Assembly (NCBI GenBank): GCA_902500995.1
Contig: CABVSR010000009.1
Location: 62,001-126,000, forward strand
Length of the DNA: 64,000 bases
From: an uncultured Nitrospira sp.
GTDB taxonomy: Bacteria > Nitrospirota > Nitrospiria > Nitrospirales > Nitrospiraceae
Direction of reading: 5' to 3'
In this document: positions 1 through 64,000 of the stretch, in pieces
Numbering within the stretch: the stretch's first letter is position 1
How the letters are laid out: every line of letters begins with the position of its first letter
Notes under the pieces: generated by a model
What the model was told of the DNA's origin: nothing
The model's input: only the letters and a program-made list of their open reading frames with translations
Database searches by the model: none
Position numbers and translations under genes: made by a program

Positions 1-1
1 G

Positions 2-148
2 GCCGATGCCGCCCATCGACGGCGTTACGGCTTCACCAGCTGCGGAAAAGGCCAGCCGGTTCAGTCAGGCTGGATGACCCACGCCGCGTCCCACGCTCGT
101 TTCCGGCGCGTGGATGTGATTTGCGGGCACACGAAGGCCGACGCATGA
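2..148 (+). CDS. tldD: TldD family metalloprotease, C-terminal end (5' truncated by window)
   Basis: Only the last 48 codons lie in the window. The reading frame open from base 2 ends with a TGA at 146-148. It contains a GFTSCGKGQP segment followed by a QSGWMTHAASHARFRRVDV-like tail, which resembles the C-terminal end of TldD subunits, where a GxxCGK..Q stretch precedes the last beta strands. TldD is the zinc-bearing half of the TldD/TldE heterodimer, which degrades unfolded peptides and matures some modified peptides. The next gene encodes the partner subunit and its ATG overlaps this stop by four bases (ATGA), as expected for a translationally coupled pair. The active-site HExxxH part would lie outside the window, so catalytic competence cannot be judged. 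Confidence 0.75.
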   Translation, partial: ADAAHRRRYGFTSCGKGQPVQSGWMTHAASHARFRRVDVICGHTKADA

Positions 149-1491
149 CCTCACCGATCACGTCTTCATGGCCGAAATTGACGAGCCGCCAGGAATTCGA
201 ATTCCTGGCCGACCTTGTCATGAGTCACTCCACCGGCGAGCACACGTTCTTCTCATTGCGCGATACGCACGGCGGCACCGCGCGATTCGCCAACAACCAA
301 ATCATTCAGAACGTCAATCAGCGGCGAGGCAGCCTTTCGGTGACCGTGGCTTTCGGGCGACGCCATGGGACGGCCAGCACCACGGATTTTACCGCCGGGG
401 CGGTACGGGAAACCCTCAAGCAAGCCGAATCGCTGGCCCGCCTGTCTCCCGACGATCCGGAGTATCTCCCGCCGGTCGGGGCGCAAACCTATCTTTCGCT
501 ACCCACCGCACGTCCGGAAACGAGTGGCGCGGGTCCGGCCCGCCGGCTCGACTATGCGCGCGAAGCCATCGGGCAGTGCAAGATGGAAAATTTGAACGCG
601 GCCGGCACGGTGTCGTCGAGCGCGGCGACGGTCGGATTGGCCGCCGATACAGGCTTACGGGCCTACGAGGAACGGACCGAGGCGCGATTCAGTTTGACCG
701 TCCAAGCCGGCGACGCCACCGGCTGGTCGGCGGCCGCCCATCGATCCATCGATCGCCTCCATGTGCAGGAGCGCACCTTGGCCGCCATCATTAAGGCCAA
801 GCGAGGAGCGGATGACCCGCAAGAGCTTCCGCCCGGCCGGTACACGGTCATTCTGGAACCGGCGGCCGTCGCCGGGCTACTCAGCCCGATGATCTGGATG
901 TTGGACGCAAAACCCTTTTACAAAGGAACCAGCCCGTTCAACGGGAAGCTGGGTTCCCGCCTCATCGATCGCCGGCTCTCGCTGTTTAATCAGCCGGCCC
1001 ATGCCGACCTGTTGGGACATGGGTTCACGCACGAAGGGTTGCCCGTGATCGAGTCCGGCTGGATCGAGTCGGGCGTGCTCACCCAGCTTCTGCATGATCG
1101 ATACAGCGCCCGGGAGCACCAGATCGAGCCGCTGACGACATTGGAGTCGCCCCACTTCTCAGGCGAACGTCCCATCGGCACCCGGGTGGAGGACCTCGTT
1201 CGTACGACGCAACGCGGGATCCTCGTGACGAACTTCTGGTACATCCGGCTCGTGAATCCGTCCGACCTGACACTGACCGGTATGACGAGGGATGGCACCT
1301 TTCTGATAGAAAACGGGGAGATCACGTCGGCCGTCCGGAATTTTCGTTTTCACGACAGCCCGTTGCGCGCCTTCAACCAGGTGGAGGCCTACACCACGCC
1401 GGCGGAGGCGGTGACCTCGGAGACCGGAAAGGCGCTGGTGCCGGCCATGCGCATCCACGATTTTCACTTCTCCAGTGTGACCAAGTTTTAG
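145..1491 (+). CDS. TldE/PmbA-family metallopeptidase subunit
   Basis: A 448-residue protein of the TldD/PmbA family, near the usual length of about 450. The N-terminal half has the typical FANNQIIQNVNQRRGSLSV segment (TldE-type 'RFANN.I.Q' region) and the C-terminal half the RDGTFLIENGEITSAVRNFR segment found in this family. TldE lacks the metal-binding helix and acts as the structural partner of TldD; no HExxxH is visible here, which agrees with that role. An upstream TTG (121) is in frame, but the ATG at 145 overlaps the tldD stop in an ATGA junction and is preferred. Cytoplasmic; likely co-translated with the upstream gene. Confidence 0.9.
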   Translation: MTSPITSSWPKLTSRQEFEFLADLVMSHSTGEHTFFSLRDTHGGTARFANNQIIQNVNQRRGSLSVTVAFGRRHGTASTTDFTAGAVRETLKQAESLARLSPDDPEYLPPVGAQTYLSLPTARPETSGAGPARRLDYAREAIGQCKMENLNAAGTVSSSAATVGLAADTGLRAYEERTEARFSLTVQAGDATGWSAAAHRSIDRLHVQERTLAAIIKAKRGADDPQELPPGRYTVILEPAAVAGLLSPMIWMLDAKPFYKGTSPFNGKLGSRLIDRRLSLFNQPAHADLLGHGFTHEGLPVIESGWIESGVLTQLLHDRYSAREHQIEPLTTLESPHFSGERPIGTRVEDLVRTTQRGILVTNFWYIRLVNPSDLTLTGMTRDGTFLIENGEITSAVRNFRFHDSPLRAFNQVEAYTTPAEAVTSETGKALVPAMRIHDFHFSSVTKF

Positions 1492-1599
1492 GCGGCCCTT
1501 TCGCGCGGCCCGCGAGAAAAAACCTCCTCCGGCCATTGACTCGGACTATGGGAAAGAGTAATGAATTGAGAATCGTTCACCGAGACCACGTCGGTTGCT

Positions 1600-2307
1600 A
1601 TGACGCGGAAACAGCAGCGTTTGGCCGAAAAGCCCATTCATCTCCTGACGCTCGCCCCGGACAAGGGTGAGAAGGGGGCGGTGAATCCGTTCGCGCCTTC
1701 GCCGTTGCGCGCGGCGATCGGCAAGGTGTTCGTCAAGCTCGAAGACATGACCGAACGGTTCGAGGATTGGTGCCAGTACGGCAACTCTGAGGACCGGACG
1801 GAGCAGCCCATCGGACAACGGGTCTCGAAATGGTTGGGCGCTCCTGTCGCGCGCCATATCGAGCATGAAGTCCAAGCGGAACAGGGGTTGGTTCCCCATC
1901 GCCGGTGGGATGGTGCCGTCGGTGATCTCATTTTCCGGTTGCGCGACCGTGCGGGGTTTCTGCAGCGTGCCTTGGCTGCTCAGGCGCGTGAGCTCAAGGA
2001 CTGGGTCATCCAGCATACCCAATCCACCCAGGCGGAACTCCATGATCTGCGCGAGCAGGTGGCTACGCAGCAGGTGCAGATGGAGGAGCTCTCGGCGCAA
2101 CTTCATGACTTGCGCGCGCTCGTCACATCGCAACAGCAGGTCTTGATGTACATGGGCAAAGACATGGAAATGGCGCCGCCCACAGAACTGCAGCTGTCTC
2201 TTGTGCCGCCCCGTTCTCTGCCCTATCGTGAACGGGAGACGGCCTCGTCCCGGGATCGGCGAGACGCATCCGCCGAAGCCGCTCAGGTTCCCTACCTCAA
2301 CGCCTAA
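1600..2307 (+). CDS. Hypothetical protein with central coiled coil
   Basis: A 235-residue soluble protein that I do not recognise. Residues about 95-180 are rich in E, Q, L and R with heptad-like spacing (for example the HDLREQVATQQVQMEELSAQ stretch) and should form a coiled coil. The N-terminal 40 residues are basic and the C-terminal 40 are polar and probably disordered. There is no signal peptide or membrane segment. The layout (short N-terminal region, amphipathic helices, long coiled coil) resembles phasin-like or granule-associated proteins, but there is no sequence motif to prove this. No clear Shine-Dalgarno precedes the ATG. It stands alone, 108 bases after tldE, and is followed by a palindromic repeat. 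Confidence 0.7.
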   Translation: MTRKQQRLAEKPIHLLTLAPDKGEKGAVNPFAPSPLRAAIGKVFVKLEDMTERFEDWCQYGNSEDRTEQPIGQRVSKWLGAPVARHIEHEVQAEQGLVPHRRWDGAVGDLIFRLRDRAGFLQRALAAQARELKDWVIQHTQSTQAELHDLREQVATQQVQMEELSAQLHDLRALVTSQQQVLMYMGKDMEMAPPTELQLSLVPPRSLPYRERETASSRDRRDASAEAAQVPYLNA

Positions 2308-2321
2308 ATCCTGCCGATCGA

Positions 2322-2448
2322 GCAGGACGCTGAAAACGACCGCCAGCTTTGTTCTCGCATCGTTCAGGTCCTCAACGTACCCCAGAGGGTACGCCTCCGG
2401 TCCTTCACTCGCTGCGGCCTCGCTGGACGGCCGCTTTGAGCGTCCTGC
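2322..2448. repeat. 127-bp imperfect palindromic intergenic repeat
   Basis: The outer 10 bases at 2322-2331 are an exact inverted match to 2439-2448 (GCAGGACGCT on one side, AGCGTCCTGC on the other). Complementarity continues inward, with mismatches, to an inner GTACCC-CAGA-GGGTAC hairpin near 2379-2394. The whole unit could fold into one long hairpin. It lies 14 bases after the stop of the coiled-coil gene, so it could also end transcription. A shorter sequence similar to its left end occurs at 5658-5687. I believe similar elements recur in Nitrospira genomes, but that is memory and was not checked. Confidence 0.7.
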
Positions 2449-2606
2449 ATTCAGGCTCTTCCAATCCATGTTCTCTTCCAAACATGCTTCGACTAGCAAC
2501 TTCTCGGCGGGGCTGCTAATTTGTGCCGTTCGCCGCGATGGAGGACCGGTCGCACGTTGACGGTATTGTCCGTCTCACCTCGAAGAAGCGAGCCGGAGAG
2601 GGGTTC

Positions 2607-4241
2607 ATGGCCAAGAAACGATATACGCGAGCGTTGATCCATGGGTTGATGGTCCTGGGGTTGACGCTGCCTGTGTGCGGTGGAGCCGCGGGGGCGGAAG
2701 TCACACTGTTCGACAATCTCGGTACCTGGCATCATCAGATCACGACCAAGGGCGATCTCGCGCAGAAGTATTTCGACCAGGGTCTGAGGCTGGTCTACGC
2801 CTTCAACCATGAGGAAGCCATTGCGGCCTTCACCGAGGCTTCCCGTCTCGATCCTGAGGCCCCGATGCCCTATTGGGGTGTGGCACTGAGCTTGGGGCCG
2901 AACATCAATGCGGCGATGGATGCCAAAGCGGAGTTGCGGGCCGTCGAGGCCGTACAGAAGGCGACGGCACGGCTGGCGCATGCCACGGCCAAGGAGCGGG
3001 CATACGTCGAGGCCCTTGCCGCGCGGTATTCCCTGAAGAAATCTCCGACCCGGAAAGCCAAGGATGAAGCCTATGCCAAGGTGATGCGAAGGCTGGCCCG
3101 CGAGTATCCCGACGATGCGGACGCGGCGGTGTTATTGGCCGAGGCCTTGATGGTGCTCCGTCCGTGGGATTATTGGCGCGCCGACGGTCGCCCGCAGCCG
3201 GTGACGGAGGAAATCGTGACGACCTTGGAAGCGGCGATCACGCAACAGCCGGATCATCCCGGCGCCTGCCACTATTATATTCACGCGGTCGAAGCGTCGC
3301 CGGAGCCTCAACGGGGACTGCCTTGCGCCAAGCGTTTACCCTCGCTCATGCCGGGAGCGGGGCATCTCGTGCACATGCCGGCACACATTTATATGCGGGT
3401 CGGGCTCTATCGGGAAGCGTCCGAACGCAACGCGAAGGCCGCCACCGTGGATCGCGAGTATTTGCTGCACCACCCCCTTGAGGGCAACTACGCATCGGGC
3501 TACTATGCGCACAATCTGCACTTTTTGAATGCCTCCTTGGTGATGGAGGGGCGAAGCGCGGAAGCTCTGCAGGTCGCGCGGGATCTCTTGAGCAAGATTT
3601 CAGTGAGCGAGATCGTCAAGGAGCCCTCGCTGGAATGGTATGCGCCGACGCTGCTGCTGACGATGGCTCGCTTCGGTCAGTGGGGCGAATTGATCAGGCA
3701 GCCGCCGCCGCCCAGAGAGCTGCGGTACACCACCGGGCTCTGGCATTACGTGCGCGGTCTGGCGTTCGCGGCGACCACCCGGTTCGGAAGCGCTGAAGGC
3801 GAGCTCTCGAATCTGAGAAAGTCGGTGAAGGGATTCGCCAGAGCGAACACGGCCGAGGCCAAGATCAGCCGCACACTCCTAAAGATCGCCGAGCGGGTGC
3901 TGGCAGGAGAGATCGCCGCGCGCAAAGGGGATATGGAGGCCGGCATTCGTGCCTTGCGAGAAGCCCTCCAACTGGAGGCGACGGTGCCCTACAGCGAGCC
4001 GCCGTTCTGGTTTCAGCCGGTGCGCCACAATCTAGGGGCGGTGCTGTTGCTGGCCGGGCGCGCGGATGAAGCCGAATCGGTCTACCGCGAGGACTTGCGC
4101 CTCAATCCCGAGAACGGGTGGGCCTTACACGGATTGGTTCACAGTCTCCAGGCTCAGCAGAAGGATGAGACCCATGCGCGATTGCGGTTGGAGACGGCCT
4201 GGGCACAGGCCGACGTCACACTGACCGGGTCTCGATTTTAG
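2607..4241 (+). CDS. Exported TPR-repeat protein
   Basis: A 544-residue protein. The ATG at 2607 follows a GGAGAGGGG ribosome-binding site and gives a clean Sec signal peptide (MAKKRYTRAL start, hydrophobic 12-28, cleavage near AGA-E at residue 30). Longer in-frame starts upstream would bury that signal. The mature part carries tetratricopeptide-like repeats: one at about residues 48-80 (YFDQGLRLVYAFNHEEAIAA), others near the HMPAHIYMRVGLYREAS segment in the middle, and a final pair at the C-terminus (LLLAGRADEAESVYREDL). The HxPxHIYxRVG block is typical of a family of large periplasmic TPR proteins of unknown role. Likely a periplasmic scaffold; the partner is unknown. Confidence 0.85.
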   Translation: MAKKRYTRALIHGLMVLGLTLPVCGGAAGAEVTLFDNLGTWHHQITTKGDLAQKYFDQGLRLVYAFNHEEAIAAFTEASRLDPEAPMPYWGVALSLGPNINAAMDAKAELRAVEAVQKATARLAHATAKERAYVEALAARYSLKKSPTRKAKDEAYAKVMRRLAREYPDDADAAVLLAEALMVLRPWDYWRADGRPQPVTEEIVTTLEAAITQQPDHPGACHYYIHAVEASPEPQRGLPCAKRLPSLMPGAGHLVHMPAHIYMRVGLYREASERNAKAATVDREYLLHHPLEGNYASGYYAHNLHFLNASLVMEGRSAEALQVARDLLSKISVSEIVKEPSLEWYAPTLLLTMARFGQWGELIRQPPPPRELRYTTGLWHYVRGLAFAATTRFGSAEGELSNLRKSVKGFARANTAEAKISRTLLKIAERVLAGEIAARKGDMEAGIRALREALQLEATVPYSEPPFWFQPVRHNLGAVLLLAGRADEAESVYREDLRLNPENGWALHGLVHSLQAQQKDETHARLRLETAWAQADVTLTGSRF

Positions 4242-4274
4242 GATCGCCCGGTCGTCGATGGCAGGAGTGGCATC

Positions 4275-5120
4275 ATGGTGCCGGATAAGGGACAGGACAT
4301 GTTGAAGACGGAGTATGTGTTTCAGGCTACCGAGGAAGCCCGCGAATTACAGCGCCTGCAGATGCTGGAGCGTATCTTCGATGCCGGCACGCAACGCCGC
4401 ATGCTGGCCACCGGCCTGACGACTGGCTGGCATTGTCTGGAAGTGGGAGCCGGCGCGGGCTCTATTGTGCGTTGGTTGGAGCAGCGTGTCGGGCCATCGG
4501 GAAAAGTGGTAGCGCTGGACACGAATCCGCGATTCCTGCGAGGCAGCAGCATGTCGAACATCGAGATCCTCCAGGGGGACATCTGCGATGCGGAGCTTCC
4601 GCTCGCCATGTTCGATCTGGTTCACGCGCGGTACCTGTTGATTCATATCGCCGACTATCGGACGGCGTTTGAGCGGATGTTGCGCTGCGTGAAGCCTGGC
4701 GGCTGGGTGGTGATCGAAGAACCGGATTTCGAGTCGGCTCGCGCCATCACCGGGCCTGATGAGGACAAGGCTGCCTTCGGGCGCGTCACCCATGCGATTG
4801 AACGGATGTTCACCTCGCTCGGAATGGATTATGCGTTGGGCGCGAAGTTGCCCGCCTTGTTTCAGCAGCAGGATTTAACCCAATTGACGGTGGAGCACGA
4901 GGGGCATCTGTCGGCGGGCGGCGGCGCGGTCGCGCAATTGATGAAAGTCTCCGCCGAACAATTGCGGGAGAAGTATGTGGCTACCGGCCTGGTGACCGAA
5001 GCGGACATCGAGCAGTACTGCCGGTTTGCCGACGATCCGGATGCCTGGGCCATCTATTATGCGACGGTGGCGGTCACCGGCTGGTGGCAACCACAGTGCG
5101 GGGGGAGCACCCAAGGATAG
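4275..5120 (+). CDS. Class I SAM-dependent methyltransferase
   Basis: A 281-residue cytoplasmic protein. Motif I of the Rossmann methyltransferase fold is clear at residues 54-64 (CLEVGAGAGSI), followed by an acidic strand end (VVALDTNPRF), motif II/III (ILQGDICDAELPLAMFDLVHAR) and the post-motif KPGGWVVIEEPDFE. The best start is the ATG at 4275 with AGGAG seven bases upstream; a second ATG at 4299 is possible. This architecture fits small-molecule or quinone methyltransferases of the Methyltransf_11/25 type, but no feature fixes the substrate. The next gene starts two bases after its stop, so the two are probably co-transcribed. Confidence 0.88.
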   Translation: MVPDKGQDMLKTEYVFQATEEARELQRLQMLERIFDAGTQRRMLATGLTTGWHCLEVGAGAGSIVRWLEQRVGPSGKVVALDTNPRFLRGSSMSNIEILQGDICDAELPLAMFDLVHARYLLIHIADYRTAFERMLRCVKPGGWVVIEEPDFESARAITGPDEDKAAFGRVTHAIERMFTSLGMDYALGAKLPALFQQQDLTQLTVEHEGHLSAGGGAVAQLMKVSAEQLREKYVATGLVTEADIEQYCRFADDPDAWAIYYATVAVTGWWQPQCGGSTQG

Positions 5121-5122
5121 GC

Positions 5123-5653
5123 ATGCGATACATTGTCGGAGTGATGGGGCCGGCCAAGGCCAGGAAAAAAGATGTCGATCATGCCCGGGTCTTGGGAGAA
5201 TTGATCGCGCGGCGGGAATGGGTGGTTCTGACGGGAGGCCGCGATGTCGGCGTCATGGATGCAGCCTGTCAGGGCGCCAAGAAGGTTCCCGGCAGTTTGA
5301 CGATCGGCGTGCTGCCTTCAGCGCGCGAGCGCGTCTCGAAGTATGTCGATCTGGCGATCATCACCGAGATGGGCAACGCGCGCAACAATGTCAACGTCAT
5401 GTCCAGCAACGTGGTGGTGGTGTGCGGATTGATGGGCGCGGGAACGGTGTCGGAGGTCGCCTTGGCATTGAAAGCGGGGAAGCCGGTCATTCTGGTCGGA
5501 GCCACGCCGGCCGAAGAGAAATTTTTCAAGAAGCTGGGCGGGCGTCTGATCGCTTCGGTGGACAGTCCGGAAGAAGCCATCACCCTGATGATGAAACAGT
5601 TCGAGCAGCAACAGCCGGATTTGGTGCAGGGCGCGCGCTCCTGGGGCGTTTGA
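5123..5653 (+). CDS. SLOG/LOG-like nucleotide-binding protein (TIGR00725 type)
   Basis: A 176-residue protein with a Rossmann-like fold of the lysine-decarboxylase-like (LOG/SLOG) superfamily. It begins with a beta strand RYIVGVMGPAK, has WVVLTGGRDVGVMDAACQGA (the LOG TGGxxGxMxA block) and LMGAGTVSEVALAL, the counterpart of the GxGTxxE motif. The C-terminal KKLGGRLIASVDSPEEAI is usual for TIGR00725 proteins. Such proteins bind nucleotides or nucleotide-like ligands; the physiological reaction is not known. The ATG at 5123 is preceded by AAGGAT and lies two bases after the methyltransferase stop. Confidence 0.85.
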   Translation: MRYIVGVMGPAKARKKDVDHARVLGELIARREWVVLTGGRDVGVMDAACQGAKKVPGSLTIGVLPSARERVSKYVDLAIITEMGNARNNVNVMSSNVVVVCGLMGAGTVSEVALALKAGKPVILVGATPAEEKFFKKLGGRLIASVDSPEEAITLMMKQFEQQQPDLVQGARSWGV

Positions 5654-5657
5654 CAAG

Positions 5658-5798
5658 CTGTTGAAAAAGCCCGCCAGCGGCGTTCTCCACGCCCGTGAAG
5701 CGTCAATCGTGAAGCGTATCTCGTCAAGATCGGAGCATCGGCGGACCTATACGATATGCACTGCGCTGATTCGTGCGAGAGACGAACGACGCTTCACG
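5658..5798. repeat. Degenerate intergenic repeat with 11-bp inverted repeat
   Basis: Bases 5658-5687 resemble the left arm of the palindrome at 2322 (shared CTG..AAAA..CCGCCAGC..GTTCTC pattern). Further on, CGTGAAGCGTC at 5694-5704 is repeated almost at once as CGTGAAGCGTA (5708-5718) and has a perfect inverted copy GACGCTTCACG at 5788-5798. The element fills most of the 167-base space between two convergent genes. It could be a decayed small repeat element or a bidirectional terminator region. Confidence 0.45.
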
Positions 5799-5820
5799 AA
5801 CGACGGCGGAGCGGTTTCCC

Positions 5821-6306
5821 TTACTGAGCTGCGGGAGAGCCGGACAGCGCGCCCTGTTCCAGCAACACGCCGGAGTTGTCGAAGGGAAGACGGCCTTCCT
5901 TGGTGTGGACCACGCCCGTCAAGTGGTACGTGAGTGGCTGATTGCCGGAGAACGAGAGCAACTGCCTGACGACTTGTAGCGTCGACGTGCTCGTCTCGAC
6001 GGAAGTGACGGCGTCGCTCAACCGTGGCACGACCAACTCTTTGTTTCCCAGCCCCCGCGCGAGCCGATTGCCATTCAGATCCAGGCGGAAGTCGATGCCG
6101 GTGACGGCGAGATCGAAGTCGTTGGGGTTCCGGATGCGCAGATCAACCTGAAGGCGCTGTTCGAACGCGCTCGCCTCCAGCGGAATGACATTCGTCACCA
6201 ACACCTCCGGTGGCTCGCCTTTCATCATCCAGGAGGCGCAACCGGATAAGGTCAGCGCGGCCAATGCTCCAGCCAGTGCACGTAATCGTTTCACGCTGCC
6301 TATCAT
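5821..6306 (-). CDS. LEA14-like (WHy domain) lipoprotein
   Basis: A 161-residue lipoprotein. The N-terminus is a type II signal with lipobox LSGC (Cys 23). The body is a Water-stress/Hypersensitive-response (LEA_2) beta-sandwich domain: an early EVLVTNVIPLEASAFEQRL strand pair, the hallmark RIRNPNDFDLAVTGIDF segment, and NRLARGLGNKELVVPRLSD, where 'G' and 'vp' positions are conserved in LEA14 proteins. Bacterial members are envelope lipoproteins of unknown role. The open frame extends well upstream antisense to msrA, but the ATG at 6306 places the signal peptide at the N-terminus and is chosen. Convergent with the SLOG gene, divergent from msrA. Confidence 0.85.
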   Translation of the reverse strand: MIGSVKRLRALAGALAALTLSGCASWMMKGEPPEVLVTNVIPLEASAFEQRLQVDLRIRNPNDFDLAVTGIDFRLDLNGNRLARGLGNKELVVPRLSDAVTSVETSTSTLQVVRQLLSFSGNQPLTYHLTGVVHTKEGRLPFDNSGVLLEQGALSGSPAAQ

Positions 6307-6432
6307 ACACACAGATCCAACCGTTTGCGACTCGCGTAGATAAGGGAAAGGACCGTGATCGGACTCATCCCCGAGGCCTCGTTGCTCTGGTAAGATGAAC
6401 GGGAGTCGGCTCAGTTGGAGAGGAGGCGTCCC

Positions 6433-7053
6433 ATGACGTTCATTGCAGGTTGGAAGGCCGGTGCCCTGTGGGTGCTGCCGATGCTGTTGGCAGGCTGGCT
6501 CGTGTCGCAGAGCCAGGCGGCTGATGCGCCATCGGCCACAGCCTATTTTGCCGGAGGCTGTTTCTGGTGCATGGAAGAAGTCTTCGAGAAGGTTCCCGGA
6601 GTGGTCTCCGTGGCCAGTGGATATATGGGCGGGCGGGTGGAGAATCCCACCTACGAGCAGGTGTCGGCGGGCGGGACGGGGCATGCCGAATCGGTTGAAG
6701 TAGTGTATGACCCGGCCAAGGTGAGTTACACCGCCTTGCTCGATGCCTTCTGGCACAATGTCGATCCGGTGACGCCGAATGCGCAGTTCTGCGATCACGG
6801 CAGCCAATACCGCGCCGTGATTTTTTATCAAGATGAAGATCAGAAACGCCTGGCGGAAGAATCGAAGCGGGCGATCGAACAGTCCGGGCGGCTCAGGCAA
6901 CCGATCGTCACCGAGCTGACGAGGGCCTCGCGCTTTTATCCGGCTGAAGAGTACCACCAGGATTTTTATAAGAAGAATCCGATCCGGTATAAGTTTTATA
7001 AATTCAATTGCGGCCGCGCGCAGCGTTTGGAGGCAGTGTGGGGAGCAGGATGA
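6433..7053 (+). CDS. msrA: Exported peptide-methionine (S)-S-oxide reductase
   Basis: A 206-residue MsrA that reduces methionine-S-sulfoxide in proteins. The catalytic GCFWC motif is at residues 42-46 (nucleophile Cys 43), with the expected GYMGGRVENPTYEQV and GHAESVEVVYDP blocks and the YHQDFY segment near the end. Residues 1-30 form a Sec signal peptide (cleavage after QAA), so the enzyme works outside the cytoplasm, in envelope repair. The ATG at 6433 is fixed by AGGAGG at 6421-6426. The last two bases of its stop overlap the ATG of the next gene (ATGA). Confidence 0.95.
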   Translation: MTFIAGWKAGALWVLPMLLAGWLVSQSQAADAPSATAYFAGGCFWCMEEVFEKVPGVVSVASGYMGGRVENPTYEQVSAGGTGHAESVEVVYDPAKVSYTALLDAFWHNVDPVTPNAQFCDHGSQYRAVIFYQDEDQKRLAEESKRAIEQSGRLRQPIVTELTRASRFYPAEEYHQDFYKKNPIRYKFYKFNCGRAQRLEAVWGAG

Positions 7054-7487
7054 CGAATCAGGCTTCTTCGCAGGAAGATATCGCGCGCCTGTTGCGGGAA
7101 TGCCGGACGATTGCCGTGGTCGGGTTGTCGTCGAATCCGGCCCGCCCCTCCTATCGAGTGGCTCGCTACATGCAACAGCAGGGCAAGACCGTCATCCCGG
7201 TGAACCCGCGTGAATCGGACGTCTTGGGCGAACCGGCCTATCCTTCGTTATCAGCCGTGCCCGGCTCAATCGATCTGGTAAATGTCTTTCGACGATCCGA
7301 GGAGGCCGGCGCCGTCGTCGATGAAGCGATACGTATTCAGGCCAAAGCCGTCTGGCTCCAGGAGGGCGTGGTCGATGAGGCGGCCGCCCGCCGCGCCCGT
7401 CAGGCCGGGCTGCTGGTGGTGATGGATCGTTGTTGGCTCAAAGAACATGTTCGTTGGATCGGCCAGACAGGCCGTGACCCAGCATAA
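7050..7487 (+). CDS. CoA-binding domain protein (YccU-like)
   Basis: A 145-residue Rossmann protein of the CoA_binding_2 family. It shows IAVVGLSSNPARPSYRVARY near residues 20-40, where the glycine turn binds the nucleotide, then VIPVNPRE, the DLVNVFRRSEE block and the WLQEGVVDEAAARRA segment, all usual for the family, and a C-terminal VVMDRCWLKEH. Binding of CoA is inferred from the family; the cellular role is not known. The start codon overlaps the msrA stop (ATGA), indicating translational coupling with msrA. Confidence 0.9.
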   Translation: MTNQASSQEDIARLLRECRTIAVVGLSSNPARPSYRVARYMQQQGKTVIPVNPRESDVLGEPAYPSLSAVPGSIDLVNVFRRSEEAGAVVDEAIRIQAKAVWLQEGVVDEAAARRARQAGLLVVMDRCWLKEHVRWIGQTGRDPA

Positions 7488-7523
7488 TCTCCCTTCGGCC
7501 ACGCGCCGATTTCCCTCATTTTC

Positions 7524-7552
7524 TTGAGCATTCCTTCTCTCCATGAAATAGT
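7524..7552 (+). promoter_or_regulatory. Possible sigma-70-type promoter
   Basis: TTGAGC (7524-7529), a 17-base spacer and AATAGT (7547-7552) match four of six positions each to the consensus boxes. The site lies 68 bases before the lipoprotein start at 7620, in the gap after the CoA-binding gene. Read by eye only. Confidence 0.3.
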
Positions 7553-7619
7553 GACGTGACGGTGCGTCCGCTCCGTCCTACGCCTGCTCCCCACATCATT
7601 ATCTTTGGAGGTTGCAAGT

Positions 7620-8006
7620 ATGATGCGTTTGCTCGCCGATTGTCGCCTTGTGCTGTTGATCCTTCCGCTGGTCATCGGGGCAACGGGCTGCGCACAGCCT
7701 GCGCTGCAGGGACATTCTCCGCAGGAAGATCTCGGGATGGGGATCGTCTCGGGAACCTTGGGCGCGCAAAGCCGGTTCGCCGTCTCCGCCAATGAGCCGT
7801 CTGCCGCATCAGTGGTGGGCCAGGTGCAAGCCGTCGAAGGCGGCGCCTATCTGGTCCGCGATGTCCGGGGCCAGGACCACCGGATTCCTCATGACGAAAA
7901 CACCAGAATCGATCGGCCGGCCCACGTGGGCGATCGCATCCAATCCTGGTTCGATCGGCATGGCCGCGCCGTGCTGATCCGAAGCCTCGATGAGGATGGG
8001 CGCTAG
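7620..8006 (+). CDS. Small lipoprotein with OB-like/DUF-type C-terminal domain
   Basis: A 128-residue lipoprotein of unknown function. The hydrophobic N-terminus ends in a lipobox-like ATGC (Cys 24). The rest has two parts: a polar linker to about residue 65 and a compact domain (VVGQVQAVEGGAYLVRDVRG to VGDRIQSWFDRHG). The latter has the rhythm of short beta-barrel proteins that describe 'ion/ligand tolerant' surface lipoproteins in Nitrospira-like genomes, but I cannot name the family. The start at 7620 follows GGAGG; a second ATG follows directly. The end overlaps the next gene by 17 bases. Confidence 0.75.
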   Translation: MMRLLADCRLVLLILPLVIGATGCAQPALQGHSPQEDLGMGIVSGTLGAQSRFAVSANEPSAASVVGQVQAVEGGAYLVRDVRGQDHRIPHDENTRIDRPAHVGDRIQSWFDRHGRAVLIRSLDEDGR

Positions 8007-8649
8007 ACCCGATCCCAGCGCCTCTCGTAGGACGATGCAACAGCCTGACTGGAATACCCGCTGGAGTCGAGCGGCGCGCGCACTGTTTCCCTTCGTAGTG
8101 GCGGCAGGCCTGATGGCCGTGATGCCGCCTGCCAGCAGGGTCGCATTCGACCCGGTCATGGAGGTGGTCCGGCGGCCTTCAGCCGAGCCCATCGCTTCGC
8201 TCATTGCGACCTATGCCGAACAATATGCGCTGGATCCTGCGCTGCTGCAGGCGATCATCAAGGTCGAGTCGAATTTTAACTCGGACGCTGTCTCTTCAAA
8301 GGGGGCGATCGGTCTCATGCAGCTGATGCCGCTCACGGCCGCGGCGTTTCATGTGTTGGATCCCTTCGATCCGAAGGACAACATTCGTGGAGGCGCAGCG
8401 CTGCTTCGCGGGCTGTTGGACCGGTTCGGGGGCGACCTCTCGTTGGCCCTGGCAGCCTATCACCTCGGTGAAGCGCGGGTCCGGCAGGCCATCGGCGCGC
8501 CGGCTCTCCCTGCGACCCAATTGTATGTCAACCGGGTGCTCGGCCAGTATGATCGCTTTCGTGCCGGAACCAGCCGGCTTCCCTCGCGCGTGACGACGCG
8601 CCGGCAGGAGAGCCATGCAGACTGGTCGCGATCGCAGAGGCCGGAATAA
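7990..8649 (+). CDS. Membrane-anchored lytic murein transglycosylase (SLT domain)
   Basis: A 219-residue protein with a Slt70-type lysozyme-like domain. The catalytic glutamate is Glu 93 in the IIKVESNFNSDAVSSKGAIG block, followed by GLMQLMP and the AALLRGLLDRFGGDLSLAL and AAYHLGEARV helices. These are the conserved ES, GLMQ and AYNxG-like motifs, with AYHLGE at the last. A hydrophobic segment at residues about 30-47 should be a signal anchor, so the enzyme acts on peptidoglycan in the periplasm. The start may be the ATG at 7990 (overlapping the lipoprotein gene) or the ATG at 8035, which would still leave the anchor intact. Confidence 0.9.
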   Translation: MRMGARPDPSASRRTMQQPDWNTRWSRAARALFPFVVAAGLMAVMPPASRVAFDPVMEVVRRPSAEPIASLIATYAEQYALDPALLQAIIKVESNFNSDAVSSKGAIGLMQLMPLTAAAFHVLDPFDPKDNIRGGAALLRGLLDRFGGDLSLALAAYHLGEARVRQAIGAPALPATQLYVNRVLGQYDRFRAGTSRLPSRVTTRRQESHADWSRSQRPE

Positions 8650-8797
8650 ACGGCCCGAGTGTGGAACGCAAGGCCGCCGGTTCACTCTGAGTACACGGCT
8701 GCTGCTCGCCGGTTGCATTTTCCTCCGGAACGGGGTAGGGACATCTGCGTTGAGCGAGACTCACTACTGAAAGAGCGATGGCGATCTTGAGGATGCG

Positions 8798-9952
8798 ATG
8801 AAGAAGAGCGATCGTACAGCCCGGCTGGCCCAATCCGATATCCGTGCCATGACCCTGGCCTGCGCGAAGGTCAACGGAATCAATATGTCGCAAGGCGTCT
8901 GCGACACTCCCGTGCCGACGGTGGTCGTGGAAGGCGCGCAGCGAGCGATGGCACAAGGGCACAATATCTATGCTCGCTTTGACGGGATTGCGGAGCTGCG
9001 GCAGGCTATCGCCGGGAAGCTGGCCGATTACAATCGGATCACCGCCGATCCGGAAACCCATATTACCGTCAGCGCCGGCGCGACCGGGTCATTCCAAGCC
9101 ACCTGCATGGCGTTGCTCAATCCCGGCGACGAAGTGATTCTGTTTGAACCGTTTTACGCCTATCACGTCCAGGCGATCCTCGCTGTGGAAGGCGTGCCCC
9201 GCTATGTAACGATGCGGCCGCCGGATTGGACGCTGGATATGCAGGCGCTGGAGCAGGCCATGACGTCCAGGACCAAGGCCATTGTGGTCAATACGCCGGG
9301 GAATCCATCCGGCAAGGTGTTCACGCGGCGTGAACTGGAGCACATCGCCGAGGTCGCCTGCCGCCGTGATCTCCTGGTGATCACCGACGAAATCTATGAG
9401 TATTTTGTCTTTGACGGGCGGAAACATGTCAGCATGGCCTCGCTGCCGGGCATGGCCGACCGGACCATCACCATCGGCGGCTATTCAAAAACCTTCAGCA
9501 TCACCGGCTGGCGCATCGGCTACAGCGTGGCGGAAGCCTCATGGGCGAAGGCCATCGGCGCCATGAGTGATGTGTTGTATGTCTGCGCCCCCACGCCGTT
9601 ACAGCATGGGGTCGCCGCCGGCATTCGTGAACTGGGTCCGGCATTTTACAAGGAGCTCGCCCGCGAGCATCAGCACAAGCGGGATCGCTTCTGCGGAGCC
9701 TTGGCTAAGGCAGGATTGCCTCCGGCCCTGCCGCAAGGAGCCTACTACGTACTGGCGGATGTGTCGCGACTTCCCGGGACGACCAGCCGGGAGCGCGCGA
9801 TGTATCTGCTGGACAAGACCGGCGTGGCGGGCGTGCCGGGCGAGGCCTTTTTCGAAGGGCCTGAGGGCAGTCGCTTTATGCGGTTTTGTATGGCAAAAAC
9901 CGATGACGACCTGGAGCGAGCCAGTCAGGCGATCGAACGATTCACGTCATGA
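8798..9952 (+). CDS. PLP-dependent class I/II aminotransferase
   Basis: A 384-residue fold-type I aminotransferase of the aspartate aminotransferase superfamily. The PLP-binding lysine is Lys 231 in the GGYSKTFSITGWRIGY motif. Also visible are NTPGNPSGKVF (conserved Asn), ITDEIYEYFVFDG (Asp and Tyr that hold the cofactor) and the C-terminal FMRFCMAKTDDDL, whose first Arg binds the substrate carboxylate. The SQGVCDTPVP N-terminal segment is like that of MalY/PatA-type and kynurenine-type enzymes. The amino-acid substrate cannot be fixed from sequence. GAGG precedes the ATG. Confidence 0.92.
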   Translation: MKKSDRTARLAQSDIRAMTLACAKVNGINMSQGVCDTPVPTVVVEGAQRAMAQGHNIYARFDGIAELRQAIAGKLADYNRITADPETHITVSAGATGSFQATCMALLNPGDEVILFEPFYAYHVQAILAVEGVPRYVTMRPPDWTLDMQALEQAMTSRTKAIVVNTPGNPSGKVFTRRELEHIAEVACRRDLLVITDEIYEYFVFDGRKHVSMASLPGMADRTITIGGYSKTFSITGWRIGYSVAEASWAKAIGAMSDVLYVCAPTPLQHGVAAGIRELGPAFYKELAREHQHKRDRFCGALAKAGLPPALPQGAYYVLADVSRLPGTTSRERAMYLLDKTGVAGVPGEAFFEGPEGSRFMRFCMAKTDDDLERASQAIERFTS

Positions 9953-9974
9953 GTCGCTGAAACAATTCGCATCT

Positions 9975-11393
9975 TCATCGTGCTTGCCAGGATGCGTTTC
10001 TCGTCATCGTTCCCCACGTTGCTTGTTTCCCGCACACCCAACGATACAGGCCGATCAATTTCCACACCGAATTCAGTTGGCGGTATCCGAAGTTCTCCAG
10101 GATGGCCGCCAGCAATAATTTCAGCACGTCGCGCTGATCGGGGTAGACGTGGAAGGACATTTCTTCAAGTAAGAGCGCACTCACTGACAATAAGATGCCG
10201 AGGCCGATCGCTGCGGCGAGCAGGATCAGCCACATCTGCATCGAGACCAATCCCATGATGAAGCTGAGGATCAGAAAGCAATAGCCTAAGACCTCGATCG
10301 CCGGTCCGATCCACTCAAACACAGCCATAAAGGGAAAGGCCAGCCATCCGATCGTCCCGCCTTTGGGATGGCACAAGAGATCGACGTTTTGTGTCAGGCT
10401 CTCGCACAACCCGCGTTGCCAGCGGACACGCTGATTTTTCAGCGTGCGCAGATCTTCCGGCGCTTCGGTCCAGCAAACGGAATCAGGGACGAAGGTAATG
10501 CGATACGGCTTATCGCCCAGCCGCAGATGGCGATGCAGGCGCACAACCAGTTCCATGTCTTCCCCGATTGTATCCGATCGGTAGCCTCCCACCGTAACAA
10601 CCGCTTCTTTCCGAAAAATCCCGAATGCGCCGGAAATGATCAGCATGGCGTTCATGGGTGACCAACCCAGCCGTCCGAAGAGAAAGGCGCGAAGGTATTC
10701 CACGATTTGGAACAGGGCCAGCAGATTTGCGGGTAATCCGATCTTGGTCAAGAACCCGTTTTCGACGCGGCAGCCGTTCGCGATGCGCACGGTTCCTCCG
10801 CTGGCCACCGTGCGATGGTCGTCTAAAAACGGTTGCACGGCCCGCCGCAGACTGTCCGGCTGCAGAATGGAATCCGCATCGATGCAGCAGAACAGCGGAT
10901 ACAGCGACAGATTGATGCCCGCGTTCAGAGAGTCGGCCTTGCCGCCGTTCGCTTTATCGATGACGCGCAGATTGGCGTGGAGCGATGAATGATAGATGGC
11001 TCGAATGTCCGCCGTCGGCAGCTGGGTGTTGCAGGCCTCGGGAAACGGAAACAGATCAAATTCTTTGCAGAGCACATCCATCGTGGCATCCTTTGATCCA
11101 TCGTTGACCACGACAATTTCAAATTCCGAATAGCTGAGTTGCAGCAGCGAGCGGACGGAGCCCGCGATGGTGAGGGCCTCGTTATAGGCGGGTACCAGGA
11201 TGCTGATCTGCGGTTCGAATCCGGTGTAGCTGTGCGGCAGGCTTTCGAGCACACGCTCCTGCAGATATCGCCGCAAGTGCACGATGGCGATGAGATCCAG
11301 CATCAAGTATCCGGCGGTCAGGCCGAGAAAGTAGAGCAGAAATAGCCATTCAGCAGTTGAGATGAGCGTGTCTAACCACATCGATCCATGCAT
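9975..11393 (-). CDS. Membrane processive glycosyltransferase, family 2 (PgaC/HasA-like)
   Basis: A 472-residue inner-membrane GT2 synthase. N-terminal membrane helix at about residues 12-38. The catalytic domain begins ISILVPAYNEA (62-72), then VVVNDGSKD (first Asp pair, 95-102), CCIDADS (DxD, 169-175), TIGEDME (catalytic base region, 275-281) and QRVRWQRG (321-328), the QxxRW motif of processive beta-glycan synthases. Three or four C-terminal helices follow (about 345-425). Enzymes of this layout polymerise and export glycans such as poly-N-acetylglucosamine. It is divergent from a glycosidase-like/outer-membrane/deacetylase operon, which supports an exopolysaccharide role. The start at 11393 has GGAG adjacent; an ATG at 11381 is an alternative. 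Confidence 0.92.
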   Translation of the reverse strand: MHGSMWLDTLISTAEWLFLLYFLGLTAGYLMLDLIAIVHLRRYLQERVLESLPHSYTGFEPQISILVPAYNEALTIAGSVRSLLQLSYSEFEIVVVNDGSKDATMDVLCKEFDLFPFPEACNTQLPTADIRAIYHSSLHANLRVIDKANGGKADSLNAGINLSLYPLFCCIDADSILQPDSLRRAVQPFLDDHRTVASGGTVRIANGCRVENGFLTKIGLPANLLALFQIVEYLRAFLFGRLGWSPMNAMLIISGAFGIFRKEAVVTVGGYRSDTIGEDMELVVRLHRHLRLGDKPYRITFVPDSVCWTEAPEDLRTLKNQRVRWQRGLCESLTQNVDLLCHPKGGTIGWLAFPFMAVFEWIGPAIEVLGYCFLILSFIMGLVSMQMWLILLAAAIGLGILLSVSALLLEEMSFHVYPDQRDVLKLLLAAILENFGYRQLNSVWKLIGLYRWVCGKQATWGTMTRNASWQAR

Positions 11394-11430
11394 CTCCGGA
11401 GACGGCGGTGTTCCTCAAACCAGGCATGCC

Positions 11431-13041
11431 GTGAAATCTGCCGGTTCTCTGCGCAAACAGGTAGCAGGCCGGTGGCTTGTCGTCACGGTGCTGCTCGGTG
11501 CTGTGGTCGGCCCCATCCTGTGGCTTCCTGCGGCACAGGCGGCCGACATTCGCCTGCCCTCGCCCATTCCTCCCACGGTCCATGAGATCGAACTCACTTA
11601 TGTCGGGGAAGGTTCCGACCCAACCGTGACATTCCGCGGCCCTGTGCCGACAGCGGCCTCTCTTCCTTATCGACCGTTTGTGCCCATTCTTGAACTGCGC
11701 CCGGGGCTAGGGGCAGTCCAGCTTTTCGGTCCTTGCCAGGGGCAGTCGGTTCGAACTGATTCCCGTCTTGAGCTGAATTGGACTACCGGAGAAACGGGGC
11801 GCTGCGGGCAGCGTATCGAGCTGCGTCCGGCCGGAAAGCCGATGGATCTCATGTCCTACCAGATGCTGCGGCTGCGAGGGCAGGCTACCGGCCAGGTGGT
11901 GGTGGCCGTGGAAGATGTGTCCGGTCATGAGCGTGAACACAATCATCCTCTTGCTACCGTGACCGGGACATTCGATCTCTCCATTCCGCTGAAAGAGATC
12001 GGTCGCGGGGTGGACCTTCGACACCTGACGGCGCTCGTCGTGTCCTCTGAGGGACCAAGCGGTTGGATTCAGTTTGAGCAGATGGCGGTGGCGCAAGGTG
12101 GATCGGTGAATAGGCGACCCGTCGGCACCGGTTTCTGGGTGTGGAACTACCGCGCGGCGATACGGGATTCACAGATGCTGTTGGCCACCTGCCGTGGGCA
12201 AGGCTGCTCCAGGATGCTCATTCAAATGCCGTCCCTCAACGATGATGAGACGATCTGGCGAGACTATGCGCAGCTCTTGGCCCTGGTGCAGGAGGCCGGA
12301 ATCGAGGCGCTGGCGTTGGACGGGTATCCCGAAGCCATTCAGGAACCTCAGGTCTTGGCCGATAAGGTACGGAGACTGCTCCAGCTCGTGCGGCCTGGTT
12401 CGGTATCCGGCATACAGCTCGATATTGAGCCCTATCTCCTGCCGGGGTTTCTTGAAGATGACACGCAGCTCCGCCGGTATCTCGGCACGATCGAGACGGT
12501 GAAGGCTGCCGTGGGCGGCCGTGCCAAACTGTCGATGGTGATTCCCTTCTGGCTTGCAACACCGGCCGTCGGCGGCCGGCCTTTGGCCTATGCCGTCATG
12601 GATCGGGCCGATGAAGTGGCGGTGATGAGCTACCGTACCGATCTCGATGAAGTGCAGGACATCGCCGAAGACATCCTGAGATATGGCGATCTGATCGACA
12701 AGGCGGTGTGGTTGGCCGTTGAGACGACCCGATTGCCGGTTGAGCAGCATGTCGTCTTGCGGCGGGACCTGCGGCCTGATCGCGCCGATGTCCTCCTGGA
12801 TCGCGAACACCAAGTGCTACGAGGGAAGCCAATCCCTGAGTTGGTCGCGCCGACCCGGCCTGGAGAATGGTTTCGCATCCATCACCGATTTACGGTCAGG
12901 CCTGAACAACTGACCTTTGCCGGGCGTCCCCGTGCCGAGGTGTGCAAGGCCATCAGACAGATATTGGAGACCACATCCCATCCCAGTTTTGCCGGGGTGA
13001 TTATTCACGATCTCGATGGATTCCGAGCCCTCTCCGACTAG
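11431..13041 (+). CDS. Exported glycoside-hydrolase-like (TIM-barrel) protein
   Basis: About 536 residues. The GTG at 11431 gives a standard signal peptide (KSAGSLRKQ, hydrophobic core, cleavage AQA-AD). An ATG at 11362 is in frame but overlaps the divergent GT2 start and adds a non-signal extension. Residues about 60-235 look like a beta-sandwich (carbohydrate-binding type). The rest has the strand order of a GH18-like barrel: FWVWNYRAAI, IEALALDGYP, GIQLDIEPYL (acidic pair on a strand end, as in catalytic DxE motifs), KLSMVIPFWL and DEVAVMSYRTD. I read it as a periplasmic glycan hydrolase or binder for the polymer made by the neighbouring synthase; the family was not searched. Confidence 0.75.
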   Translation: MKSAGSLRKQVAGRWLVVTVLLGAVVGPILWLPAAQAADIRLPSPIPPTVHEIELTYVGEGSDPTVTFRGPVPTAASLPYRPFVPILELRPGLGAVQLFGPCQGQSVRTDSRLELNWTTGETGRCGQRIELRPAGKPMDLMSYQMLRLRGQATGQVVVAVEDVSGHEREHNHPLATVTGTFDLSIPLKEIGRGVDLRHLTALVVSSEGPSGWIQFEQMAVAQGGSVNRRPVGTGFWVWNYRAAIRDSQMLLATCRGQGCSRMLIQMPSLNDDETIWRDYAQLLALVQEAGIEALALDGYPEAIQEPQVLADKVRRLLQLVRPGSVSGIQLDIEPYLLPGFLEDDTQLRRYLGTIETVKAAVGGRAKLSMVIPFWLATPAVGGRPLAYAVMDRADEVAVMSYRTDLDEVQDIAEDILRYGDLIDKAVWLAVETTRLPVEQHVVLRRDLRPDRADVLLDREHQVLRGKPIPELVAPTRPGEWFRIHHRFTVRPEQLTFAGRPRAEVCKAIRQILETTSHPSFAGVIIHDLDGFRALSD

Positions 13042-13072
13042 AGTCGCACATGTCGGGAGAACAGCGTCACGG

Positions 13073-15439
13073 ATGAACGACCCTTCCAGATGGATCGATC
13101 GACGAAGGTCGGTAGCCGGTTTGCTGGCGGGCATTGTGCTCGCCGTGGGGTGGATCGCCGCGCCCGCCGTGATGATTGCCGCCATGGCGGAGTCCTCTCC
13201 GCGCCAGATTCTGCAGCAAGCCAGAGCGTTGGAGGAGGAGAAACGGTACGAGGAAGCCATTGCGGCCTACCGGCAATACCTCCAGGCCAAACCTGACCAT
13301 GACGACGTGCGCGCATCAGTGGCCAAGCTTCTTTCCTGGCAGGGCCAATGGGACGACGCCGCGGCCGGCTATCGCGACCTCCTCACCCGCCACCCCCTCG
13401 ATCACGACATTCGGGTGGGTCTCGCCCAAGTCCTTTCGTGGCAGAAGCAGTACGAACTGGCGCGAGAGGAGTACGAGCGTGTTCTGCAGGACGAACCGGA
13501 CCATGTCGAGGCGCTGACGGGGCTCGGCAATGTGTTGTTATGGAGCGGCCATCAGGCACAGGCCGTTCCGTATTATGAGCGAGTCGTGGCGGAGACCGGT
13601 GACGCGGAGGTTGCGGCGCGTCTGCAAGCCTTGAAGTCTGCCTCCGGCTCGCCGGCTGTTCCCGCCTCTTCGTCAGAGCCGGCTTCCCCTCGCGGTAATG
13701 AGCCGGTCACATCTGACGCCGCACAGGCGTTGCAGCGGGGAGGGCGATTGGAAATCATGCGTCAGTATGACGACGCGATCGCCGTCTATCGCGAGGAACT
13801 GGAGCGGTCGCCCGGGGATGATGACGTACGCGCTGCCTTGGCGCGGGTGCTCTCCTGGCAAGGCGTCCATGCGGAAGCCACGGCGTTATACCGTGAGATT
13901 CTGGCGCGCCATCCCCAGGATCAGGATATCCGTGTGGCGCTGGGGCAGGTTCTCTCCTGGCAGCAGCAATTCGAGGAGTCGGGCCGCCTGTACCATGAAG
14001 CGCTCCGCTCCGACCCGACGCTGGTAGAGGCCCGGCGCGGTCTCGCCGATCTGGCCTATTGGCAAGGCAATCACTCAGAAGCGGTTCAGCGCTATGAAGC
14101 CTTGTTTGCCGAAACCCATGATCCCGACATCGACGCGCAGTTGAAGACCATTCGATCAGAATTGCGCGCGACCGAGCCACCAGTTGTCGAGCGCCCGGTG
14201 CTCACTCACGCCCCACAGGAAACGAAGGTGCGGGATCTCGCAGCCGCCGTGGAGCAAGTCACGAAATTCGAGGTGGCCAAGCAGTATCACGACGCAGAGG
14301 GCGTCTATCGCGACGTCTTGCGGCAGCACCCGGACAACGATGAGATCCGAGGTGCGCTGGCCCGTGTCCTCTCATGGCAGGGGTCTCATGCGGAAGCGAC
14401 GAGCTTGTATCGAGAGGTGCTGGCACGCCACCCTGACGATCAGGACGTTCGCCTCGCGCTGGCGCAGGTTCTGTCGTGGCAACAACAGTTTGATGAAGCA
14501 GGACGGTTGTATGGGGAGGTCTTGCAGGCCGAGCCAGGACAGATCGATGCTCGTCGCGGACTGGCGGAGGTTGCCCATTGGCGGGGCGACCGGTCCGAAG
14601 CGTTGCAGCGATACGAGGCCCTGCTGGCCGATACGCATGATCCTGCCATCGAGCAGCAGATTCGCGCCGTGAAATCGGAATTGCTCGTGTCGCCTCGGGC
14701 CGTGGTAGGACAAGGCCTGCCGGGGTTGCGTCTTCCCTACCGGGACTATGCCAAGATCGGGTACGGCCATTATTCCTATACCAAGAATCAGCCGGACGAA
14801 CGGGACGCCTTGTTTGAACTCGCCAAATCGATCGGCAATCAAACGCTGGTGCTGCGGGTTGAACCGATCAATCGCTTCGGATTTCACGACACGCCCATGG
14901 CCGCCGAACTGTATAGCCCCTTGTGGTCGAGAGCCTGGGGATATGTTGCGGCGCAAGCCACGGTCAATCCGAAATTTTCGCCGAACTATTCCTTTGTCGG
15001 TGAAGTGGCGCAAGGTCTGGGAGGATGGCACGCCTCACTGGCACCCGTTGAAGTGTCGTTCGGCTACCGGCGATTAAATTACAAACAGGACAACATCGAT
15101 CTGTTGATGCCGGGGCTCACGATTTTTCTCCCCTTCAATCTATGGCTGACGGAGAAGATCTATCTGATTCCGGACACAGGGGCGGTCACACTGGCTTCGC
15201 AACTCACTTGGCGGCCAACTGATCGCCTGCAGTTCTTCGCCTCCGGCTCGTTCGGTACGTCAGGCGAACGCATCGTCGCGGAACAGGATTTTATCCGGGT
15301 GGGAAGTCATACGATTCAGGGCGGCGTCACGTTCCCGATCAACGAACGATTCTCCGCTGAAATCGGCGGGTACTACGAAGACCGGGGATTTCTCTATGTC
15401 CGGCGGGGCGGGAACTTCAACCTCATCTATCATTGGTAG
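13073..15439 (+). CDS. TPR protein with C-terminal YaiO-type outer-membrane beta-barrel
   Basis: A 788-residue outer-membrane protein. After a signal peptide (hydrophobic about 16-38) come three similar blocks of about 147 residues, each made of TPRs (LSWQG, LARHP, VLSWQQQF recur) and ending in a QRYEALxAxTHDP-type helix. The C-terminal 240 residues are beta-rich with alternating aromatic residues (YAKIGYGHYSYTKN, GYRRLNYKQDNID, RPTDRLQFFASGSFG) and end in ...FNLIYHW, an aromatic C-terminal signature for outer-membrane insertion. The plan equals that of PgaA/BcsC-like exporters: periplasmic TPRs that bind the glycan and a pore. Start chosen at ATG 13073; the gene begins 32 bases after the glycosidase-like gene. 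Confidence 0.85.
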   Translation: MNDPSRWIDRRRSVAGLLAGIVLAVGWIAAPAVMIAAMAESSPRQILQQARALEEEKRYEEAIAAYRQYLQAKPDHDDVRASVAKLLSWQGQWDDAAAGYRDLLTRHPLDHDIRVGLAQVLSWQKQYELAREEYERVLQDEPDHVEALTGLGNVLLWSGHQAQAVPYYERVVAETGDAEVAARLQALKSASGSPAVPASSSEPASPRGNEPVTSDAAQALQRGGRLEIMRQYDDAIAVYREELERSPGDDDVRAALARVLSWQGVHAEATALYREILARHPQDQDIRVALGQVLSWQQQFEESGRLYHEALRSDPTLVEARRGLADLAYWQGNHSEAVQRYEALFAETHDPDIDAQLKTIRSELRATEPPVVERPVLTHAPQETKVRDLAAAVEQVTKFEVAKQYHDAEGVYRDVLRQHPDNDEIRGALARVLSWQGSHAEATSLYREVLARHPDDQDVRLALAQVLSWQQQFDEAGRLYGEVLQAEPGQIDARRGLAEVAHWRGDRSEALQRYEALLADTHDPAIEQQIRAVKSELLVSPRAVVGQGLPGLRLPYRDYAKIGYGHYSYTKNQPDERDALFELAKSIGNQTLVLRVEPINRFGFHDTPMAAELYSPLWSRAWGYVAAQATVNPKFSPNYSFVGEVAQGLGGWHASLAPVEVSFGYRRLNYKQDNIDLLMPGLTIFLPFNLWLTEKIYLIPDTGAVTLASQLTWRPTDRLQFFASGSFGTSGERIVAEQDFIRVGSHTIQGGVTFPINERFSAEIGGYYEDRGFLYVRRGGNFNLIYHW

Positions 15440-15443
15440 GGCT

Positions 15444-17366
15444 ATGCAACGAGCCACCCTTGTGCGCCTATCAGGTCTGGCCTTGCTGGGTGTGTCTCTC
15501 GTCATCGGCATCCGGATCCTCATCGGGCCTTCCTCCGTCCAGCACGTCGAGGTTCCGGAGAAAGACTTTTACCGTTTCCCAGGGGTTTCGGGTCCCGGCG
15601 AGGCGGCGGTGCTACCTGCCCGCGTGCCGGCTGCGTGGACGAATTATGAGCAGGGTTCGGCGAGTCGGGTGGCGATTCTCTTGACCGATCCGGAGTCCTC
15701 ATGGCTCGGGTTGGCTCATGGATTCAAATCCATCGGCATTCCCTTCCGTATCACCCGGAATGTCCATGAGGCCCTGGCGCATAAGGTGGTACTGGTCTAT
15801 CCCATGATCTCCGGGAAGGTCTTGAGTCCGGATGCGCTACAAGCCCTGGCGGAATTTCCGAAGACAGGCGGGACACTCATCGGCGTACAGGTCCTAGGCG
15901 GCGGACTGAACCAGGTCTTCGGGTTTCGTGATGCCGTTGCCTCGCGCCAGCGTTACGATGTGACGTTGGTCCAGGCGGATCCGCTGCTGGCGGACCTGAC
16001 CGACCCCCGGGAGCGCCAGTTGCGGGTCGGCATCCGTGGCAAAGGTATCGAAGTGATGGGAACCTACGGCTACACCGAAGCGTTGACCCCTCTCGCGCGT
16101 TTCGACGACGGGACCGCCGCCATCACGCAGACCGCTCATGGACCTGGCCGAGCCTATGCGATTGGACTCGACCTCGGCTTTCTCCTGCTGAAGGGATACA
16201 ACAATCGTGGCGAGGAGCTGGTCAAGACATTCGACAATGAGTTCGACCCGACTCTGGATGTCTGGTTGCGGCTGATCAAATCGATGTATCGCGCGGCGCA
16301 GGAGGGAGCCGTGACCTTGGGGACGGTGCCCTTTGGAAAGTCGTTGTCCGTCATGCTGACCCATGATGTCGATTTTACGCAGTCCATCAAAAACGCGGTT
16401 GACTATGCAGAGTATGAAAAAAGCCAAGGGTTGGTCGGGACCTACTTTATCCAGGTGAAGTACATTCGCGATTATAACGACGACATCTTTTTTAACGACG
16501 AGGGCGTGCGGTATGTGAAGCGACTGGCGGATCTGGGGATGGAGTTGGGAAGTCATACGATCGCGCATTCACGGGTGTTTGATCAATTTCCGATGGGGAC
16601 CGGCCGGGAAACCTATCCGTCGTATGCCCCGTTCGTGAAAGATCGGGCGACGGCCTACAATGCGAGTATTCTGGGTGAATTGCGAGTGAGTAAGTTTCTG
16701 ATCGATCACTTTTCAGGGCAGACGATCGTGTCATTCAGGCCCGGCGAATTGTCCAATCCGTTCGGGCTCCCGCAAGCACTCGTGGCGACGGGGTATCGGT
16801 ACAGTTCGACCGCGACGGCGAATAACTCGTTGACCCACTTGCCGTATCAATTGAATTACGATCGGCTCACTGACAGTGAGGTCGAGATTTTCGAGTTTCC
16901 CGTGACCATCGAAGATGAAGCGTTGCCGAAGATGGGGGACCGTCTTCCGCAGGCCCTGGACGTGGCAAGCCGTATCAGTCGGTACGGGGGCTCCGTCGTG
17001 ATACTCATTCATCCGAATATTCTCGATCATAAGCTCGCCTTCGAGAAAGGATTCGTCGAAGCCGTGCGTCCTTATGCGTGGTTCGGTTCGGTGGGAGAGT
17101 TCGGCCGATGGTGGGCGGCACGCAATCGCGTGGAGATCGACGTCGCCCGTGACCCGACTGCCATGCGAGTGACATTAAAGGTGCCCATCTCTGTGGCCGG
17201 TCTCACGCTTGAAATACCGGAGGGATGGCAAGTGGCGCGCTCCGGCAACTCTGCGCGGGGAGTGGAGCAACATGGAACGGTTGTGACGTTCGCCGAATTG
17301 CAGGGCACCCGCACCGTTCTATTCAGGCCTCGTTCTTCGAGCCCGTCGGCCGAACGCCGTTCCTAA
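15444..17366 (+). CDS. Polysaccharide deacetylase (CE4/NodB-like) with N-terminal domain
   Basis: A 640-residue protein, signal anchor at about residues 8-27. Residues 60-290 form an alpha/beta domain (VAILLTDPESSWLG, KVVLVYPMISGKVLS) like the glutamine-amidotransferase-type domains seen before some deacetylases. The NodB-type domain follows: metal and catalytic motif THDVDF (near 306-311), GSHTIAHS (near 369-376, HxxxH metal ligands), SFRPGELSNP (near 430) and VVILIHPN (near 516-523). These match CE4 motifs 1, 2, 3 and 5. The last 80 residues look like a small beta domain. It should de-N-acetylate the exported glycan. Starts 4 bases after the porin gene stop, so operonic. Confidence 0.88.
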   Translation: MQRATLVRLSGLALLGVSLVIGIRILIGPSSVQHVEVPEKDFYRFPGVSGPGEAAVLPARVPAAWTNYEQGSASRVAILLTDPESSWLGLAHGFKSIGIPFRITRNVHEALAHKVVLVYPMISGKVLSPDALQALAEFPKTGGTLIGVQVLGGGLNQVFGFRDAVASRQRYDVTLVQADPLLADLTDPRERQLRVGIRGKGIEVMGTYGYTEALTPLARFDDGTAAITQTAHGPGRAYAIGLDLGFLLLKGYNNRGEELVKTFDNEFDPTLDVWLRLIKSMYRAAQEGAVTLGTVPFGKSLSVMLTHDVDFTQSIKNAVDYAEYEKSQGLVGTYFIQVKYIRDYNDDIFFNDEGVRYVKRLADLGMELGSHTIAHSRVFDQFPMGTGRETYPSYAPFVKDRATAYNASILGELRVSKFLIDHFSGQTIVSFRPGELSNPFGLPQALVATGYRYSSTATANNSLTHLPYQLNYDRLTDSEVEIFEFPVTIEDEALPKMGDRLPQALDVASRISRYGGSVVILIHPNILDHKLAFEKGFVEAVRPYAWFGSVGEFGRWWAARNRVEIDVARDPTAMRVTLKVPISVAGLTLEIPEGWQVARSGNSARGVEQHGTVVTFAELQGTRTVLFRPRSSSPSAERRS

Positions 17367-17433
17367 CCCGCGTCCTAAACATCTTTAACAAGGGGGTTGT
17401 ATTCGGGAGTGACGTGCGTAGTGGGGAAACGCG

Positions 17434-18525
17434 CTAGGCTGTGCGCGCCGGATGGTGAGCCTTCGCGTTCAATTGTGCCAGAAATGGAAGCAACTGTTCT
17501 TGTGACTCGACGGTGGTGAGGGCATTGTGTAGTCTGGCGAGCCGCTGAGAGTTCATCCAAGGAAGATTTGCGAGTGCTTCGGCGGCCCGGTAGCGCACCC
17601 ACCAATGTTCGTCATTCAACAGGGCGATGAGTCTCGCTTCATCGTCCTCGATCCCCACTTTCCCCAATGCCGATGCCGCTTGAAGCCGGACATACCAGGT
17701 CGGATGGGAGAGGTGTGTCCGGATCGTGCCGACATCTCTGGGATCGCTGCACTCCCCGAACAGGAACAGGCAGGCCGCCAACAGGTCATCCGGTGGCGAT
17801 CCGTTCTGCAGCAGCGCCCTCAAGGGCGGCAATGCGTGCCGACTTTGCGTGGCGGCCAGGTGACGAATCAACCGCGAGCCTATTGCCGGGCTGGCGAGAC
17901 AGGCGGCTTTGGCAATGGCTTCGGCCGCGATGTCCGCGCCAGCGGGTTCGAATATGGCGACGACTTTGAGCGGAGACCAATCCGTTCGCATGCTGATCAC
18001 GGGGATAATCAGCGGAACGGCGGCGCTCGCGTCGATATGCAGGAGGGCTTTGGCGGCGACCAATGAAAGAAACGCATTCTCGGCCTGCAGCATCGCGGTG
18101 AGGTCGTTCCAGATGGACCGTTCCTGAAGGTGACCAAGCGTCACGATCGCAAGCAATCGGCGGCGGAGCAGTCGGGCGTGAAGCAGTCCCTTGGCGAACC
18201 GGTCCGACCCCGTTCGCCGGGCCAGCTCCCGCAAATTTGCGCGTGCGTCTCCACGAATGGATTCGTAACAGTGATTCCAGAGGTAGAGCAGGACGAGATG
18301 GTCCCGAGTGGTGAGCGGAGGCAGTGTATCAGGCACCTCAGCGACACATTCAGTCAGTAAGGGTCGCCAGGTTTCGGTGACGGCGCGCCGCCGTCGCTCC
18401 TTGTTGCGGCGTATGTACCGAAGCGAAAGAATACCGACCAAGAGCAGGCTTACGGCGGAATAGATGGAAATGGCGGCAATGGCGCCGATGCGAAGCGTCA
18501 GGTCTGACTGGTCGAGGCCCGACAT
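17434..18525 (-). CDS. Membrane-anchored HEAT-repeat protein
   Basis: A 363-residue protein. One transmembrane helix at about residues 12-36 is followed by a very basic stretch (RRNKERRRR), so the bulk is cytoplasmic. Residues about 115-350 contain HEAT/PBS-lyase-type helical repeats; the clearest are the WYVRLQAASALGKVGIEDD and WWVRYRAAEALANLPWM units near the C-terminus, which carry the R..AA.ALG signature. It is a protein-binding scaffold. Position: between the polysaccharide deacetylase (convergent, 67 bases away) and a response regulator gene on the same strand that starts 414 bases upstream. HEAT proteins of this type sit near GT2 genes in several bacteria, so a role in the glycan locus is a reasonable inference. 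Confidence 0.85.
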   Translation of the reverse strand: MSGLDQSDLTLRIGAIAAISIYSAVSLLLVGILSLRYIRRNKERRRRAVTETWRPLLTECVAEVPDTLPPLTTRDHLVLLYLWNHCYESIRGDARANLRELARRTGSDRFAKGLLHARLLRRRLLAIVTLGHLQERSIWNDLTAMLQAENAFLSLVAAKALLHIDASAAVPLIIPVISMRTDWSPLKVVAIFEPAGADIAAEAIAKAACLASPAIGSRLIRHLAATQSRHALPPLRALLQNGSPPDDLLAACLFLFGECSDPRDVGTIRTHLSHPTWYVRLQAASALGKVGIEDDEARLIALLNDEHWWVRYRAAEALANLPWMNSQRLARLHNALTTVESQEQLLPFLAQLNAKAHHPARTA

Positions 18526-18543
18526 GCGATTCTTGGGCGCCGC

Positions 18544-18939
18544 TTATGCCGCCTGACCGACAAACCGTTTCAGCCGATTGGTCAATTCCTGCGGGTTGAA
18601 GGGCTTGATCATGTAATCGTTGGCGCCGTTCTCCAAGGCGCGCTTGATATCATGGGCGCTTCCATCGGCAGTCAACATGACGATCGGGACCTTTTTCCAG
18701 CCCTCGCGTTTTCTGATCACGGTGAGCACCTGCAGTCCGCTCAAGAACGGCAACATCACGTCCAGCAGTACGAGGTTTGGAGGGGCGATCGTATTGACAA
18801 GCTCCTGCGCCTGCCGGCCGTCTTTGGCGTGCACCACCTGATAACTTGCCCGCTCCAGAAGAAATTTCAAGAGGCTTGCCGTGTCTTCTTCATCTTCAAC
18901 CATGAGAACCCTGAGATTGGGACTGTCGGGGCTTTCCAT
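18544..18939 (-). CDS. Single-domain response regulator
   Basis: A 131-residue CheY-like receiver. Acidic pocket EDEED (residues 15-19), phosphoryl acceptor Asp 60 (NLVLLDVMLP), switch Thr in IVMLTADG and Lys in YMIKPFNP. There is no output domain. The ATG at 18939 follows CAGGAG at the right distance; an in-frame start at 18990 gives an extra 17 residues without a ribosome site. Only 18 bases separate its stop from the start of the HEAT gene downstream, so both are probably one transcript. Confidence 0.9.
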   Translation of the reverse strand: MESPDSPNLRVLMVEDEEDTASLLKFLLERASYQVVHAKDGRQAQELVNTIAPPNLVLLDVMLPFLSGLQVLTVIRKREGWKKVPIVMLTADGSAHDIKRALENGANDYMIKPFNPQELTNRLKRFVGQAA

Positions 18940-19080
18940 AGAGGCGCTCCTGAGGTGGCGAAGGGTGAAGGGGTTAGTCGTTTGTAGCACGAATTATTAC
19001 AAATGCACGAATACTTCCTCTTTTTCCTGCAGGATGAGCCGCGATTGTGGCGCATGCGCCGCGCGAAAATCCGGTCTGCG

Positions 19081-19416
19081 TTATTCGTAAGCGATCTCAA
19101 CCCGGGCCAGATACGACGCCAGCGTCGTCAGGTCACGGCGGATGGATGCTTCATCGGCGACTTTTGCAGCCTGCTCCACTCGACCCGCAATGGTCGTCAT
19201 GCCGTGAAAGCCATAACTGCCGCTCACACCCTTCATGCCATGAGCGACTTGCCTGATACAGTCAAAGTCTCTGGCGGCGATGGCTTCGGTCATGGTCGCC
19301 ACTTCTTTGTTCCGATTGGCCATGAATCGTGGAATCAAGGGTTCAAACGCAGAGTCCACGAACACGGCAATCGGTCCGGCATCGCAATCGGGGGGAGCGG
19401 GGGTTGCATCGTTCAT
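19081..19416 (-). CDS. Hpt (histidine phosphotransfer) protein
   Basis: A 111-residue four-helix Hpt domain. The phosphorylated histidine is His 59 in the AHGMKGVSGSYGF motif (HxxKG...). Such proteins carry phosphoryl groups between hybrid histidine kinases and response regulators. The ATG at 19416 has AAGGAG eight bases upstream and overlaps the stop of the upstream receiver gene by 4 bases (ATGA-type junction on the minus strand), so the two are coupled. No histidine kinase is encoded in the window. Confidence 0.9.
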   Translation of the reverse strand: MNDATPAPPDCDAGPIAVFVDSAFEPLIPRFMANRNKEVATMTEAIAARDFDCIRQVAHGMKGVSGSYGFHGMTTIAGRVEQAAKVADEASIRRDLTTLASYLARVEIAYE

Positions 19417-19808
19417 GCGGCGGACTCCTTGTCCGGTGAGCTGACCGCATAACGTTGAATCGCCTCCAGCAGAGCGGCTTTTTTCAGCGGTTTGGTCAGA
19501 TGGGCGGTGAAGCCGGCGGCCTGGGCCTTCTCAATGTCTGCCGCATCGGTATGGCCGGTCAGGGCGATAACCGGTGTCGCGTCGCGCTGTTGCTCCTGTT
19601 CCCATCGTCTGATGAGGCGGACCGCCTCATAGCCGTCCATGATCGGCATCTGGATATCCATGAACACCAGGTCGTACCGCCCGGCCTGGAATTTCTCGAC
19701 TCCCACGGCGCCCTGTTCGGCCAATTCGATCCGATAAGGCAGGGCCTTCAGCAAAACGGTGACGAGCATGCGATTATCTTCCATATCTTCAACGAATAGA
19801 ATATTCAC
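19413..19808 (-). CDS. Single-domain response regulator
   Basis: A receiver of about 131 residues. From the start used here: ILFVEDMEDN (acidic pocket), phosphoryl acceptor Asp near residue 51 (LVFMDIQMPIMDGYEA), VIALTGHT and TKPLKKAALL (switch Thr and Lys). The LVFMDIQMPxMDG form is typical of receivers from phosphorelays with hybrid kinases, which fits the coupled Hpt gene. A GTG at 19808 has CAGGAG six bases upstream and yields the usual N-terminus (NILFVED); the ATG at 19823 lies before that ribosome site and is less likely. Confidence 0.9.
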   Translation of the reverse strand: MNILFVEDMEDNRMLVTVLLKALPYRIELAEQGAVGVEKFQAGRYDLVFMDIQMPIMDGYEAVRLIRRWEQEQQRDATPVIALTGHTDAADIEKAQAAGFTAHLTKPLKKAALLEAIQRYAVSSPDKESAA

Positions 19809-20135
19809 CTGCGTCTCCTGCATGAGTCTGTCGACGATGGCGATCGCCTGAGGCGCTGGCCCCGCCGGATCATGGCGCCCCGGACCAGTGGCGCGGTACA
19901 GATCTACCCTGCCAATTCTTTATCGGTAGAGGCCGCCCGACCTTGAGATGGTATGACGGTGGAAGCCATCCGCATGATTGTACGCCTGTCGCGTTGTGGC
20001 GGAGAGTAAGGCTCACTCAGACTGATTCAGGACGATTGGTGGATATGAGCAAAAAGTAATTGCGATCTTGAGCAGGCTGGGTGTGCATGGTATGTAAAGT
20101 ATTGCCCGAAAACATCCGGGAGGTGGATTGTAAGT
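19809..20135. other. Intergenic region, divergent promoters
   Basis: 327 bases between the receiver gene (minus) and a lipoprotein gene (plus). It must hold promoters for both directions. One candidate for the plus direction is listed separately. No reading frame longer than a few dozen codons, no RNA gene and no long repeat was seen. Confidence 0.5.
20068..20096 (+). promoter_or_regulatory. Probable sigma-70-type promoter of the lipoprotein gene
   Basis: TTGAGC (20068-20073), a spacer of exactly 17 bases and TATGTA (20091-20096) stand 39 bases before the start codon at 20136, leaving room for the GGGAGGTGG ribosome site. Four of six positions match in each box. Confidence 0.4.
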
Positions 20136-20621
20136 ATGTCTATCATGAAAAAGTTTCGGTGGCCTGTTCTCGCGGTCGGTCTGAGCCTGCTGAGTCTTCA
20201 GGGTTGCAGTCATGCGCCAAGCCTTCAAGAAGCCGCTGGGTCTGAGCCCGCGCCCGGGGAAATGTCTTCGACTCGCGCGGAGCATGCCGTTCTGGCCGGT
20301 GAATGGGAATACGAAGAAGACGGGGTGGTTGTCCCCTTGAGGTTAGACCGATTCGGAAACGGGTCCTATGATTTCAAGGACGGGCGCTTTCGCACCGATC
20401 TGTTTGCGGACCACCGATGGGCCGGGGCCTGGGCTCAACGAGAGAATGATCGGGAAGGTGGTTTCGAGATTACCTTGTCCCACGACTATTCGGAAGGAGA
20501 GGGGCGCTGGTGGTACACGCGTATCGAAGCCGACAAGGCTCCGACCAAGGCCGGCGGACGGTTTCATGTGATGAAGGTGCAATCGATCGTGGATAATCAG
20601 TCATGGCCGCCCACGCACTGA
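20136..20621 (+). CDS. Hypothetical lipoprotein
   Basis: A 161-residue lipoprotein with lipobox LQGC (Cys 24). The mature region starts with a polar linker, then a compact domain rich in W, Y and G (LAGEWEYEEDGVVVPLRLD, GNGSYDFKDGRF, DHRWAGAWAQREND, EGRWWYTRIEAD). The alternation of 'G.W' and 'G.G.Y' units suggests a small lipocalin-like or eight-stranded beta barrel, as in DUF families of copper- or stress-related envelope proteins; I cannot assign one. Convergent with the next gene, with only three bases between the stops. Confidence 0.75.
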   Translation: MSIMKKFRWPVLAVGLSLLSLQGCSHAPSLQEAAGSEPAPGEMSSTRAEHAVLAGEWEYEEDGVVVPLRLDRFGNGSYDFKDGRFRTDLFADHRWAGAWAQRENDREGGFEITLSHDYSEGEGRWWYTRIEADKAPTKAGGRFHVMKVQSIVDNQSWPPTH

Positions 20622-20624
20622 GTG

Positions 20625-21500
20625 TTACGATTGCTCATCCCGATCAGGATCGATCCGTTCATACACCGCCGAGTAGTCCACCTCTCCCAAGCCTGCAGCG
20701 ATCGTCTCGATGAGCAATGATCGTATTCCCTGCAGCCCGGCCGTCGAAAGCCGAGCCGTCTCTGCGGCGCCCAGCGCAAGTTCCACATCCTTGAGCAGAT
20801 GCCTGGTGGAGAAGTTCGGGTTGGCATAGTGGCGTTGCTCCAACCGGGGGAGTTTCTTCTCGAACATCGGCGCGTAGAGCGCGCTCTTTCGCACCACACC
20901 CATAAAGTCTTCAGCCTTGACGCCGCCTCGGCGGACCAACCCGAGGCTCAGCGCGAATGCGGCCATTTCCGCTGCGATGAGCTGGTTGAGCGCAAGCTTC
21001 ATCACGGCTGCCTTTCCGACCGGCCCGACCAGGCACACCTCTTCTCCCAGGCTGCGCAATAACGGAGCCCAGGTCTCGTACTGCTCTCGCGTCGCACCGA
21101 CCATGACCAGCAGCGTGCCGGCCTTGGCTTCCGCAATACTGCCCAGTACGGGCGCTTCAAGGTAGGAACCACCCAAGCGCGTCAATTCGTTCTCGATCGA
21201 GCAGCTCTCGCCCGGTCCGATCGTACCCATCTGGATGATCGTCCGCCCCTGGATCGCGGGGCTGGTGAGCGGATGGAACAACACCGCACGGATCGCCGCG
21301 GCATCCGAGAGTAGCAGGAGCGCGACGTCGGCTGCCGACAGCGCCTCCGCCGCGGTCGGAGCGATAGGGATGCCTCGCTGCCGGAGGGCATGCGTTTTTT
21401 CGACGGACCGGTTATAGGCGGTGACAGCGTGGCCTGTGGCATGGAGCCGTTCCGCCACGCCTTGGCCCAACAATCCTGTGCCCAACAAGGCCACGTTCAT
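20625..21500 (-). CDS. NAD(P)-dependent beta-hydroxyacid dehydrogenase (HIBADH/GLYR family)
   Basis: A 291-residue enzyme of the 3-hydroxyisobutyrate dehydrogenase family. The Rossmann loop is NVALLGTGLLGQGVAERL at the N-terminus; the Arg of AYNRS (residue 31) suggests preference for NADPH. The signature blocks GGSYLEAPVLGSIAEAKAG (substrate binding, with the usual 'APV.G') and GKAAVMKLALNQ (catalytic Lys about residue 171) are present. Related enzymes reduce glyoxylate, succinic semialdehyde or tartronate semialdehyde, so it probably detoxifies or recycles a small oxoacid. Lies 66 bases downstream of the inositol-monophosphatase-like gene on the same strand. Confidence 0.9.
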   Translation of the reverse strand: MNVALLGTGLLGQGVAERLHATGHAVTAYNRSVEKTHALRQRGIPIAPTAAEALSAADVALLLLSDAAAIRAVLFHPLTSPAIQGRTIIQMGTIGPGESCSIENELTRLGGSYLEAPVLGSIAEAKAGTLLVMVGATREQYETWAPLLRSLGEEVCLVGPVGKAAVMKLALNQLIAAEMAAFALSLGLVRRGGVKAEDFMGVVRKSALYAPMFEKKLPRLEQRHYANPNFSTRHLLKDVELALGAAETARLSTAGLQGIRSLLIETIAAGLGEVDYSAVYERIDPDRDEQS

Positions 21501-21565
21501 GGCGATACCTCCCGAGGGAACATGATGCGGGCCATCGTACAGAGAAACGTGAGCGCTGAAAAGGG

Positions 21566-22384
21566 TTACGGCGGAGAGGAATGATCTTGGGCGGCAGCGA
21601 TGCCGTGTTGGATCAGCTGCGCCCGGGCCGGCGCGGGCAGGTTCGAACCGATGGCGAGCGTACCCGGCAATCGGGGATCAGGGCGGTTGAAGGTGACAGG
21701 ATGACCGGCAGCGGTCGTGGCGCGCCCGCCGCTTTCTTCAACCAACAGCATTCCCGCGGCGACATCCCATTCATTGCCGCCGGTCAGGGTGATCACGGCA
21801 TCCGCTTGTCCCGCTGCGAGAAGGGCGAGCGCGTAGGCGATCGATCCGATCGGGCGGCAGTGGAGATGGGCCTGCAGACCATCGAGCCGGCCGACCCGCA
21901 GTTCCCACGGATTGACGAGCGCAAGCGGACGCCGGGGCGATGAGAAGCCGGGTTGATCCGAGTCCATGCGGCGCTCAACACGGATTCCTCGCCCGCGTAT
22001 GGCTGAAAAAAATTCGCCGGTCGCCGGGTTGAAGATGGCTGCCACGATGGGCAGGCCCTTCTCAACGAGCGCGACAGACAGGCAGAACTCCGGCAGGCCC
22101 CGCACGAAGGAGCGAGTGCCATCAATCGGGTCGACGATCCAGACGCGAGGTTTGCTCAAACGTGCCTCGTCGTCCGCTGTTTCTTCGGACAGCCAGCCGT
22201 CGTCGGGAAAGGCAGCCGACAATCTCGCATGGAGCAGGTGATTGACGGCCAAGTCCGCCGAGGTCACGGGCGAGTGATCCGGCTTGGTGAAGGTTTCAAA
22301 TCCCTCGGTTGCCAATCGGACCGCTTCACGGCCTGCTTCGCTCATGGCTTCGGACAAAACGGTGAGTTCATACTCCATCGGCAT
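21566..22384 (-). CDS. Inositol-monophosphatase family phosphatase (CysQ/HisN/SuhB-like)
   Basis: A 272-residue Mg-dependent, Li-sensitive phosphatase fold. Metal-binding motifs: the WLSEET glutamates (about 64-69), DPIDGTRSFVRG (86-97, the family signature) and the C-terminal GGNEWDVAAGMLLVEESGG (Asp that completes the site, about 205). Known members hydrolyse inositol phosphates, histidinol phosphate or 3'-phosphoadenosine 5'-phosphate; the sequence alone does not separate these, although KPDHSPVTSADLAVN is close to CysQ/HisN types. Divergent from corA. Confidence 0.92.
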   Translation of the reverse strand: MPMEYELTVLSEAMSEAGREAVRLATEGFETFTKPDHSPVTSADLAVNHLLHARLSAAFPDDGWLSEETADDEARLSKPRVWIVDPIDGTRSFVRGLPEFCLSVALVEKGLPIVAAIFNPATGEFFSAIRGRGIRVERRMDSDQPGFSSPRRPLALVNPWELRVGRLDGLQAHLHCRPIGSIAYALALLAAGQADAVITLTGGNEWDVAAGMLLVEESGGRATTAAGHPVTFNRPDPRLPGTLAIGSNLPAPARAQLIQHGIAAAQDHSSPP

Positions 22385-22484
22385 TCGTTCCTGAGTGAGG
22401 GCAGGCGATCGGTCCTCTCTTCAACCTATCAGGTATTGCGGCGGGAGCAAAGCCCGCCGTCGCTTCCTGCCGGCGCCGCGGCTC

Positions 22485-22513
22485 TTGACCCTCCTGCCGG
22501 TTCCGCGTACAAG
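22485..22513 (+). promoter_or_regulatory. Probable promoter of corA, close to the start codon
   Basis: TTGACC (22485-22490, five of six), a 17-base spacer and TACAAG (22508-22513, four of six). The ATG of corA is at 22525, only 11 bases after the -10 box, so transcription would start about four to six bases before the codon and leave no room for a Shine-Dalgarno. Confidence 0.5.
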
Positions 22514-22524
22514 CTGGCAGTACG

Positions 22525-23583
22525 ATGAAGCTGAAACACAAACATTCGCGCAAAGCGGGATTGCCGCCCGGCACCCTGGTCCATATCGGTGAAAAAAAGT
22601 CGGAAACGGTCACCATCACGGTGTACGAATATGGTGAGGGCCACTACCAGGAGCGTACGGTGTCCAAGCCGGATGAGGTGGTGGTGGCGCCGGAGCCGAC
22701 CGTCCGCTGGGTGGACGTGGGAGGCATTCACAAGATGGAGGTCTTGGAGGCCTTCGGCAAAATGTTCGGCCTCCACCCCCTGTTGCTCGAGGATATCGCC
22801 AATACCGACCAGCGTCCCAAGCTCGATGATTACGGCACCTACGGCTATCTGGTGCTGAAAATGCTGTACGAAGGGAGCAGCGAGGGCGACATCAATGTCG
22901 AGCAGGTCAGCCTGGTGTTCGGGGAGAATTTTGTGCTGTCGTTCCAGGAAAACGGCGGAGATGTGTTTCAGGGTGTGAAGGAGCGGCTCCGGAACGGGAA
23001 GGGCCGTTTGCGCCATGCCGGCGCCGATTATCTGCTCTATGCCCTGATGGACTCGATCGTGGACCGATACTTCGTCATCCTCGAAACGCTGGGAGAAAAG
23101 ATCGAAATATTACAGGATGTCTGTGTCACGAACCCCGGGCCGGAAACGCTGCGGGACATCCATGCGCTCAAGCGGCAACTGCTGTTTTTCCGCCGCTCCG
23201 TCTGGCCTCTCCGGGATGTGATGAACAACCTGTCGCGATCGGATGGGCAATTTCTACAAGGATCTACCAAGGTCTTTTTCCGCGACGTGTACGATCACAT
23301 CATTCAGATCGGCGACACCATCGAAACGCTGCGGGAAATGGTCTCGTCCATGATGGAAGTGTATCTGTCCAGCGTGAGTTATCGCTTGAACGGCGTGATG
23401 AAAGTCCTGACGATCATCACGACGATCTTCATGCCGCTCAGTTTTATCGCCAGTATCTATGGGATGAATTTCGAGCACATGCCGGAGCTCAAATCGACGT
23501 GGGGCTATCCGGCGGTGCTGGGCGTGATGGCCACGACCGGGATGGCCATGCTGTACTTCTTCAAGCAGAAAAAGTGGCTGTGA
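22525..23583 (+). CDS. corA: CorA-family magnesium/cobalt transporter
   Basis: A 352-residue inner-membrane channel of the CorA family. The long N-terminal cytoplasmic domain includes the HPLLLEDIANTDQRPKLDDYG block, and two C-terminal helices (about 290-310 and 326-346) flank the selectivity motif YGMNF (Gly-Met-Asn at 313-315), followed by the MPEL loop. The C-terminus is basic (FKQKKWL). It should move Mg2+ into the cell as a pentamer. Usual length is 315-370. No Shine-Dalgarno is present; see the promoter just upstream. Confidence 0.95.
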   Translation: MKLKHKHSRKAGLPPGTLVHIGEKKSETVTITVYEYGEGHYQERTVSKPDEVVVAPEPTVRWVDVGGIHKMEVLEAFGKMFGLHPLLLEDIANTDQRPKLDDYGTYGYLVLKMLYEGSSEGDINVEQVSLVFGENFVLSFQENGGDVFQGVKERLRNGKGRLRHAGADYLLYALMDSIVDRYFVILETLGEKIEILQDVCVTNPGPETLRDIHALKRQLLFFRRSVWPLRDVMNNLSRSDGQFLQGSTKVFFRDVYDHIIQIGDTIETLREMVSSMMEVYLSSVSYRLNGVMKVLTIITTIFMPLSFIASIYGMNFEHMPELKSTWGYPAVLGVMATTGMAMLYFFKQKKWL

Positions 23584-23591
23584 TCCTGCGC

Positions 23592-23981
23592 TCAGTCTAA
23601 GACCTCGACGCGATCCACGAAATACGGCGTTTCTCCAAAACAGGTGGTGGGAATGTAGCGAAACTCCTTGTAGTGGAGGATGACACGCTTGCCCATCTGC
23701 CCATCGAGCTTCTTGGCCACGTTCTCGTCCCACACGGTGAAGCTCCAGAGCACCGGGGCGACGCCCGGCACGGTCGTCATCGCGAGCTCCCCTTCCTGCG
23801 TCTTGCACACCCAACCTTTTCGGGACAGCTTCTGCAAGTACCCGGCGCGGTCGCCGTCCGAGTAGCTCCAATTAAAGATGACCAGCAGGTAGGCCGCGCC
23901 GCCGAACAGCAGCAACGTGAAGAGCAGTTTGGGTCTCCAGAGCCAGGCTACAGGAAACAAAATGGTTTCCCACCACGTCAT
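23592..23981 (-). CDS. Small membrane protein, unknown function
   Basis: A 129-residue protein. One membrane helix at about residues 17-36 (PKLLFTLLLFGGAAYLLVIF), then a soluble domain with the WSYSDGDRAGYLQKLSRKGW segment followed by VCKTQEGELAM. Close relatives in databases carry the label '6-phosphogluconate dehydrogenase'; nothing here supports that (no Rossmann loop, far too short), so that name should not be copied. AAGGAG lies four bases before the ATG. It lies between corA (convergent) and leuD (same strand, 19 bases downstream). Confidence 0.8.
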   Translation of the reverse strand: MTWWETILFPVAWLWRPKLLFTLLLFGGAAYLLVIFNWSYSDGDRAGYLQKLSRKGWVCKTQEGELAMTTVPGVAPVLWSFTVWDENVAKKLDGQMGKRVILHYKEFRYIPTTCFGETPYFVDRVEVLD

Positions 23982-24000
23982 AGAACTCCTTTTCCGACGG

Positions 24001-24621
24001 CTACTTCACGTCTTGAAACAACCAGGGGGCTTGGCTGCGGCGGCGCTGCTCGTACTGGGCGATTTGCGGTGCCTGTTGGAGCGTCAGCCCGATGGCGTCC
24101 AATCCCCGATACAGGCAATCTTTTCGGAAAGGGTCGATGTCAAAGTGGTAGGCCGTGCCCTCCGGCGTCGTGACCTGCTGGGCCGCTAAGTCGATGGTCA
24201 ACCGGTAGCCCGCATGCGCCGCCACGCCCTCAAACAGCGCCTGAATTTCTGACCCTTTCAGCACGACCGGCAGAATGCCGTTCTGGAAGCAGTTGTTGTA
24301 AAAAATGTCGGCGAAGCTGGGCGCGAGAATACAGCGGAAGCCCTGGTCGAGTAGCGCCCAAGGCGCATGTTCGCGGGAAGAGCCGCAACCGAAGTTATCC
24401 CGCGTGAGGAGAATCGAGGCCTCTTGGTAGCGCGGCTGGTTCAGAAAAAACTCAGGATCTTGCGAGCCATCCTTCCGCCGCCGCCAATCGTAGAACAACC
24501 CTTCCCGCAGGCCGGTGCGCTTGATGGTCTTCAAGAACTGCTTCGGAATGATCTGATCCGTGTCGACGTTGAGCCGGTCCAATGGAGCGACCGAGCCGGT
24601 GAGAGTCGTGAATGCGTCCAT
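24001..24621 (-). CDS. leuD: 3-isopropylmalate dehydratase, small subunit
   Basis: A 206-residue swivel-domain subunit. Conserved blocks: [23 protein letters not shown], the active-site [16 protein letters not shown] (GSSREHA) and [20 protein letters not shown]. LeuD joins LeuC to isomerise 2-isopropylmalate to 3-isopropylmalate in leucine synthesis. Start at ATG 24621, giving the usual [10 protein letters not shown]-terminus. Follows leuC on the same strand with a gap of 77 bases. Confidence 0.96.
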
Positions 24622-24698
24622 GATCTGTCCTTTTGTGCTTCGTGTCTGCCGGCCGTGGTCATTGACGGCTGCGGCGTCAGGATCGAATCGCTTCCCGC

Positions 24699-26102
24699 TT
24701 ATGACCACTGGCGGATATCGACAAAATGCCCCTCGATGGCCGCTGCGACCGCCATAGCCGGCGACACCAGATGTGTCCGTCCTCCGGCGCCTTGACGGCC
24801 TTCGAAGTTTCGGTTGCTGGTCGAGGCGCAGCGTTCGCCCGGTTGCAGGACATCGGCGTTCATGGCCAGGCACATGCTGCATCCGGCTTCACGCCACTCG
24901 AATCCGGACTCCTTGAAGATACGATCCAGGCCTTCTTGTTCCGCCTGCTGCTTGACGAGGCCGGAGCCGGGCACGACCATGGCGTGCACGCTGCCGGCGA
25001 CCTTCTTGCCCTTTGCGAAGGAGGCGGCTAGGCGGAGGTCTTCGATGCGCGAGTTGGTACAGGATCCGATGAACACCTTGTCGATCTTGATGTCGCGGAT
25101 CGGCATGCCGGGGGTCAGGGCCATATATTCGATGGCCCGCTCGGTGGCCTGGCGGAGTTTTTCATCCCCCATGCTGCGCGGATCCGGGACGGTGCCGTCC
25201 ACGCCGGTCACCATGCCGGGGCTGGTCCCCCAGGTGACTTGCGGCGCAATCGTCTCGGCGCGTAACTCGACTACCGCGTCGTATTTGGCGCCCGCATCGG
25301 TCGTGAGCTGCCGCCAGGATGCCACGGCCTGGTCCCACAGCGCACCCTTCGGCGCCATCGGGCGGCCTTTGATATAGGCAAAGGTAATGTCATCCGGGGC
25401 GACCATCCCGGCCCGCGCGCCGCCCTCGATCGACATATTGCAGAGCGTCATACGGCCTTCCATGCTGAGGGCGCGGATGGCGGACCCCGTATATTCGATC
25501 ACATAGCCCGTTCCGCCCGCCGTGCCGATCTTGCCGATGATAGCCAGGATGACATCCTTAGCCGAGCAACGCGGCGACAGCTGGCCTTCGACCCGGACCT
25601 CCATCGTTTTGGGACGCTTCTGGACAAGACATTGCGTCGCCAGCACATGCTCGACTTCGCTGGTGCCGATCCCGAAGGCGAGCGCGCCGAAGGCGCCATG
25701 AGTCGAGGTGTGGGAATCGCCGCAGACGATCGTCATCCCCGGCAGAGTGAATCCTTGCTCCGGGCCGATGACGTGCACCACCCCTTGCCGAATGTCATTC
25801 ATGCCGAAAAGGGTGATGCCGAAGGTCCGGCAATTGTCATCCAACGTCTGAATTTGCTTGGCGCTGATCGGGTCGGCAATCGCGATGCGGCGGTCGGTCG
25901 TGGGGACATTGTGGTCGGGAACCGCCAGGGCGGCCGCCGGTCTGCGCGGCGCGCGACCCGCGACGGTCAGCCCTTCGAAGGCCTGCGGCGAGGTGACTTC
26001 GTGCACCAAATGGCGGTCGATATACAGCAACGTGGTTCCATCCGGTTCCGCCCGCACCACGTGGTCGTTCCAAATTTTTTCGAAGAGTGTCTGTGCAGCC
26101 AT
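24699..26102 (-). CDS. leuC: 3-isopropylmalate dehydratase, large subunit
   Basis: A 467-residue aconitase-type enzyme. The three [4Fe-4S] cysteines are visible: one in [14 protein letters not shown] and two in GCSMCLAMN. Also [21 protein letters not shown] and [17 protein letters not shown] (substrate Arg). Together with LeuD it performs the second step of leucine synthesis. Two ATGs six bases apart (26108, 26102) can start the gene; AAGGAG ends one base before the first and seven before the second, so 26102 is preferred on spacing. Confidence 0.96.
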
Positions 26103-26261
26103 GGCCATGCTCCTTCTAAACCCGCGCCCCGGCGAGAGATTGAGGCGCGGGGCTCACGCGCAGCTATTATATATGCGACCAGGCCTGCCGCATCAAGGGC
26201 AAAGGGTACGTGGAAAAAAATGCCGCTTCAGGTTTCAATACGGCGGACCGATACAGTGTCC

Positions 26262-26495
26262 ATGGAACGGGAACCCATCGACGCCGAACACATCACGATC
26301 CCGCGCTGGACGATCAAACGCGACCCCCGGGCACTGGGCTGCTCCATCTGCGGTTCAGCGATCGTGAAGATTACCGCCGAATGGCGACAGGTCTCTTTCT
26401 GCACCTGCAGGCTGATCGAGTATCGTGTGCTGCCGCGAGCGCCCAAGGCCTTGCCTGCTCCTTCCCCTGCCGCAGACTCACGCAAAGATCCTTGA
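26262..26495 (+). CDS. Small zinc-ribbon-like protein
   Basis: About 77 residues from the ATG at 26262 (an in-frame ATG at 26220 would add 14). It has a CSICGSAIVKITAEWRQVS core followed by FCTCRLIEY: a CxxC plus CxC pair that could bind one zinc. The C-terminal part is Pro/Ala rich and probably disordered. No ribosome site is obvious. I do not know a family for it. Its place between leuC (divergent) and an exported protein gives no functional clue. Confidence 0.5.
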   Translation: MEREPIDAEHITIPRWTIKRDPRALGCSICGSAIVKITAEWRQVSFCTCRLIEYRVLPRAPKALPAPSPAADSRKDP

Positions 26496-26518
26496 TCTCG
26501 TCTTAAATGGAGGGTCAC

Positions 26519-27070
26519 ATGATCCGGTGGCGGTGGGCGCTCCTCGTGGCCTGTTGCGCGATGATGGTCGCCTGGGGTCCGGCCGTCGCAAAGGATCGCC
26601 CGCATGCGAAGTCCTTGACGCGATCCGGCTTGCCCGCCCCGGCATCCTCACTGCGATCCTGTACCGGCGAGGATCTGCTCGGAAGCTGGAGTCTGGTCAC
26701 CTTCGAGTCATCGTACCGCTTCAAAAACCCTGAGGCGCCCTACCTGTTTCCGTACCAAGTCTTCCATTACTCACTGGACCATGGAGCCAAGTCGGCTCAC
26801 TCGCGTACGCCGTTTCCCGATCGCTCAGACCGAATGTTCGAGGGCGTGCCGCTCAATCTGACCTATCACGTCGATCAGGACGGGCGCCTCCTGCTCAAGA
26901 GCAGGGGGGAGGGTGCAGTGGTGGAAAGATGGTCCTGCTCGGTCGTCGGACAGGATTCGCGCGCGAAGGACGATAACACTGCCCTCCGGCGCGGTGACTT
27001 GGTCATGACCCTCCTCGGAAGCCACGGGCAAGCGTTGTTCGTGCGCCATCTGCGAAAAAGCGCGGCATAA
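26519..27070 (+). CDS. Exported hypothetical protein
   Basis: A 183-residue protein with a Sec signal peptide (MIRWRWALLVACCAMMVAWG, cleavage near AVAK at 24). The mature domain carries LLGSWSLVTFESSYRF, DQDGRLLLKSRGEGAVVERW and RRGDLVMTLLGSHGQALFVRHL; the GSW and late beta strands suggest a small lipocalin-like barrel. Function unknown. The ATG at 26519 has GGAGGG five bases before it, whereas the ATG at 26507 has none, so the shorter form is chosen. Confidence 0.75.
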   Translation: MIRWRWALLVACCAMMVAWGPAVAKDRPHAKSLTRSGLPAPASSLRSCTGEDLLGSWSLVTFESSYRFKNPEAPYLFPYQVFHYSLDHGAKSAHSRTPFPDRSDRMFEGVPLNLTYHVDQDGRLLLKSRGEGAVVERWSCSVVGQDSRAKDDNTALRRGDLVMTLLGSHGQALFVRHLRKSAA

Positions 27071-27157
27071 TCGGGCTTGGCAGGCGCCAAGGCGGCGTGT
27101 TACTACCGGCAGCAGGCGAAGAGCCGACTGGTAGTGTCGCCCCCCGCCGAGGAAGCC

Positions 27158-27631
27158 ATGGATCGTTCAATTGCCGTGTGGCACCGGCCGGAGGTTATCG
27201 AATGGTCTCAATGGCTGCTCGATAGCTACCGCCGTTGCGTCGGTCGAGAACTAATGCCCCGGGTGGGTGAGGCCGACGAGCAGGCCAGGGCATTGTTCAC
27301 TGCTCCGATCGTGGTGGTTTCGCATGGAACGCAAGACGATCCGATCCTCAATTACGGGTCGCAACTCGCGCTCACGCTCTGGGAGATGACGTGGGAGCAG
27401 CTGGTGCAGACCCCGTCCCGTCTGACGGCGGAACCGGTGAACCGCTCGGAGCGCGAATGGATGCTCGAACGTGCTCGTACTCAAGGGTACATCGATAATT
27501 ATCAAGGCATCAGAATATCGAGCAGCGGGCGCCGGTTTCTGATCGAGCAGGCCATCGTCTGGAATGTGACCGACAGCGCCGGGCATCGTCGAGGGCAAGC
27601 TGCGACGTTCTCACGCTGGACCTTCCTCTAA
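27158..27631 (+). CDS. MEKHLA-domain protein
   Basis: A 157-residue cytoplasmic protein of the MEKHLA family (PAS-like fold). The order of blocks agrees with the family: EWSQWLLDSYRRCVGREL at the start, VVSHGTQDDPILNYGSQLAL, LWEMTWEQLVQTPSRLTAEP, YQGIRISSSGRRFLI and WNVTDSAGHRRGQAATFSRW at the end. Bacterial single-domain members have no known function; PAS folds often bind small ligands. The ATG at 27158 follows GAGGAAG. Its last 21 bases overlap the last 21 bases of the convergent DUF1653 gene. Confidence 0.85.
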   Translation: MDRSIAVWHRPEVIEWSQWLLDSYRRCVGRELMPRVGEADEQARALFTAPIVVVSHGTQDDPILNYGSQLALTLWEMTWEQLVQTPSRLTAEPVNRSEREWMLERARTQGYIDNYQGIRISSSGRRFLIEQAIVWNVTDSAGHRRGQAATFSRWTFL

Positions 27632-27829
27632 CCGCCTGAATCGTGGCACGAGCTCCCCGCCGACGGAAACCGATTCCATAAACATCGTCAGCGGTCTGAT
27701 CCACAGCCCGCCTTCTCCGTACAGTTGCCGATAGACGACGTAGTCCTCCTCGGTTTCCGAATGCCGGGCTACCCCGAGCACCTCATAGTCGTTCCCTTTA
27801 TAGTGACGATAGCGACCGGGTTGAATCAT
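27611..27829 (-). CDS. DUF1653 protein
   Basis: A 72-residue protein, full family length. It matches the DUF1653 pattern: PGRYRHYKGNDYEVLGVARH, SETEEDYVVYRQLYG, WIRPLTMFMESV and VPRFRRLEE. The fold is a small beta barrel; the function is not known. AAGGA precedes the ATG. The 3' end overlaps the end of the MEKHLA gene on the other strand. Confidence 0.88.
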   Translation of the reverse strand: MIQPGRYRHYKGNDYEVLGVARHSETEEDYVVYRQLYGEGGLWIRPLTMFMESVSVGGELVPRFRRLEEGPA

Positions 27830-27878
27830 GGTGTATCCTTGCGGGTTTGAAGCAGCAAGCTAGTCTATCGAACCACCC

Positions 27879-29288
27879 ATGCCATCACAACTCTCCCAAC
27901 ACGTAGAGCGCCGGCACGATGTCGTCGTCATCGGCGGCGGGTCAGCCGGGTATGCCGCTGCGCGGACGGCCTGTGATGCGGGCGCGGATGTTGCGATCGT
28001 CGATCAAGGCCCGTTGGGAGGACTGTGCATTTTGCGCGGCTGCATGCCGACGAAAACCATTCTCCGGTCAGCCGAAATCATGGCCTTGATGAAGCGCGCC
28101 CGGGAGTTCGGGCTGGCGCCCGTCTCTGCACGGGCGGATCTGTCGGCCATCGTCGATCGGAAGAACCGGCTGGTCAAGGAATTTGCCGACTATCGCATTG
28201 CCGCCTTGCGCGACCCGCGGTTTACCCTGTACGAGGCGCGCGCCGAATTCATTTCCCCGCATGAGATTCGCGCCGGAACGTGGCGCATTCGCGGCAAGGC
28301 CTTTGTGATTGCCACCGGATCGAGTGTGGCCGATGTGGCCATTCCCGGACTGTCGGAGGCAGGATTCCTGACCAGCGACGAGATGCTCGACGTGCGTCAC
28401 GCACCGGCCTCGCTGCTGGTGCTGGGAGGCGGTCTGGTCGCGGTCGAGTTTGCGCAATTTTTTTCCCGGATCGGCACCAAGGTTACGATGCTGCAGCGCG
28501 GCGCGACGCTCTTGTCCGATATGGATCCGGATGTCGGCCGCGCGCTGGCATCGGCGTTCAACACCGAAGGCATCGAGGTGTTGACCGGGGTGTCATTCAG
28601 CCGGGTGACCTCGTCGCCCAGCGACAAGTCCGTGCATTTCCGTCAGAATGGGGTCTCGCACACCCGTTCGGCCGACATGATTCTCCACGCGCTCGGCCGT
28701 CGTCCAAATATGAAAGGGCTCAATGTGGAAGCGGCCGGAGTGAAGGTCGTGGACGGTCGTCTTACTGTCGGGGCCGATATGAGGACATCGCAGCCGCATA
28801 TTTTTGCCGTCGGCGATGTGAACGATCTCACGCCTATCGTCCATTTAGCGATTCAGCAAGGTGAAACGGCGGCCTTCAACGCAACTCACCCGGATGTGCC
28901 CGCGCGAGTGATCGATCACCGGTTGGACAGCGAGATGGTATTCACGGACCCGCAGGTGGCCATTGCCGGCCTGAGTGAACGACAGTGCCGTGAACAGGCG
29001 ATCCCTTATCTGACGGCTTCGTACCCCTTCGCCGATCATGGGAAGGCCATGTGTTTGGGGGCTCTTGAAGGATTCGTGAAGATGCTGTGCCGCCCGGACA
29101 ACGGCGAACTGATCGGCGCGCAGATTGTGGGGCCTGAGGCGGCGGAACTCATTCACGAACTCATTGCCGTCATGTACTTCCACGGGACTGCCCAAGACCT
29201 GTTGCGCATCCCGCATTACCATCCGACGCTGGCGGAGATCGTGACCTATCCGGCCGAATCAATCCTCGAACAAATGGAGCGGCGATGA
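27879..29288 (+). CDS. FAD-dependent pyridine nucleotide-disulfide oxidoreductase (Lpd/MerA-like)
   Basis: A 469-residue homodimeric flavoenzyme. FAD-binding VVVIGGGSAGYAAARTA at 15-31; redox pair Cys 50 and Cys 55 in GGLCILRGCMPTKTIL (CxxxxC, with Met-Pro-Thr-Lys in place of the usual VPSK); NAD(P)-binding LLVLGGGLVAVEFAQFF; second FAD motif PHIFAVGDVND; and the dimer-interface HYHPTLAEIV with the catalytic His-Glu. It resembles dihydrolipoamide dehydrogenase and mercuric reductase, but no lipoamide complex genes or mer genes are nearby, so the substrate is open. Its stop overlaps the ATG of the TPR gene (ATGA). Confidence 0.93.
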   Translation: MPSQLSQHVERRHDVVVIGGGSAGYAAARTACDAGADVAIVDQGPLGGLCILRGCMPTKTILRSAEIMALMKRAREFGLAPVSARADLSAIVDRKNRLVKEFADYRIAALRDPRFTLYEARAEFISPHEIRAGTWRIRGKAFVIATGSSVADVAIPGLSEAGFLTSDEMLDVRHAPASLLVLGGGLVAVEFAQFFSRIGTKVTMLQRGATLLSDMDPDVGRALASAFNTEGIEVLTGVSFSRVTSSPSDKSVHFRQNGVSHTRSADMILHALGRRPNMKGLNVEAAGVKVVDGRLTVGADMRTSQPHIFAVGDVNDLTPIVHLAIQQGETAAFNATHPDVPARVIDHRLDSEMVFTDPQVAIAGLSERQCREQAIPYLTASYPFADHGKAMCLGALEGFVKMLCRPDNGELIGAQIVGPEAAELIHELIAVMYFHGTAQDLLRIPHYHPTLAEIVTYPAESILEQMERR

Positions 29289-29968
29289 GGCGGTTTGCGC
29301 TCGTGTGGGCCTGCGCCAGCTGCATGTTATCGGCCTGGTCCTGCGGGCAGCAGACGTGGGAGGCCGCCATGCAGGCCGGTGAAACGGCCGTGCAACGGGG
29401 ACAATTTGCCGCGGCGGAACAGATTTTTGCCGCGGCGGTGAAAAAGGCGGAGGACTTCGGCGTACATGACCGGAGAGTTGCGGTGACCCTGGCTCATCTG
29501 GCTCAAGCCTATAGCGCGCAAGGCAAGTTTGTAGAGGCGGAACCGGTCTATCTGGAGGCGCTCAAGATCTACCAGGAGATCCACGGCGAGAATCACCTGG
29601 ATGTGGCCGCCATGTTGAACAATCTCGGAGTGCTGCACCGCAAACATGGACAATTTGCTGATGCGCAGCGGCTCTTGACCCGTGCGCTGTCGATCAAGGA
29701 AACACTGCTGGGTCCCGATCATCTTGAGGTGGCGCTGGCCATCAGCAATCTGGCCGCGATGCATGCGGCTCAAGGGGATGGAGCGGAGGCTGCCGCACTC
29801 TGGGCGAGGGCGCTGGCGATCAGGGAAAAACAATTGGGGCCCGACCATCCGGATGTGGCCAAGACGATGATGGAGTACGCGGCGGCGTTGCGGAAGATTG
29901 GTCGGGCCGCTGAAGCGGATGGGCTCGAAGGACGAGCCAATGCCGTTCGGGCCAAGGCAAAGTCGTAA
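29285..29968 (+). CDS. Secreted TPR protein, kinesin-light-chain-type repeats
   Basis: A 227-residue protein with an N-terminal export signal; Cys 20 in LSAWSC may be a lipid-attachment site, though the lipobox is poor. Four 42-residue tetratricopeptide repeats of the TPR_12 kind follow: VAVTLAHLAQAYSAQGKFVE, VAAMLNNLGVLHRKHGQFAD, VALAISNLAAMHAAQGDGAE and VAKTMMEYAAALRKIGRAAE, each before an acidic/basic helix with 'LGPDHP'. This is a protein-interaction module in the periplasm. Coupled to the upstream reductase by an ATGA overlap. Confidence 0.88.
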   Translation: MRRFALVWACASCMLSAWSCGQQTWEAAMQAGETAVQRGQFAAAEQIFAAAVKKAEDFGVHDRRVAVTLAHLAQAYSAQGKFVEAEPVYLEALKIYQEIHGENHLDVAAMLNNLGVLHRKHGQFADAQRLLTRALSIKETLLGPDHLEVALAISNLAAMHAAQGDGAEAAALWARALAIREKQLGPDHPDVAKTMMEYAAALRKIGRAAEADGLEGRANAVRAKAKS

Positions 29969-30042
29969 ACGGCAACGGTGAGTTGAACCGGCCTGATGCG
30001 ACGGTGTAGCGTAACGAATTGACAAGCAGCAGCGGGGGGACG

Positions 30043-30258
30043 ATGTCCGATTTGCGGACCAACGCATTGATTGCGCGCGGGATGGGCATCATCTTCATTG
30101 CCGGCGGCTTTATGCTGGGGATTTATGGGCTGGAGTTTCCCAATACGATGTGGCTCAAGACCGCATTGGGTTTGCTGATCACCGGGATGATGGCGCAGGG
30201 GTATGCGATGTATTGTTCGATCCGCTGGGTCAGGGAACAACGTGATTCAGAACGGTAG
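30043..30258 (+). CDS. Small two-helix membrane protein
   Basis: A 71-residue protein with two hydrophobic segments (about 10-29, MGIIFIAGGFMLGIYGLEF, and 36-56, LKTALGLLITGMMAQGYAMY) and a charged C-terminus. GGGGGA precedes the ATG at 30043. No known family. It overlaps the start of the next gene by 17 bases if that gene begins at the GTG at 30242. Confidence 0.7.
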   Translation: MSDLRTNALIARGMGIIFIAGGFMLGIYGLEFPNTMWLKTALGLLITGMMAQGYAMYCSIRWVREQRDSER

Positions 30259-30733
30259 GCTCACCAAACATAACCTGCCTTGCCGGCCGGCCCGTCCGTT
30301 CCATTGTAAGAGGATCGCCATCCTGCTGTGCCTGGTGATGTTGTCGGGTTGCGGTGGACCCTGGCGGGATACCTATCTGAAGAAGGGGGTTCACAAGCTC
30401 ACCCAGGCCGATATCGAAGAGAAGTTCGGCCCACCAAGTACCGCCAAGACGCCGGTGCTGGGGGGCGATACGGTCTGGACCTACCGTGTGCCTATGGGAG
30501 ATCGGGAAGTCCATCCCTGGGATCCCAGCAGCCTGGCTGCCGGGAAAAAAACGAAAGCGCCGCCTTCGCCGTCACCCTTTGGTAAAAGTCTGGCCGGCAA
30601 TGAAGAGCCCTACCGGGAGCCCTTGTATTGTTACCGCTATACCCTGTCGTTCGACGAGCAGAAACGGCTGAAAGATTGGAAAAGAGAAGAATGCGTGCCA
30701 CGCACGAGTGAGGATGGTACCGTAGTGCAATAA
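30242..30733 (+). CDS. Hypothetical lipoprotein (BamE/SmpA-like layout)
   Basis: About 163 residues from the GTG at 30242. Hydrophobic RIAILLCLVMLSGC ends in lipobox LSGC. The mature domain begins HKLTQADIEEKFGPPSTAKTP, then GGDTVWTYRV, and later LYCYRYTLSFDEQKRLKDW. The order 'helix-FGxP-x-W.Y.......L.F..' resembles the BamE/OmlA fold used in outer-membrane assembly lipoproteins, but this is only a fold-level likeness. The start is uncertain because the gene overlaps its neighbour and has no strong ribosome site. Confidence 0.65.
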   Translation: MIQNGRLTKHNLPCRPARPFHCKRIAILLCLVMLSGCGGPWRDTYLKKGVHKLTQADIEEKFGPPSTAKTPVLGGDTVWTYRVPMGDREVHPWDPSSLAAGKKTKAPPSPSPFGKSLAGNEEPYREPLYCYRYTLSFDEQKRLKDWKREECVPRTSEDGTVVQ

Positions 30734-30751
30734 CAACGACGGAAACAACCC

Positions 30752-31576
30752 ATGCAAGATGTGCTGCCCGTAATTGGCTCCAGAGTCTTCTTCGATCTCC
30801 TCAAGTCCGTTCTTCTTCTCCTCATCCTCCTGATTGCGCGAGCGGTGCTGGTTCGATGGATCAAGGGCAACCAGGCGCTGACCATCGACGCCAGGCGCCG
30901 CTGGATCGTGACCACGCGCAACAGCATGGTCCTGGGCCTCTTCGTGGGGCTCGTGGTGATTTGGGCGCACGAGTTGGAGGCCTTCGCCGTCTCGCTGGTC
31001 GCCTTGGCGGCCGCGATGGTGCTGGCAACAAAGGAGTTGATTCTCTGTTGGAGCGGCGCCGCGTTGCGAGTCGGCGGCGGGGTCTACGGCGTCGGAGATC
31101 GAATTCAGCTCGGCACGTACCGGGGTGTCGTGCTCGAATACGACGTGTTTGCGACCAAGCTACTCGAGATAGGCCCGGGGCTGACGTCCCATTTGTACAC
31201 CGGCCGGACCGTTGTGTTTCCCAATAGTCTTCTGTTTGGAAATCCCCTGATCAAGGAAAGTCCGTCACAAGAATATGGACTATACGTCTTAACGGTCCCG
31301 CTCATGAGCACCGAAAATTGGCAGGCCGCCGAACAAGCGCTCCTCAGCGCCGCGAAGGTCGAGTGCGGGCCTTTTATGGATCAAATGGGGCGGCAGATGA
31401 AGCTGCTGGAGCAACGCAATCTATTGGAGGCGCCCTCGCCTGAACCACGGATCACCATCCAACTTCCCGAAGCTGGTCGTATCCACCTGGTGCTGCGATT
31501 TCCCGCTCCGGATCGCGGCCGTTCGCGGGTGGAGCAGGCCATTCTCCGGCGTTATCTCATCAGCGTCAGTCAGTAA
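30752..31576 (+). CDS. MscS-family mechanosensitive channel
   Basis: A 274-residue membrane protein. Three hydrophobic segments: about 10-29, 52-70 and 77-95. The third one, VSLVALAAAMVLATKELILCW, corresponds to the pore-lining TM3, and YGVGDRIQLGTYRGVVLEYDVFATKL is the usual beta-domain entry (GDxI...G.V..I......). VVFPNSLLFGNPL matches the PNS..... segment. The C-terminal domain is short. These channels open under membrane tension and release solutes. Starts 18 bases after the lipoprotein stop. Confidence 0.88.
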   Translation: MQDVLPVIGSRVFFDLLKSVLLLLILLIARAVLVRWIKGNQALTIDARRRWIVTTRNSMVLGLFVGLVVIWAHELEAFAVSLVALAAAMVLATKELILCWSGAALRVGGGVYGVGDRIQLGTYRGVVLEYDVFATKLLEIGPGLTSHLYTGRTVVFPNSLLFGNPLIKESPSQEYGLYVLTVPLMSTENWQAAEQALLSAAKVECGPFMDQMGRQMKLLEQRNLLEAPSPEPRITIQLPEAGRIHLVLRFPAPDRGRSRVEQAILRRYLISVSQ

Positions 31577-31762
31577 TCCTGCGCAAGCATCGTGAATGAG
31601 ATGTGTCGCGAGGCACCCTGCGTTCAACAGATGCCTGACTCTGCGCAATCGCCAAAAGCGGCAAAAAAATTGGCAAATGAAATCCTTCAAGGTATTGATG
31701 GGTGCTGCATCCCTGGCGGGTTGTGGGATGCCTGGCGCCATATCAATCAAAGGGGGGTGTTG

Positions 31763-32167
31763 ATGAGAAGGTCAATCGCTGTGATGGTCGCTGCCGCATG
31801 TGTCAGCATGAGCTCGTTCGCCGTTGCCGACGATCTGGGCTTGGGCAACATGTCCGAGGCAATGAAGCAGGATATGGGCGCCTTATCCGACGAGGTGACG
31901 GCCCACAAGGCAGAACTAAAACAGGATCTCAAGGCGAAGAAGGAGTCTGCGAAGAGCACACTCAAAGCGAAGCGGGACGAAGTCAAAGCCAAAAAGAAAC
32001 AAGCCAAGGCCGATGCGAAAGCCAAGAAGGAGCAGGTCAAGGCCAAGCTGAAAGCGAAGAGAGACGCGGCCCATGCGAAAGCGGCCGACATGAAAGGCAC
32101 CGCGGAAGATGCCGCGCAGGACATGGGCGCGATGAACAAGGAGCTGAAAGAAGCGGCTCGGTACTAG
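31763..32167 (+). CDS. Exported lysine/alanine-rich coiled-coil protein
   Basis: A 134-residue protein. The ATG at 31763 follows AAGGGGGG and gives a Sec signal peptide (cleavage AVA-DD near residue 24). Residues 50-115 are almost only K, A, E, D and Q in a short repeated pattern (KAKKESAK, KAKRDEVKAKKKQ, KAKRDAAHAKAADMKG), so a single long, highly charged helix or coiled coil is expected. The composition recalls histone-H1-like and LEA-like proteins, but the signal peptide points to the periplasm. No family can be named. Confidence 0.75.
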   Translation: MRRSIAVMVAAACVSMSSFAVADDLGLGNMSEAMKQDMGALSDEVTAHKAELKQDLKAKKESAKSTLKAKRDEVKAKKKQAKADAKAKKEQVKAKLKAKRDAAHAKAADMKGTAEDAAQDMGAMNKELKEAARY

Positions 32168-32213
32168 GACTAAGACAAAGAGTGGCGGATTTCCCCGCCG
32201 GATTGCACGCCTG

Positions 32214-32247
32214 CGGCCTGTGATTGGAATATTCCGATCACAGGCCG
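32214..32247. promoter_or_regulatory. 34-bp near-perfect palindrome upstream of xth
   Basis: The two 17-base halves are complementary except at one position: CGGCCTGTGAT at 32214-32224 pairs with ATCACAGGCCG at 32237-32247, and the middle GGAATATTCC is itself a palindrome. There is no loop, so on RNA it would be a poor hairpin; on duplex DNA it has the form of a dimeric repressor site. It ends 21 bases before the proposed -35 box of xth and has no following T-run, so a terminator is less likely. Confidence 0.5.
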
Positions 32248-32268
32248 TGGTATGTGAAGCGGCGGCGG

Positions 32269-32297
32269 TTGTTGCTGGAGGGAAGCTCTGGTAGAAT
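32269..32297 (+). promoter_or_regulatory. Possible promoter of xth
   Basis: TTGTTG (32269-32274), a 17-base spacer and TAGAAT (32292-32297, five of six). The -10 box ends 11 bases before the ATG at 32309, and the gap has no Shine-Dalgarno. Confidence 0.4.
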
Positions 32298-32308
32298 CCG
32301 CGCCCACG

Positions 32309-33082
32309 ATGAAAGTCGCCACCTTCAACGTCAATTCCCTCCGGAAACGCCTCCCCATCGTCTTGCAGTGGCTGGAGCGCCATCAACCCGACGTACTGTG
32401 TTTGCAGGAAACCAAAGTTCAGGATAGTGAATTTCCCCTCGCTGCGCTCGCGACGTCAGGATATGACATCACCTTCCGCGGCATGAAGGCCTACAACGGC
32501 GTCGCCGTCCTCAGCCGCACCAAGCCTCAAGCGGTCTTTCACGGATTTGACGATGGCGGAGATGTGGAGGATGCGAGGTTAGTGCGGGTGGTGATTCAGG
32601 GGATTCCCATCATCAACACTTACATCCCGCAGGGGTTCGAGATCGATTCGCCGAAATACCAATATAAACTGGGCTGGTATGAACGTTTACGGAAATATTT
32701 TGAACAGCATCTCTCCCCGAAGGAGCCGGCGATCTGGTGTGGAGACATGAATGTGGCCCCAAGACCCATCGATGTCCACAGCCCGGAGAAACATCTGAAA
32801 CATGTTTGCTATCACGAAGACGCGCGCAAGGCCTATGGGAAGACTATTGCGTGGGGCTTCGAAGATGTCTTCTGCAAACTGTATCCAGATCGCCAGCAAT
32901 TCACGTTCTTCGACTACCGTGCACCCAGTGCCCTTGCCGCAAATAAAGGGTGGCGCATCGATCATATTCTCGCGACCCCGTCCCTCGCCGATACCTGCCG
33001 GGCTGTCGAGGTGGATTTGGAACCTCGACGAGCCCAAGAGGCTTCAGATCACACCGTGCTCTGGGCCGACTTCGCTCTCTGA
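32309..33082 (+). CDS. xth: Exodeoxyribonuclease III
   Basis: A 257-residue AP endonuclease of the ExoIII family. Catalytic motifs: TFNVNSLR (Asn 7), CLQETKVQD (Glu 34, metal), TYIPQG (Tyr), WCGDMNVAP (Asp and Asn near 151-153), GWRIDHIL (Asp) and the final ASDHTVLW (Asp-His pair). It cuts DNA at abasic sites and removes 3' blocks in base-excision repair. Length equals the usual 250-270. It has no Shine-Dalgarno; a promoter-like site lies just before the ATG and a long palindrome further upstream. Confidence 0.95.
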   Translation: MKVATFNVNSLRKRLPIVLQWLERHQPDVLCLQETKVQDSEFPLAALATSGYDITFRGMKAYNGVAVLSRTKPQAVFHGFDDGGDVEDARLVRVVIQGIPIINTYIPQGFEIDSPKYQYKLGWYERLRKYFEQHLSPKEPAIWCGDMNVAPRPIDVHSPEKHLKHVCYHEDARKAYGKTIAWGFEDVFCKLYPDRQQFTFFDYRAPSALAANKGWRIDHILATPSLADTCRAVEVDLEPRRAQEASDHTVLWADFAL

Positions 33083-33130
33083 TTTCTTCCTCTGATTTCT
33101 TCCTGAATTTCATCTCGCGTCAGACCGTCT

Positions 33131-33169
33131 GCCGCCGACCGGGAGCATGGTCTGCCCCGGTCTGGCGGC
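33131..33169. terminator. Hairpin between convergent genes
   Basis: GCCGCCGACCGGG (33131-33143) pairs with CCCGGTCTGGCGGC (33156-33169), a stem of 13 pairs with one bulged base and a 12-base loop. It lies between the end of xth and the end of the zinc-ribbon gene on the other strand. There is no U-run, so it would be a weak intrinsic terminator or an RNA-end stabiliser. Confidence 0.45.
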
Positions 33170-33177
33170 GTCTCGAC

Positions 33178-33357
33178 CTACTGCAAGACCTCGACTGGTT
33201 CCAGAAGTAACTGCTCGGCCATTCGCGTGCGCCGGTTTTGTTCAATCAACGGATCGACGATCGATCCACAGTTAATGCACCGCCAGACAAATGTTTCGGG
33301 CGAAAAATCGGGCCGCCACTCATCAACCATTAATCCTTGGCATCGTCCGCAGGTCAT
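33178..33357 (-). CDS. Small zinc-ribbon protein
   Basis: A 59-residue protein. It starts MTCGRCQGLMVDEW and has a second cysteine pair in RCINCGSIVD, so four Cys (CxxC-x22-CxxC) can bind one zinc. The C-terminal 25 residues are helical and charged (LIEQNRRTRMAEQ). Small zinc ribbons of this form are common in Nitrospira and deltaproteobacterial genomes and are of unknown use. The ATG at 33357 has a strong AAGGAGGTG site; the longer in-frame start at 33426 is less likely. Confidence 0.8.
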   Translation of the reverse strand: MTCGRCQGLMVDEWRPDFSPETFVWRCINCGSIVDPLIEQNRRTRMAEQLLLEPVEVLQ

Positions 33358-33858
33358 GGTGTCCACCTCCTTAGAATGTGCCTCCAAAGCGTGAAGGCCG
33401 TGCCCATGTGAGGGAGAGACTAACAAGGGGAGATTAAAGAGGTGTTAGTGCGACGTTAAAATGAATTAATCAAAATTTCTTCGTGATTTCATGTGCTTCA
33501 GGCCACGAGGTTGGACAAATGTGGAACCTGCCAGGATTGTTCTGTACAAAATCCGATCTGGAGATGAGAGAGCGTGACGCTCCGCCGACAATCAGTCGAG
33601 ATTTCGCCGGTGACTTAGACTCGATCCCAACGAGGGTGCTCGACCGACCGTGTGGAACCGCTGAGTTTCTTGACAGAACAGGTCCCATCATTTATCGATT
33701 GAACTGCGCCGGTCGCGCGCATGCAACAAGATGGCAGGCAGACGCTCTCGCTTTAGTGTGTTTGGCTGTCGATGCCAGACCGGCAGGTGGTGCCTGAGAC
33801 CCCTGCTCCAGCCTCAGCTTGTAAAGGACATGGGCACTGAAAGGCCCGATTATTGACG
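33358..33858. other. 500-base gap with AT-rich segment, no supported gene
   Basis: The stretch 33425-33490 is markedly AT-rich (long runs of A and T, for example TTAAAATGAATTAATCAAAA), unlike the GC-rich neighbours. Frames of 73 (minus, 33470-33691) and 104 codons (plus, 33483-33797) are open but show no ribosome site or recognisable protein features. A promoter-like TTGACA (33670-33675), 17-base spacer and TATCGA is present. GAGCG-TGA-CGCTC forms a short hairpin near 33568. It may be the scar of a lost gene or small element. Confidence 0.45.
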
Positions 33859-34359
33859 ATGGCACAACCGTTGACTTGCCCGCAGTGCGGTCAAGATAAA
33901 GTATTCCGTTCCCGCTGCTCCACGTTGATGGAACGCTTGCGGTCCTTCGCCTGCATTTCGCCGTTTCATTGCCAGGCCTGCAGTTTCCGTTTTTCGGCGT
34001 CTCGGTTGGGACACCGGTATCCGGATCGAATGATCGATCGTCGCGAGCATCTGCGTATCCCGGTCCGGCTGTTTCTGTCCTTTTCCGGCGGCAAGGTGCG
34101 AGGGGAGGGGACGGTCCGAGACATCTCAAGGGGTGGATGCATCATTGAAAGCCAGGCATCGGTGCACGTGGACGATATCTTTTACCTGCAAATCGTGCTG
34201 GAGAACGAACAGGTTCCCCTCGAAGTGGCGGCGATGGTTCGATCCGTCAGCTCGCGCGGCATCGCGTTCAAATTTCTACGCTCGGCACAAGAAAATAAGC
34301 GGTTGTTGGCGTTTGTGCAGTCCAAGACAGAGCCGTGCGGATCTCGCTCCCCCGCCTAA
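33859..34359 (+). CDS. PilZ-domain protein with N-terminal zinc ribbon
   Basis: A 166-residue protein. Residues 1-45 carry CPQCGQDKVFRSRC and CQACSFRF: four to five cysteines in CxxC pairs, as in zinc ribbons. Residues 61-155 are a PilZ domain with both cyclic-di-GMP contact motifs, RxxxR (Arg 62 to Arg 66, RREHLRIPV) and DISRGG (88-93, the DxSxxG motif). It is therefore a probable c-di-GMP receptor. The ATG at 33859 is chosen; a TTG six bases upstream is in frame. No linked cyclase or phosphodiesterase is in the window, but the exopolysaccharide synthase locus is a possible target. Confidence 0.88.
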   Translation: MAQPLTCPQCGQDKVFRSRCSTLMERLRSFACISPFHCQACSFRFSASRLGHRYPDRMIDRREHLRIPVRLFLSFSGGKVRGEGTVRDISRGGCIIESQASVHVDDIFYLQIVLENEQVPLEVAAMVRSVSSRGIAFKFLRSAQENKRLLAFVQSKTEPCGSRSPA

Positions 34360-34437
34360 TTTAGTTCACCGGCACAGTATCGCCTCGCGAAACCGGCAAG
34401 GTGTCCCCACCCCCGGGAGTCATCCTGTCACATTCTG

Positions 34438-34743
34438 TTAGAGTGGAGTTTCCCAGGCAGAGGCCTGGGGGTATTCTGTGGTGAGGCGTTCGTGTTCTGC
34501 GTGGTCGAAATCTTCTACTGCCAGATCGTCGCGGTTCAAGCGGTCCGGGCAGGCAGGAGAGGACAGATATTCGACGTACGACTGAGCCTTGGCTTCAGTG
34601 GCAAAGCGGCAGAGGCCGTACTCAGGCATGTGGGAAGATGGATGCCAGAAGGCGAGTCCGATTGAGCTGCCTTGAAAGATGCCCAAGGAGCGGTGTCGGA
34701 CCTGATACCCTCCCGGAGTTTCGCTGGATCGATCGAGAGCCAT
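34438..34743 (-). CDS. Hypothetical protein
   Basis: A 101-residue protein with no signal peptide or membrane helix. Visible segments: GYQVRHRSLGIFQGSSIGLAFWHPSS (beta-rich), YGLCRFATEAKAQSYVEYLSS (helix after a beta strand, as in small alpha/beta domains) and an acidic C-terminus. The frame stays open upstream, but the ATG at 34743 has a GGGGAT site. Not recognised. Antisense shadow coding is unlikely because nothing lies on the other strand. Confidence 0.6.
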   Translation of the reverse strand: MALDRSSETPGGYQVRHRSLGIFQGSSIGLAFWHPSSHMPEYGLCRFATEAKAQSYVEYLSSPACPDRLNRDDLAVEDFDHAEHERLTTEYPQASAWETPL

Positions 34744-34905
34744 GATGGTGATCCCCGACACGTTGCGCCGTCGAGCGGGGAAGTATAACAAGGTTCTGAG
34801 CGAAGCGAAATCTCGGGAGCCGATCATTCGTGGGATGATTGACTTTGCCGGGGGAAGCCTTACGTGAGAAGCAGCGCTGTCGCAATTCGGCGCGGAGGAG
34901 GGACG

Positions 34906-35505
34906 ATGATGTCTGTTGCACGGCTGATGGGCGCCTGTGTGGTTCTTACCGGTCTGCTGGTCACGACCGGTTGCGGCTACAACGACTTGCAGGGGCTGGA
35001 TGAGGACACGAAGGCCGCCTGGAGCGAGGTCATCAACCAGTATCAACGCCGGGCCGATTTGATTCCGAATGTGGTGAATACGGTCAAAGGGTATGCAGCG
35101 CATGAAAAGGAGACCTTGGAAAGCGTGGTGCAAGCACGCGCGAAGGCCACCAGCGTTCAAGTGACCCCAGAATTGTTACGGGACGAAGCGGCGTTCAAGA
35201 AATTTCAGGAGGCGCAGCAAGGTCTCTCGAGCGCATTGGGACGGTTGCTCGCGTTAGCCGAAAATTATCCCAACCTCAAGGCGGATCAAGGCTTCCGGGA
35301 CCTTCAAAGCCAGCTGGAGGGAACGGAGAACCGTATTGCCGTGGCGCGGAAGCGTTATATCGAGAAGGTGGCGGAGTTCAACAAGATGGTGCGCTACTTC
35401 CCGACGAACCTGACAGCCAAGTTTCTCCTCCATTTGGATGAGAAAGCGAACTTTACCGTCGCGGACGAACAGTCGGTCGCGAAGCCGCCGGAAGTGAAAT
35501 TCTAG
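34906..35505 (+). CDS. LemA-family lipoprotein
   Basis: A 199-residue protein. N-terminus with lipobox TTGC (Cys about 23). The LemA core follows: DEDTKAAWSEVINQYQRRADLIPNVVNTVKGYAAHEKETLESV, LLALAENYPNLKADQGFRDLQ, QLEGTENRIAVARKRYIEKVAEFN and the late RYFPTNL segment, all standard for the family, with long helices that face the periplasm. LemA proteins are linked to TPM-domain genes in many genomes, as here. GGAGGAGGG precedes two ATGs (34906, 34909). Confidence 0.94.
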   Translation: MMSVARLMGACVVLTGLLVTTGCGYNDLQGLDEDTKAAWSEVINQYQRRADLIPNVVNTVKGYAAHEKETLESVVQARAKATSVQVTPELLRDEAAFKKFQEAQQGLSSALGRLLALAENYPNLKADQGFRDLQSQLEGTENRIAVARKRYIEKVAEFNKMVRYFPTNLTAKFLLHLDEKANFTVADEQSVAKPPEVKF

Positions 35506-35529
35506 CGTCCGCCTCTGCGGTCGGGAGCG

Positions 35530-36441
35530 ATGGTGATGCGGCTCATGGGCCGAGCAGGGTGGTTGTTCTTGGCCGGATGGTTCTGGCTGCTGTCCGGACC
35601 CAGCCTTTCGGCCCTGGCGCTTGATGTGCCCCCGCTGAGCGGCCGCATCGTCGATCTCGCGCATGTGCTGCCGCCGGCTACCACAGCTCAATTGGCCGAG
35701 GCACTCCAGGCGCATGAAGCGAAAACCTCCAATCAAGTCGCGGTTCTGGTTATCCCTTCGCTGGAGGGCGAGCCGCTGTTTGATTTTTCCCACCGGGTGG
35801 CGACGGCCTGGAAACTGGGCACGAAGGCCTCCGACAATGGCGTGTTACTCCTCATCGCGATCAAAGAGCGAAAAATTCGTCTGGAAGTCGGGTATGGATT
35901 GGAAGGCCAGCTGACCGATGCCAGATCAGCTCAGATCATCCGCAATGAAATCGTGCCGAGATTTCGTAGCGGCGATATTCCTGCCGGGGTCACGGCCGGC
36001 CTGCTGGCGGTCCTGCATACCATCGAAGGAACCTATCAAGCGCCGGAACAGCCGACGGAGACTCGCTCCGACGGTGACGTGGTGGCACACACGGTCATGG
36101 CGGTCGTTCTCGGCTTGGTCATCGGCCTGCTTCTGTCTCGCGCGCATCGCCTCCTGGGTTCCGCTCTAGGAGGAGGACTGTCGTTCTTCGTCGCCCCGTG
36201 GATCATCCCTGCCCTCATCGCCGGCGCAGTGAGCGCCGTTCTGGTGAGCCTGGCGAGCGGGATCGGGCAAGGAATCGGAGGAACGCGACGAAGTGGAGGT
36301 GGCCCGTTCGATGACACCTGGTTCAGCGCAAGGCACGGAGGATGGGGATCGGGTGGATTGGGGGGATCTTTCGGAGGATCGGGTGGCTTCTCGGGTGGTG
36401 GCGGCGATTTCGGAGGAGGCGGGGCGAGTGGCGATTGGTAA
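35530..36441 (+). CDS. TPM-domain (YgcG-type) membrane protein
   Basis: A 303-residue protein. Signal peptide about 1-35; TPM domain about 36-170 (GRIVDLAHVLPPATTAQLAEAL, AVLVIPSLEGEPLFDF, GVLLLIAIKERKIRLEVGYGLEGQLTDA, the usual family blocks). Two or three membrane helices follow (about 178-200 and 215-245), then a glycine-rich tail with a repeated GGSGG/GGGG pattern ending GGGASGDW. This tail is common in YgcG proteins. TPM domains may be phosphatase-like or structural; the function is unknown. The last 14 bases overlap the next gene. Confidence 0.92.
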   Translation: MVMRLMGRAGWLFLAGWFWLLSGPSLSALALDVPPLSGRIVDLAHVLPPATTAQLAEALQAHEAKTSNQVAVLVIPSLEGEPLFDFSHRVATAWKLGTKASDNGVLLLIAIKERKIRLEVGYGLEGQLTDARSAQIIRNEIVPRFRSGDIPAGVTAGLLAVLHTIEGTYQAPEQPTETRSDGDVVAHTVMAVVLGLVIGLLLSRAHRLLGSALGGGLSFFVAPWIIPALIAGAVSAVLVSLASGIGQGIGGTRRSGGGPFDDTWFSARHGGWGSGGLGGSFGGSGGFSGGGGDFGGGGASGDW

Positions 36442-37090
36442 ACAGCCGGTCCTCTCGGAGCAGGAGCGCGCGCGAATTGAGGCGGCCGTGCAGGAGGCCG
36501 AGCGTCAGACGAGCGCAGAGATCGTCCCAATGATTGTCGGACGATCCGGTATCTATCGGGATACGCATCACCGGGTCGGCCTGTTGTGCGCAGTGCTCGC
36601 CCTGACCATGTTAATGATGAGCGAGCCTGAGTGGCTCCCATGGGGATGGCACGCATCGAACGCGGTGTGGTTGCTGGGAATCACAGTGCTGGCCTATGGC
36701 GTTGGAATCTGGGTCGGAACCTGGCCGGTCGCCCTCTGCCTATTCACGTCCCGGGAGCGTATGCACCACAAAGTGCAGATGCGGGCGGAACGGGCCTTCG
36801 TCCAGCAGGGACTCGCAACGACCCGTGAGCGCACCGGGATATTGCTGATGGTGTCCTTGCTGGAACGGCAGGTCTATGTGCTCCCGGATCAGGCATTGCA
36901 AACGCGCATTTCACACGACCAGTGGCAGGAGATTGTGTCGGTTGTGGTTGAACGGCTGAAGGTCGATGATCTGGTTGGGGGACTGTGTCATGGAATCGAG
37001 GCCAGTGGAGTGCTTCTCGCGCGTGCCTGTCCCTCTCGCGATGGCGACAATCCCAATGAGTTGCCGAATGCCGTGATCCAGGATCTGTGA
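36428..37090 (+). CDS. TPM-domain protein with two membrane helices
   Basis: A 220-residue protein starting at a GTG (36428) behind GGAGG and overlapping the previous gene by 14 bases. The start has LSEQERARIEAAVQEAERQTSAEIVPMIVGRSG, the first helix and strand of a TPM domain, interrupted by two membrane helices (about 46-64 and 72-94) before the second half (RTGILLMVSLLERQVYVLPDQAL). This 'TPM with inserted helices' arrangement is the usual partner of LemA/YgcG. The C-terminus (LARACPSRDGDNPNELPN) closes the domain. Likely forms an inner-membrane complex with the two upstream products. Confidence 0.85.
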   Translation: MAIGKQPVLSEQERARIEAAVQEAERQTSAEIVPMIVGRSGIYRDTHHRVGLLCAVLALTMLMMSEPEWLPWGWHASNAVWLLGITVLAYGVGIWVGTWPVALCLFTSRERMHHKVQMRAERAFVQQGLATTRERTGILLMVSLLERQVYVLPDQALQTRISHDQWQEIVSVVVERLKVDDLVGGLCHGIEASGVLLARACPSRDGDNPNELPNAVIQDL

Positions 37091-37111
37091 CGGCCGGATC
37101 TCGCCGGACCG

Positions 37112-37140
37112 TGGACGCCCTCGCGCCGTTCCGCTACAAT
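37112..37140 (+). promoter_or_regulatory. Probable promoter of murJ, close to the start codon
   Basis: TGGACG (37112-37117, four of six), a 17-base spacer and TACAAT (37135-37140, five of six). The ATG at 37148 lies seven bases after the -10 box, so the mRNA would start at or next to the codon. Confidence 0.5.
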
Positions 37141-37147
37141 CGCCGCA

Positions 37148-38776
37148 ATGTCCGAGCCCGCCGCCCCTGTCGAATCAACTCGATCAGCCGTCGATGAAAC
37201 GCACTCCGTCGTCAAGGCGGCGGGGCTCATCGGCCTCGCCACATTTTCCAGCCGCATTCTCGGGTTCGTTCGAGACATGGTGTTGGCCAGGCTCTTCGGT
37301 GCCACGCCTGCCGCAGACGCCTTTTTTGTGGCCTACCGCGTGCCCAACCTCCTGCGAGAATTGTTCGCGGAAGGATCGATGTCCGCGGCATTTATCCCCG
37401 TCTTCACCGAGTACCACACGCTGAAATCGAAGCGCGATGCGTGGGAACTGGCCAGCGCGACTTTTACCACGCTCCTGACTCTTGTGACCGCGGTGACGAT
37501 GGCCGGGATTCTGGCGGCGCCCGGAATTGTCTGGCTCCTTGCGCCGGGGTTCCGCGAAAGCGCCGACCAGTTGGCGTTGACGACGTTGTTGACCCAGATG
37601 ATGTTTCCCTACCTGATCTTCATCAGTCTGGCAGCCCTGGCGATGGGGATTTTGAATTCCATGCGCGACTTTGCGGCACCGGCCTTCTCTCCCGTCTTCT
37701 TCAACATCTTCACGATTGCCTGCATGGTGTTCCTGTCGCCCTGGTTCTCGGAGCCGATCATGGCGGTGGCCATTGGGATCGTCGTGGGCGGCTTGGCGCA
37801 GTTTGCGATGCAGCTGCCGGGATTGAAACGGCGCGGCATGTTCTTCGGTTTCCTGTTTCACCCCGGCCATCCCGGCGTGAAACGCATCGGCCTTTTGATG
37901 GTGCCGTCATTGCTGGGGTTGTCGGTGACGCAGATCAATATCACGGTGAGCACGATCCTGGCGTCGTACTTTTCCGGCGGACCCACCTATTTGTTTTACG
38001 GCATGCGGTTGATCCAGTTCCCCCTCGGCATCTTCGGCGTGGCGCTGTCCACCGCGATTCTGCCGACGCTTTCGGCCCAGGCCGCGCGCGGGGCGCTGGA
38101 TGAATTGCGGACGACGATCGGCTTCGGCCTCCGGATGATTTTTTTCATCATCCTTCCGGCGATGGCCGGCCTGATCCTGCTCCGGTATCCCATCGTGCAT
38201 CTGGTCTTTGAGCATGGCTCGTTCACCCGAGCCGATACGATCGCGACCGCCACCGCGCTGCTCTGTTACGCCGTCGGGCTGTGGGCCTTCGCGGGGGTGC
38301 GGATTATCGTGTCCGCCTATTATTCGCTCCAGGACACGAAGACTCCGGCGGTCACGGCAGGAATTGCCGTTGGAGCGAACATCGCCTTGTCCTTGTGGTT
38401 GATGACGATGTTGGATGCCGCGGGGTTGGCGCTGGCAACCGCGCTGGCCTCGATGCTCAACGGAACCATACTTGTGGCGCTGTTGCACCGGCGGCTGGGG
38501 TCTGTGGAGTGGGGTGCAATCGTACGATCGGGCGGGCGGGTCCTGTTGGCCTGTGTGCCGATGGTCATGATCTGTCTCTGGGTGGCGAGCGCGCCGCTCT
38601 GGTCGGAAACCGGTCGGTGGATCGTGAAGTCCGCCCTGCTGTTCGGCGGGATCGCCCTCAGCGTCACCGCCTATCTCGGGATGCATGTCATGTTGGGGTC
38701 GGACGAACTGGCTGTGGTTTTGGGAATGGTGAAGCGCAAATTCGGGCGACTGGCGCGTAAATTCGGGACCGGATGA
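37148..38776 (+). CDS. murJ: Lipid II flippase MurJ (MviN family)
   Basis: A 542-residue integral membrane protein with about 14 helices, as expected for MurJ. The N-terminal signature is complete: GLIGLATFSSRILGFVRDMV, ADAFFVAYRVPNLLRELFAEGSMSAAFIPVF (with the conserved Arg and the FAEG.....PV block). It flips lipid-linked peptidoglycan precursors across the inner membrane. The C-terminal 30 residues are basic. No Shine-Dalgarno is present; see the promoter just upstream. It ends one base before the MGMT gene, so they probably share a transcript. Confidence 0.95.
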   Translation: MSEPAAPVESTRSAVDETHSVVKAAGLIGLATFSSRILGFVRDMVLARLFGATPAADAFFVAYRVPNLLRELFAEGSMSAAFIPVFTEYHTLKSKRDAWELASATFTTLLTLVTAVTMAGILAAPGIVWLLAPGFRESADQLALTTLLTQMMFPYLIFISLAALAMGILNSMRDFAAPAFSPVFFNIFTIACMVFLSPWFSEPIMAVAIGIVVGGLAQFAMQLPGLKRRGMFFGFLFHPGHPGVKRIGLLMVPSLLGLSVTQINITVSTILASYFSGGPTYLFYGMRLIQFPLGIFGVALSTAILPTLSAQAARGALDELRTTIGFGLRMIFFIILPAMAGLILLRYPIVHLVFEHGSFTRADTIATATALLCYAVGLWAFAGVRIIVSAYYSLQDTKTPAVTAGIAVGANIALSLWLMTMLDAAGLALATALASMLNGTILVALLHRRLGSVEWGAIVRSGGRVLLACVPMVMICLWVASAPLWSETGRWIVKSALLFGGIALSVTAYLGMHVMLGSDELAVVLGMVKRKFGRLARKFGTG

Positions 38777-38777
38777 C

Positions 38778-39281
38778 ATGGTGACACAGACAAGCACATT
38801 CTCCACGCCTTGGGGTCGGATGACCGTCACGGCTTCTGCAAAGGGAGTGACGGCCATTGATCTGGGGTCGCCCGCCCTCGTTGCGCATCACGGGTTGCCT
38901 GGTGACGATATCGCTGCCTCCATTCTGAAGGAGGCGAAGGCCCAGTTGGTCGCGTATTTCGAAGGCACGCGCTGCGAGTTCACGTGTCCCGTCGATTGGT
39001 CGGCCGGCACCTCGTTTCAGCGAAAGGTGTGGAAAGCGATCATGCGGATTCCATATGGCCGTGTGCGCTCCTATCAGTGGGTCGCCCTGCGCGTAGGAGG
39101 GAAGCAGTATGCCAGGGCTGTGGGCATGGCGTTGGGAGCGAACCCGGTTCCGATCGTGGTGCCCTGCCATCGCGTCATCGCCCATGATGGGTCCCTGGGC
39201 GGATTTTCCGGCGGGTTACCGATGAAGCGGCGGTTATTGCGCCTGGAAGGCACCTTGGAGCAGTTGCGCAGCGCCCGCTAG
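38778..39281 (+). CDS. ogt: Methylated-DNA-[protein]-cysteine S-methyltransferase
   Basis: A 167-residue alkyltransferase that repairs O6-methylguanine by moving the alkyl group to its own cysteine. The acceptor is Cys 130 in VVPCHRVIA. Other conserved segments are SFQRKVWKAIMRIPYGRVRSY (DNA-binding helix-turn-helix with the arginine finger), ARAVGMALGANPVP and DGSLGGFSGGLPMKRRLL. Length fits the Ogt subtype. One base separates it from murJ. Confidence 0.94.
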   Translation: MVTQTSTFSTPWGRMTVTASAKGVTAIDLGSPALVAHHGLPGDDIAASILKEAKAQLVAYFEGTRCEFTCPVDWSAGTSFQRKVWKAIMRIPYGRVRSYQWVALRVGGKQYARAVGMALGANPVPIVVPCHRVIAHDGSLGGFSGGLPMKRRLLRLEGTLEQLRSAR

Positions 39282-39309
39282 TCGGAAGCACCTCGGAGAC
39301 GGACAGAGG

Positions 39310-39780
39310 ATGAAGGCGATCATTCAGCGGGTGACACGCGCTTCGGTCGAGGTGGACGGGCAGATCGTCGGCCGCATCGGTCTCGGGCTTCTTGTCTTAT
39401 TGGGCGTGGCCAAGGGCGATGAAGAACGTGATGTGTCGTATATGGTCGAGAAGCTCCACACCTTACGGATCTTCGGCGATGCGCAGGGCAAGATGAACCG
39501 GTCGCTCATCGATGCGGGCGGCGCGCTGCTGATCGTCTCGCAATTTACACTGCTTGGCGAGACCGGTAAGGGACGGCGGCCGGGGTTTGACCTAGCTGCT
39601 TCACCGGAAGCCGCGCGTGCATTGTATGGAGAGGTCGTGAGGAGAGTTCGATGTGCGGGAGTGCAAGTGGAGACCGGTATCTTCGGCGCTCACATGCAGG
39701 TGGAACTACTCAATGACGGCCCGGTGACGTTTATTCTGGATAGCCGGCGGCCGGCAGAGCATGTGGACCTCAAGTCTTGA
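39310..39780 (+). CDS. dtd: D-aminoacyl-tRNA deacylase
   Basis: A 156-residue Dtd protein that removes D-amino acids from tRNA. It has the family's opening MKAIIQRVTRASVEVDGQIV, the SQFTLLGETGKGRRPGF block (SQFTL motif; Tyr of the usual SQFTLYG is Leu) and the C-terminal ELLNDGPVTFILDS, in which GP provides the cross-subunit Gly-cisPro pair. GACAGAGG precedes the ATG. It follows the MGMT gene by 28 bases. Confidence 0.95.
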   Translation: MKAIIQRVTRASVEVDGQIVGRIGLGLLVLLGVAKGDEERDVSYMVEKLHTLRIFGDAQGKMNRSLIDAGGALLIVSQFTLLGETGKGRRPGFDLAASPEAARALYGEVVRRVRCAGVQVETGIFGAHMQVELLNDGPVTFILDSRRPAEHVDLKS

Positions 39781-39878
39781 TGGCCTGTGCCGATAAGGAA
39801 TCAGGCAGAAAGTCTCCTCGGGTTGAGCATGGTCTGTTATACTATTTTCACAGGGCAAGGATTGCCCGGGAGGTCGAG

Positions 39879-40445
39879 ATGGGAAGTCCCGTGTCTCGCA
39901 GCCATCCGCTCCGGCAGCTCTTCGGAGCGTTGACGGAGAAAAGTTTCACCGAACACCTCGGGTGGCCCGACCTGAACGTCACCGAGTACGTCTCCAACCT
40001 GCTCGTCGAATTCGCGCACACCGATCAACTCTACAAGATTCAGAATACCCAGGGCCGGGCGATCGATTCGGTCGTCGAGATGCTTTTCGAGTCAGAAGTG
40101 CTGTTGGAAGCGCAATCCTTCGAACGAGAGCGCGAGGTGCATCGGCACATCGGCGACTTTACGCTCTTCATGACCGGGCTGTTTCCCGAATATCTCCGCC
40201 GCCTCAAGAGCGCGGGCCTGATCTATCACAAGGATTTTCTGGTCGATTACGTCAAAGCCGGGAAGCGCTCGTATGGGCTGGTGGCGGAGTTCGGTCATTA
40301 TGATCCCGAGCAGGATACCCCGTTGTTCCGCAAGCTGTCGGAGAATTTCGAGCTCTGTGTGACCGGACTGGGATTTGTTCGGTCGGACTTGGACCGTATG
40401 CAAGATCCCGCCTGCCGTCGCGTGAAAGATCTGCTTCTCAATTGA
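39879..40445 (+). CDS. Conserved hypothetical protein (Nitrospira-type)
   Basis: A 188-residue soluble protein. It has no known motif, but a strongly regular sequence: HPLRQLFGALTEKSFTEHLGWPD, VTEYVSNLLVEFAHTDQLYKI, EREREVHRHIGDFTLFMTGLF, YLRRLKSAGLIYHKDFLVDYVKAGKRSYGL and ENFELCVTGLGFVRSDLD. Mostly helical. From memory, close relatives occur in many Nitrospirota genomes. GGAGG lies six bases before the ATG at 39879; an ATG at 39780 is also in frame but without a site. Its stop overlaps the TTG of the next gene. Confidence 0.8.
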   Translation: MGSPVSRSHPLRQLFGALTEKSFTEHLGWPDLNVTEYVSNLLVEFAHTDQLYKIQNTQGRAIDSVVEMLFESEVLLEAQSFEREREVHRHIGDFTLFMTGLFPEYLRRLKSAGLIYHKDFLVDYVKAGKRSYGLVAEFGHYDPEQDTPLFRKLSENFELCVTGLGFVRSDLDRMQDPACRRVKDLLLN

Positions 40446-41380
40446 AACGACTACGACCGGCTCTCCTCATTCACGGGGGCGCGGGACGCCGCGCCATGAC
40501 CGTGGCTCAAGCCAGATGTCTCGATAGCGCGTTGGCCGAGGGTCATCGTCTGTTGATGGCCGGTGTGCCGGCGGTGTCGGTCGTCGAGGAAGCCATTCGC
40601 CTACTGGAAGATTCCGGTCTATTTAACGCGGGGCGCGGCTCCAATCGGCAACTCGACGGGGTGCGCCGGATGGATGCCTCTCTTATGGAAGGGCGCGAGC
40701 TTCGGGCCGGAGCCGTCGCGTCCATCGAAGGCATCATCCACCCTATCGCCGCCGCACGGCTCGTCATGGAAAAAACCGCGCATGTGCTGCTTGTCGGGAA
40801 GTCCGCGACCCAGTTTGCCGGTTATTTTGGATTGGCGCGCGCTCCTCGCATGAAGGAAGTCAGGGCGGTGCAGCCCAAGCAATTGCGACCAAGGGCCGGC
40901 GCGGGTCACACGTTGCGGCTCCATCGGGCGATGTTGGCCGCGGGCCGCGTTCGGAGCAGGAGTTTGGGAAAAGAAACGGTGGGAGCGGTGGCATTGGATC
41001 AAGCGGGAACGGTGGCGGCCGGCGCGTCGACCGGTGGGGTGGATGTGATGTTGCCGGGTCGCGTGGGCGATACGCCGCTCATCGGCTGTGGCGTGTATGC
41101 CGACAATGACGCAGGGGCCGTGTCGATGACCGGACTGGGAGAGAGCATCATTCGTGTGGCCGTTGCCAAAGAAGTGAGTGATGCCCTCGCGAGCGGCCTG
41201 AGTCCCGTCGCAGCGGCCAATCGTGTGCTGCGAAAGGTCGTCGAGCGCGTCCAGGGTGCCGCAGGCCTGTTGGTCCTCACGCCCGATGGTCGATTCGCCA
41301 TTAGACACAGCACCCCGCATATGGTCGCCGGGATCGTGGGCCCGGACGGACGAGCGATCGTGCGCGACCGGTTTGCCTAG
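40442..41380 (+). CDS. Isoaspartyl peptidase/L-asparaginase (Ntn hydrolase)
   Basis: A 312-residue plant-type asparaginase. The precursor cleaves itself before the nucleophile Thr 179 (KETVGAVALD). Other features: ALLIHGGAGRRAMT at the start (IHGGAG), LFNAGRGSNRQLDG, MDASLMEG, ASTGG (after the nucleophile strand) and CGVYADN with GLGESIIR, all conserved in the family. It removes isoaspartate from peptides or hydrolyses asparagine. The TTG start overlaps the upstream stop (TTGA). Confidence 0.93.
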   Translation: MKRLRPALLIHGGAGRRAMTVAQARCLDSALAEGHRLLMAGVPAVSVVEEAIRLLEDSGLFNAGRGSNRQLDGVRRMDASLMEGRELRAGAVASIEGIIHPIAAARLVMEKTAHVLLVGKSATQFAGYFGLARAPRMKEVRAVQPKQLRPRAGAGHTLRLHRAMLAAGRVRSRSLGKETVGAVALDQAGTVAAGASTGGVDVMLPGRVGDTPLIGCGVYADNDAGAVSMTGLGESIIRVAVAKEVSDALASGLSPVAAANRVLRKVVERVQGAAGLLVLTPDGRFAIRHSTPHMVAGIVGPDGRAIVRDRFA

Positions 41381-41420
41381 CCTTGCCGGCGGCTGATACA
41401 GTGTCGCGAGGTCTCAGCCT

Positions 41421-41849
41421 ATGCCGGCGCTGTTTCATCTTGCCTTTCCCGTTCACGATCTGGCTGCCGCCAAGCGGTTCTACGCCGATGGTCTCGGTTG
41501 CGTGTTAGGGCGGGAATCTTCCACGGCCGTCACGTTCGGGCTCGCGGGGCATCAGTTGATTGCCCACCTTTCCACCGAGGCACGCCCTCCTCAGAAAGGG
41601 ATCTATCCACGGCACTTCGGGCTCGTGTTCACCACCGAGACGGAATGGCAGGCGCTGGCCGATCGCGCCACTCAACAGGCGCTCACGTTTTATCAGCATC
41701 CCCGCGTGCGGTTTCCCGGCACGCGCCTCGAGCACCGCACGTTTTTTCTGGAAGATCCCTCCGGAAATCTGTTGGAGTTTAAGTACTATCGCCAGGAGTC
41801 GGCGATCTTCGGCGAGCGGGATGTTTCGGCGGTGGGGGATGCTGACTAG
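41421..41849 (+). CDS. VOC-superfamily (glyoxalase-like) protein
   Basis: A 142-residue protein with the two-beta-alpha-beta-beta-beta repeat of glyoxalase/bleomycin-resistance/dioxygenase proteins. HLAFPVHDLAAAKRFYADGLGC gives the first metal His, RHFGLVF the second, and LEHRTFFLEDPSGNLLEFKYY the typical end with Glu. The enzymes bind a divalent metal, but the reaction is not deducible. A TGA-TACAGT extended -10 site lies at 41394-41402, 18 bases before the ATG. Confidence 0.9.
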   Translation: MPALFHLAFPVHDLAAAKRFYADGLGCVLGRESSTAVTFGLAGHQLIAHLSTEARPPQKGIYPRHFGLVFTTETEWQALADRATQQALTFYQHPRVRFPGTRLEHRTFFLEDPSGNLLEFKYYRQESAIFGERDVSAVGDAD

Positions 41850-41866
41850 GATTGAGACTCAGGACA

Positions 41867-42646
41867 TCAGTTTTCAGTGATGACCTCTTCGGGCAGATCG
41901 GACGGACTGCGATGGGTCGAGACGGCTTTCCGGCCATTGCCCCGTTCCAGCCAGCGCACGATGTGCCGTTGCCGCCGAGTGAGATAGGCGGTGCGCCGGA
42001 TCGGGTCATAGCGGCGCGGAGAAGGAAGAATCGCCGCCAGCAGGGCCGCCTCCTCAATCGTCAGCTCCTCCGCCGATTTCCCGAAATGGTGCCGCGCCGC
42101 CGCCTCCGCGCCAAAGACGCCCTGCCCCCATTCGGCGACATTCAGATAGAGCTCCAGAATCTGTTTCTTCGTCAACTGGTGCTCCAGCGACCGCGTGATC
42201 AAGGCCTCCCTCGCTTTCCGCAGGAGCGAGCGTTCAGATGACAGGTAGAGGTTTTTGGCCAGCTGCTGGGTAATGGTGCTGCCCCCGCGTTTGAATTCGC
42301 CGACCTCCAGGTTATACAGCGCCGCATCCTTGATGCCTTCCCAATCGAATCCTTCATGCGCGAAGAACGACGCATCTTCAGCGGCGACGACGGCGCGCTG
42401 GAGGGCAGGCGCAATCCGAGCCAGGGGAACCCAGGCATATTTGATGTGGAGCGGGCGGCCCTGTTCCTTGGCCTGAGCCCGCCGGGCTTCCATCACCGCC
42501 GTTTCTGTCGGGTGATGTTTGGCGAGGCGAGACACGTCGGGCAGCGTCGCCAGCCAATACAATGCCAGGGCCGCCGCGGGCAGACCGACGAGCATGGTCG
42601 CCCACAAGAGTATCCGGCCGAACCGACTGCCTGTTGACTTGCTCAT
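41867..42646 (-). CDS. mtgA: Monofunctional biosynthetic peptidoglycan transglycosylase
   Basis: A 259-residue family-51 glycosyltransferase. N-terminal signal anchor about 12-35. Motifs: AVVAAEDASFFAHEGFDWEGI (catalytic Glu in EDxxFxxHxGxD), GGSTITQQLAKNLYLSSERSLLRKAREALIT (GxSTITQQ, then RKxxE) and KKQILELYLNVAEWGQGVFGAEAAA. It polymerises lipid II without a transpeptidase domain. The ATG at 42646 gives MSKSTGS; in-frame codons further upstream lie in the divergent engB region. Confidence 0.95.
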   Translation of the reverse strand: MSKSTGSRFGRILLWATMLVGLPAAALALYWLATLPDVSRLAKHHPTETAVMEARRAQAKEQGRPLHIKYAWVPLARIAPALQRAVVAAEDASFFAHEGFDWEGIKDAALYNLEVGEFKRGGSTITQQLAKNLYLSSERSLLRKAREALITRSLEHQLTKKQILELYLNVAEWGQGVFGAEAAARHHFGKSAEELTIEEAALLAAILPSPRRYDPIRRTAYLTRRQRHIVRWLERGNGRKAVSTHRSPSDLPEEVITEN

Positions 42647-42744
42647 TGCCGACGCTCTATCTATGAACGCACGTGATGGCTCACCACCGGCCCCGTGCGG
42701 CTGAAGGTGACGCGCATCCCGCAACGCCGTCCGCCGCAGCCGGT

Positions 42745-43347
42745 ATGAAATTACTCAGCGCCGAGTTTATCAAAAGTTCCGTGTCCCCAGAACAGTTTCC
42801 TGCCGACCGCCTGCCCGAAATCGCATTCGTGGGACGATCGAATGTCGGCAAGTCCTCGCTGATCAATTCGCTGCTGCATCGAAAAAAGTTGGCCAAGGTC
42901 AGTAAGACGCCCGGGAAAACCCGCGCCGTCAACTTTTTCACCGTTCGCACCTCAGACCCTAAGCTGCCCCTCTTGTCCCTGGTCGACCTGCCGGGCTACG
43001 GGTATGCCAAGGTCTCCAAGACGATGCGCGCGCAATGGGGGCCGATGATCGAACAATATCTCACACAACGGCAATCCCTCGGCGCGGTGATTTTGCTCAT
43101 CGAGTCGCGCGTGTGGATGCCCCAGGATGTGCTGACGGTTCAGTGGGTGCAGTCGCTCGGCTGCGGGCTCATCATCGTGCTGACGAAAGCCGACAAGTTG
43201 CGGCAGAGCGAGCGGAAACCGACCCTGAGTGAAGTGCGGATTGCCTGCGGGTTGCCGTCCGAGGTGCCGGTGCTGCTCTATTCGGCCGAAACGCACGAGG
43301 GGCGGGACGCGCTGTGGGGCGAGATTCGCGCGCAGTTTAAAACTTGA
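42745..43347 (+). CDS. engB: Ribosome biogenesis GTPase EngB (YihA/YsxC)
   Basis: A 200-residue GTPase, full length. G1 GRSNVGKSSL, G2 threonine near KTPGKTRAVNFF, G3 DLPGYGYA, G4 TKADK and G5-like SAET are all seen. It takes part in late assembly of the large ribosomal subunit and is essential in many bacteria. The ATG at 42745 gives the classical MKLLSAEFIKSS start; upstream in-frame starts add an unconserved tail. Its end overlaps the end of the convergent PPIase gene by 11 bases. Confidence 0.95.
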   Translation: MKLLSAEFIKSSVSPEQFPADRLPEIAFVGRSNVGKSSLINSLLHRKKLAKVSKTPGKTRAVNFFTVRTSDPKLPLLSLVDLPGYGYAKVSKTMRAQWGPMIEQYLTQRQSLGAVILLIESRVWMPQDVLTVQWVQSLGCGLIIVLTKADKLRQSERKPTLSEVRIACGLPSEVPVLLYSAETHEGRDALWGEIRAQFKT

Positions 43348-44338
43348 TCTCGATGTAGGCTTTGTTTTTGAGGTCGGCCATCCAGATCTGATATTGATCC
43401 TCGGTCTTCTGCTGGAAGACCAGTGATTGAATCTCCGCCTTGACCTGCTCAAACGGCCGAAACTGCCGGGGCTTTTTGTCGTCCACCCGCACGATATGGA
43501 GCCCTTCCGGCGTCTCCACAATTCCCGTGATCTGCCCTACGGGCACCGATGCCAGCGCCTGCTCCAACGCCGGAATCAGTTCCCCCTGCCGGACCAGACC
43601 CAGTCGGCCGCCGCGCGAGGCGTCCGCGCCATCGGAAAAGCGCAGCGCCAGATCCTCGAAGGGTTCGCCTTGCTTCAGCGTCACCAAGAGGGCTTCGGCC
43701 CGTCCCCGCGCGGCTGAGAGGCCGTCCGGCGTCCGCGGTTTGATCAGGATTTGGCTCAACTGGTATTCCTCAGGATAGGCGAAACGATCCTCATGTTCCT
43801 CGTAGTAGCGCTTCATTTCCGACTCGGCGACCATGATCAGGCCGCGGACTTCGCGGTCGACGACGCGCATCAAGGTCAGCTGCTCACGGATGCTTCTGGT
43901 GGTATTGGGGTCGGCGGTGTTCAGGGTTTCGCTCTGCTTCTTCATCTCCTGTACCGCCTGGGTGACTTCCTGGTCTGACACGTCCACGCCTTTATTCTTC
44001 GCGGCCTGGAGCTGCAGCTTGCGCTCAATCATCTTGGTGACGGCCATCGCCTCCGCGGTCTTGAGGCGCCGTTCCAGATCCTCGCCCGTGTACAACTTGC
44101 GAAGGCGTTCCTGGTCGGGGAGCAAGTCGCGTTTGAGTTCGGACAGCATGATCAGGTCGGTATTGACGACTGCGACGATGCGGTCTTCCAACCGGGCGGC
44201 GCCGGCGGGACAGAGGGGTCCAACGATGATCCAGAGGCACAGGGTGAGAAGACCCCAGGTTCGATGGCCTAGGAACTGAGCGCAGAACTGTCGGACCGCG
44301 CGGGCGCAATGAGAGGCAAAGGACAATCGATCGTTCAT
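43337..44338 (-). CDS. SurA-like periplasmic peptidyl-prolyl isomerase
   Basis: A 333-residue exported chaperone. A signal peptide (hydrophobic WGLLTLCLWIIVGPL) precedes an N-terminal SurA domain (AVVNTDLIMLSELKRDL to KMIERKLQLQAAKNKGV) and one parvulin (PpiC) domain at about 195-295 (ISQILIKPRT-like strand, FEDLALRFSDGADASRGGRLG, VETPEGLHIVRVDD). E. coli SurA has two parvulin domains; this one has one. It should help outer-membrane proteins through the periplasm. ATG 44338 is used; TACAAT sits 12 bases before it. Confidence 0.88.
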   Translation of the reverse strand: MNDRLSFASHCARAVRQFCAQFLGHRTWGLLTLCLWIIVGPLCPAGAARLEDRIVAVVNTDLIMLSELKRDLLPDQERLRKLYTGEDLERRLKTAEAMAVTKMIERKLQLQAAKNKGVDVSDQEVTQAVQEMKKQSETLNTADPNTTRSIREQLTLMRVVDREVRGLIMVAESEMKRYYEEHEDRFAYPEEYQLSQILIKPRTPDGLSAARGRAEALLVTLKQGEPFEDLALRFSDGADASRGGRLGLVRQGELIPALEQALASVPVGQITGIVETPEGLHIVRVDDKKPRQFRPFEQVKAEIQSLVFQQKTEDQYQIWMADLKNKAYIEIKF

Positions 44339-44448
44339 CACGGTAGGGGGATTGTACACAATCGCAACTTCAGAAAGGGAGCGATCTTGCGCTGAACTCG
44401 ATAGGAATGTGAAGCCGCGAGGCGGGCAGGAATCCGGCGCGCAGAGGG

Positions 44449-45345
44449 TTACGGGCGCCCTGGTTCATCGGTCACATAACGAGCTGCATCGGCCATGCGA
44501 ATCGTGGCACCGGTGCGGAGTTCGGAAAAGACATCATCGAGCCGTTTTCGTCGCTTTTCGGCCAGCAGTTCCTGCCGGAGCCGTTCGCGGGTGGCCTGGT
44601 CTGCCTGCAGGATCTCCGGCTCGAGCGGGCTGACTTTCATGAGGTAGTAGCCCTTGTCGGTCTTGATCGGATCACTGACCGCCCCGGCGTGCAGGGAGGG
44701 AATCAACGCCTCCAATTCGGGCTCCAGCAAACCTTTTCGATAGGGGCCCAGGTCGCCGCCTTTGGCGCGGCTCCGCTCGTCGATCGAATACCGCAGGGCA
44801 AAGCGGGTGAAGTTTCCGCCGCCTTCCACCTGGCGCTTGAGGTCCTTGGCCGCATAGACGTTGGGGAGCAGCATGACCGAGACCTGCACCTTGGGATTGG
44901 CCAGGAGCTGGTTGGCATGTTTTTCCAGATAGGCGTCCAGTTCTTCCTTCGTGACTTCGACCTTGGTCTTGATCCGGTCTTTCAGGAGTTCATCCAGGAT
45001 CAGCTGTTCCCGGTACCGCAGGGTTTTTTCGCGGATCTCGTCCGATTGATCCAGGCCCTGTTTGCGCGCTTCCTGCATGAGCAGCTCGCGCATGATCAGT
45101 TCGTCGAGGAAGCGGCGTTTCCCGCCTTCCTTTTCATATCGGGCGCGGGTGGCCTGGGAGAGTTCTTCCCACCGGATGTCGAACTCGGCTTGCGTGATGG
45201 AGCGGCCGTTGATCATGGCGATCACCGGTTCTTCCTGCGGAGGTTCCGTGCAGCCGGCCAGCGAGGCCAGGGCGCACAGTCCGAGCGCGGCGCCGGTGAG
45301 TCGAGTTCGCCTGATGAAGTGGTCTCGTATTTGCGCTGCTGTCAT
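44449..45345 (-). CDS. PrsA/PpiC-type peptidyl-prolyl isomerase lipoprotein
   Basis: A 298-residue lipoprotein: lipobox LAGC (Cys about 32). An N-terminal SurA/PrsA-type domain (VIAMINGRSITQAEFDIRWEEL, FLDELIMRELLMQEARKQGLD) is followed by a parvulin domain (KVQVSVMLLPNVYAAKDL, NFTRFALRYSIDERSRAKGGDLG, DPIKTDKGYYLMKV). The C-terminal helix returns to the N-domain as in PrsA. It lies between mfd (29 bases upstream) and the SurA-like gene, so two folding factors are in tandem. Confidence 0.9.
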   Translation of the reverse strand: MTAAQIRDHFIRRTRLTGAALGLCALASLAGCTEPPQEEPVIAMINGRSITQAEFDIRWEELSQATRARYEKEGGKRRFLDELIMRELLMQEARKQGLDQSDEIREKTLRYREQLILDELLKDRIKTKVEVTKEELDAYLEKHANQLLANPKVQVSVMLLPNVYAAKDLKRQVEGGGNFTRFALRYSIDERSRAKGGDLGPYRKGLLEPELEALIPSLHAGAVSDPIKTDKGYYLMKVSPLEPEILQADQATRERLRQELLAEKRRKRLDDVFSELRTGATIRMADAARYVTDEPGRP

Positions 45346-45374
45346 GCGGTCGGGGCGAGCATCCTGTGCTGAGG

Positions 45375-48848
<3,474 letters not shown>

Positions 48849-48855
48849 AGAATCC

Positions 48856-49338
48856 TTACGCCGTGGTGGAGCGAATACGTTGCACCAGGGTGGTGGTTGA
48901 GACGCCGGGGACAAGGGGAATGGTTTGGACGCGCCCGCCGCGCGCTTCGACCGTCTCACGGCCGATAATCCGGTCGAGCGGCCAGTCTCCCCCTTTGACC
49001 AGAATATCCGGCTGGAGCGCGGCAATGAGGGCTCCGGGGTCAGGCTCCGGGAAAATGACCACGTAATCCACGCAGGCCAGCGCGGCAAGGACCTCGGCCC
49101 GTTGGGCATCCGGCACGATGGGACGATCGGCGCCCTTGTGCAGGGCGCGCACGGAGCCATCGGAGTTTACGCCGACGACCAATAGGTCTCCCAGGTGGCG
49201 GGCCGTCTGCAGGTATCGGACGTGGCCGATGTGCATCAGATCGAAGCAGCCGTTCGTAAAGACCACGCGTTGGTGCGCCTGGCGGCGCCGGGCCAGCTCG
49301 GAAACCAGTTCCTCTCGCGTAGTCACTTTTGTGGGCAT
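48856..49338 (-). CDS. D-beta-D-heptose 1-phosphate adenylyltransferase (HldE C-domain/RfaE2)
   Basis: A 160-residue single-domain nucleotidyltransferase. The cytidylyltransferase HxGH site is in [16 protein letters not shown], with [30 protein letters not shown] and the C-terminal [10 protein letters not shown]. It makes ADP-heptose for the LPS inner core. The kinase half (HldE N-domain) is not fused and was not found in the window. ATG at 49338 is preferred; a GTG at 49353 also works. Its stop lies seven bases before the mfd start. Confidence 0.93.
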
Positions 49339-49428
49339 CACGTTCGGCGTCACTCAGAGTGCATCTTAACAGGATGGAGAAAATGTCCGCCACCACGAAT
49401 GCGTGGCGGCCGCGACGCCCCCCACCAA

Positions 49429-50622
49429 TCAATCGGGCATGCGCCGCCTTCGGTTCTTCTTTCGGGCATCGCCCTGAGGGAGGGCACCCAAGCGAACGAT
49501 GTCTGATCCATGCCGCTCGATCAATCGATCAAGGGCCGCCACCGCATCCCGTTGGCGCCGGTCGAACAACGGTTCGGGAGCGGAAACCAGATCCGACAAC
49601 CCTAGGCCCACCAAGCGGTACCGCGAGCGCGGCTGGAGCAAATCGGCCAAGGCCCGGCGAATCTCCGGCCACATGTCCGGGTCGTAGTTCAGCGGGGTCG
49701 AAAATGTTCGCTGCCGCGTGGTGATGCGAAAGTGCGCATCCTTCAACTTGACGGTAAATGCACCGGCAGCGAGCCCCTCCAGGCGGAGATCATGCGCCAG
49801 CGTTTCCAGAAATCCATGGATGATCGGCTCCAGTACGGCGGGATCGTTCGTATCCTCATCGAAGGTCGTTTCGTGGCTCACGCTTTTGGTCTCGCGCTCG
49901 GCCACGACCGGATCGGAATCCACGCCGCGAGCCAGCGACTGGAAGGCCGCCAGGCGCGTGCCCAGGTGGCGAACAAGCGCCGGTTCGAAGCGAGGGAGGA
50001 GCAGGTCGCCGATTGTACGGATGCCCAGACGCTCGATGGCCTCCGTCGACTTGGGCCCCATGCCGGGTAACGAGCGGATCGGCAGCGGGGCCAGAAAGGC
50101 GGCTTCCGAGCCCGGCTCGATCACGGCCAACCCGTCCGGCTTATACGCATCGGCGGCGATCTTGGCGACTGTTTTTCCGGACGCCAGGGCAATCGTGCAG
50201 GTGAGACCGGTCGTGTGAAGAATATCGGCTTTCACGGCGCGCCCTAAGAGGTGAGGATCCGGATGGCGGGTCTGCAGTCTGGTGGTGTCGGCATAGAATT
50301 CATCGATACTGGTCCATTCGGTTTCAGGGAAGAACCGCTGTGTGACCTCTTGTAGCTGGCGATGGAGGCGGGTGTAAAGCGGGCGGTCCGGCGGCACGAG
50401 GATCAGCTGCGGGCAGAGACGGAGGGCTTGAATGGTCGGCATTGCCGATCGCACTCCGAATCGACGGACCGCATAACTGGCGGCGGCAATGATGCCTCGC
50501 GGCGGCGGGCCGCCCACGGCCACCGGTTTCCCCGCCAGCGATGGATCGGCCAGCACGGCGGCGGAGGCAAACATCGCGTCGATGTCGCCGAAGAGAATTT
50601 GTCGCGGCCAACGAGGAGCCAT
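49429..50622 (-). CDS. dinB: Y-family DNA polymerase IV
   Basis: A 397-residue translesion polymerase. Catalytic carboxylates: FGDIDAMFASAA (Asp pair; canonical DMDAFF, with Met in place of the first Phe) and TSIDEFYADTT (Asp-Glu; canonical SIDEAFLD). The helix-hairpin-helix SLPGMGPKSTEAIERLGIRTIGDLL and the little-finger domain (FSTPLNYDPDMW) follow. The C-terminus RKKNRRRRMPD is basic and lacks a normal QL.LF clamp motif. It copies damaged DNA with low fidelity. Six bases separate it from the upstream sprT stop. Confidence 0.92.
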   Translation of the reverse strand: MAPRWPRQILFGDIDAMFASAAVLADPSLAGKPVAVGGPPPRGIIAAASYAVRRFGVRSAMPTIQALRLCPQLILVPPDRPLYTRLHRQLQEVTQRFFPETEWTSIDEFYADTTRLQTRHPDPHLLGRAVKADILHTTGLTCTIALASGKTVAKIAADAYKPDGLAVIEPGSEAAFLAPLPIRSLPGMGPKSTEAIERLGIRTIGDLLLPRFEPALVRHLGTRLAAFQSLARGVDSDPVVAERETKSVSHETTFDEDTNDPAVLEPIIHGFLETLAHDLRLEGLAAGAFTVKLKDAHFRITTRQRTFSTPLNYDPDMWPEIRRALADLLQPRSRYRLVGLGLSDLVSAPEPLFDRRQRDAVAALDRLIERHGSDIVRLGALPQGDARKKNRRRRMPD

Positions 50623-50628
50623 GGAGTT

Positions 50629-51240
50629 CTAACTCGTGTGGAACGGCAGACTGAATTGCCGCCCGATGGAGGAAACAGGCGCCGGTTCCCGTTGCGGCTC
50701 ATCGCAGGCGACCGCAAATTCACGGAGCGGGCCCTTGCAGGCGCCGCAGAGGTGCCGCCGGGGTTGGATGGTCCGGCGCTGGCGCCGGTAGATGGAACCG
50801 CATTGCTGGCAGCGCCAGGCATACTTGGCCAGCGCGGCCACTTCTGTGGTCAGCGAATGGTAGATCGTGATGCCGAGGCCGTCATGGTTCATGCGCGCCA
50901 TCATGCGGCGAAAGTCCTGACCATGGTTCGGGCGACGCTTGAGGACATCGTACTGCCACTGATGGATCATTTCGTGGGCGAGGGTTGTAACTGTCTCGTG
51001 ATCCTGGCTGCTACTCGCAACCGGGAGGAGCACAGCCGACAGTCGGATGCAGCGTCGTGGCGTGTGATTGATGGTGTTTTGGGCGAGAATGTGCCTTGGT
51101 CCGACCCGGCAGACAAACATCCCGGCTGAAGAGGTCAGTCGCCGGCTCCATTGAATGGGAATCGGCGGCAAGGCGTTCTGGAAATATCGGCGGTTGAGCT
51201 CGGCCCAGAGGGTGAGCAGCGGTTCGACAGAGGGTGTCAT
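50629..51240 (-). CDS. SprT-like zinc metalloprotease
   Basis: A 203-residue SprT-family protein. Active site HEMIHQWQ (HExxH with following helix), then NHGQDFRRMMARMN, where the third ligand lies. The C-terminal zinc ribbon has CQQCGSIYRR and CGACKGPLRE (two CxxC). Eukaryotic SPRTN relatives digest DNA-protein crosslinks; the bacterial function is less clear but a DNA repair role fits the neighbour dinB. The ATG at 51240 (MTPSVEPLL) is used. Confidence 0.88.
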   Translation of the reverse strand: MTPSVEPLLTLWAELNRRYFQNALPPIPIQWSRRLTSSAGMFVCRVGPRHILAQNTINHTPRRCIRLSAVLLPVASSSQDHETVTTLAHEMIHQWQYDVLKRRPNHGQDFRRMMARMNHDGLGITIYHSLTTEVAALAKYAWRCQQCGSIYRRQRRTIQPRRHLCGACKGPLREFAVACDEPQREPAPVSSIGRQFSLPFHTS

Positions 51241-51292
51241 GGTCGTCACAGGATGTTGCGATACAACCGGAGGATCGAGCCTGCCTCCTGCT

Positions 51293-52291
51293 TTACCGGC
51301 CGGACAACTCTTCAATGACCGCGGCGGCCAACAAGGGCACCATGATTTCATGATGTCCGGTGAGGGCGTAGCCTTTCCCGCCTTTCTGAGTAGGCCGGCG
51401 CACCACGTTGGTCATGGGACGATAGTGCGTGAGGAAATCCATGTTGACCGTCGTGATGTTGGTCAGCGAATGGCCGAGATTCCGCCCGAGCGACACCGCC
51501 TTCAGAAACACTTCCGGCAGGATGACGGCCGATCCCAGGTTGAGGTAGACCCCACCTTCCATACCGGAGACGACGGCGGCCAGGCGCCGGAAGTCCAGCA
51601 GTGATCCCGCGCCGATAGCCGCGCCATCCGCGGACGGATGCATGTGGATGATGTCGGTGCCGACGGCCACATGCACCGTGACGGGAAGCCCGAGTCTGGC
51701 TCCCGTCGCCAGCAGGCTGGTGGCGCGATGTGGAAACTCCTGTTTGTGGCGATTGATATACAAGCCAAGTGATTCGCCAAGACCCAGGCCTTCTTTCATG
51801 CCGAGCGTGATCGCCTCGTTGAGCATCCGGCCTGTTTCTTCCGCCATCCCGAATCGACCGGAGTCGATCTCCGCGTCCACTTCCTCGGACGTGTGCCCCA
51901 TGAAGGCCAACTCGAAGTCGTGGATGATGACGGCCCCATTCATGGCGAGGGCGGTCACGATGCCGCGCTCCATCAGGTCCACGAGCAGCGGGCCCAACCC
52001 GACCTTCACGACGTGGGCGCCCATGCCGGCAATCACCGGCCGGCCGCGGCGATGCGCCTTCGCAATAGCCTGGGCCACTTCTCGCAACGTCTTGACCGCG
52101 AGGATGTCGGGTAAGGAATCGAGAAACCGTTTGAACGAGCGGCCGCCGGTCCAGACCTTGGCAAAGTTGGACACCTGCACCTTGCTGTGCCGCCGCTGGA
52201 GCGGATAGGTCTTCAAGCGAGACGCATCGATCGGTTTGATGATCGCGGGGGGCGTCGCGGATCGCGCGGGACGCTTAGGCCGGGTTGGCAA
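51293..52291 (-). CDS. Deoxyhypusine synthase-like protein
   Basis: About 320 residues with several Rossmann-type nucleotide motifs. Segments: VIAGMGAHVVKVGLGPLLVDLMERGIVTALAMNGAVIIHDFELAFMG, TVHVAVGTDIIHMHPSADGAAIGAGSLLDFRRL, GGVYLNLGSAVILPEVFLKA and YALTGHHEIMVPLLAA. The pattern (MNGA.IHDFE, GTDI.H) resembles the bacterial branch of the deoxyhypusine synthase fold, but eIF5A is absent from bacteria, so the natural reaction must differ. The start is unsure: TTG 52291 (overlapping gmhA by 17 bases) or TTG 52216. It lies between gmhA and sprT. Confidence 0.75.
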   Translation of the reverse strand: MPTRPKRPARSATPPAIIKPIDASRLKTYPLQRRHSKVQVSNFAKVWTGGRSFKRFLDSLPDILAVKTLREVAQAIAKAHRRGRPVIAGMGAHVVKVGLGPLLVDLMERGIVTALAMNGAVIIHDFELAFMGHTSEEVDAEIDSGRFGMAEETGRMLNEAITLGMKEGLGLGESLGLYINRHKQEFPHRATSLLATGARLGLPVTVHVAVGTDIIHMHPSADGAAIGAGSLLDFRRLAAVVSGMEGGVYLNLGSAVILPEVFLKAVSLGRNLGHSLTNITTVNMDFLTHYRPMTNVVRRPTQKGGKGYALTGHHEIMVPLLAAAVIEELSGR

Positions 52292-52853
52292 GAACGTGGT
52301 CCTCAATGAGTTCGCAGAGCACATGGCCCAGCGTGATGTGACTTTCTTGAATGCGTGCCGTCACGGTCGAAGGCACCACGAAGCCGTAATCGACCATGCC
52401 TGCCAGTTTGCCCCCGGAGCCGCCGGTCCAGGCGACCGTCGTGAGGCCCAAGGCCCTGGCCGCTTCGACGCCCTTCAGCACATTGGGCGAATTGCCGCTG
52501 GTGCTGATGGCAATGGCCACGTCTCCCGCCTGCCCGTGCGCGCGCACCTGACGGGCGAAGAGTTCCTCGAAGCCGTAGTCGTTGGCGATGCAGGTAATGG
52601 CGGCGATGTCCGTGGCGAGCGCGATGGCGGGGAACGGCGCGCGCTCCCGCTTGTAGCGGCCCACGAACTCGGCGGCGATGTGGGCGGCATCCGTAGCACT
52701 GCCGCCGTTGCCGAAGAGCAACACTTTATGTCCGGTTTGTAAGGCGCGGCCGAGGAGTTGCGCGACCTGCACGATCTTCTCGGCATGGTCCCGCGCGAAG
52801 CGCCGCTTGACCTCGGCGCTCTCGTCGAACGCCTTGATGGCAAACTCTTTCAT
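52275..52853 (-). CDS. gmhA: Phosphoheptose isomerase
   Basis: A 192-residue SIS-domain enzyme that turns sedoheptulose 7-phosphate into D-glycero-D-manno-heptose 7-phosphate, the first step of ADP-heptose synthesis. Conserved: LLFGNGGSATDAAHIAAEFVGRY, TDIAAITCIANDYGFEELFARQV, ISTSGNSPNVLKGVEAA and TARIQESHITLGHVLCELIE (Glu and His of the active site). First gene of the minus-strand run to hldE. No Shine-Dalgarno; a consensus promoter lies just ahead. Confidence 0.96.
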   Translation of the reverse strand: MKEFAIKAFDESAEVKRRFARDHAEKIVQVAQLLGRALQTGHKVLLFGNGGSATDAAHIAAEFVGRYKRERAPFPAIALATDIAAITCIANDYGFEELFARQVRAHGQAGDVAIAISTSGNSPNVLKGVEAARALGLTTVAWTGGSGGKLAGMVDYGFVVPSTVTARIQESHITLGHVLCELIEDHVLANPA

Positions 52854-52861
52854 CGTGCGGA

Positions 52862-52890
52862 ATTGTAGGGAAGCCCTCGGCCACTGTCAA
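52862..52890 (-). promoter_or_regulatory. Consensus promoter of gmhA, leaderless layout
   Basis: On the minus strand, TTGACA (52890-52885, six of six), a 17-base spacer and TACAAT (52867-52862, five of six). The ATG begins at 52853, eight bases after the -10 box, where RNA synthesis would start. This is the best-scoring promoter by eye in the window. Confidence 0.65.
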
Positions 52891-52906
52891 ACGAGGCGAG
52901 CCGGCG

Positions 52907-53860
52907 CTACTTGCCGGGCGAGGTGGGCGAGGATCGTTTGCCGATCATGTTCATCGCCAGCGCCAGCATGGAGCCGACATCCGACACATTGGCCGGCAGC
53001 ACGAGTGTGTTGCTGGCCTTGGCCAATTCCCCGAACTTGGTGATGTACTGTTCGGCGACCCGCAATTGCACGGCTTCGTATCCGCCGGGAACTTGTGTGG
53101 ACTCGGCGACCTTACGCAGTCCCTCGGCGGTGGCGCTCGCGATCGCCGTAATGGCGGCCGCCGCGCCCTCGGCCTCGTTGATCTGCTGCTGCTTTTTCGC
53201 CTCGGACGCTTTGATGACCTGTTGCTTCTCGCCTTCCGCCTGATTGATGGCGGCGTCGCGCTCGCCTTCGGAGGTGAGAATCACCGCGCGTTTTTCCCGC
53301 TCGGCGCGCATCTGCTTTTCCATCGCGGCCAAGACATCCTTCGGCGGCGTGATGTTCTTGATCTCGTACCGGAGAACCTTCACGCCCCAGGGCTCGGTGG
53401 CCTTGTCCAGTTCATTGACCACCTGGCTGTTGATGTTGGTGCGTTCCTCAAACGTGCGGTCGAGTTCGATTTTGCCGATCTCGCTGCGGAGCGCGGTTTG
53501 GGCAAGCTGGGTGATGGCAAAGCGGTAATCGCTGATGCCGTAGGAGGCGCGTTGCGGGTCCAGCACTTTCGAATAGAGGATGCCGTCCACCCCGACCTGC
53601 ACGTTGTCGCGGGTGATACAGATCTGCTCGGGGATATCGATGGCGGTTTCTTTCAGCGAATGTTTGTATTGCACACTGTCGAGAAACGGCCAGAGAATAT
53701 GGAACCCCGCGCCGAGCGTGCGCGAATACCGGCCGAGACGTTCGACAACGTAGGCGCTCTGTTGTGGCACCACACGGGCGGTTTTGGAAATGACCAACAG
53801 GACAAGGCCCGCGAGAAATATGACGACCCACAGTCCGCCCGGCATGCCGCTATCCTCCAT
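52907..53860 (-). CDS. SPFH/Band 7 (stomatin-like) membrane protein
   Basis: A 317-residue protein. One N-terminal membrane helix (LWVVIFLAGLVLLVISKTARVV), then the Band 7 domain (RVVPQQSAYVVERLGRYSRTLGAGFHILWPF, TRDNVQVGVDGILYSKVLDP, ELDRTFEERTNINSQVVNELD, GVKVLRYEIKNITPP), a coiled coil rich in E, A, K and Q (about 185-245) and a C-terminal hydrophobic region. It matches the QmcA/YbbK and stomatin types, which form membrane rings with an NfeD partner; that partner is encoded 12 bases upstream. Expected to organise membrane microdomains. Confidence 0.93.
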   Translation of the reverse strand: MEDSGMPGGLWVVIFLAGLVLLVISKTARVVPQQSAYVVERLGRYSRTLGAGFHILWPFLDSVQYKHSLKETAIDIPEQICITRDNVQVGVDGILYSKVLDPQRASYGISDYRFAITQLAQTALRSEIGKIELDRTFEERTNINSQVVNELDKATEPWGVKVLRYEIKNITPPKDVLAAMEKQMRAEREKRAVILTSEGERDAAINQAEGEKQQVIKASEAKKQQQINEAEGAAAAITAIASATAEGLRKVAESTQVPGGYEAVQLRVAEQYITKFGELAKASNTLVLPANVSDVGSMLALAMNMIGKRSSPTSPGK

Positions 53861-53872
53861 GATGGTGCGACC

Positions 53873-54307
53873 TCATTCAGGTTTGATCCACAAGGTGATG
53901 CCGTCCACATGATCGACGAGACTGCGTTGGCCTTTGGTCAGCGGCCTGCTCCCGAGGTTGTGCGCATTCCATGTGCTGCCTCGGCATTCCGCCTTGCCCC
54001 GGCCGTCCGGAGGAATGTCTTCCAGGACGATGGCCGTTTCACCGCCCATGGTATCGACCGGCGACACACCGCCGCGGTCGGGTTTCATGAGACGGCGCAG
54101 TGGTTGGCGGAGGAGGACCAGGGAACCTGCGGAAAAGACCGAAAACAGCAGCCAGGACATCCACGCGCTCTGGATCACCCCCAGGCCGACCAGCGCGCCG
54201 ACCAGCAGCGCGCCGATGCCGAAGAACAACATATAGAAGCCGCCGGGCGTGAGCATTTCGCCGGCGAGTAGAAAGAGTCCCAGAAAGGCCCAGAGCCACC
54301 AACTCAT
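53873..54307 (-). CDS. NfeD-family membrane protein
   Basis: A 144-residue short NfeD (NfeD1b type). Hydrophobic helices at about 2-20, 24-42 and 48-65, then an OB-fold C-domain (TMGGETAIVLEDIPPDGRGKAECRGSTWNAHNL). It works with the SPFH protein downstream. GAGGAGG precedes the ATG. Divergent from the CARF gene. Confidence 0.9.
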   Translation of the reverse strand: MSWWLWAFLGLFLLAGEMLTPGGFYMLFFGIGALLVGALVGLGVIQSAWMSWLLFSVFSAGSLVLLRQPLRRLMKPDRGGVSPVDTMGGETAIVLEDIPPDGRGKAECRGSTWNAHNLGSRPLTKGQRSLVDHVDGITLWIKPE

Positions 54308-54429
54308 CGCACCTCCTCAGCCGGCACCACTCGTCGGAGCGCGCAGGATTTCACGCGAAAGAATATGCGTCTTTGCCGGGAGCGTCAAGGATTGCCGCCA
54401 AACTCGCCTGCATGGAATCCTCATGATTG

Positions 54430-54438
54430 TGATATAGT
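54430..54438 (+). promoter_or_regulatory. Extended -10 element before the CARF gene
   Basis: TGA followed by TATAGT (54433-54438) gives an extended -10 box (TGnTATAAT form). No good -35 box lies 16-18 bases upstream, as is usual for extended -10 promoters. The ATG at 54447 is eight bases after the box and lacks a Shine-Dalgarno. Confidence 0.4.
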
Positions 54439-54446
54439 CCGCGGTC

Positions 54447-55703
54447 ATGCCTGCGGATACTCCCGTTAAAGCACTCATCCTGGCCTTCACCGATGCGCCG
54501 CCTCTCGCGGCCTACGTCATCAACCGCCTGCAGCCTGAACTGCTCTGTTTTTTTGTGCCGGAGTCGGCGAAGGCCCAAGTCGAATCCGCTGTGCAGCCGT
54601 TGGTCCAGCAAATGCCGAAGCGCTGGGATTGGGTGGTGACGCCTGATCCGGCCGACATGTTGGCCTGCCATCGCGCGCTATCGCGAAGCGTGCATGATCT
54701 CCTCCGCACCTGGTCGGTGCAGGTGGGTGAAGTGGTCGTCGATCTGACCGGGGCGACGCCGGCTATGGCCGCGGCCTTGGCGACCGTAAGCCAGCCTTGG
54801 ACGTCCCGCATGATCAGTCTGGTTGAGGCAGCAGGATCGGACGAGAGCGAACAGATCACGGTCGATGGTCTCACCAAGCGCTGGGTCCAGGGCAATCCTT
54901 GGGACGAATCGGCGGTGGTCGTGCGTCGTGAAGCCAGTGAGGCGTTCAACCAGGGATCGTTCAGAGCCGCCGCTACGCTGTTCCATACGCTGGAAGCTCG
55001 CGTGAGCGGCGGACAGAAGCCGCTGTACCGCGCCCTCGCGGACCTCGCGCTGGGGTATGGTCTCTGGGAACAGTTTCACTATCGCCAGGCGTGGGACAAG
55101 CTGAAGACCTCATTAAAGGCGCTCGACATGGCCTCGATCTGGGGCGGGCCACCGGGACTGAAAGAGCTGCTGCCCTCGATCAAGGCGAACAGCGGGTTCT
55201 TGGAAAAGCTGGTGCTTGACCCGGCTGAGGTCAAAGAGGGCGTCGTGCTCGATCTGCTGGCGCATGCGCACCGCCGCGGCCATGCCGACCATGATTATGA
55301 ACGTGCCATGATTGCGCTGATGCGCGCGCTGGAAGCCTTCGCCCAACGCCAGTTGTTCAAGCAATACAAGATCAAGACCTGGGATGTGCAACCGGATCAG
55401 TTGCCCGACGCCTTACGAGACACCTGCCGTGCCTGTTACCTGGACGATGTCGATGGTAAGTATAAGCTCCCGCTGCCGAGCCAGTGGCGCGCCCTGGCAG
55501 GGTTTGGTGATCCGGTGGGGCAGGCCTTTGTCCGCGATTGGCCCAAGATGAAACCGCTGCTCGATGCCGCCAATCATGCGGTACTGGGCCACGGGTTCGA
55601 GGCGATCAAAGGCGAGCGAGTGCAGCAGCTTTCCGATATCGTCATGAAGCTCACCGGCGTGAACGAGTCTTCCCTGCCGAAGTTTCCCGTCCTCGGTCTG
55701 TAA
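54447..55703 (+). CDS. CARF-domain protein, TIGR02710-like (CRISPR-associated type)
   Basis: A 418-residue soluble protein. Residues 1-130 form a Rossmann-like CARF domain: KALILAFTDAPPLAAYVINR (first strand and loop), LLCFFVPESAKAQVESAV, and VVVDLTGATPAMAAAL (99-110, the D-x-TG-x-T motif that holds the ring nucleotide). Residues 155-418 are helical, with an ALxxLxxG repeat-like helix pair and the DYERAMIALMRALEAFAQRQLF and YKIKTWDVQPDQLPDAL segments, which match my memory of the TIGR02710 family. No HEPN RxxxxH in a fitting position and no PD-(D/E)XK nuclease motif can be asserted. CARF proteins sense cyclic oligoadenylate from Cas10, but no CRISPR or cas gene is in this window. Confidence 0.75.
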   Translation: MPADTPVKALILAFTDAPPLAAYVINRLQPELLCFFVPESAKAQVESAVQPLVQQMPKRWDWVVTPDPADMLACHRALSRSVHDLLRTWSVQVGEVVVDLTGATPAMAAALATVSQPWTSRMISLVEAAGSDESEQITVDGLTKRWVQGNPWDESAVVVRREASEAFNQGSFRAAATLFHTLEARVSGGQKPLYRALADLALGYGLWEQFHYRQAWDKLKTSLKALDMASIWGGPPGLKELLPSIKANSGFLEKLVLDPAEVKEGVVLDLLAHAHRRGHADHDYERAMIALMRALEAFAQRQLFKQYKIKTWDVQPDQLPDALRDTCRACYLDDVDGKYKLPLPSQWRALAGFGDPVGQAFVRDWPKMKPLLDAANHAVLGHGFEAIKGERVQQLSDIVMKLTGVNESSLPKFPVLGL

Positions 55704-55705
55704 GA

Positions 55706-56176
55706 GCTGATGGCCGATAGCCAATAGCTGATTGTCTGATAGACAGAAAGAGAAAATGGACAGGCATGCCTTTTCGGTTTGAAAGCTTGGAAATTTGGCA
55801 CATGGCCAGAGGGTATTCCCGGACGGTGTACTGCGCGACCGCCAAGTTCCCACGCCACGAGGACTACGGTTTACGATCCCAGATGAATCGAGCCGCTAAC
55901 TCAATTGGCCTGAACATTGCCGAGGGTTCAGCGAAAGGAAGCAGCAAAGCGTTCGACTACCATCTTGAAGTGGCTGTAGGGTCAACTTTCGAAGTGGCGG
56001 CCGCTGCTTTCCTCGCCGCTGATAACGCATACATTTCCGGTGAGGAACAGAAGGAACTGTATGCGGAAGGCCAGAAGCTCGCGAGGAGCATAAATGCTTT
56101 TCGGAATACCTTGCCGCAGGGATGACATGCTATCGATCTTTGGCATCGTCGTTTCTTCATGCCATCGGCCATCAGC
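55706..56176. mobile_element. Possible S23/IVS-type cassette bounded by 13-bp inverted repeat
   Basis: GCTGATGGCCGAT at 55706-55718 has a perfect inverted copy ATCGGCCATCAGC at 56164-56176. Near each are further copies of the 'AGCTGAT/ATCAGC' word (CAATAGCTGATTG at 55721-55733; CGATCAGCC at 56176-56184). The left repeat starts 2 bases after the stop of the CARF gene and the right one ends 17 bases before the ybgC start. Between them lies only the four-helix-bundle gene. Such AGCTGAT-rich flanks are known, from memory, around S23-protein genes. No transposase is inside. Confidence 0.5.
55766..56125 (+). CDS. Four-helix-bundle protein (S23 / 23S rRNA intervening-sequence protein family)
   Basis: A 119-residue protein. 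Typical family blocks: SLEIWHMARGYSRTVYCATAKFP, YGLRSQMNRAANSIGLNIAEGSAKGSSKAF (the NIAEG.....F signature) and FEVAAAAFLAADNAYIS. It forms a small pentameric helical bundle. Family genes sit in 23S rRNA intervening sequences, next to reverse transcriptases in diversity-generating retroelements, or alone between genes with repeats, as here. No reverse transcriptase and no rRNA is present. Confidence 0.92.
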   Translation: MPFRFESLEIWHMARGYSRTVYCATAKFPRHEDYGLRSQMNRAANSIGLNIAEGSAKGSSKAFDYHLEVAVGSTFEVAAAAFLAADNAYISGEEQKELYAEGQKLARSINAFRNTLPQG

Positions 56177-56193
56177 GATCAGCCATCTGCTTC

Positions 56194-56595
56194 ATGGAAA
56201 TTAGAATTTATTACGAAGACACCGACTGCGGCGGAGTCGTGTACTATGCCAACTACCTCAAATATTTCGAACGGGCGAGAACGCAGTATCTCGAAGAGCG
56301 GGGATTGTCGGTTGCGGACCTGCGCGATCAAGGGACGCAGTTCGTCGTGGTGCATGCCGAGGTGGATTACCGGTCACCCGCGCGCTACGGCGACACATTG
56401 GTGATCGAGACCAGTCTGGCGGGTACCAGCCAGGTGTCGTTCACGTTTGCGCATGTGTTGCGGGAGCGGGCGAGCGGGCGTATTGTGGTGGAGGGCTCGG
56501 CCAAACTGGTCACGGTCGACGATCAGCTGAAAGTGAAACGGCTCGACAAGGCCGTTCTGGCTGCGGTACAAGGACCTCCACAAACGAGGAACTAA
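56194..56595 (+). CDS. ybgC: YbgC/4HBT acyl-CoA thioesterase
   Basis: A 133-residue hotdog-fold thioesterase. The EDTDCGGVVYYANYLKYFERARTQYLEERG segment contains the active-site Asp (DTD/DxxGxVxHxxY family box; here Tyr-Tyr-Ala-Asn), followed by FVVVHAEVDYRSPARYGDTLVIET. It cleaves acyl-CoA thioesters and is often found with the Tol-Pal genes; those are not seen here. Start at ATG 56194 (MEIRIYYED). Its stop overlaps the ATG of the 37-residue peptide. Confidence 0.93.
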   Translation: MEIRIYYEDTDCGGVVYYANYLKYFERARTQYLEERGLSVADLRDQGTQFVVVHAEVDYRSPARYGDTLVIETSLAGTSQVSFTFAHVLRERASGRIVVEGSAKLVTVDDQLKVKRLDKAVLAAVQGPPQTRN

Positions 56596-56708
56596 TGGAT
56601 AAACTGGGCACATGGCTGGCGGTTACGGGTGTGGCTATCGGATTCGTGGTCCTCGCCTGGCTCCTCTTCTCCGACAATCCTTCCGACAAGAAAAAGAAGA
56701 AACCCTGA
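56595..56708 (+). CDS. 37-residue single-helix membrane peptide
   Basis: Starts in the TAATG junction at the end of ybgC, with ACGAGGA upstream. The protein has one hydrophobic helix (WLAVTGVAIGFVVLAWLLF, about 7-25) and a basic tail (DKKKKKP). This looks like a real small protein: coupled start, good ribosome site, clear membrane helix. Function unknown. Confidence 0.6.
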   Translation: MDKLGTWLAVTGVAIGFVVLAWLLFSDNPSDKKKKKP

Positions 56709-56804
56709 CTCGTCTTGTGAATCTCTCTGCTGCGGATGTACCGCTCCGTCTCGGCACCTCCTTTTCACGGTTGCTGTGAACCAGCCGGCGTAGCCAAGTA
56801 GCGA

Positions 56805-58556
56805 TTATATCGCGGGCGGAGTTTTGTCCGGTGCGGTGGTGACCGTGGTTTGGAACTCTTCGTAGCCGCCGAAATTATCCCGGTAAAAAGCTCTGAGGCG
56901 AGTCTCCACCTGCCCCTGAAGCTGCGCGTCAGGGGCGATGCCCAGAGCGCGTGCCTGCTCCTGTTTGATCACTTCGGGGAACACTTCCAGGACGCCTTCC
57001 ACCAGCTTACCGTCTTCCTTGCGGCGAAGCGCCTCGAGCGCGCCCGGCTCATTCGACAAAGCGCGGGCCTTTTCGACGGCGCTGTCATACTGATGCATCA
57101 TGACGAAGAGACGGACCAGGATACCCTGCATCGGGAAGTCGCGTCGTTCGTCGTAAGGGGCGCGGCCGTCGATTGCCGGTGGTCCACCGGAAAAAGCCGG
57201 GATCGACCCGGCGGACGGTGGTCCGAGAAGGCCGCGCGCGACGATCTGGTCATAGACCGTTTTGGCAACGAGCAGATTGCCGCGTTGGGTCGGATGGACA
57301 TAGTCCAGGAACAGGTCGAATCCCGGAGCCAGAGGAGCGCTGGCTGCGAGAAAGGCCTGCTCGGCATCGGCCAGCGAGACGTGGTCGTATCGGCCGGCGA
57401 TCTGTCTGAGAGTCTGATTGAGATCGGACGGCGCGCGAAACGGGTTGTAGTCGAGATCGCGGGCGCGGCTGTAGGCCTGGAGCGCCGCTTCATAGTTGCC
57501 CGCTTGTTCCAGGGCGCGCCCGAGGACAAAGTGCGTGTCCGCATGGAGAGGAGCCTGCTCGGAGGCCTCCTGCAAGCGGCGGACTGCGCCCGAGGCATCG
57601 CCTTGCAGCAGCAATCCCTCGCCGCTCCGATAGAGATGCTCCCAGGTCTGGAGCGCCGGCCCCTGGAGAGCCTGGTGAGACACGTTCGGATGCCACTGGC
57701 GCAAATTCACCGGGACCGAGACAAGAATAACCGGCACCTGCCGCTCTGCCGCGGTCTCGACCATCGATTGGATACTGAACGCGTAATGGTGTGTTACCTG
57801 CTCGTATTGGCGAGGATTCTGTCGAAGGTCGAGCGCCAGTTGTTCGATCTTCGACCATTGTTCGTAGGCGACATGCTGGCGCTCGTCCGCCAGGAGCGTG
57901 TTCTCCGGCCACAATCGGCGCCCGAGCGAGCTGCCTTTCACCCGGCGAACCAGATGCAGCCGGTTCAGCGCCTTAGCAACCGGCTCCCACCAGGCCGACT
58001 CTTCACGGTACACCCGTTTTTCAAGAAACTCGTTGTTCCCGCTGTAGATGACGATGAGATCCGGTTCGAATTCGATGACTTCCTGAAAAATCAGGCGGAC
58101 ACGGTAGGCTGCATAGGCATGGGCGCTGACGTTGAGCACTTCGATGGTTCGATCCGGATAGGTGTCCTGCAGCGCCCGTTGCAGGTACCGAGAGTAGATT
58201 TCCTCCTGCGGATGCGGCCAACCGGCGCTCGCTGACCCGCCAAGGCAAAACACGCGAAACGTCCCGGGTGTTTTCGTGACGGGAAAGACCGTGTTCCGTT
58301 CACGATAGACTTCCCGGTTGGCCACCTGGTAATGCGGGCGGCCGCCGATCTCCTTTTGCACAAAGTAAGAATCGACCTGACCAAAATTGAGATAGGGGTC
58401 GTCGGCGACTCGCACATCGGAGACACGCAGGAGGATTTCACAGGCGATGAGGGGAGAGACCGCCAGCAGCGCCAGAATCACTCGGAACAGCATGCGGCGT
58501 GGTGCCGAGAGGGCGGTGCCGGGCGATTGGACGAGGTTCCCGCTCGGTGCGGGCAT
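56805..58556 (-). CDS. SGNH hydrolase fused to TPR region
   Basis: A 583-residue membrane-anchored or exported protein. N-terminal hydrophobic segment (MLFRVILALLAVSPLIACEILLRV) and then an SGNH-type domain: block I is FCLGGSASAGWP (the usual GDS is GGSAS), block III VIYSGNNEFLE (GxND position), and block V LDYVHPT (Asp-His). A stretch of two or three TPRs lies between (GLLLQGDASGAVRRLQEAS, LGRALEQAGNYEAALQAYSRA). Such proteins may be esterases or O-acyl-transferase partners acting on cell-surface glycans. Located 20 bases downstream of a second SGNH gene. Confidence 0.82.
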   Translation of the reverse strand: MPAPSGNLVQSPGTALSAPRRMLFRVILALLAVSPLIACEILLRVSDVRVADDPYLNFGQVDSYFVQKEIGGRPHYQVANREVYRERNTVFPVTKTPGTFRVFCLGGSASAGWPHPQEEIYSRYLQRALQDTYPDRTIEVLNVSAHAYAAYRVRLIFQEVIEFEPDLIVIYSGNNEFLEKRVYREESAWWEPVAKALNRLHLVRRVKGSSLGRRLWPENTLLADERQHVAYEQWSKIEQLALDLRQNPRQYEQVTHHYAFSIQSMVETAAERQVPVILVSVPVNLRQWHPNVSHQALQGPALQTWEHLYRSGEGLLLQGDASGAVRRLQEASEQAPLHADTHFVLGRALEQAGNYEAALQAYSRARDLDYNPFRAPSDLNQTLRQIAGRYDHVSLADAEQAFLAASAPLAPGFDLFLDYVHPTQRGNLLVAKTVYDQIVARGLLGPPSAGSIPAFSGGPPAIDGRAPYDERRDFPMQGILVRLFVMMHQYDSAVEKARALSNEPGALEALRRKEDGKLVEGVLEVFPEVIKQEQARALGIAPDAQLQGQVETRLRAFYRDNFGGYEEFQTTVTTAPDKTPPAI

Positions 58557-58576
58557 AGGGACACCCTTTCGATGAT

Positions 58577-59815
58577 TCAGGATCGGGCGGCGATCTGCCG
58601 TGGAGGCAACATTCCGTCGAGGATCTTGTTGACCAGTGTCGCGACAATGCGATGACCGCGTTCGTCCGGATGACACAGGTCGAGGTACAGGCTGGCGTCC
58701 TGCGCGAGTGTCTGACCGGCCTCGATGACTGGGGCTCCATACTCGCGGGCCACGGCCCGCACGATGTCGTTGTATTCGCTGTCGAGACGCAGCGGCCTCC
58801 CGCCGTGGGCGAGTTTCCAGGCAGGCAGCGTCAGCCTCGCCGTGAGCGCCGCGTCCTCTGCTGCGCCTCGTTGTTCCAGGAGCAAGGCGAGGTGTTTCCT
58901 CGCGAGATCCGAAAACCAGTTGTCCATATTGATCGCAATCCGTAGTTCCGCTTCCGCCTGTTCCGGCCGTCCTGCGCTCAGATGAGCGAGCCCGGTCCGC
59001 AAATGTTCCGAGTGGGCCGGATTGTCCTGAAAGGCGATCAATATCAAGGGCACCTGTCGCTCGCGACAAAACTGCGCGATGCGCTCGAGATTGGCCCGGT
59101 ATTGTTCGGGTGAGACTCTGGTTGGCGCTGTCCTTGCGTCGACGGTCACACTCCCATCGCCGCCGCTTTTGAGCAGGTGCAATTTGATCAGAAGCCGCTG
59201 CAGTCCCCGGTACAGATAGATTTTTTCTCTGAAGTCGAAACGATGCAACCGGGCTTCTCGTTCGAACTTTTCGTGACCGTCGGTGGCTGATTCCGACGGC
59301 ACGACCCGCCGATCGTTGAAGCTGAAGGAGGCGATCACCACATCGGGGCGCACCCTGTCAAAATATTTGGCCAAGGTGGCATACCCTTGCATGGACGTGT
59401 ACCCGCTCACGCCCAGATTGATGACATCGGCGTCCGCCCGAAGGTCGTCCAGCACTTCCGGATACGCGCTACGAGTCGGCACGCCCCAACCAAAGGTGTT
59501 GGAATCACCGATCGCAAGGACGCGCGTACGGGTGGCCGCGCCGACCTGCGCCGAATCGATGGCGAAAAAACCCTCCGCATCGAATTCGCGCAGATAGCGG
59601 GCCGGATCCTGTTGGCGCAGTTCTCCGCCGACCAGCCCTGTGAAATGCGGCCGGCGCTCCCATCCCAGCTCGGGGGTGTACTGATACCAGTCCGGTTTGG
59701 TCGAGGCCAGGTCGGCTTCGGCAGTGAGCAGGATGCGCGAGAGCCCTTCAAGTGCGAGCAACCCCGCCAGCGTGAGGGCCACGCTGAGCAAAATTGCCAT
59801 CAGACGAGAGTGCAT
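58577..59815 (-). CDS. SGNH/GDSL hydrolase
   Basis: A 412-residue exported or anchored protein. Signal segment about 4-28. Motifs: VLAIGDSNTFGWGVP (block I, Ser), SFSFNDRRVVP (FND, block III) and LYLDLCHPDERGHRI (Asp and His, block V). A TPR-like helical insert with repeated Ala/Leu (RPEQAEAELRIAINMDNWF to AAEDAALTARL) separates blocks III and V. Probable surface glycan or lipid esterase. Same strand and order as the 583-residue SGNH gene downstream, 20 bases apart. Confidence 0.88.
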   Translation of the reverse strand: MHSRLMAILLSVALTLAGLLALEGLSRILLTAEADLASTKPDWYQYTPELGWERRPHFTGLVGGELRQQDPARYLREFDAEGFFAIDSAQVGAATRTRVLAIGDSNTFGWGVPTRSAYPEVLDDLRADADVINLGVSGYTSMQGYATLAKYFDRVRPDVVIASFSFNDRRVVPSESATDGHEKFEREARLHRFDFREKIYLYRGLQRLLIKLHLLKSGGDGSVTVDARTAPTRVSPEQYRANLERIAQFCRERQVPLILIAFQDNPAHSEHLRTGLAHLSAGRPEQAEAELRIAINMDNWFSDLARKHLALLLEQRGAAEDAALTARLTLPAWKLAHGGRPLRLDSEYNDIVRAVAREYGAPVIEAGQTLAQDASLYLDLCHPDERGHRIVATLVNKILDGMLPPRQIAARS

Positions 59816-60035
59816 ACGGAAACTCCGATCGTGGCGAATGAGCGAGCGTCAGGTGCGGCCAGCAGTCACTGATCAATGCTGTCACCTAGTATTGAAGAAG
59901 ACTTCCGACTTGCCAAGCAAAGCCTGAAGTTTTGCATGGATGCGGGATGAGGATCTGCGGGCGAACCCTGGTATTGATATGAGTGGTGCGAGGGACGGAA
60001 CGGGAGGATTGTGCGGTCCTGTGCCAGTGGCGCAG

Positions 60036-60755
60036 TCATGGTTCCCCCATCAACTGCGTGACGAGGCCTTCCATGCCATCGGCCCAGATGCGATAGCCGC
60101 GTTCGTTGGGGTGTAACGCATCCGGCATGACATCCTCGGAGAGTCGCCCCGCCCGGTCGAGAAAAAATATCTGACGCTGGTCGGCGAAGGCCCGCAGCCG
60201 GTCGTTAACCTCATCGTTCACGCGGCGAAGCGGGTCGTCCGCTGAGAGGCCTCGCGGGAAGATGGCCAGCAGCAGAATCTTGGAGCCCGGCAAACGGGTA
60301 CGTATTGTGGTCAGAATGGCCTGGATCCCGGCCGCGGTCTCTTCCGGAGGATCTTCGCGCCTGGTCGCGTTATTGGTTCCGATCATCACGATGGCCAGCT
60401 TGGGTGTGATGCCGTCGAGTTCTCCATTCTGGAGCCGCCACAACACATTGTCTGTCTGATCGCCGTTGAAGCCGAGATTGGCGGCATGACGATGGCGATA
60501 AAACGCGTTCCAGATCCGTTGCCCGTCCGCTTCCCATCCTTGCGTGATGGAATCGCCGATAAAGATCAGATCGGCAGGGCCATGCCGCAGACGCTCCACG
60601 GTGCGTACATGCCGTTCCATCCACCAATTCTCCGGTTGAGGGGTGGCCATCACGGCTCTGATCTGTTCCCCGGACGCGGTGGTGCAGCTGAACGATGGCA
60701 GCATGCCTCCAAGGCACAGCGTCAGCAGGAATGCAGCAAACACTCGTGTTCTCAT
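60036..60755 (-). CDS. Exported SGNH/GDSL lipase-esterase (PAF-acetylhydrolase-like)
   Basis: A 239-residue enzyme. Signal peptide (MRTRVFAAFLLTLCLGG...). Block I IFIGDSITQGWEADG, block II NLGFNGDQTDNVLW (Gly), block III VMIGTNN (Asn) and block V ALHPNERGYRIWADGM (Asp-x-x-His shown as DALH). The full SGNH set is present, and the form is that of the PAF-AH gamma type. AGGAGG precedes the ATG at 60755. Third SGNH gene in a row on this strand. Confidence 0.92.
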   Translation of the reverse strand: MRTRVFAAFLLTLCLGGMLPSFSCTTASGEQIRAVMATPQPENWWMERHVRTVERLRHGPADLIFIGDSITQGWEADGQRIWNAFYRHRHAANLGFNGDQTDNVLWRLQNGELDGITPKLAIVMIGTNNATRREDPPEETAAGIQAILTTIRTRLPGSKILLLAIFPRGLSADDPLRRVNDEVNDRLRAFADQRQIFFLDRAGRLSEDVMPDALHPNERGYRIWADGMEGLVTQLMGEP

Positions 60756-61080
60756 CAGGGGCCTCCTGAAAGTCTGCTCCAACTTTCATGGATCCTACGG
60801 GCAGCGTCAAGAGTCGGCGCCGCCCTGGCCCGCACGATCTCTCTGCCGGCGGATCGATTGAAGGTGCCGCACGATTGGTTGGTATATCGGATGCGATACA
60901 GGGGCGCGTTTTCCGCGAGGCTCACAGGAGCCAATTTCAATGGTTTGGATGAAATACGTACAATGATGCCCCCGTGGCCAGGTCCTTGCTCATCTACAGG
61001 GCGAGACGAAAAGATCTGCTTGGAAGGGACCGGTCGCGGGCAGCATGCCGCGAGGAAAGGTCTCGAAAGGAGGATGCACC
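60756..61080. other. Intergenic region between divergent genes
   Basis: 325 bases between the GDSL gene (minus) and a lipoprotein gene (plus). It must hold their promoters. AAAGGAGG (61065-61075 region) is the ribosome site of the lipoprotein. No coding frame with a ribosome site or protein signature was seen, and the long open frame crossing here on the plus strand has no such support. Confidence 0.45.
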
Positions 61081-61491
61081 ATGACACGCTTCTACACCAT
61101 GCTGTCCTCGATCGGTATCCTCGTGCTCTTCAGCGGCTGCGTCGCCCAGCACACCTGCAGCAGCCAAGAGATGATCGGGATGAAGGACAAAGGTTTTTCG
61201 GTGGATCAGATCAACAACCTCTGTACCACCTACAAATTCCAGGAGGAGGCGGTTCAGGCTGTCTCTCAGGTGCTCCAGAAAGACCCCGCGAAAACACCGC
61301 AACAGGAAGCGCAAGCGACTCAGGTGGCGGCGCCGAACGGGGTCCACACCCGTTCAGTCGGCAGATGGTCAGCTCCGGCCCTGAGTTGTGCGACGCAGGC
61401 CGGAGCTTGTCGATTAGGACAGCCGGCAGAGCGCGGGTTGTCCTGCACTTGTGCCACGCTCTTTGGAAACATTCCGGGAGTCACGCAGTAG
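61081..61491 (+). CDS. Small cysteine-containing lipoprotein
   Basis: A 136-residue lipoprotein, lipobox FSGC (Cys 20). The first mature part carries SSQEMIGMKDKGFSVDQINNLC, a short helical segment that looks like an SHOCT-like or 'MKxKGxS..qI' unit. The C-terminal half is rich in Ala, Gly, Pro and Cys (CATQAGAC, CTCATLFG), which is unusual. AAAGGAGG lies just before the ATG at 61081. No family known. Confidence 0.72.
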   Translation: MTRFYTMLSSIGILVLFSGCVAQHTCSSQEMIGMKDKGFSVDQINNLCTTYKFQEEAVQAVSQVLQKDPAKTPQQEAQATQVAAPNGVHTRSVGRWSAPALSCATQAGACRLGQPAERGLSCTCATLFGNIPGVTQ

Positions 61492-61496
61492 CCTCA

Positions 61497-61521
61497 GGAG
61501 GCTCGACGATGTTGAGCCTCC
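61497..61521 (+). terminator. Hairpin after the lipoprotein gene
   Basis: GGAGGCTC (61497-61504) pairs perfectly with GAGCCTCC (61514-61521) over a nine-base loop, six bases after the stop. No T-run follows, so it is a weak intrinsic terminator or an mRNA end-stabilising hairpin. Confidence 0.5.
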
Positions 61522-61791
61522 CTCCAGCAGCCCTCGCCATCCGTCTCCGGTCTGGTGGATTGCGGGGGCTGCTTCTGTCACGACGCCAGCCAAGCCGTCC
61601 TCCGCATCCTCCGCCGGTACAAGAAGCGTCACGCCACTCAAAGCACAGCCCGGTCAGGATCGCGCCGCCGCGCCGGTTCGTACGTGCCCTGCGGGCCGGC
61701 TTCTTCACGATCGGTCATACTGCTGGTGCAGGTCCGCAAGATGCCCATAGTGCGGTTGATCCTCATCCGGCGCGGATGGAAACACATCGTC
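61522..61791. other. Intergenic region, nothing identified
   Basis: 270 bases between the hairpin and the end of the cupredoxin gene on the other strand. Only open frames without ribosome sites or protein signatures are seen. Confidence 0.4.
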
Positions 61792-64000
61792 CTACGGTTT
61801 CGGTTGGCTGACTACGAAGCTTCCCCAGAGTCCTCCCGCCCAGAGGTGCGCCGGGCCGTCGCGATAGAGCCAGGAGCCCGGATTGGCGTGGCGAATGTTG
61901 ACGGTCAGCCCCTTGCCCACGGAAACGAGCGGACTGTGCGGTGAACCGAATCGCGGCAAGAGATCGGCAAAATCGTGACCATAGATCAAAAATGCATGTT
62001 GCCGATTCCTTCCATGCGGTTGAAGCACGCGGAACCGGACCTCTTCACCCCCGTTCGCCTGGTAGGAGGTCGTGGGGATCGATTGATATGCCGTCGTGAA
62101 GAAATCGGTTGGATAGAGCGCGCCGTTGAGGTTTGCCAGCGGGTCCTGGCCAAGGCGGGCGTAAAAGGGGGCGCTGTGGTAGTTGAACCCCTTTTCGCCG
62201 AGGTCGTAGGAGTCGTCGCAGATTCGACAGTCCGGCAGCGGTGTGGTCTTTGCCGGTTTACCGTCGTGAAGGTTCAAGCCGTCCCGATACAACACCACAT
62301 GCTCGCGGAACTGCCGGCCGGTGTTTGGATCATTGACGATTACCGATGTCCCTCCGTTCGAAATCTGGTTTCCCGAAACGGGATCAAGGTAGGTCGCGCC
62401 GGCAGGTTCGGTGATCAAGGCGCCGACGAGCCCGTGCGGGCCGTGATTGATGATGTCGCCCCATGAGGTGAGATTTGCCGGCAACAGCTCTGCGCCCTTA
62501 TGCACAAGCTGATCACCGTCCCGCGTGACCGTTCCCGCATACCAAAAGTATCGTGTGCGCTGGCCGGGGCCGATCGGCGTTTCGCCGTTATAGCCCGTGG
62601 CCGCACCGTTATAGCTGGCCACATTATAGGAAAGGAGCTGCGGGTGCAGCGTCACGTAGGACGAAGGTCGTACGTCTGTCTCCTTCGCCCCGCCGGTTGA
62701 AGCCCAGTCTACGTTTAAGGGCACGATTGTAGGCATCAAGGCGTCGCCCGGTTCATCGGGCAGGGAGGCAGGGAGCCGGTTGGCAAGTTCCACGCGCATG
62801 CAGTCCCCTGCGTTGACCCGCATGACCAAGGGTTCGATCGGATCGGCTACTGTCTGATCCTGCAGCCGCGCCCGGTACTGGTCGCGGAGGTGAGCCCGCC
62901 GGCGATCGAGTTCGACATCCGGCAACATCTGCTCGCCCGGCGACAGCCGTGCCAGCAACACGAACGCCAGCGCATCCGGATCGACGAGCTTGTTCCGCCG
63001 ATCATAGGGCAACGCCTCGCCGAGCCACTCACGAACGCTCACGGCATCGACATAAAACGTGACTTCGGTGGCCTTTCCCTGCGCTCTGAGTTCCGCGAAA
63101 TTCTCGGGAACCGGACAGGCTCCGTCGTACGGGTTCAGTCGGTTTGCTAGATGGACCTTGCCTGACGGGTTACCCGGCAGGGGGCTCAATCTCTTGCCGA
63201 TGGGCACATACAGCGGGTCTCCGCGTTGTAATAATTGAGGCGACGAGTTGCCCCGTCCGGTCTGAGTCACCTGCCGCGGGTCTGCCGCTTCGACGCCGTT
63301 ATAGCTGCGAATGAAGCCCCAGGCGCCGTTCCACAAATCGTCCACCGCACCGAAATCATATTGATAGTCGGCGAACTGTAAGCCGCGGAAGACGTTGGCG
63401 AGAGGGAGCGTCAACTCGAAATGTTCGGAGATACCGATCTCCTGCGCGGCGACCAGCGGGCTCTTCGGGTTGTCGATTTCCCGCGGCCAGCGCATGCCGT
63501 GAAGATTGATCATGTGCTGAACTTCTTGCGCGCCCTGGATCACCCGTAAGTGCGCCAGTTCTCCTTCGTACCCTTCGAAAATCTCGGTCGCCGGATCGCC
63601 GTGCACAAGGGAGTCGAAGGCAAAGGCCATGTCACCACACTGAGCCTTTAACTTCTTCGTCTGCTCGGTACGTTGTTGCTCAGGCCAGGAGCTCCACTCC
63701 GCAGGCGGTGTGAGCCAGCATTCATGGGGCGCGACCTGTCGCCTGATGCTGCCGTCGTGGTCGCGGAGTCCGATGCGCAAGGGAATCGGCTCGTGCCGAT
63801 AATTCACGAGGTGAGGATTGTGGTGGTCTTTGGAAATCGCTTCCGGCAGCAACGGCGGATCGACCGGCCGCCCATGACGCTTCCAATAACCGGTCGCATG
63901 GGCTTGGAGCTGCCGGACGACGCCGGCGTCCTGGACCTCCTTTGTTGCCCGCTCGATTTGATGCGCCATGCCTTTCTTGTTGTCGGCCTGCTTCCGGTGC
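61792..64000 (-). CDS. Large cupredoxin/multicopper-oxidase-like protein (5' end beyond window)
   Basis: At least 735 residues of a cupredoxin-fold protein; the frame stays open past the right edge, so the N-terminus (and probably more domains) is missing. Typical multicopper-oxidase segments are present: VQHMINLHGMRWPREID, NHGPHGLVGALITEPAG (DxxGLxGxLI), NRQHAFLIYGHDF (HPFHLHGH counterpart) and the end HANPGSWLYRDGPAHLWAGG (HCHxxxH counterpart). In the last two, most copper ligands are changed: HLH is FLIY and HCH is RDG. The final domain therefore should not bind type 1/type 3 copper in the normal way. There is an acidic linker region (residues about 250-420) with GxxxP motifs. Function unknown; possibly a periplasmic electron-transfer or structural protein. 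Confidence 0.72.
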   Translation of the reverse strand, partial: HRKQADNKKGMAHQIERATKEVQDAGVVRQLQAHATGYWKRHGRPVDPPLLPEAISKDHHNPHLVNYRHEPIPLRIGLRDHDGSIRRQVAPHECWLTPPAEWSSWPEQQRTEQTKKLKAQCGDMAFAFDSLVHGDPATEIFEGYEGELAHLRVIQGAQEVQHMINLHGMRWPREIDNPKSPLVAAQEIGISEHFELTLPLANVFRGLQFADYQYDFGAVDDLWNGAWGFIRSYNGVEAADPRQVTQTGRGNSSPQLLQRGDPLYVPIGKRLSPLPGNPSGKVHLANRLNPYDGACPVPENFAELRAQGKATEVTFYVDAVSVREWLGEALPYDRRNKLVDPDALAFVLLARLSPGEQMLPDVELDRRRAHLRDQYRARLQDQTVADPIEPLVMRVNAGDCMRVELANRLPASLPDEPGDALMPTIVPLNVDWASTGGAKETDVRPSSYVTLHPQLLSYNVASYNGAATGYNGETPIGPGQRTRYFWYAGTVTRDGDQLVHKGAELLPANLTSWGDIINHGPHGLVGALITEPAGATYLDPVSGNQISNGGTSVIVNDPNTGRQFREHVVLYRDGLNLHDGKPAKTTPLPDCRICDDSYDLGEKGFNYHSAPFYARLGQDPLANLNGALYPTDFFTTAYQSIPTTSYQANGGEEVRFRVLQPHGRNRQHAFLIYGHDFADLLPRFGSPHSPLVSVGKGLTVNIRHANPGSWLYRDGPAHLWAGGLWGSFVVSQPKP

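Follow-up and report, generated by a model that had tools for sequence, protein, structure and literature searches.

A likely phosphorelay-linked exopolysaccharide export locus in Nitrospira, analogous to Pga but of a distinct family

We propose that a block of genes in an uncultured Nitrospira sp. encodes a synthase-dependent exopolysaccharide export system that is linked to a phosphorelay, belongs to a family distinct from Pga and probably carries a beta-linked polymer, most plausibly of amino sugars; we regard this reading as likely. In the window (the whole stretch of 64,000 nucleotides that was analysed), the preliminary description covered positions 9975-17366 and four genes, all of which are open and in the order given there. 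Gene A lies on the minus strand (longest reading frame 9975-11393; likely start 11381, gene 9975..11381) and encodes a GT2 glycosyltransferase. On the plus strand follow B, which encodes a glycosidase-like protein (longest reading frame 11362-13041; likely GTG start at about 11431, gene 11431..13041), C, which by profile matches encodes a TPR protein with a YaiO-type barrel (13016..15439), and D, which encodes a deacetylase (longest reading frame 15396-17366; likely start 15444, gene 15444..17366). A and B are divergent, with a short gap between their likely starts (11382..11430), and the overlap of their longest reading frames is probably a start-codon artefact. Beyond D, on the minus strand, lie E (17434..18525), recognised by domain match as a transmembrane-anchored HEAT-repeat protein, F (18544..18990), a single-domain response regulator kept beside E, a gene for an Hpt phosphotransfer protein (19081..19416), and a second single-domain response regulator gene (19413..19823) that overlaps the Hpt gene. 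The functional unit reaches about 19823; the HEAT gene at 17434-18525 and the response regulator and Hpt genes had fallen outside the interval first described. Since these genes are opposite in strand to B, C and D, co-transcription is not implied. Domain matches (and, for B, AlphaFold2 and Foldseek) confirm the GT2, TPR plus beta-barrel, NodB-type and TIM-barrel parts named in the preliminary description, and the coordinates and strands agree with its placing of hydrolase and deacetylase on two genes, with the porin gene between them and a divergent synthase. We found no Rfam elements in 8000-21000, no tandem repeats in the locus and no tRNA in the window. The GC content over the first 30 kb of the window is even (58-63%), so its composition does not point to a recent island.

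The gene order, with A divergent from B, C and D, and E and a response regulator gene pointing back towards them, is conserved in Nitrospira. It recurs in 14 Nitrospira loci, with identities of about 59-93% for A to D, and the arrangement is therefore not due to chance. Across 29 congeneric genomes, the genes for the synthase, the glycosidase, the YaiO barrel and the HEAT protein are found together or missing together; the co-occurrence of B and YaiO is perfect (both in 21/29, neither in 8/29; Fisher p = 2e-7, with the shared ancestry of the genomes ignored), and every genome possessing YaiO has one copy. A different family of Nitrospirota carries a compact cluster of YaiO, HEAT, GT2, phosphatase and B-like genes. 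Conservation with the system is stronger for the E gene and the response regulator and Hpt genes than for D, which is linked to the locus in 21 of 25 genomes and unlinked in the other 4, and the core of the locus is often present without it. D is an optional add-on to a core of A, C, E and usually B, and because it is often missing, deacetylation is not essential to the HEAT-linked GT2 family. The view of the locus as a variant synthase-dependent glycan secretion locus conserved in Nitrospiraceae thus stands, and its linkage in relatives holds for the gene order but not throughout for the deacetylase.

D matches the NodB-type deacetylase family PF01522, with E = 1e-4 when the protein was scanned and a score over the cut-off when the genome was searched, and consists of an N-terminal transmembrane anchor, a GATase1/ThuA-like alpha/beta domain, a NodB-like domain and a C-terminal beta-rich domain. 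The alpha/beta domain had been noticed as an addition; it is real, and in sequence matches and in Foldseek on a weak model it resembles the GH42 trimerisation domain. The AlphaFold2 model of D is poor (pLDDT 48), so of it we used only the N-domain matches, which agree with sequence matches. The motifs THDVD, HTIAH, RPGE and LIHPN are retained down to 43% identity, save in two copies that are shortened and in one with RAGE. We found no plasmid relatives of D. The domain layout, including the transmembrane anchor of PelADA, and the C-terminal catalytic histidine are those of PelADA and Agd3 (PMC13254593, PMC7229062), as would be expected if the locus were Pel-like or galactosaminogalactan-like, with D deacetylating an alpha-1,4-GalNAc-rich polymer and B acting as the matching galactosaminidase. 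However, a PDB profile search (E<=1) matched D at the sequence level neither to Agd3 (6NWZ) nor to another solved deacetylase, a PDB sequence search with its CE domain alone gave nothing useful, and both Agd3 and PelADA are missing from the best 50 Foldseek matches of the poor model. GT2 enzymes are inverting, while the Pel synthase PelF is of GT4 type. The synthase here is a GT2, and no PelD/E/F/G-like gene occurs among the scanned genes of the locus, which makes a Pel-like system unlikely.

The proposed export system centres on A, which matches PF13641, has the DAD, ED and QRVRW motifs of processive GT2 enzymes, and has transmembrane helices flanking the catalytic domain on both sides. Judged by sequence, A belongs to a GT2 family of its own, whose partners are HEAT proteins, and not to PgaC: its identity to E. 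coli PgaC is 23%, versus 35-46% to GT2s beside HEAT-repeat genes in Alphaproteobacteria, Bacillota, Deinococcota and haloarchaea (41-45% for those of Mesorhizobium and Erythrobacter). In the window, E and A stand at opposite ends of the block, about 6 kb apart, and homologues of E adjoin GT2 in other phyla and in three genomes (G017, G047 and G288); we propose that E is a synthase partner or regulator. Gene orders are RR, RR, B-like, RR, TPR/YaiO, HEAT, GT2, Hpt in Devosia; HK, RR, RR, YaiO, HEAT, GT2, Hpt in Mesorhizobium; RR, TPR-YaiO, HEAT, GT2 in Erythrobacter; TPR, HEAT, GT2 in Deinococcus; B-like, then HEAT, GT2 in both Paenibacillus and Planococcus; RR, then HEAT, GT2 in haloarchaea; and HEAT, GT2 in Bacteroides. 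Response regulator (RR) and/or Hpt genes are adjacent in many HEAT-GT2 loci, Hpt bordering the cluster in Mesorhizobium and Devosia as it lies near E here, and are absent from the Deinococcus, Planococcus and Bacteroides examples. A B-like gene is absent from the Mesorhizobium, Erythrobacter, Deinococcus and haloarchaeal loci, and its step is therefore not universal. Among the loci examined, YaiO genes occur only in diderms, as an export role predicts; the Deinococcus TPR protein has no YaiO match and the Bacteroides locus no annotated YaiO gene. One haloarchaeal locus runs on into a sugar-phosphate nucleotidyltransferase gene and glmS, a possible pointer to UDP-GlcNAc. Monoderms and archaea also have HEAT-GT2 pairs, with no outer-membrane part, and the Planococcus and Paenibacillus clusters hold CotH, polyphosphate-polymerase-domain or large unknown genes, which would suit a pair that makes a cell-wall or surface glycoconjugate instead of a free exopolysaccharide, with B, C and D linked for other reasons. 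Yet diderm loci (Alphaproteobacteria, Nitrospirota) have TPR/YaiO genes, Deinococcus has a TPR gene and the Nitrospira block is inherited as a unit, and we consider the glycoconjugate reading improbable.

The preliminary description had equated the parts with PgaA-PgaB-PgaC, as in a true Pga/PNAG locus whose PgaB is split into deacetylase and hydrolase genes. The part list matches by function, PgaC_IcaA is the top NCBIfam match of A (2e-42) and likewise of the HEAT-linked GT2s, and the haloarchaeal link to UDP-GlcNAc would also fit. Against this, A scores 145.5 bits with the PgaC/IcaA equivalog TIGR03937, far below its cut-off of 422. The TPR blocks of C, three here and two in many relatives, precede a C-terminal outer-membrane beta-barrel (nt ~14747-15436) that passes the YaiO model TIGR04390 (77 bits, cut-off 32), whereas with the PgaA porin model TIGR03939 C reaches 93.4 bits (cut-off 366.65), with the best stretch in the TPR part; its barrel, on these profile scores, is YaiO-type and not PgaA-type. 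The conserved LIHPN histidine of D is C-terminal to THDVD, HTIAH and RPGE, an unpermuted order, unlike that of the PgaB/IcaB deacetylases, in which the MT5 histidine is N-terminal to MT1-4 (PMC7229062). Neither Pfam nor NCBIfam gives B a significant family match, and the profile GHL13/GH153 (PF14883) has none in the whole genome, with a positive E. coli control; B is outside GH153, so that, of the domains expected, the NodB-type one was found in D and the GH153 one was not. Neither B nor D shows similarity to PgaB by BLAST or by PDB profile search, and BLAST found no PgaA, PgaB or PgaD match among the locus proteins, although a small divergent PgaD could escape. No part of the locus falls within a Pga family, and the likeness is partly right, as an analogy; we hold a true Pga locus to be slightly less probable still than the two readings above. 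The equation with PgaA-PgaB-PgaC is therefore not supported, on the separate GT2 family, the YaiO barrel, the lack of GH153 and of PgaB likeness, and the Agd3/PelADA-type deacetylase. A peptidoglycan or S-layer role was dropped, as there are no peptidoglycan-binding domain matches and the genes track GT2/YaiO.

The TIM-barrel reading of B proved right, since its AlphaFold2 model shows an alternating beta/alpha barrel (nt ~12124-13038, plus strand) with Foldseek matches to the glycosidases GH10, GH18 SleL and GH84. Upstream lie a signal peptide and a CBM-like beta-sandwich (nt ~11570-12095, plus strand) that matches CBM11/29/30. The barrel has a pLDDT of at least 75 in most ten-residue blocks of 255-420 and, with acidic residues ending strand 4, fits a GH18-like or clan GH-A enzyme. 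Conserved residues are W261, G321, D354-x-E356-P357, M422, Y424 and H549 (numbered from the reading frame at 11362); of these, D354 and E356 do not vary among 12 proteins from several phyla, and relatives with the invariant LDxEP-type motif adjoin A-type synthases in other phyla. This putative glycosidase family would offer a clear catalytic-site hypothesis, and it has an apparent solved relative, 10yv.

In the system that we propose, A would build a beta-linked polymer from a UDP-sugar, with N-acetylhexosamine as the most likely repeating unit (GT2 specificity is not readable from sequence), and extrude it through the inner membrane, while membrane-anchored E would bind or gate A on the cytoplasmic side. 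F, Hpt and the second response regulator would relay an on/off signal, replacing PgaD/c-di-GMP. Inner-membrane-anchored D would strip acetyl groups from the emerging chain, its GATase-like domain holding the chain; exported B would bind and trim or cleave it with its CBM and TIM barrel; and C would guide it across the outer membrane by its TPR scaffold and YaiO barrel.

Nitrospira, the genus of the nitrite-oxidising source organism, form dense flocs and biofilms where wastewater and drinking water are handled; for some of its members, the locus gives a concrete candidate for a polymer of the matrix. More tentatively, and with slightly more doubt than confidence, we suggest that it exemplifies an undescribed class of synthase-dependent glycan export machinery, very widespread in diderm and monoderm bacteria and archaea, with a constant GT2 synthase and membrane-anchored HEAT protein, usually phosphorelay (RR/Hpt) control in place of c-di-GMP, and lineage modules: YaiO/TPR in diderms, the new LDxEP-type glycosidase family, and the PelADA/Agd3-like deacetylase in Nitrospira. 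If so, the HEAT-GT2 core of haloarchaea, Bacillota, Deinococcota, Bacteroidota and Proteobacteria would represent a further class of synthase-dependent polysaccharide system, with HEAT as a new kind of synthase partner under phosphorelay control. Searches of the open literature found no description of a HEAT/YaiO/GT2 system, a weak indication as most subscription papers lie outside that scope. Bundalovic-Torma et al. (PMC7112194) report environmental bacteria whose pga-like loci lack pgaB/pgaD and have a rearranged pgaC, and these might include HEAT-linked GT2 loci.

Among known systems, the PNAG locus pgaABCD of E. coli (PgaA TPR porin, PgaB CE4+GH153, PgaC GT2, PgaD) has the same functions on its list: a GT2 synthase in the membrane, TPR with an outer-membrane barrel, a NodB-like deacetylase and a TIM-barrel hydrolase; in Nitrospira, the last two are separate and of other families, the barrel is YaiO, and there are a HEAT protein and RR/Hpt but no PgaD match. 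PelADA of Bacillus cereus (CE26/CBM114), with a single-pass anchor, and Agd3 of Aspergillus (CE18/CBM87), with a GATase1-like N-terminal alpha/beta/alpha domain, share with D the three-domain layout and C-terminal catalytic histidine, having a NodB-like CE domain, a C-terminal beta-rich domain and no fusion to a hydrolase (PMC13254593, PMC7229062), whereas D has a GT2 partner synthase, not a PelF type, with THDVD as MT1 and SFRPGE as MT3. E. coli yaiO-yaiX-yaiP-yaiS likewise places a YaiO barrel gene near glycosyltransferase and putative deacetylase genes, but lacks TPR, HEAT and glycosidase; YaiP is only 23% identical to A, and in K-12 an IS2 element interrupts YaiX. The loci of Mesorhizobium ciceri, Devosia and Erythrobacter plasmids share GT2, HEAT, TPR/YaiO and response regulators, with Hpt in Mesorhizobium and Devosia and a B homologue in Devosia; they differ in lacking a deacetylase and in being an operon on a single strand, where HEAT immediately precedes GT2.

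At 9975-17366, the four-gene layout of the preliminary description is present: a minus-strand gene, A, carrying a GT2 domain, and three overlapping plus-strand ORFs, B, C and D, divergent from it. Domain scans identified TPR repeats and a YaiO barrel in C (TIGR04390, 77 bits against a cut-off of 32) and a weak polysaccharide-deacetylase match in D, and gave no significant match for B. Beyond the D end of this block lie a HEAT-repeat gene, E (17434-18525), and an Hpt gene (19081-19416) with a response regulator gene on either side of it (18544-18990 and 19413-19823). We found no name for the arrangement of response regulator, YaiO, HEAT, GT2 and Hpt in the openly accessible literature. The longest A and B ORFs overlap head to head by ~30 bases (11362-11393), and the conservation of the B N-terminus there is probably due to the start of A on the opposite strand; a GTG start at 11431 gives B a normal-looking signal peptide. 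Close relatives differ in C (window 13016-14700; L037, L039, L041, L043 and L046), which has a long form of about 800 aa with three TPR blocks and a short form of about 610-640 aa with two, suggesting that whole TPR blocks are lost or gained.

The earlier reading of B as a TIM-barrel protein was borne out by an AlphaFold2 model built from 15 orthologues. With residues numbered on the ORF from 11362, this model has a beta-sandwich at about residues 115-245, matching CBM11/29/30 modules in Foldseek, and an alternating beta/alpha barrel (residues 255-559, mostly confident as far as about residue 455), matching GH10, GH18 (SleL) and GH84 barrels. By sequence, B has a single solved relative, 10yv from Cellulomonas fimi (E 3e-8), with which it has the LDxEP motif in common. 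W261, G321, G350, D354, E356, P357, M422, Y424 and H549 do not vary among 12 B-like proteins drawn from Nitrospirota, Alphaproteobacteria and Bacillota, nearly all of which also retain E454. Reasonable candidate catalytic residues are E356 (strand 4) with E454 (strand 7) or Y424 (strand 6).

The order A, B, C, D, E, response regulator, with A, E and the regulator on the opposite strand, holds in 14 Nitrospira loci wherever the contig reaches far enough, most compared relatives being draft genomes. Many loci of a second genus-level group have A, B and C followed by HEAT, with D absent, relocated downstream of HEAT or on a separate contig beside unrelated genes (G146, G215, G227 and G295). The proposed linkage stands for D in 21 of the 25 genomes having both B and D. 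G031 has C and D side by side on a contig other than the one where A, B, E and the regulator stay grouped. In G288, from another Nitrospirota family, YaiO-TPR, HEAT, GT2, phosphatase-like and B-like ORFs form a single cluster. Joint inheritance is seen in the 29 genomes of the window's genus: 21 carry B together with YaiO and the other 8 lack the two genes (p 2e-7, uncorrected for shared ancestry). A mismatches B in two of these genomes and E in one, involving G028 and G002, whose contigs are short around the locus, and G017, with a different GT2 (46% identical). None of the YaiO-carrying genomes among these has a second copy, which suggests that the barrel serves this system alone. Two copies are broken, by pseudogenization or assembly error: B has a single in-frame TAG in G033 (L103, 9075-10760 in locus coordinates, as for all L-numbers), which also lacks D, and frameshifts break D in one Nitrospira MAG (L038, 14212-16041). 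At another locus (L107 of G248, 6573-12105), homologues of B (32%) and D (43-47%) come immediately after the ATPase and permease genes of an ABC transporter, with neither an A-type GT2 nor a YaiO gene near the pair, indicating that glycosidase and deacetylase can travel with a different transporter.

Outside Nitrospirota, tblastn against a plasmid collection found A-family GT2s in 14 records (32-47% identity). HEAT lies directly 5' of GT2 in Mesorhizobium, Erythrobacter, Deinococcus, Paenibacillus, Planococcus, Bacteroides, three haloarchaea and Devosia, and, weakly, in Emticicia; several pairs are flanked by response regulator and Hpt genes, and B-like genes are also present in Devosia, Paenibacillus and Planococcus. 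The HEAT-linked GT2s group together in a tree, apart from PgaC and YaiP (support 92/98, short of the level that the tool stars; the outgroup branches are long). Gram-positive clusters unite B-like glycosidase, HEAT and GT2 in Planococcus (L136, 2053-10407), with polyphosphate-polymerase-domain, DUF4956 and CotH genes, and in Paenibacillus (L132, 2287-11404), with two large unknown genes. A Halosolutus cluster (L135, 5519-11568) holds response regulator, HEAT, GT2, sugar-phosphate nucleotidyltransferase and glmS genes; the last two point to a probable UDP-GlcNAc supply, and we regard the cluster as a candidate archaeal amino-sugar polymer locus.

We propose that the Nitrospira locus would synthesize a polymer, with the HEAT protein as putative synthase partner, and that this polymer would follow an export path, be trimmed and deacetylated, possibly under phosphorelay control. 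The most likely product is a beta-linked amino-sugar polymer, of GlcNAc or another sugar, given an inverting GT2, a deacetylase and, in one relative, glmS.

The preliminary description equated these parts with PgaA-PgaB-PgaC. All Pga-defining sequence features tested failed, so that the locus would work like Pga and is not Pga. D has an N-terminal TM anchor, then the extra alpha/beta domain noted previously, which proved GATase1/ThuA-like (profile match to the BgaB trimerisation domain, 0.0013; Glyco_hydro_42M in a homologue, 1.5e-4; Foldseek matches to ThuA/GATase from a weak model), a NodB-like domain and a beta-rich tail. Its motifs THDVD, HTIAH, RPGE and LIHPN are kept in homologues as low as 43% identity, except that RPGE is slightly altered in two copies and LIHPN is missing from one shortened copy. 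The catalytic histidine comes last, whereas in PgaB and IcaB it is N-terminal (PMC7229062). The three-domain plan of D recurs in Agd3 and B. cereus PelADA (PMC7229062, PMC13254593), and PelADA likewise has one TM anchor and no hydrolase fused to it. By this plan, anchor and histidine order, D is PelADA/Agd3-like in layout, its sequence being too distant for placement in CE18 or CE26. The locus has its deacetylase plan in common with Pel/GAG systems but differs from them in synthase type.
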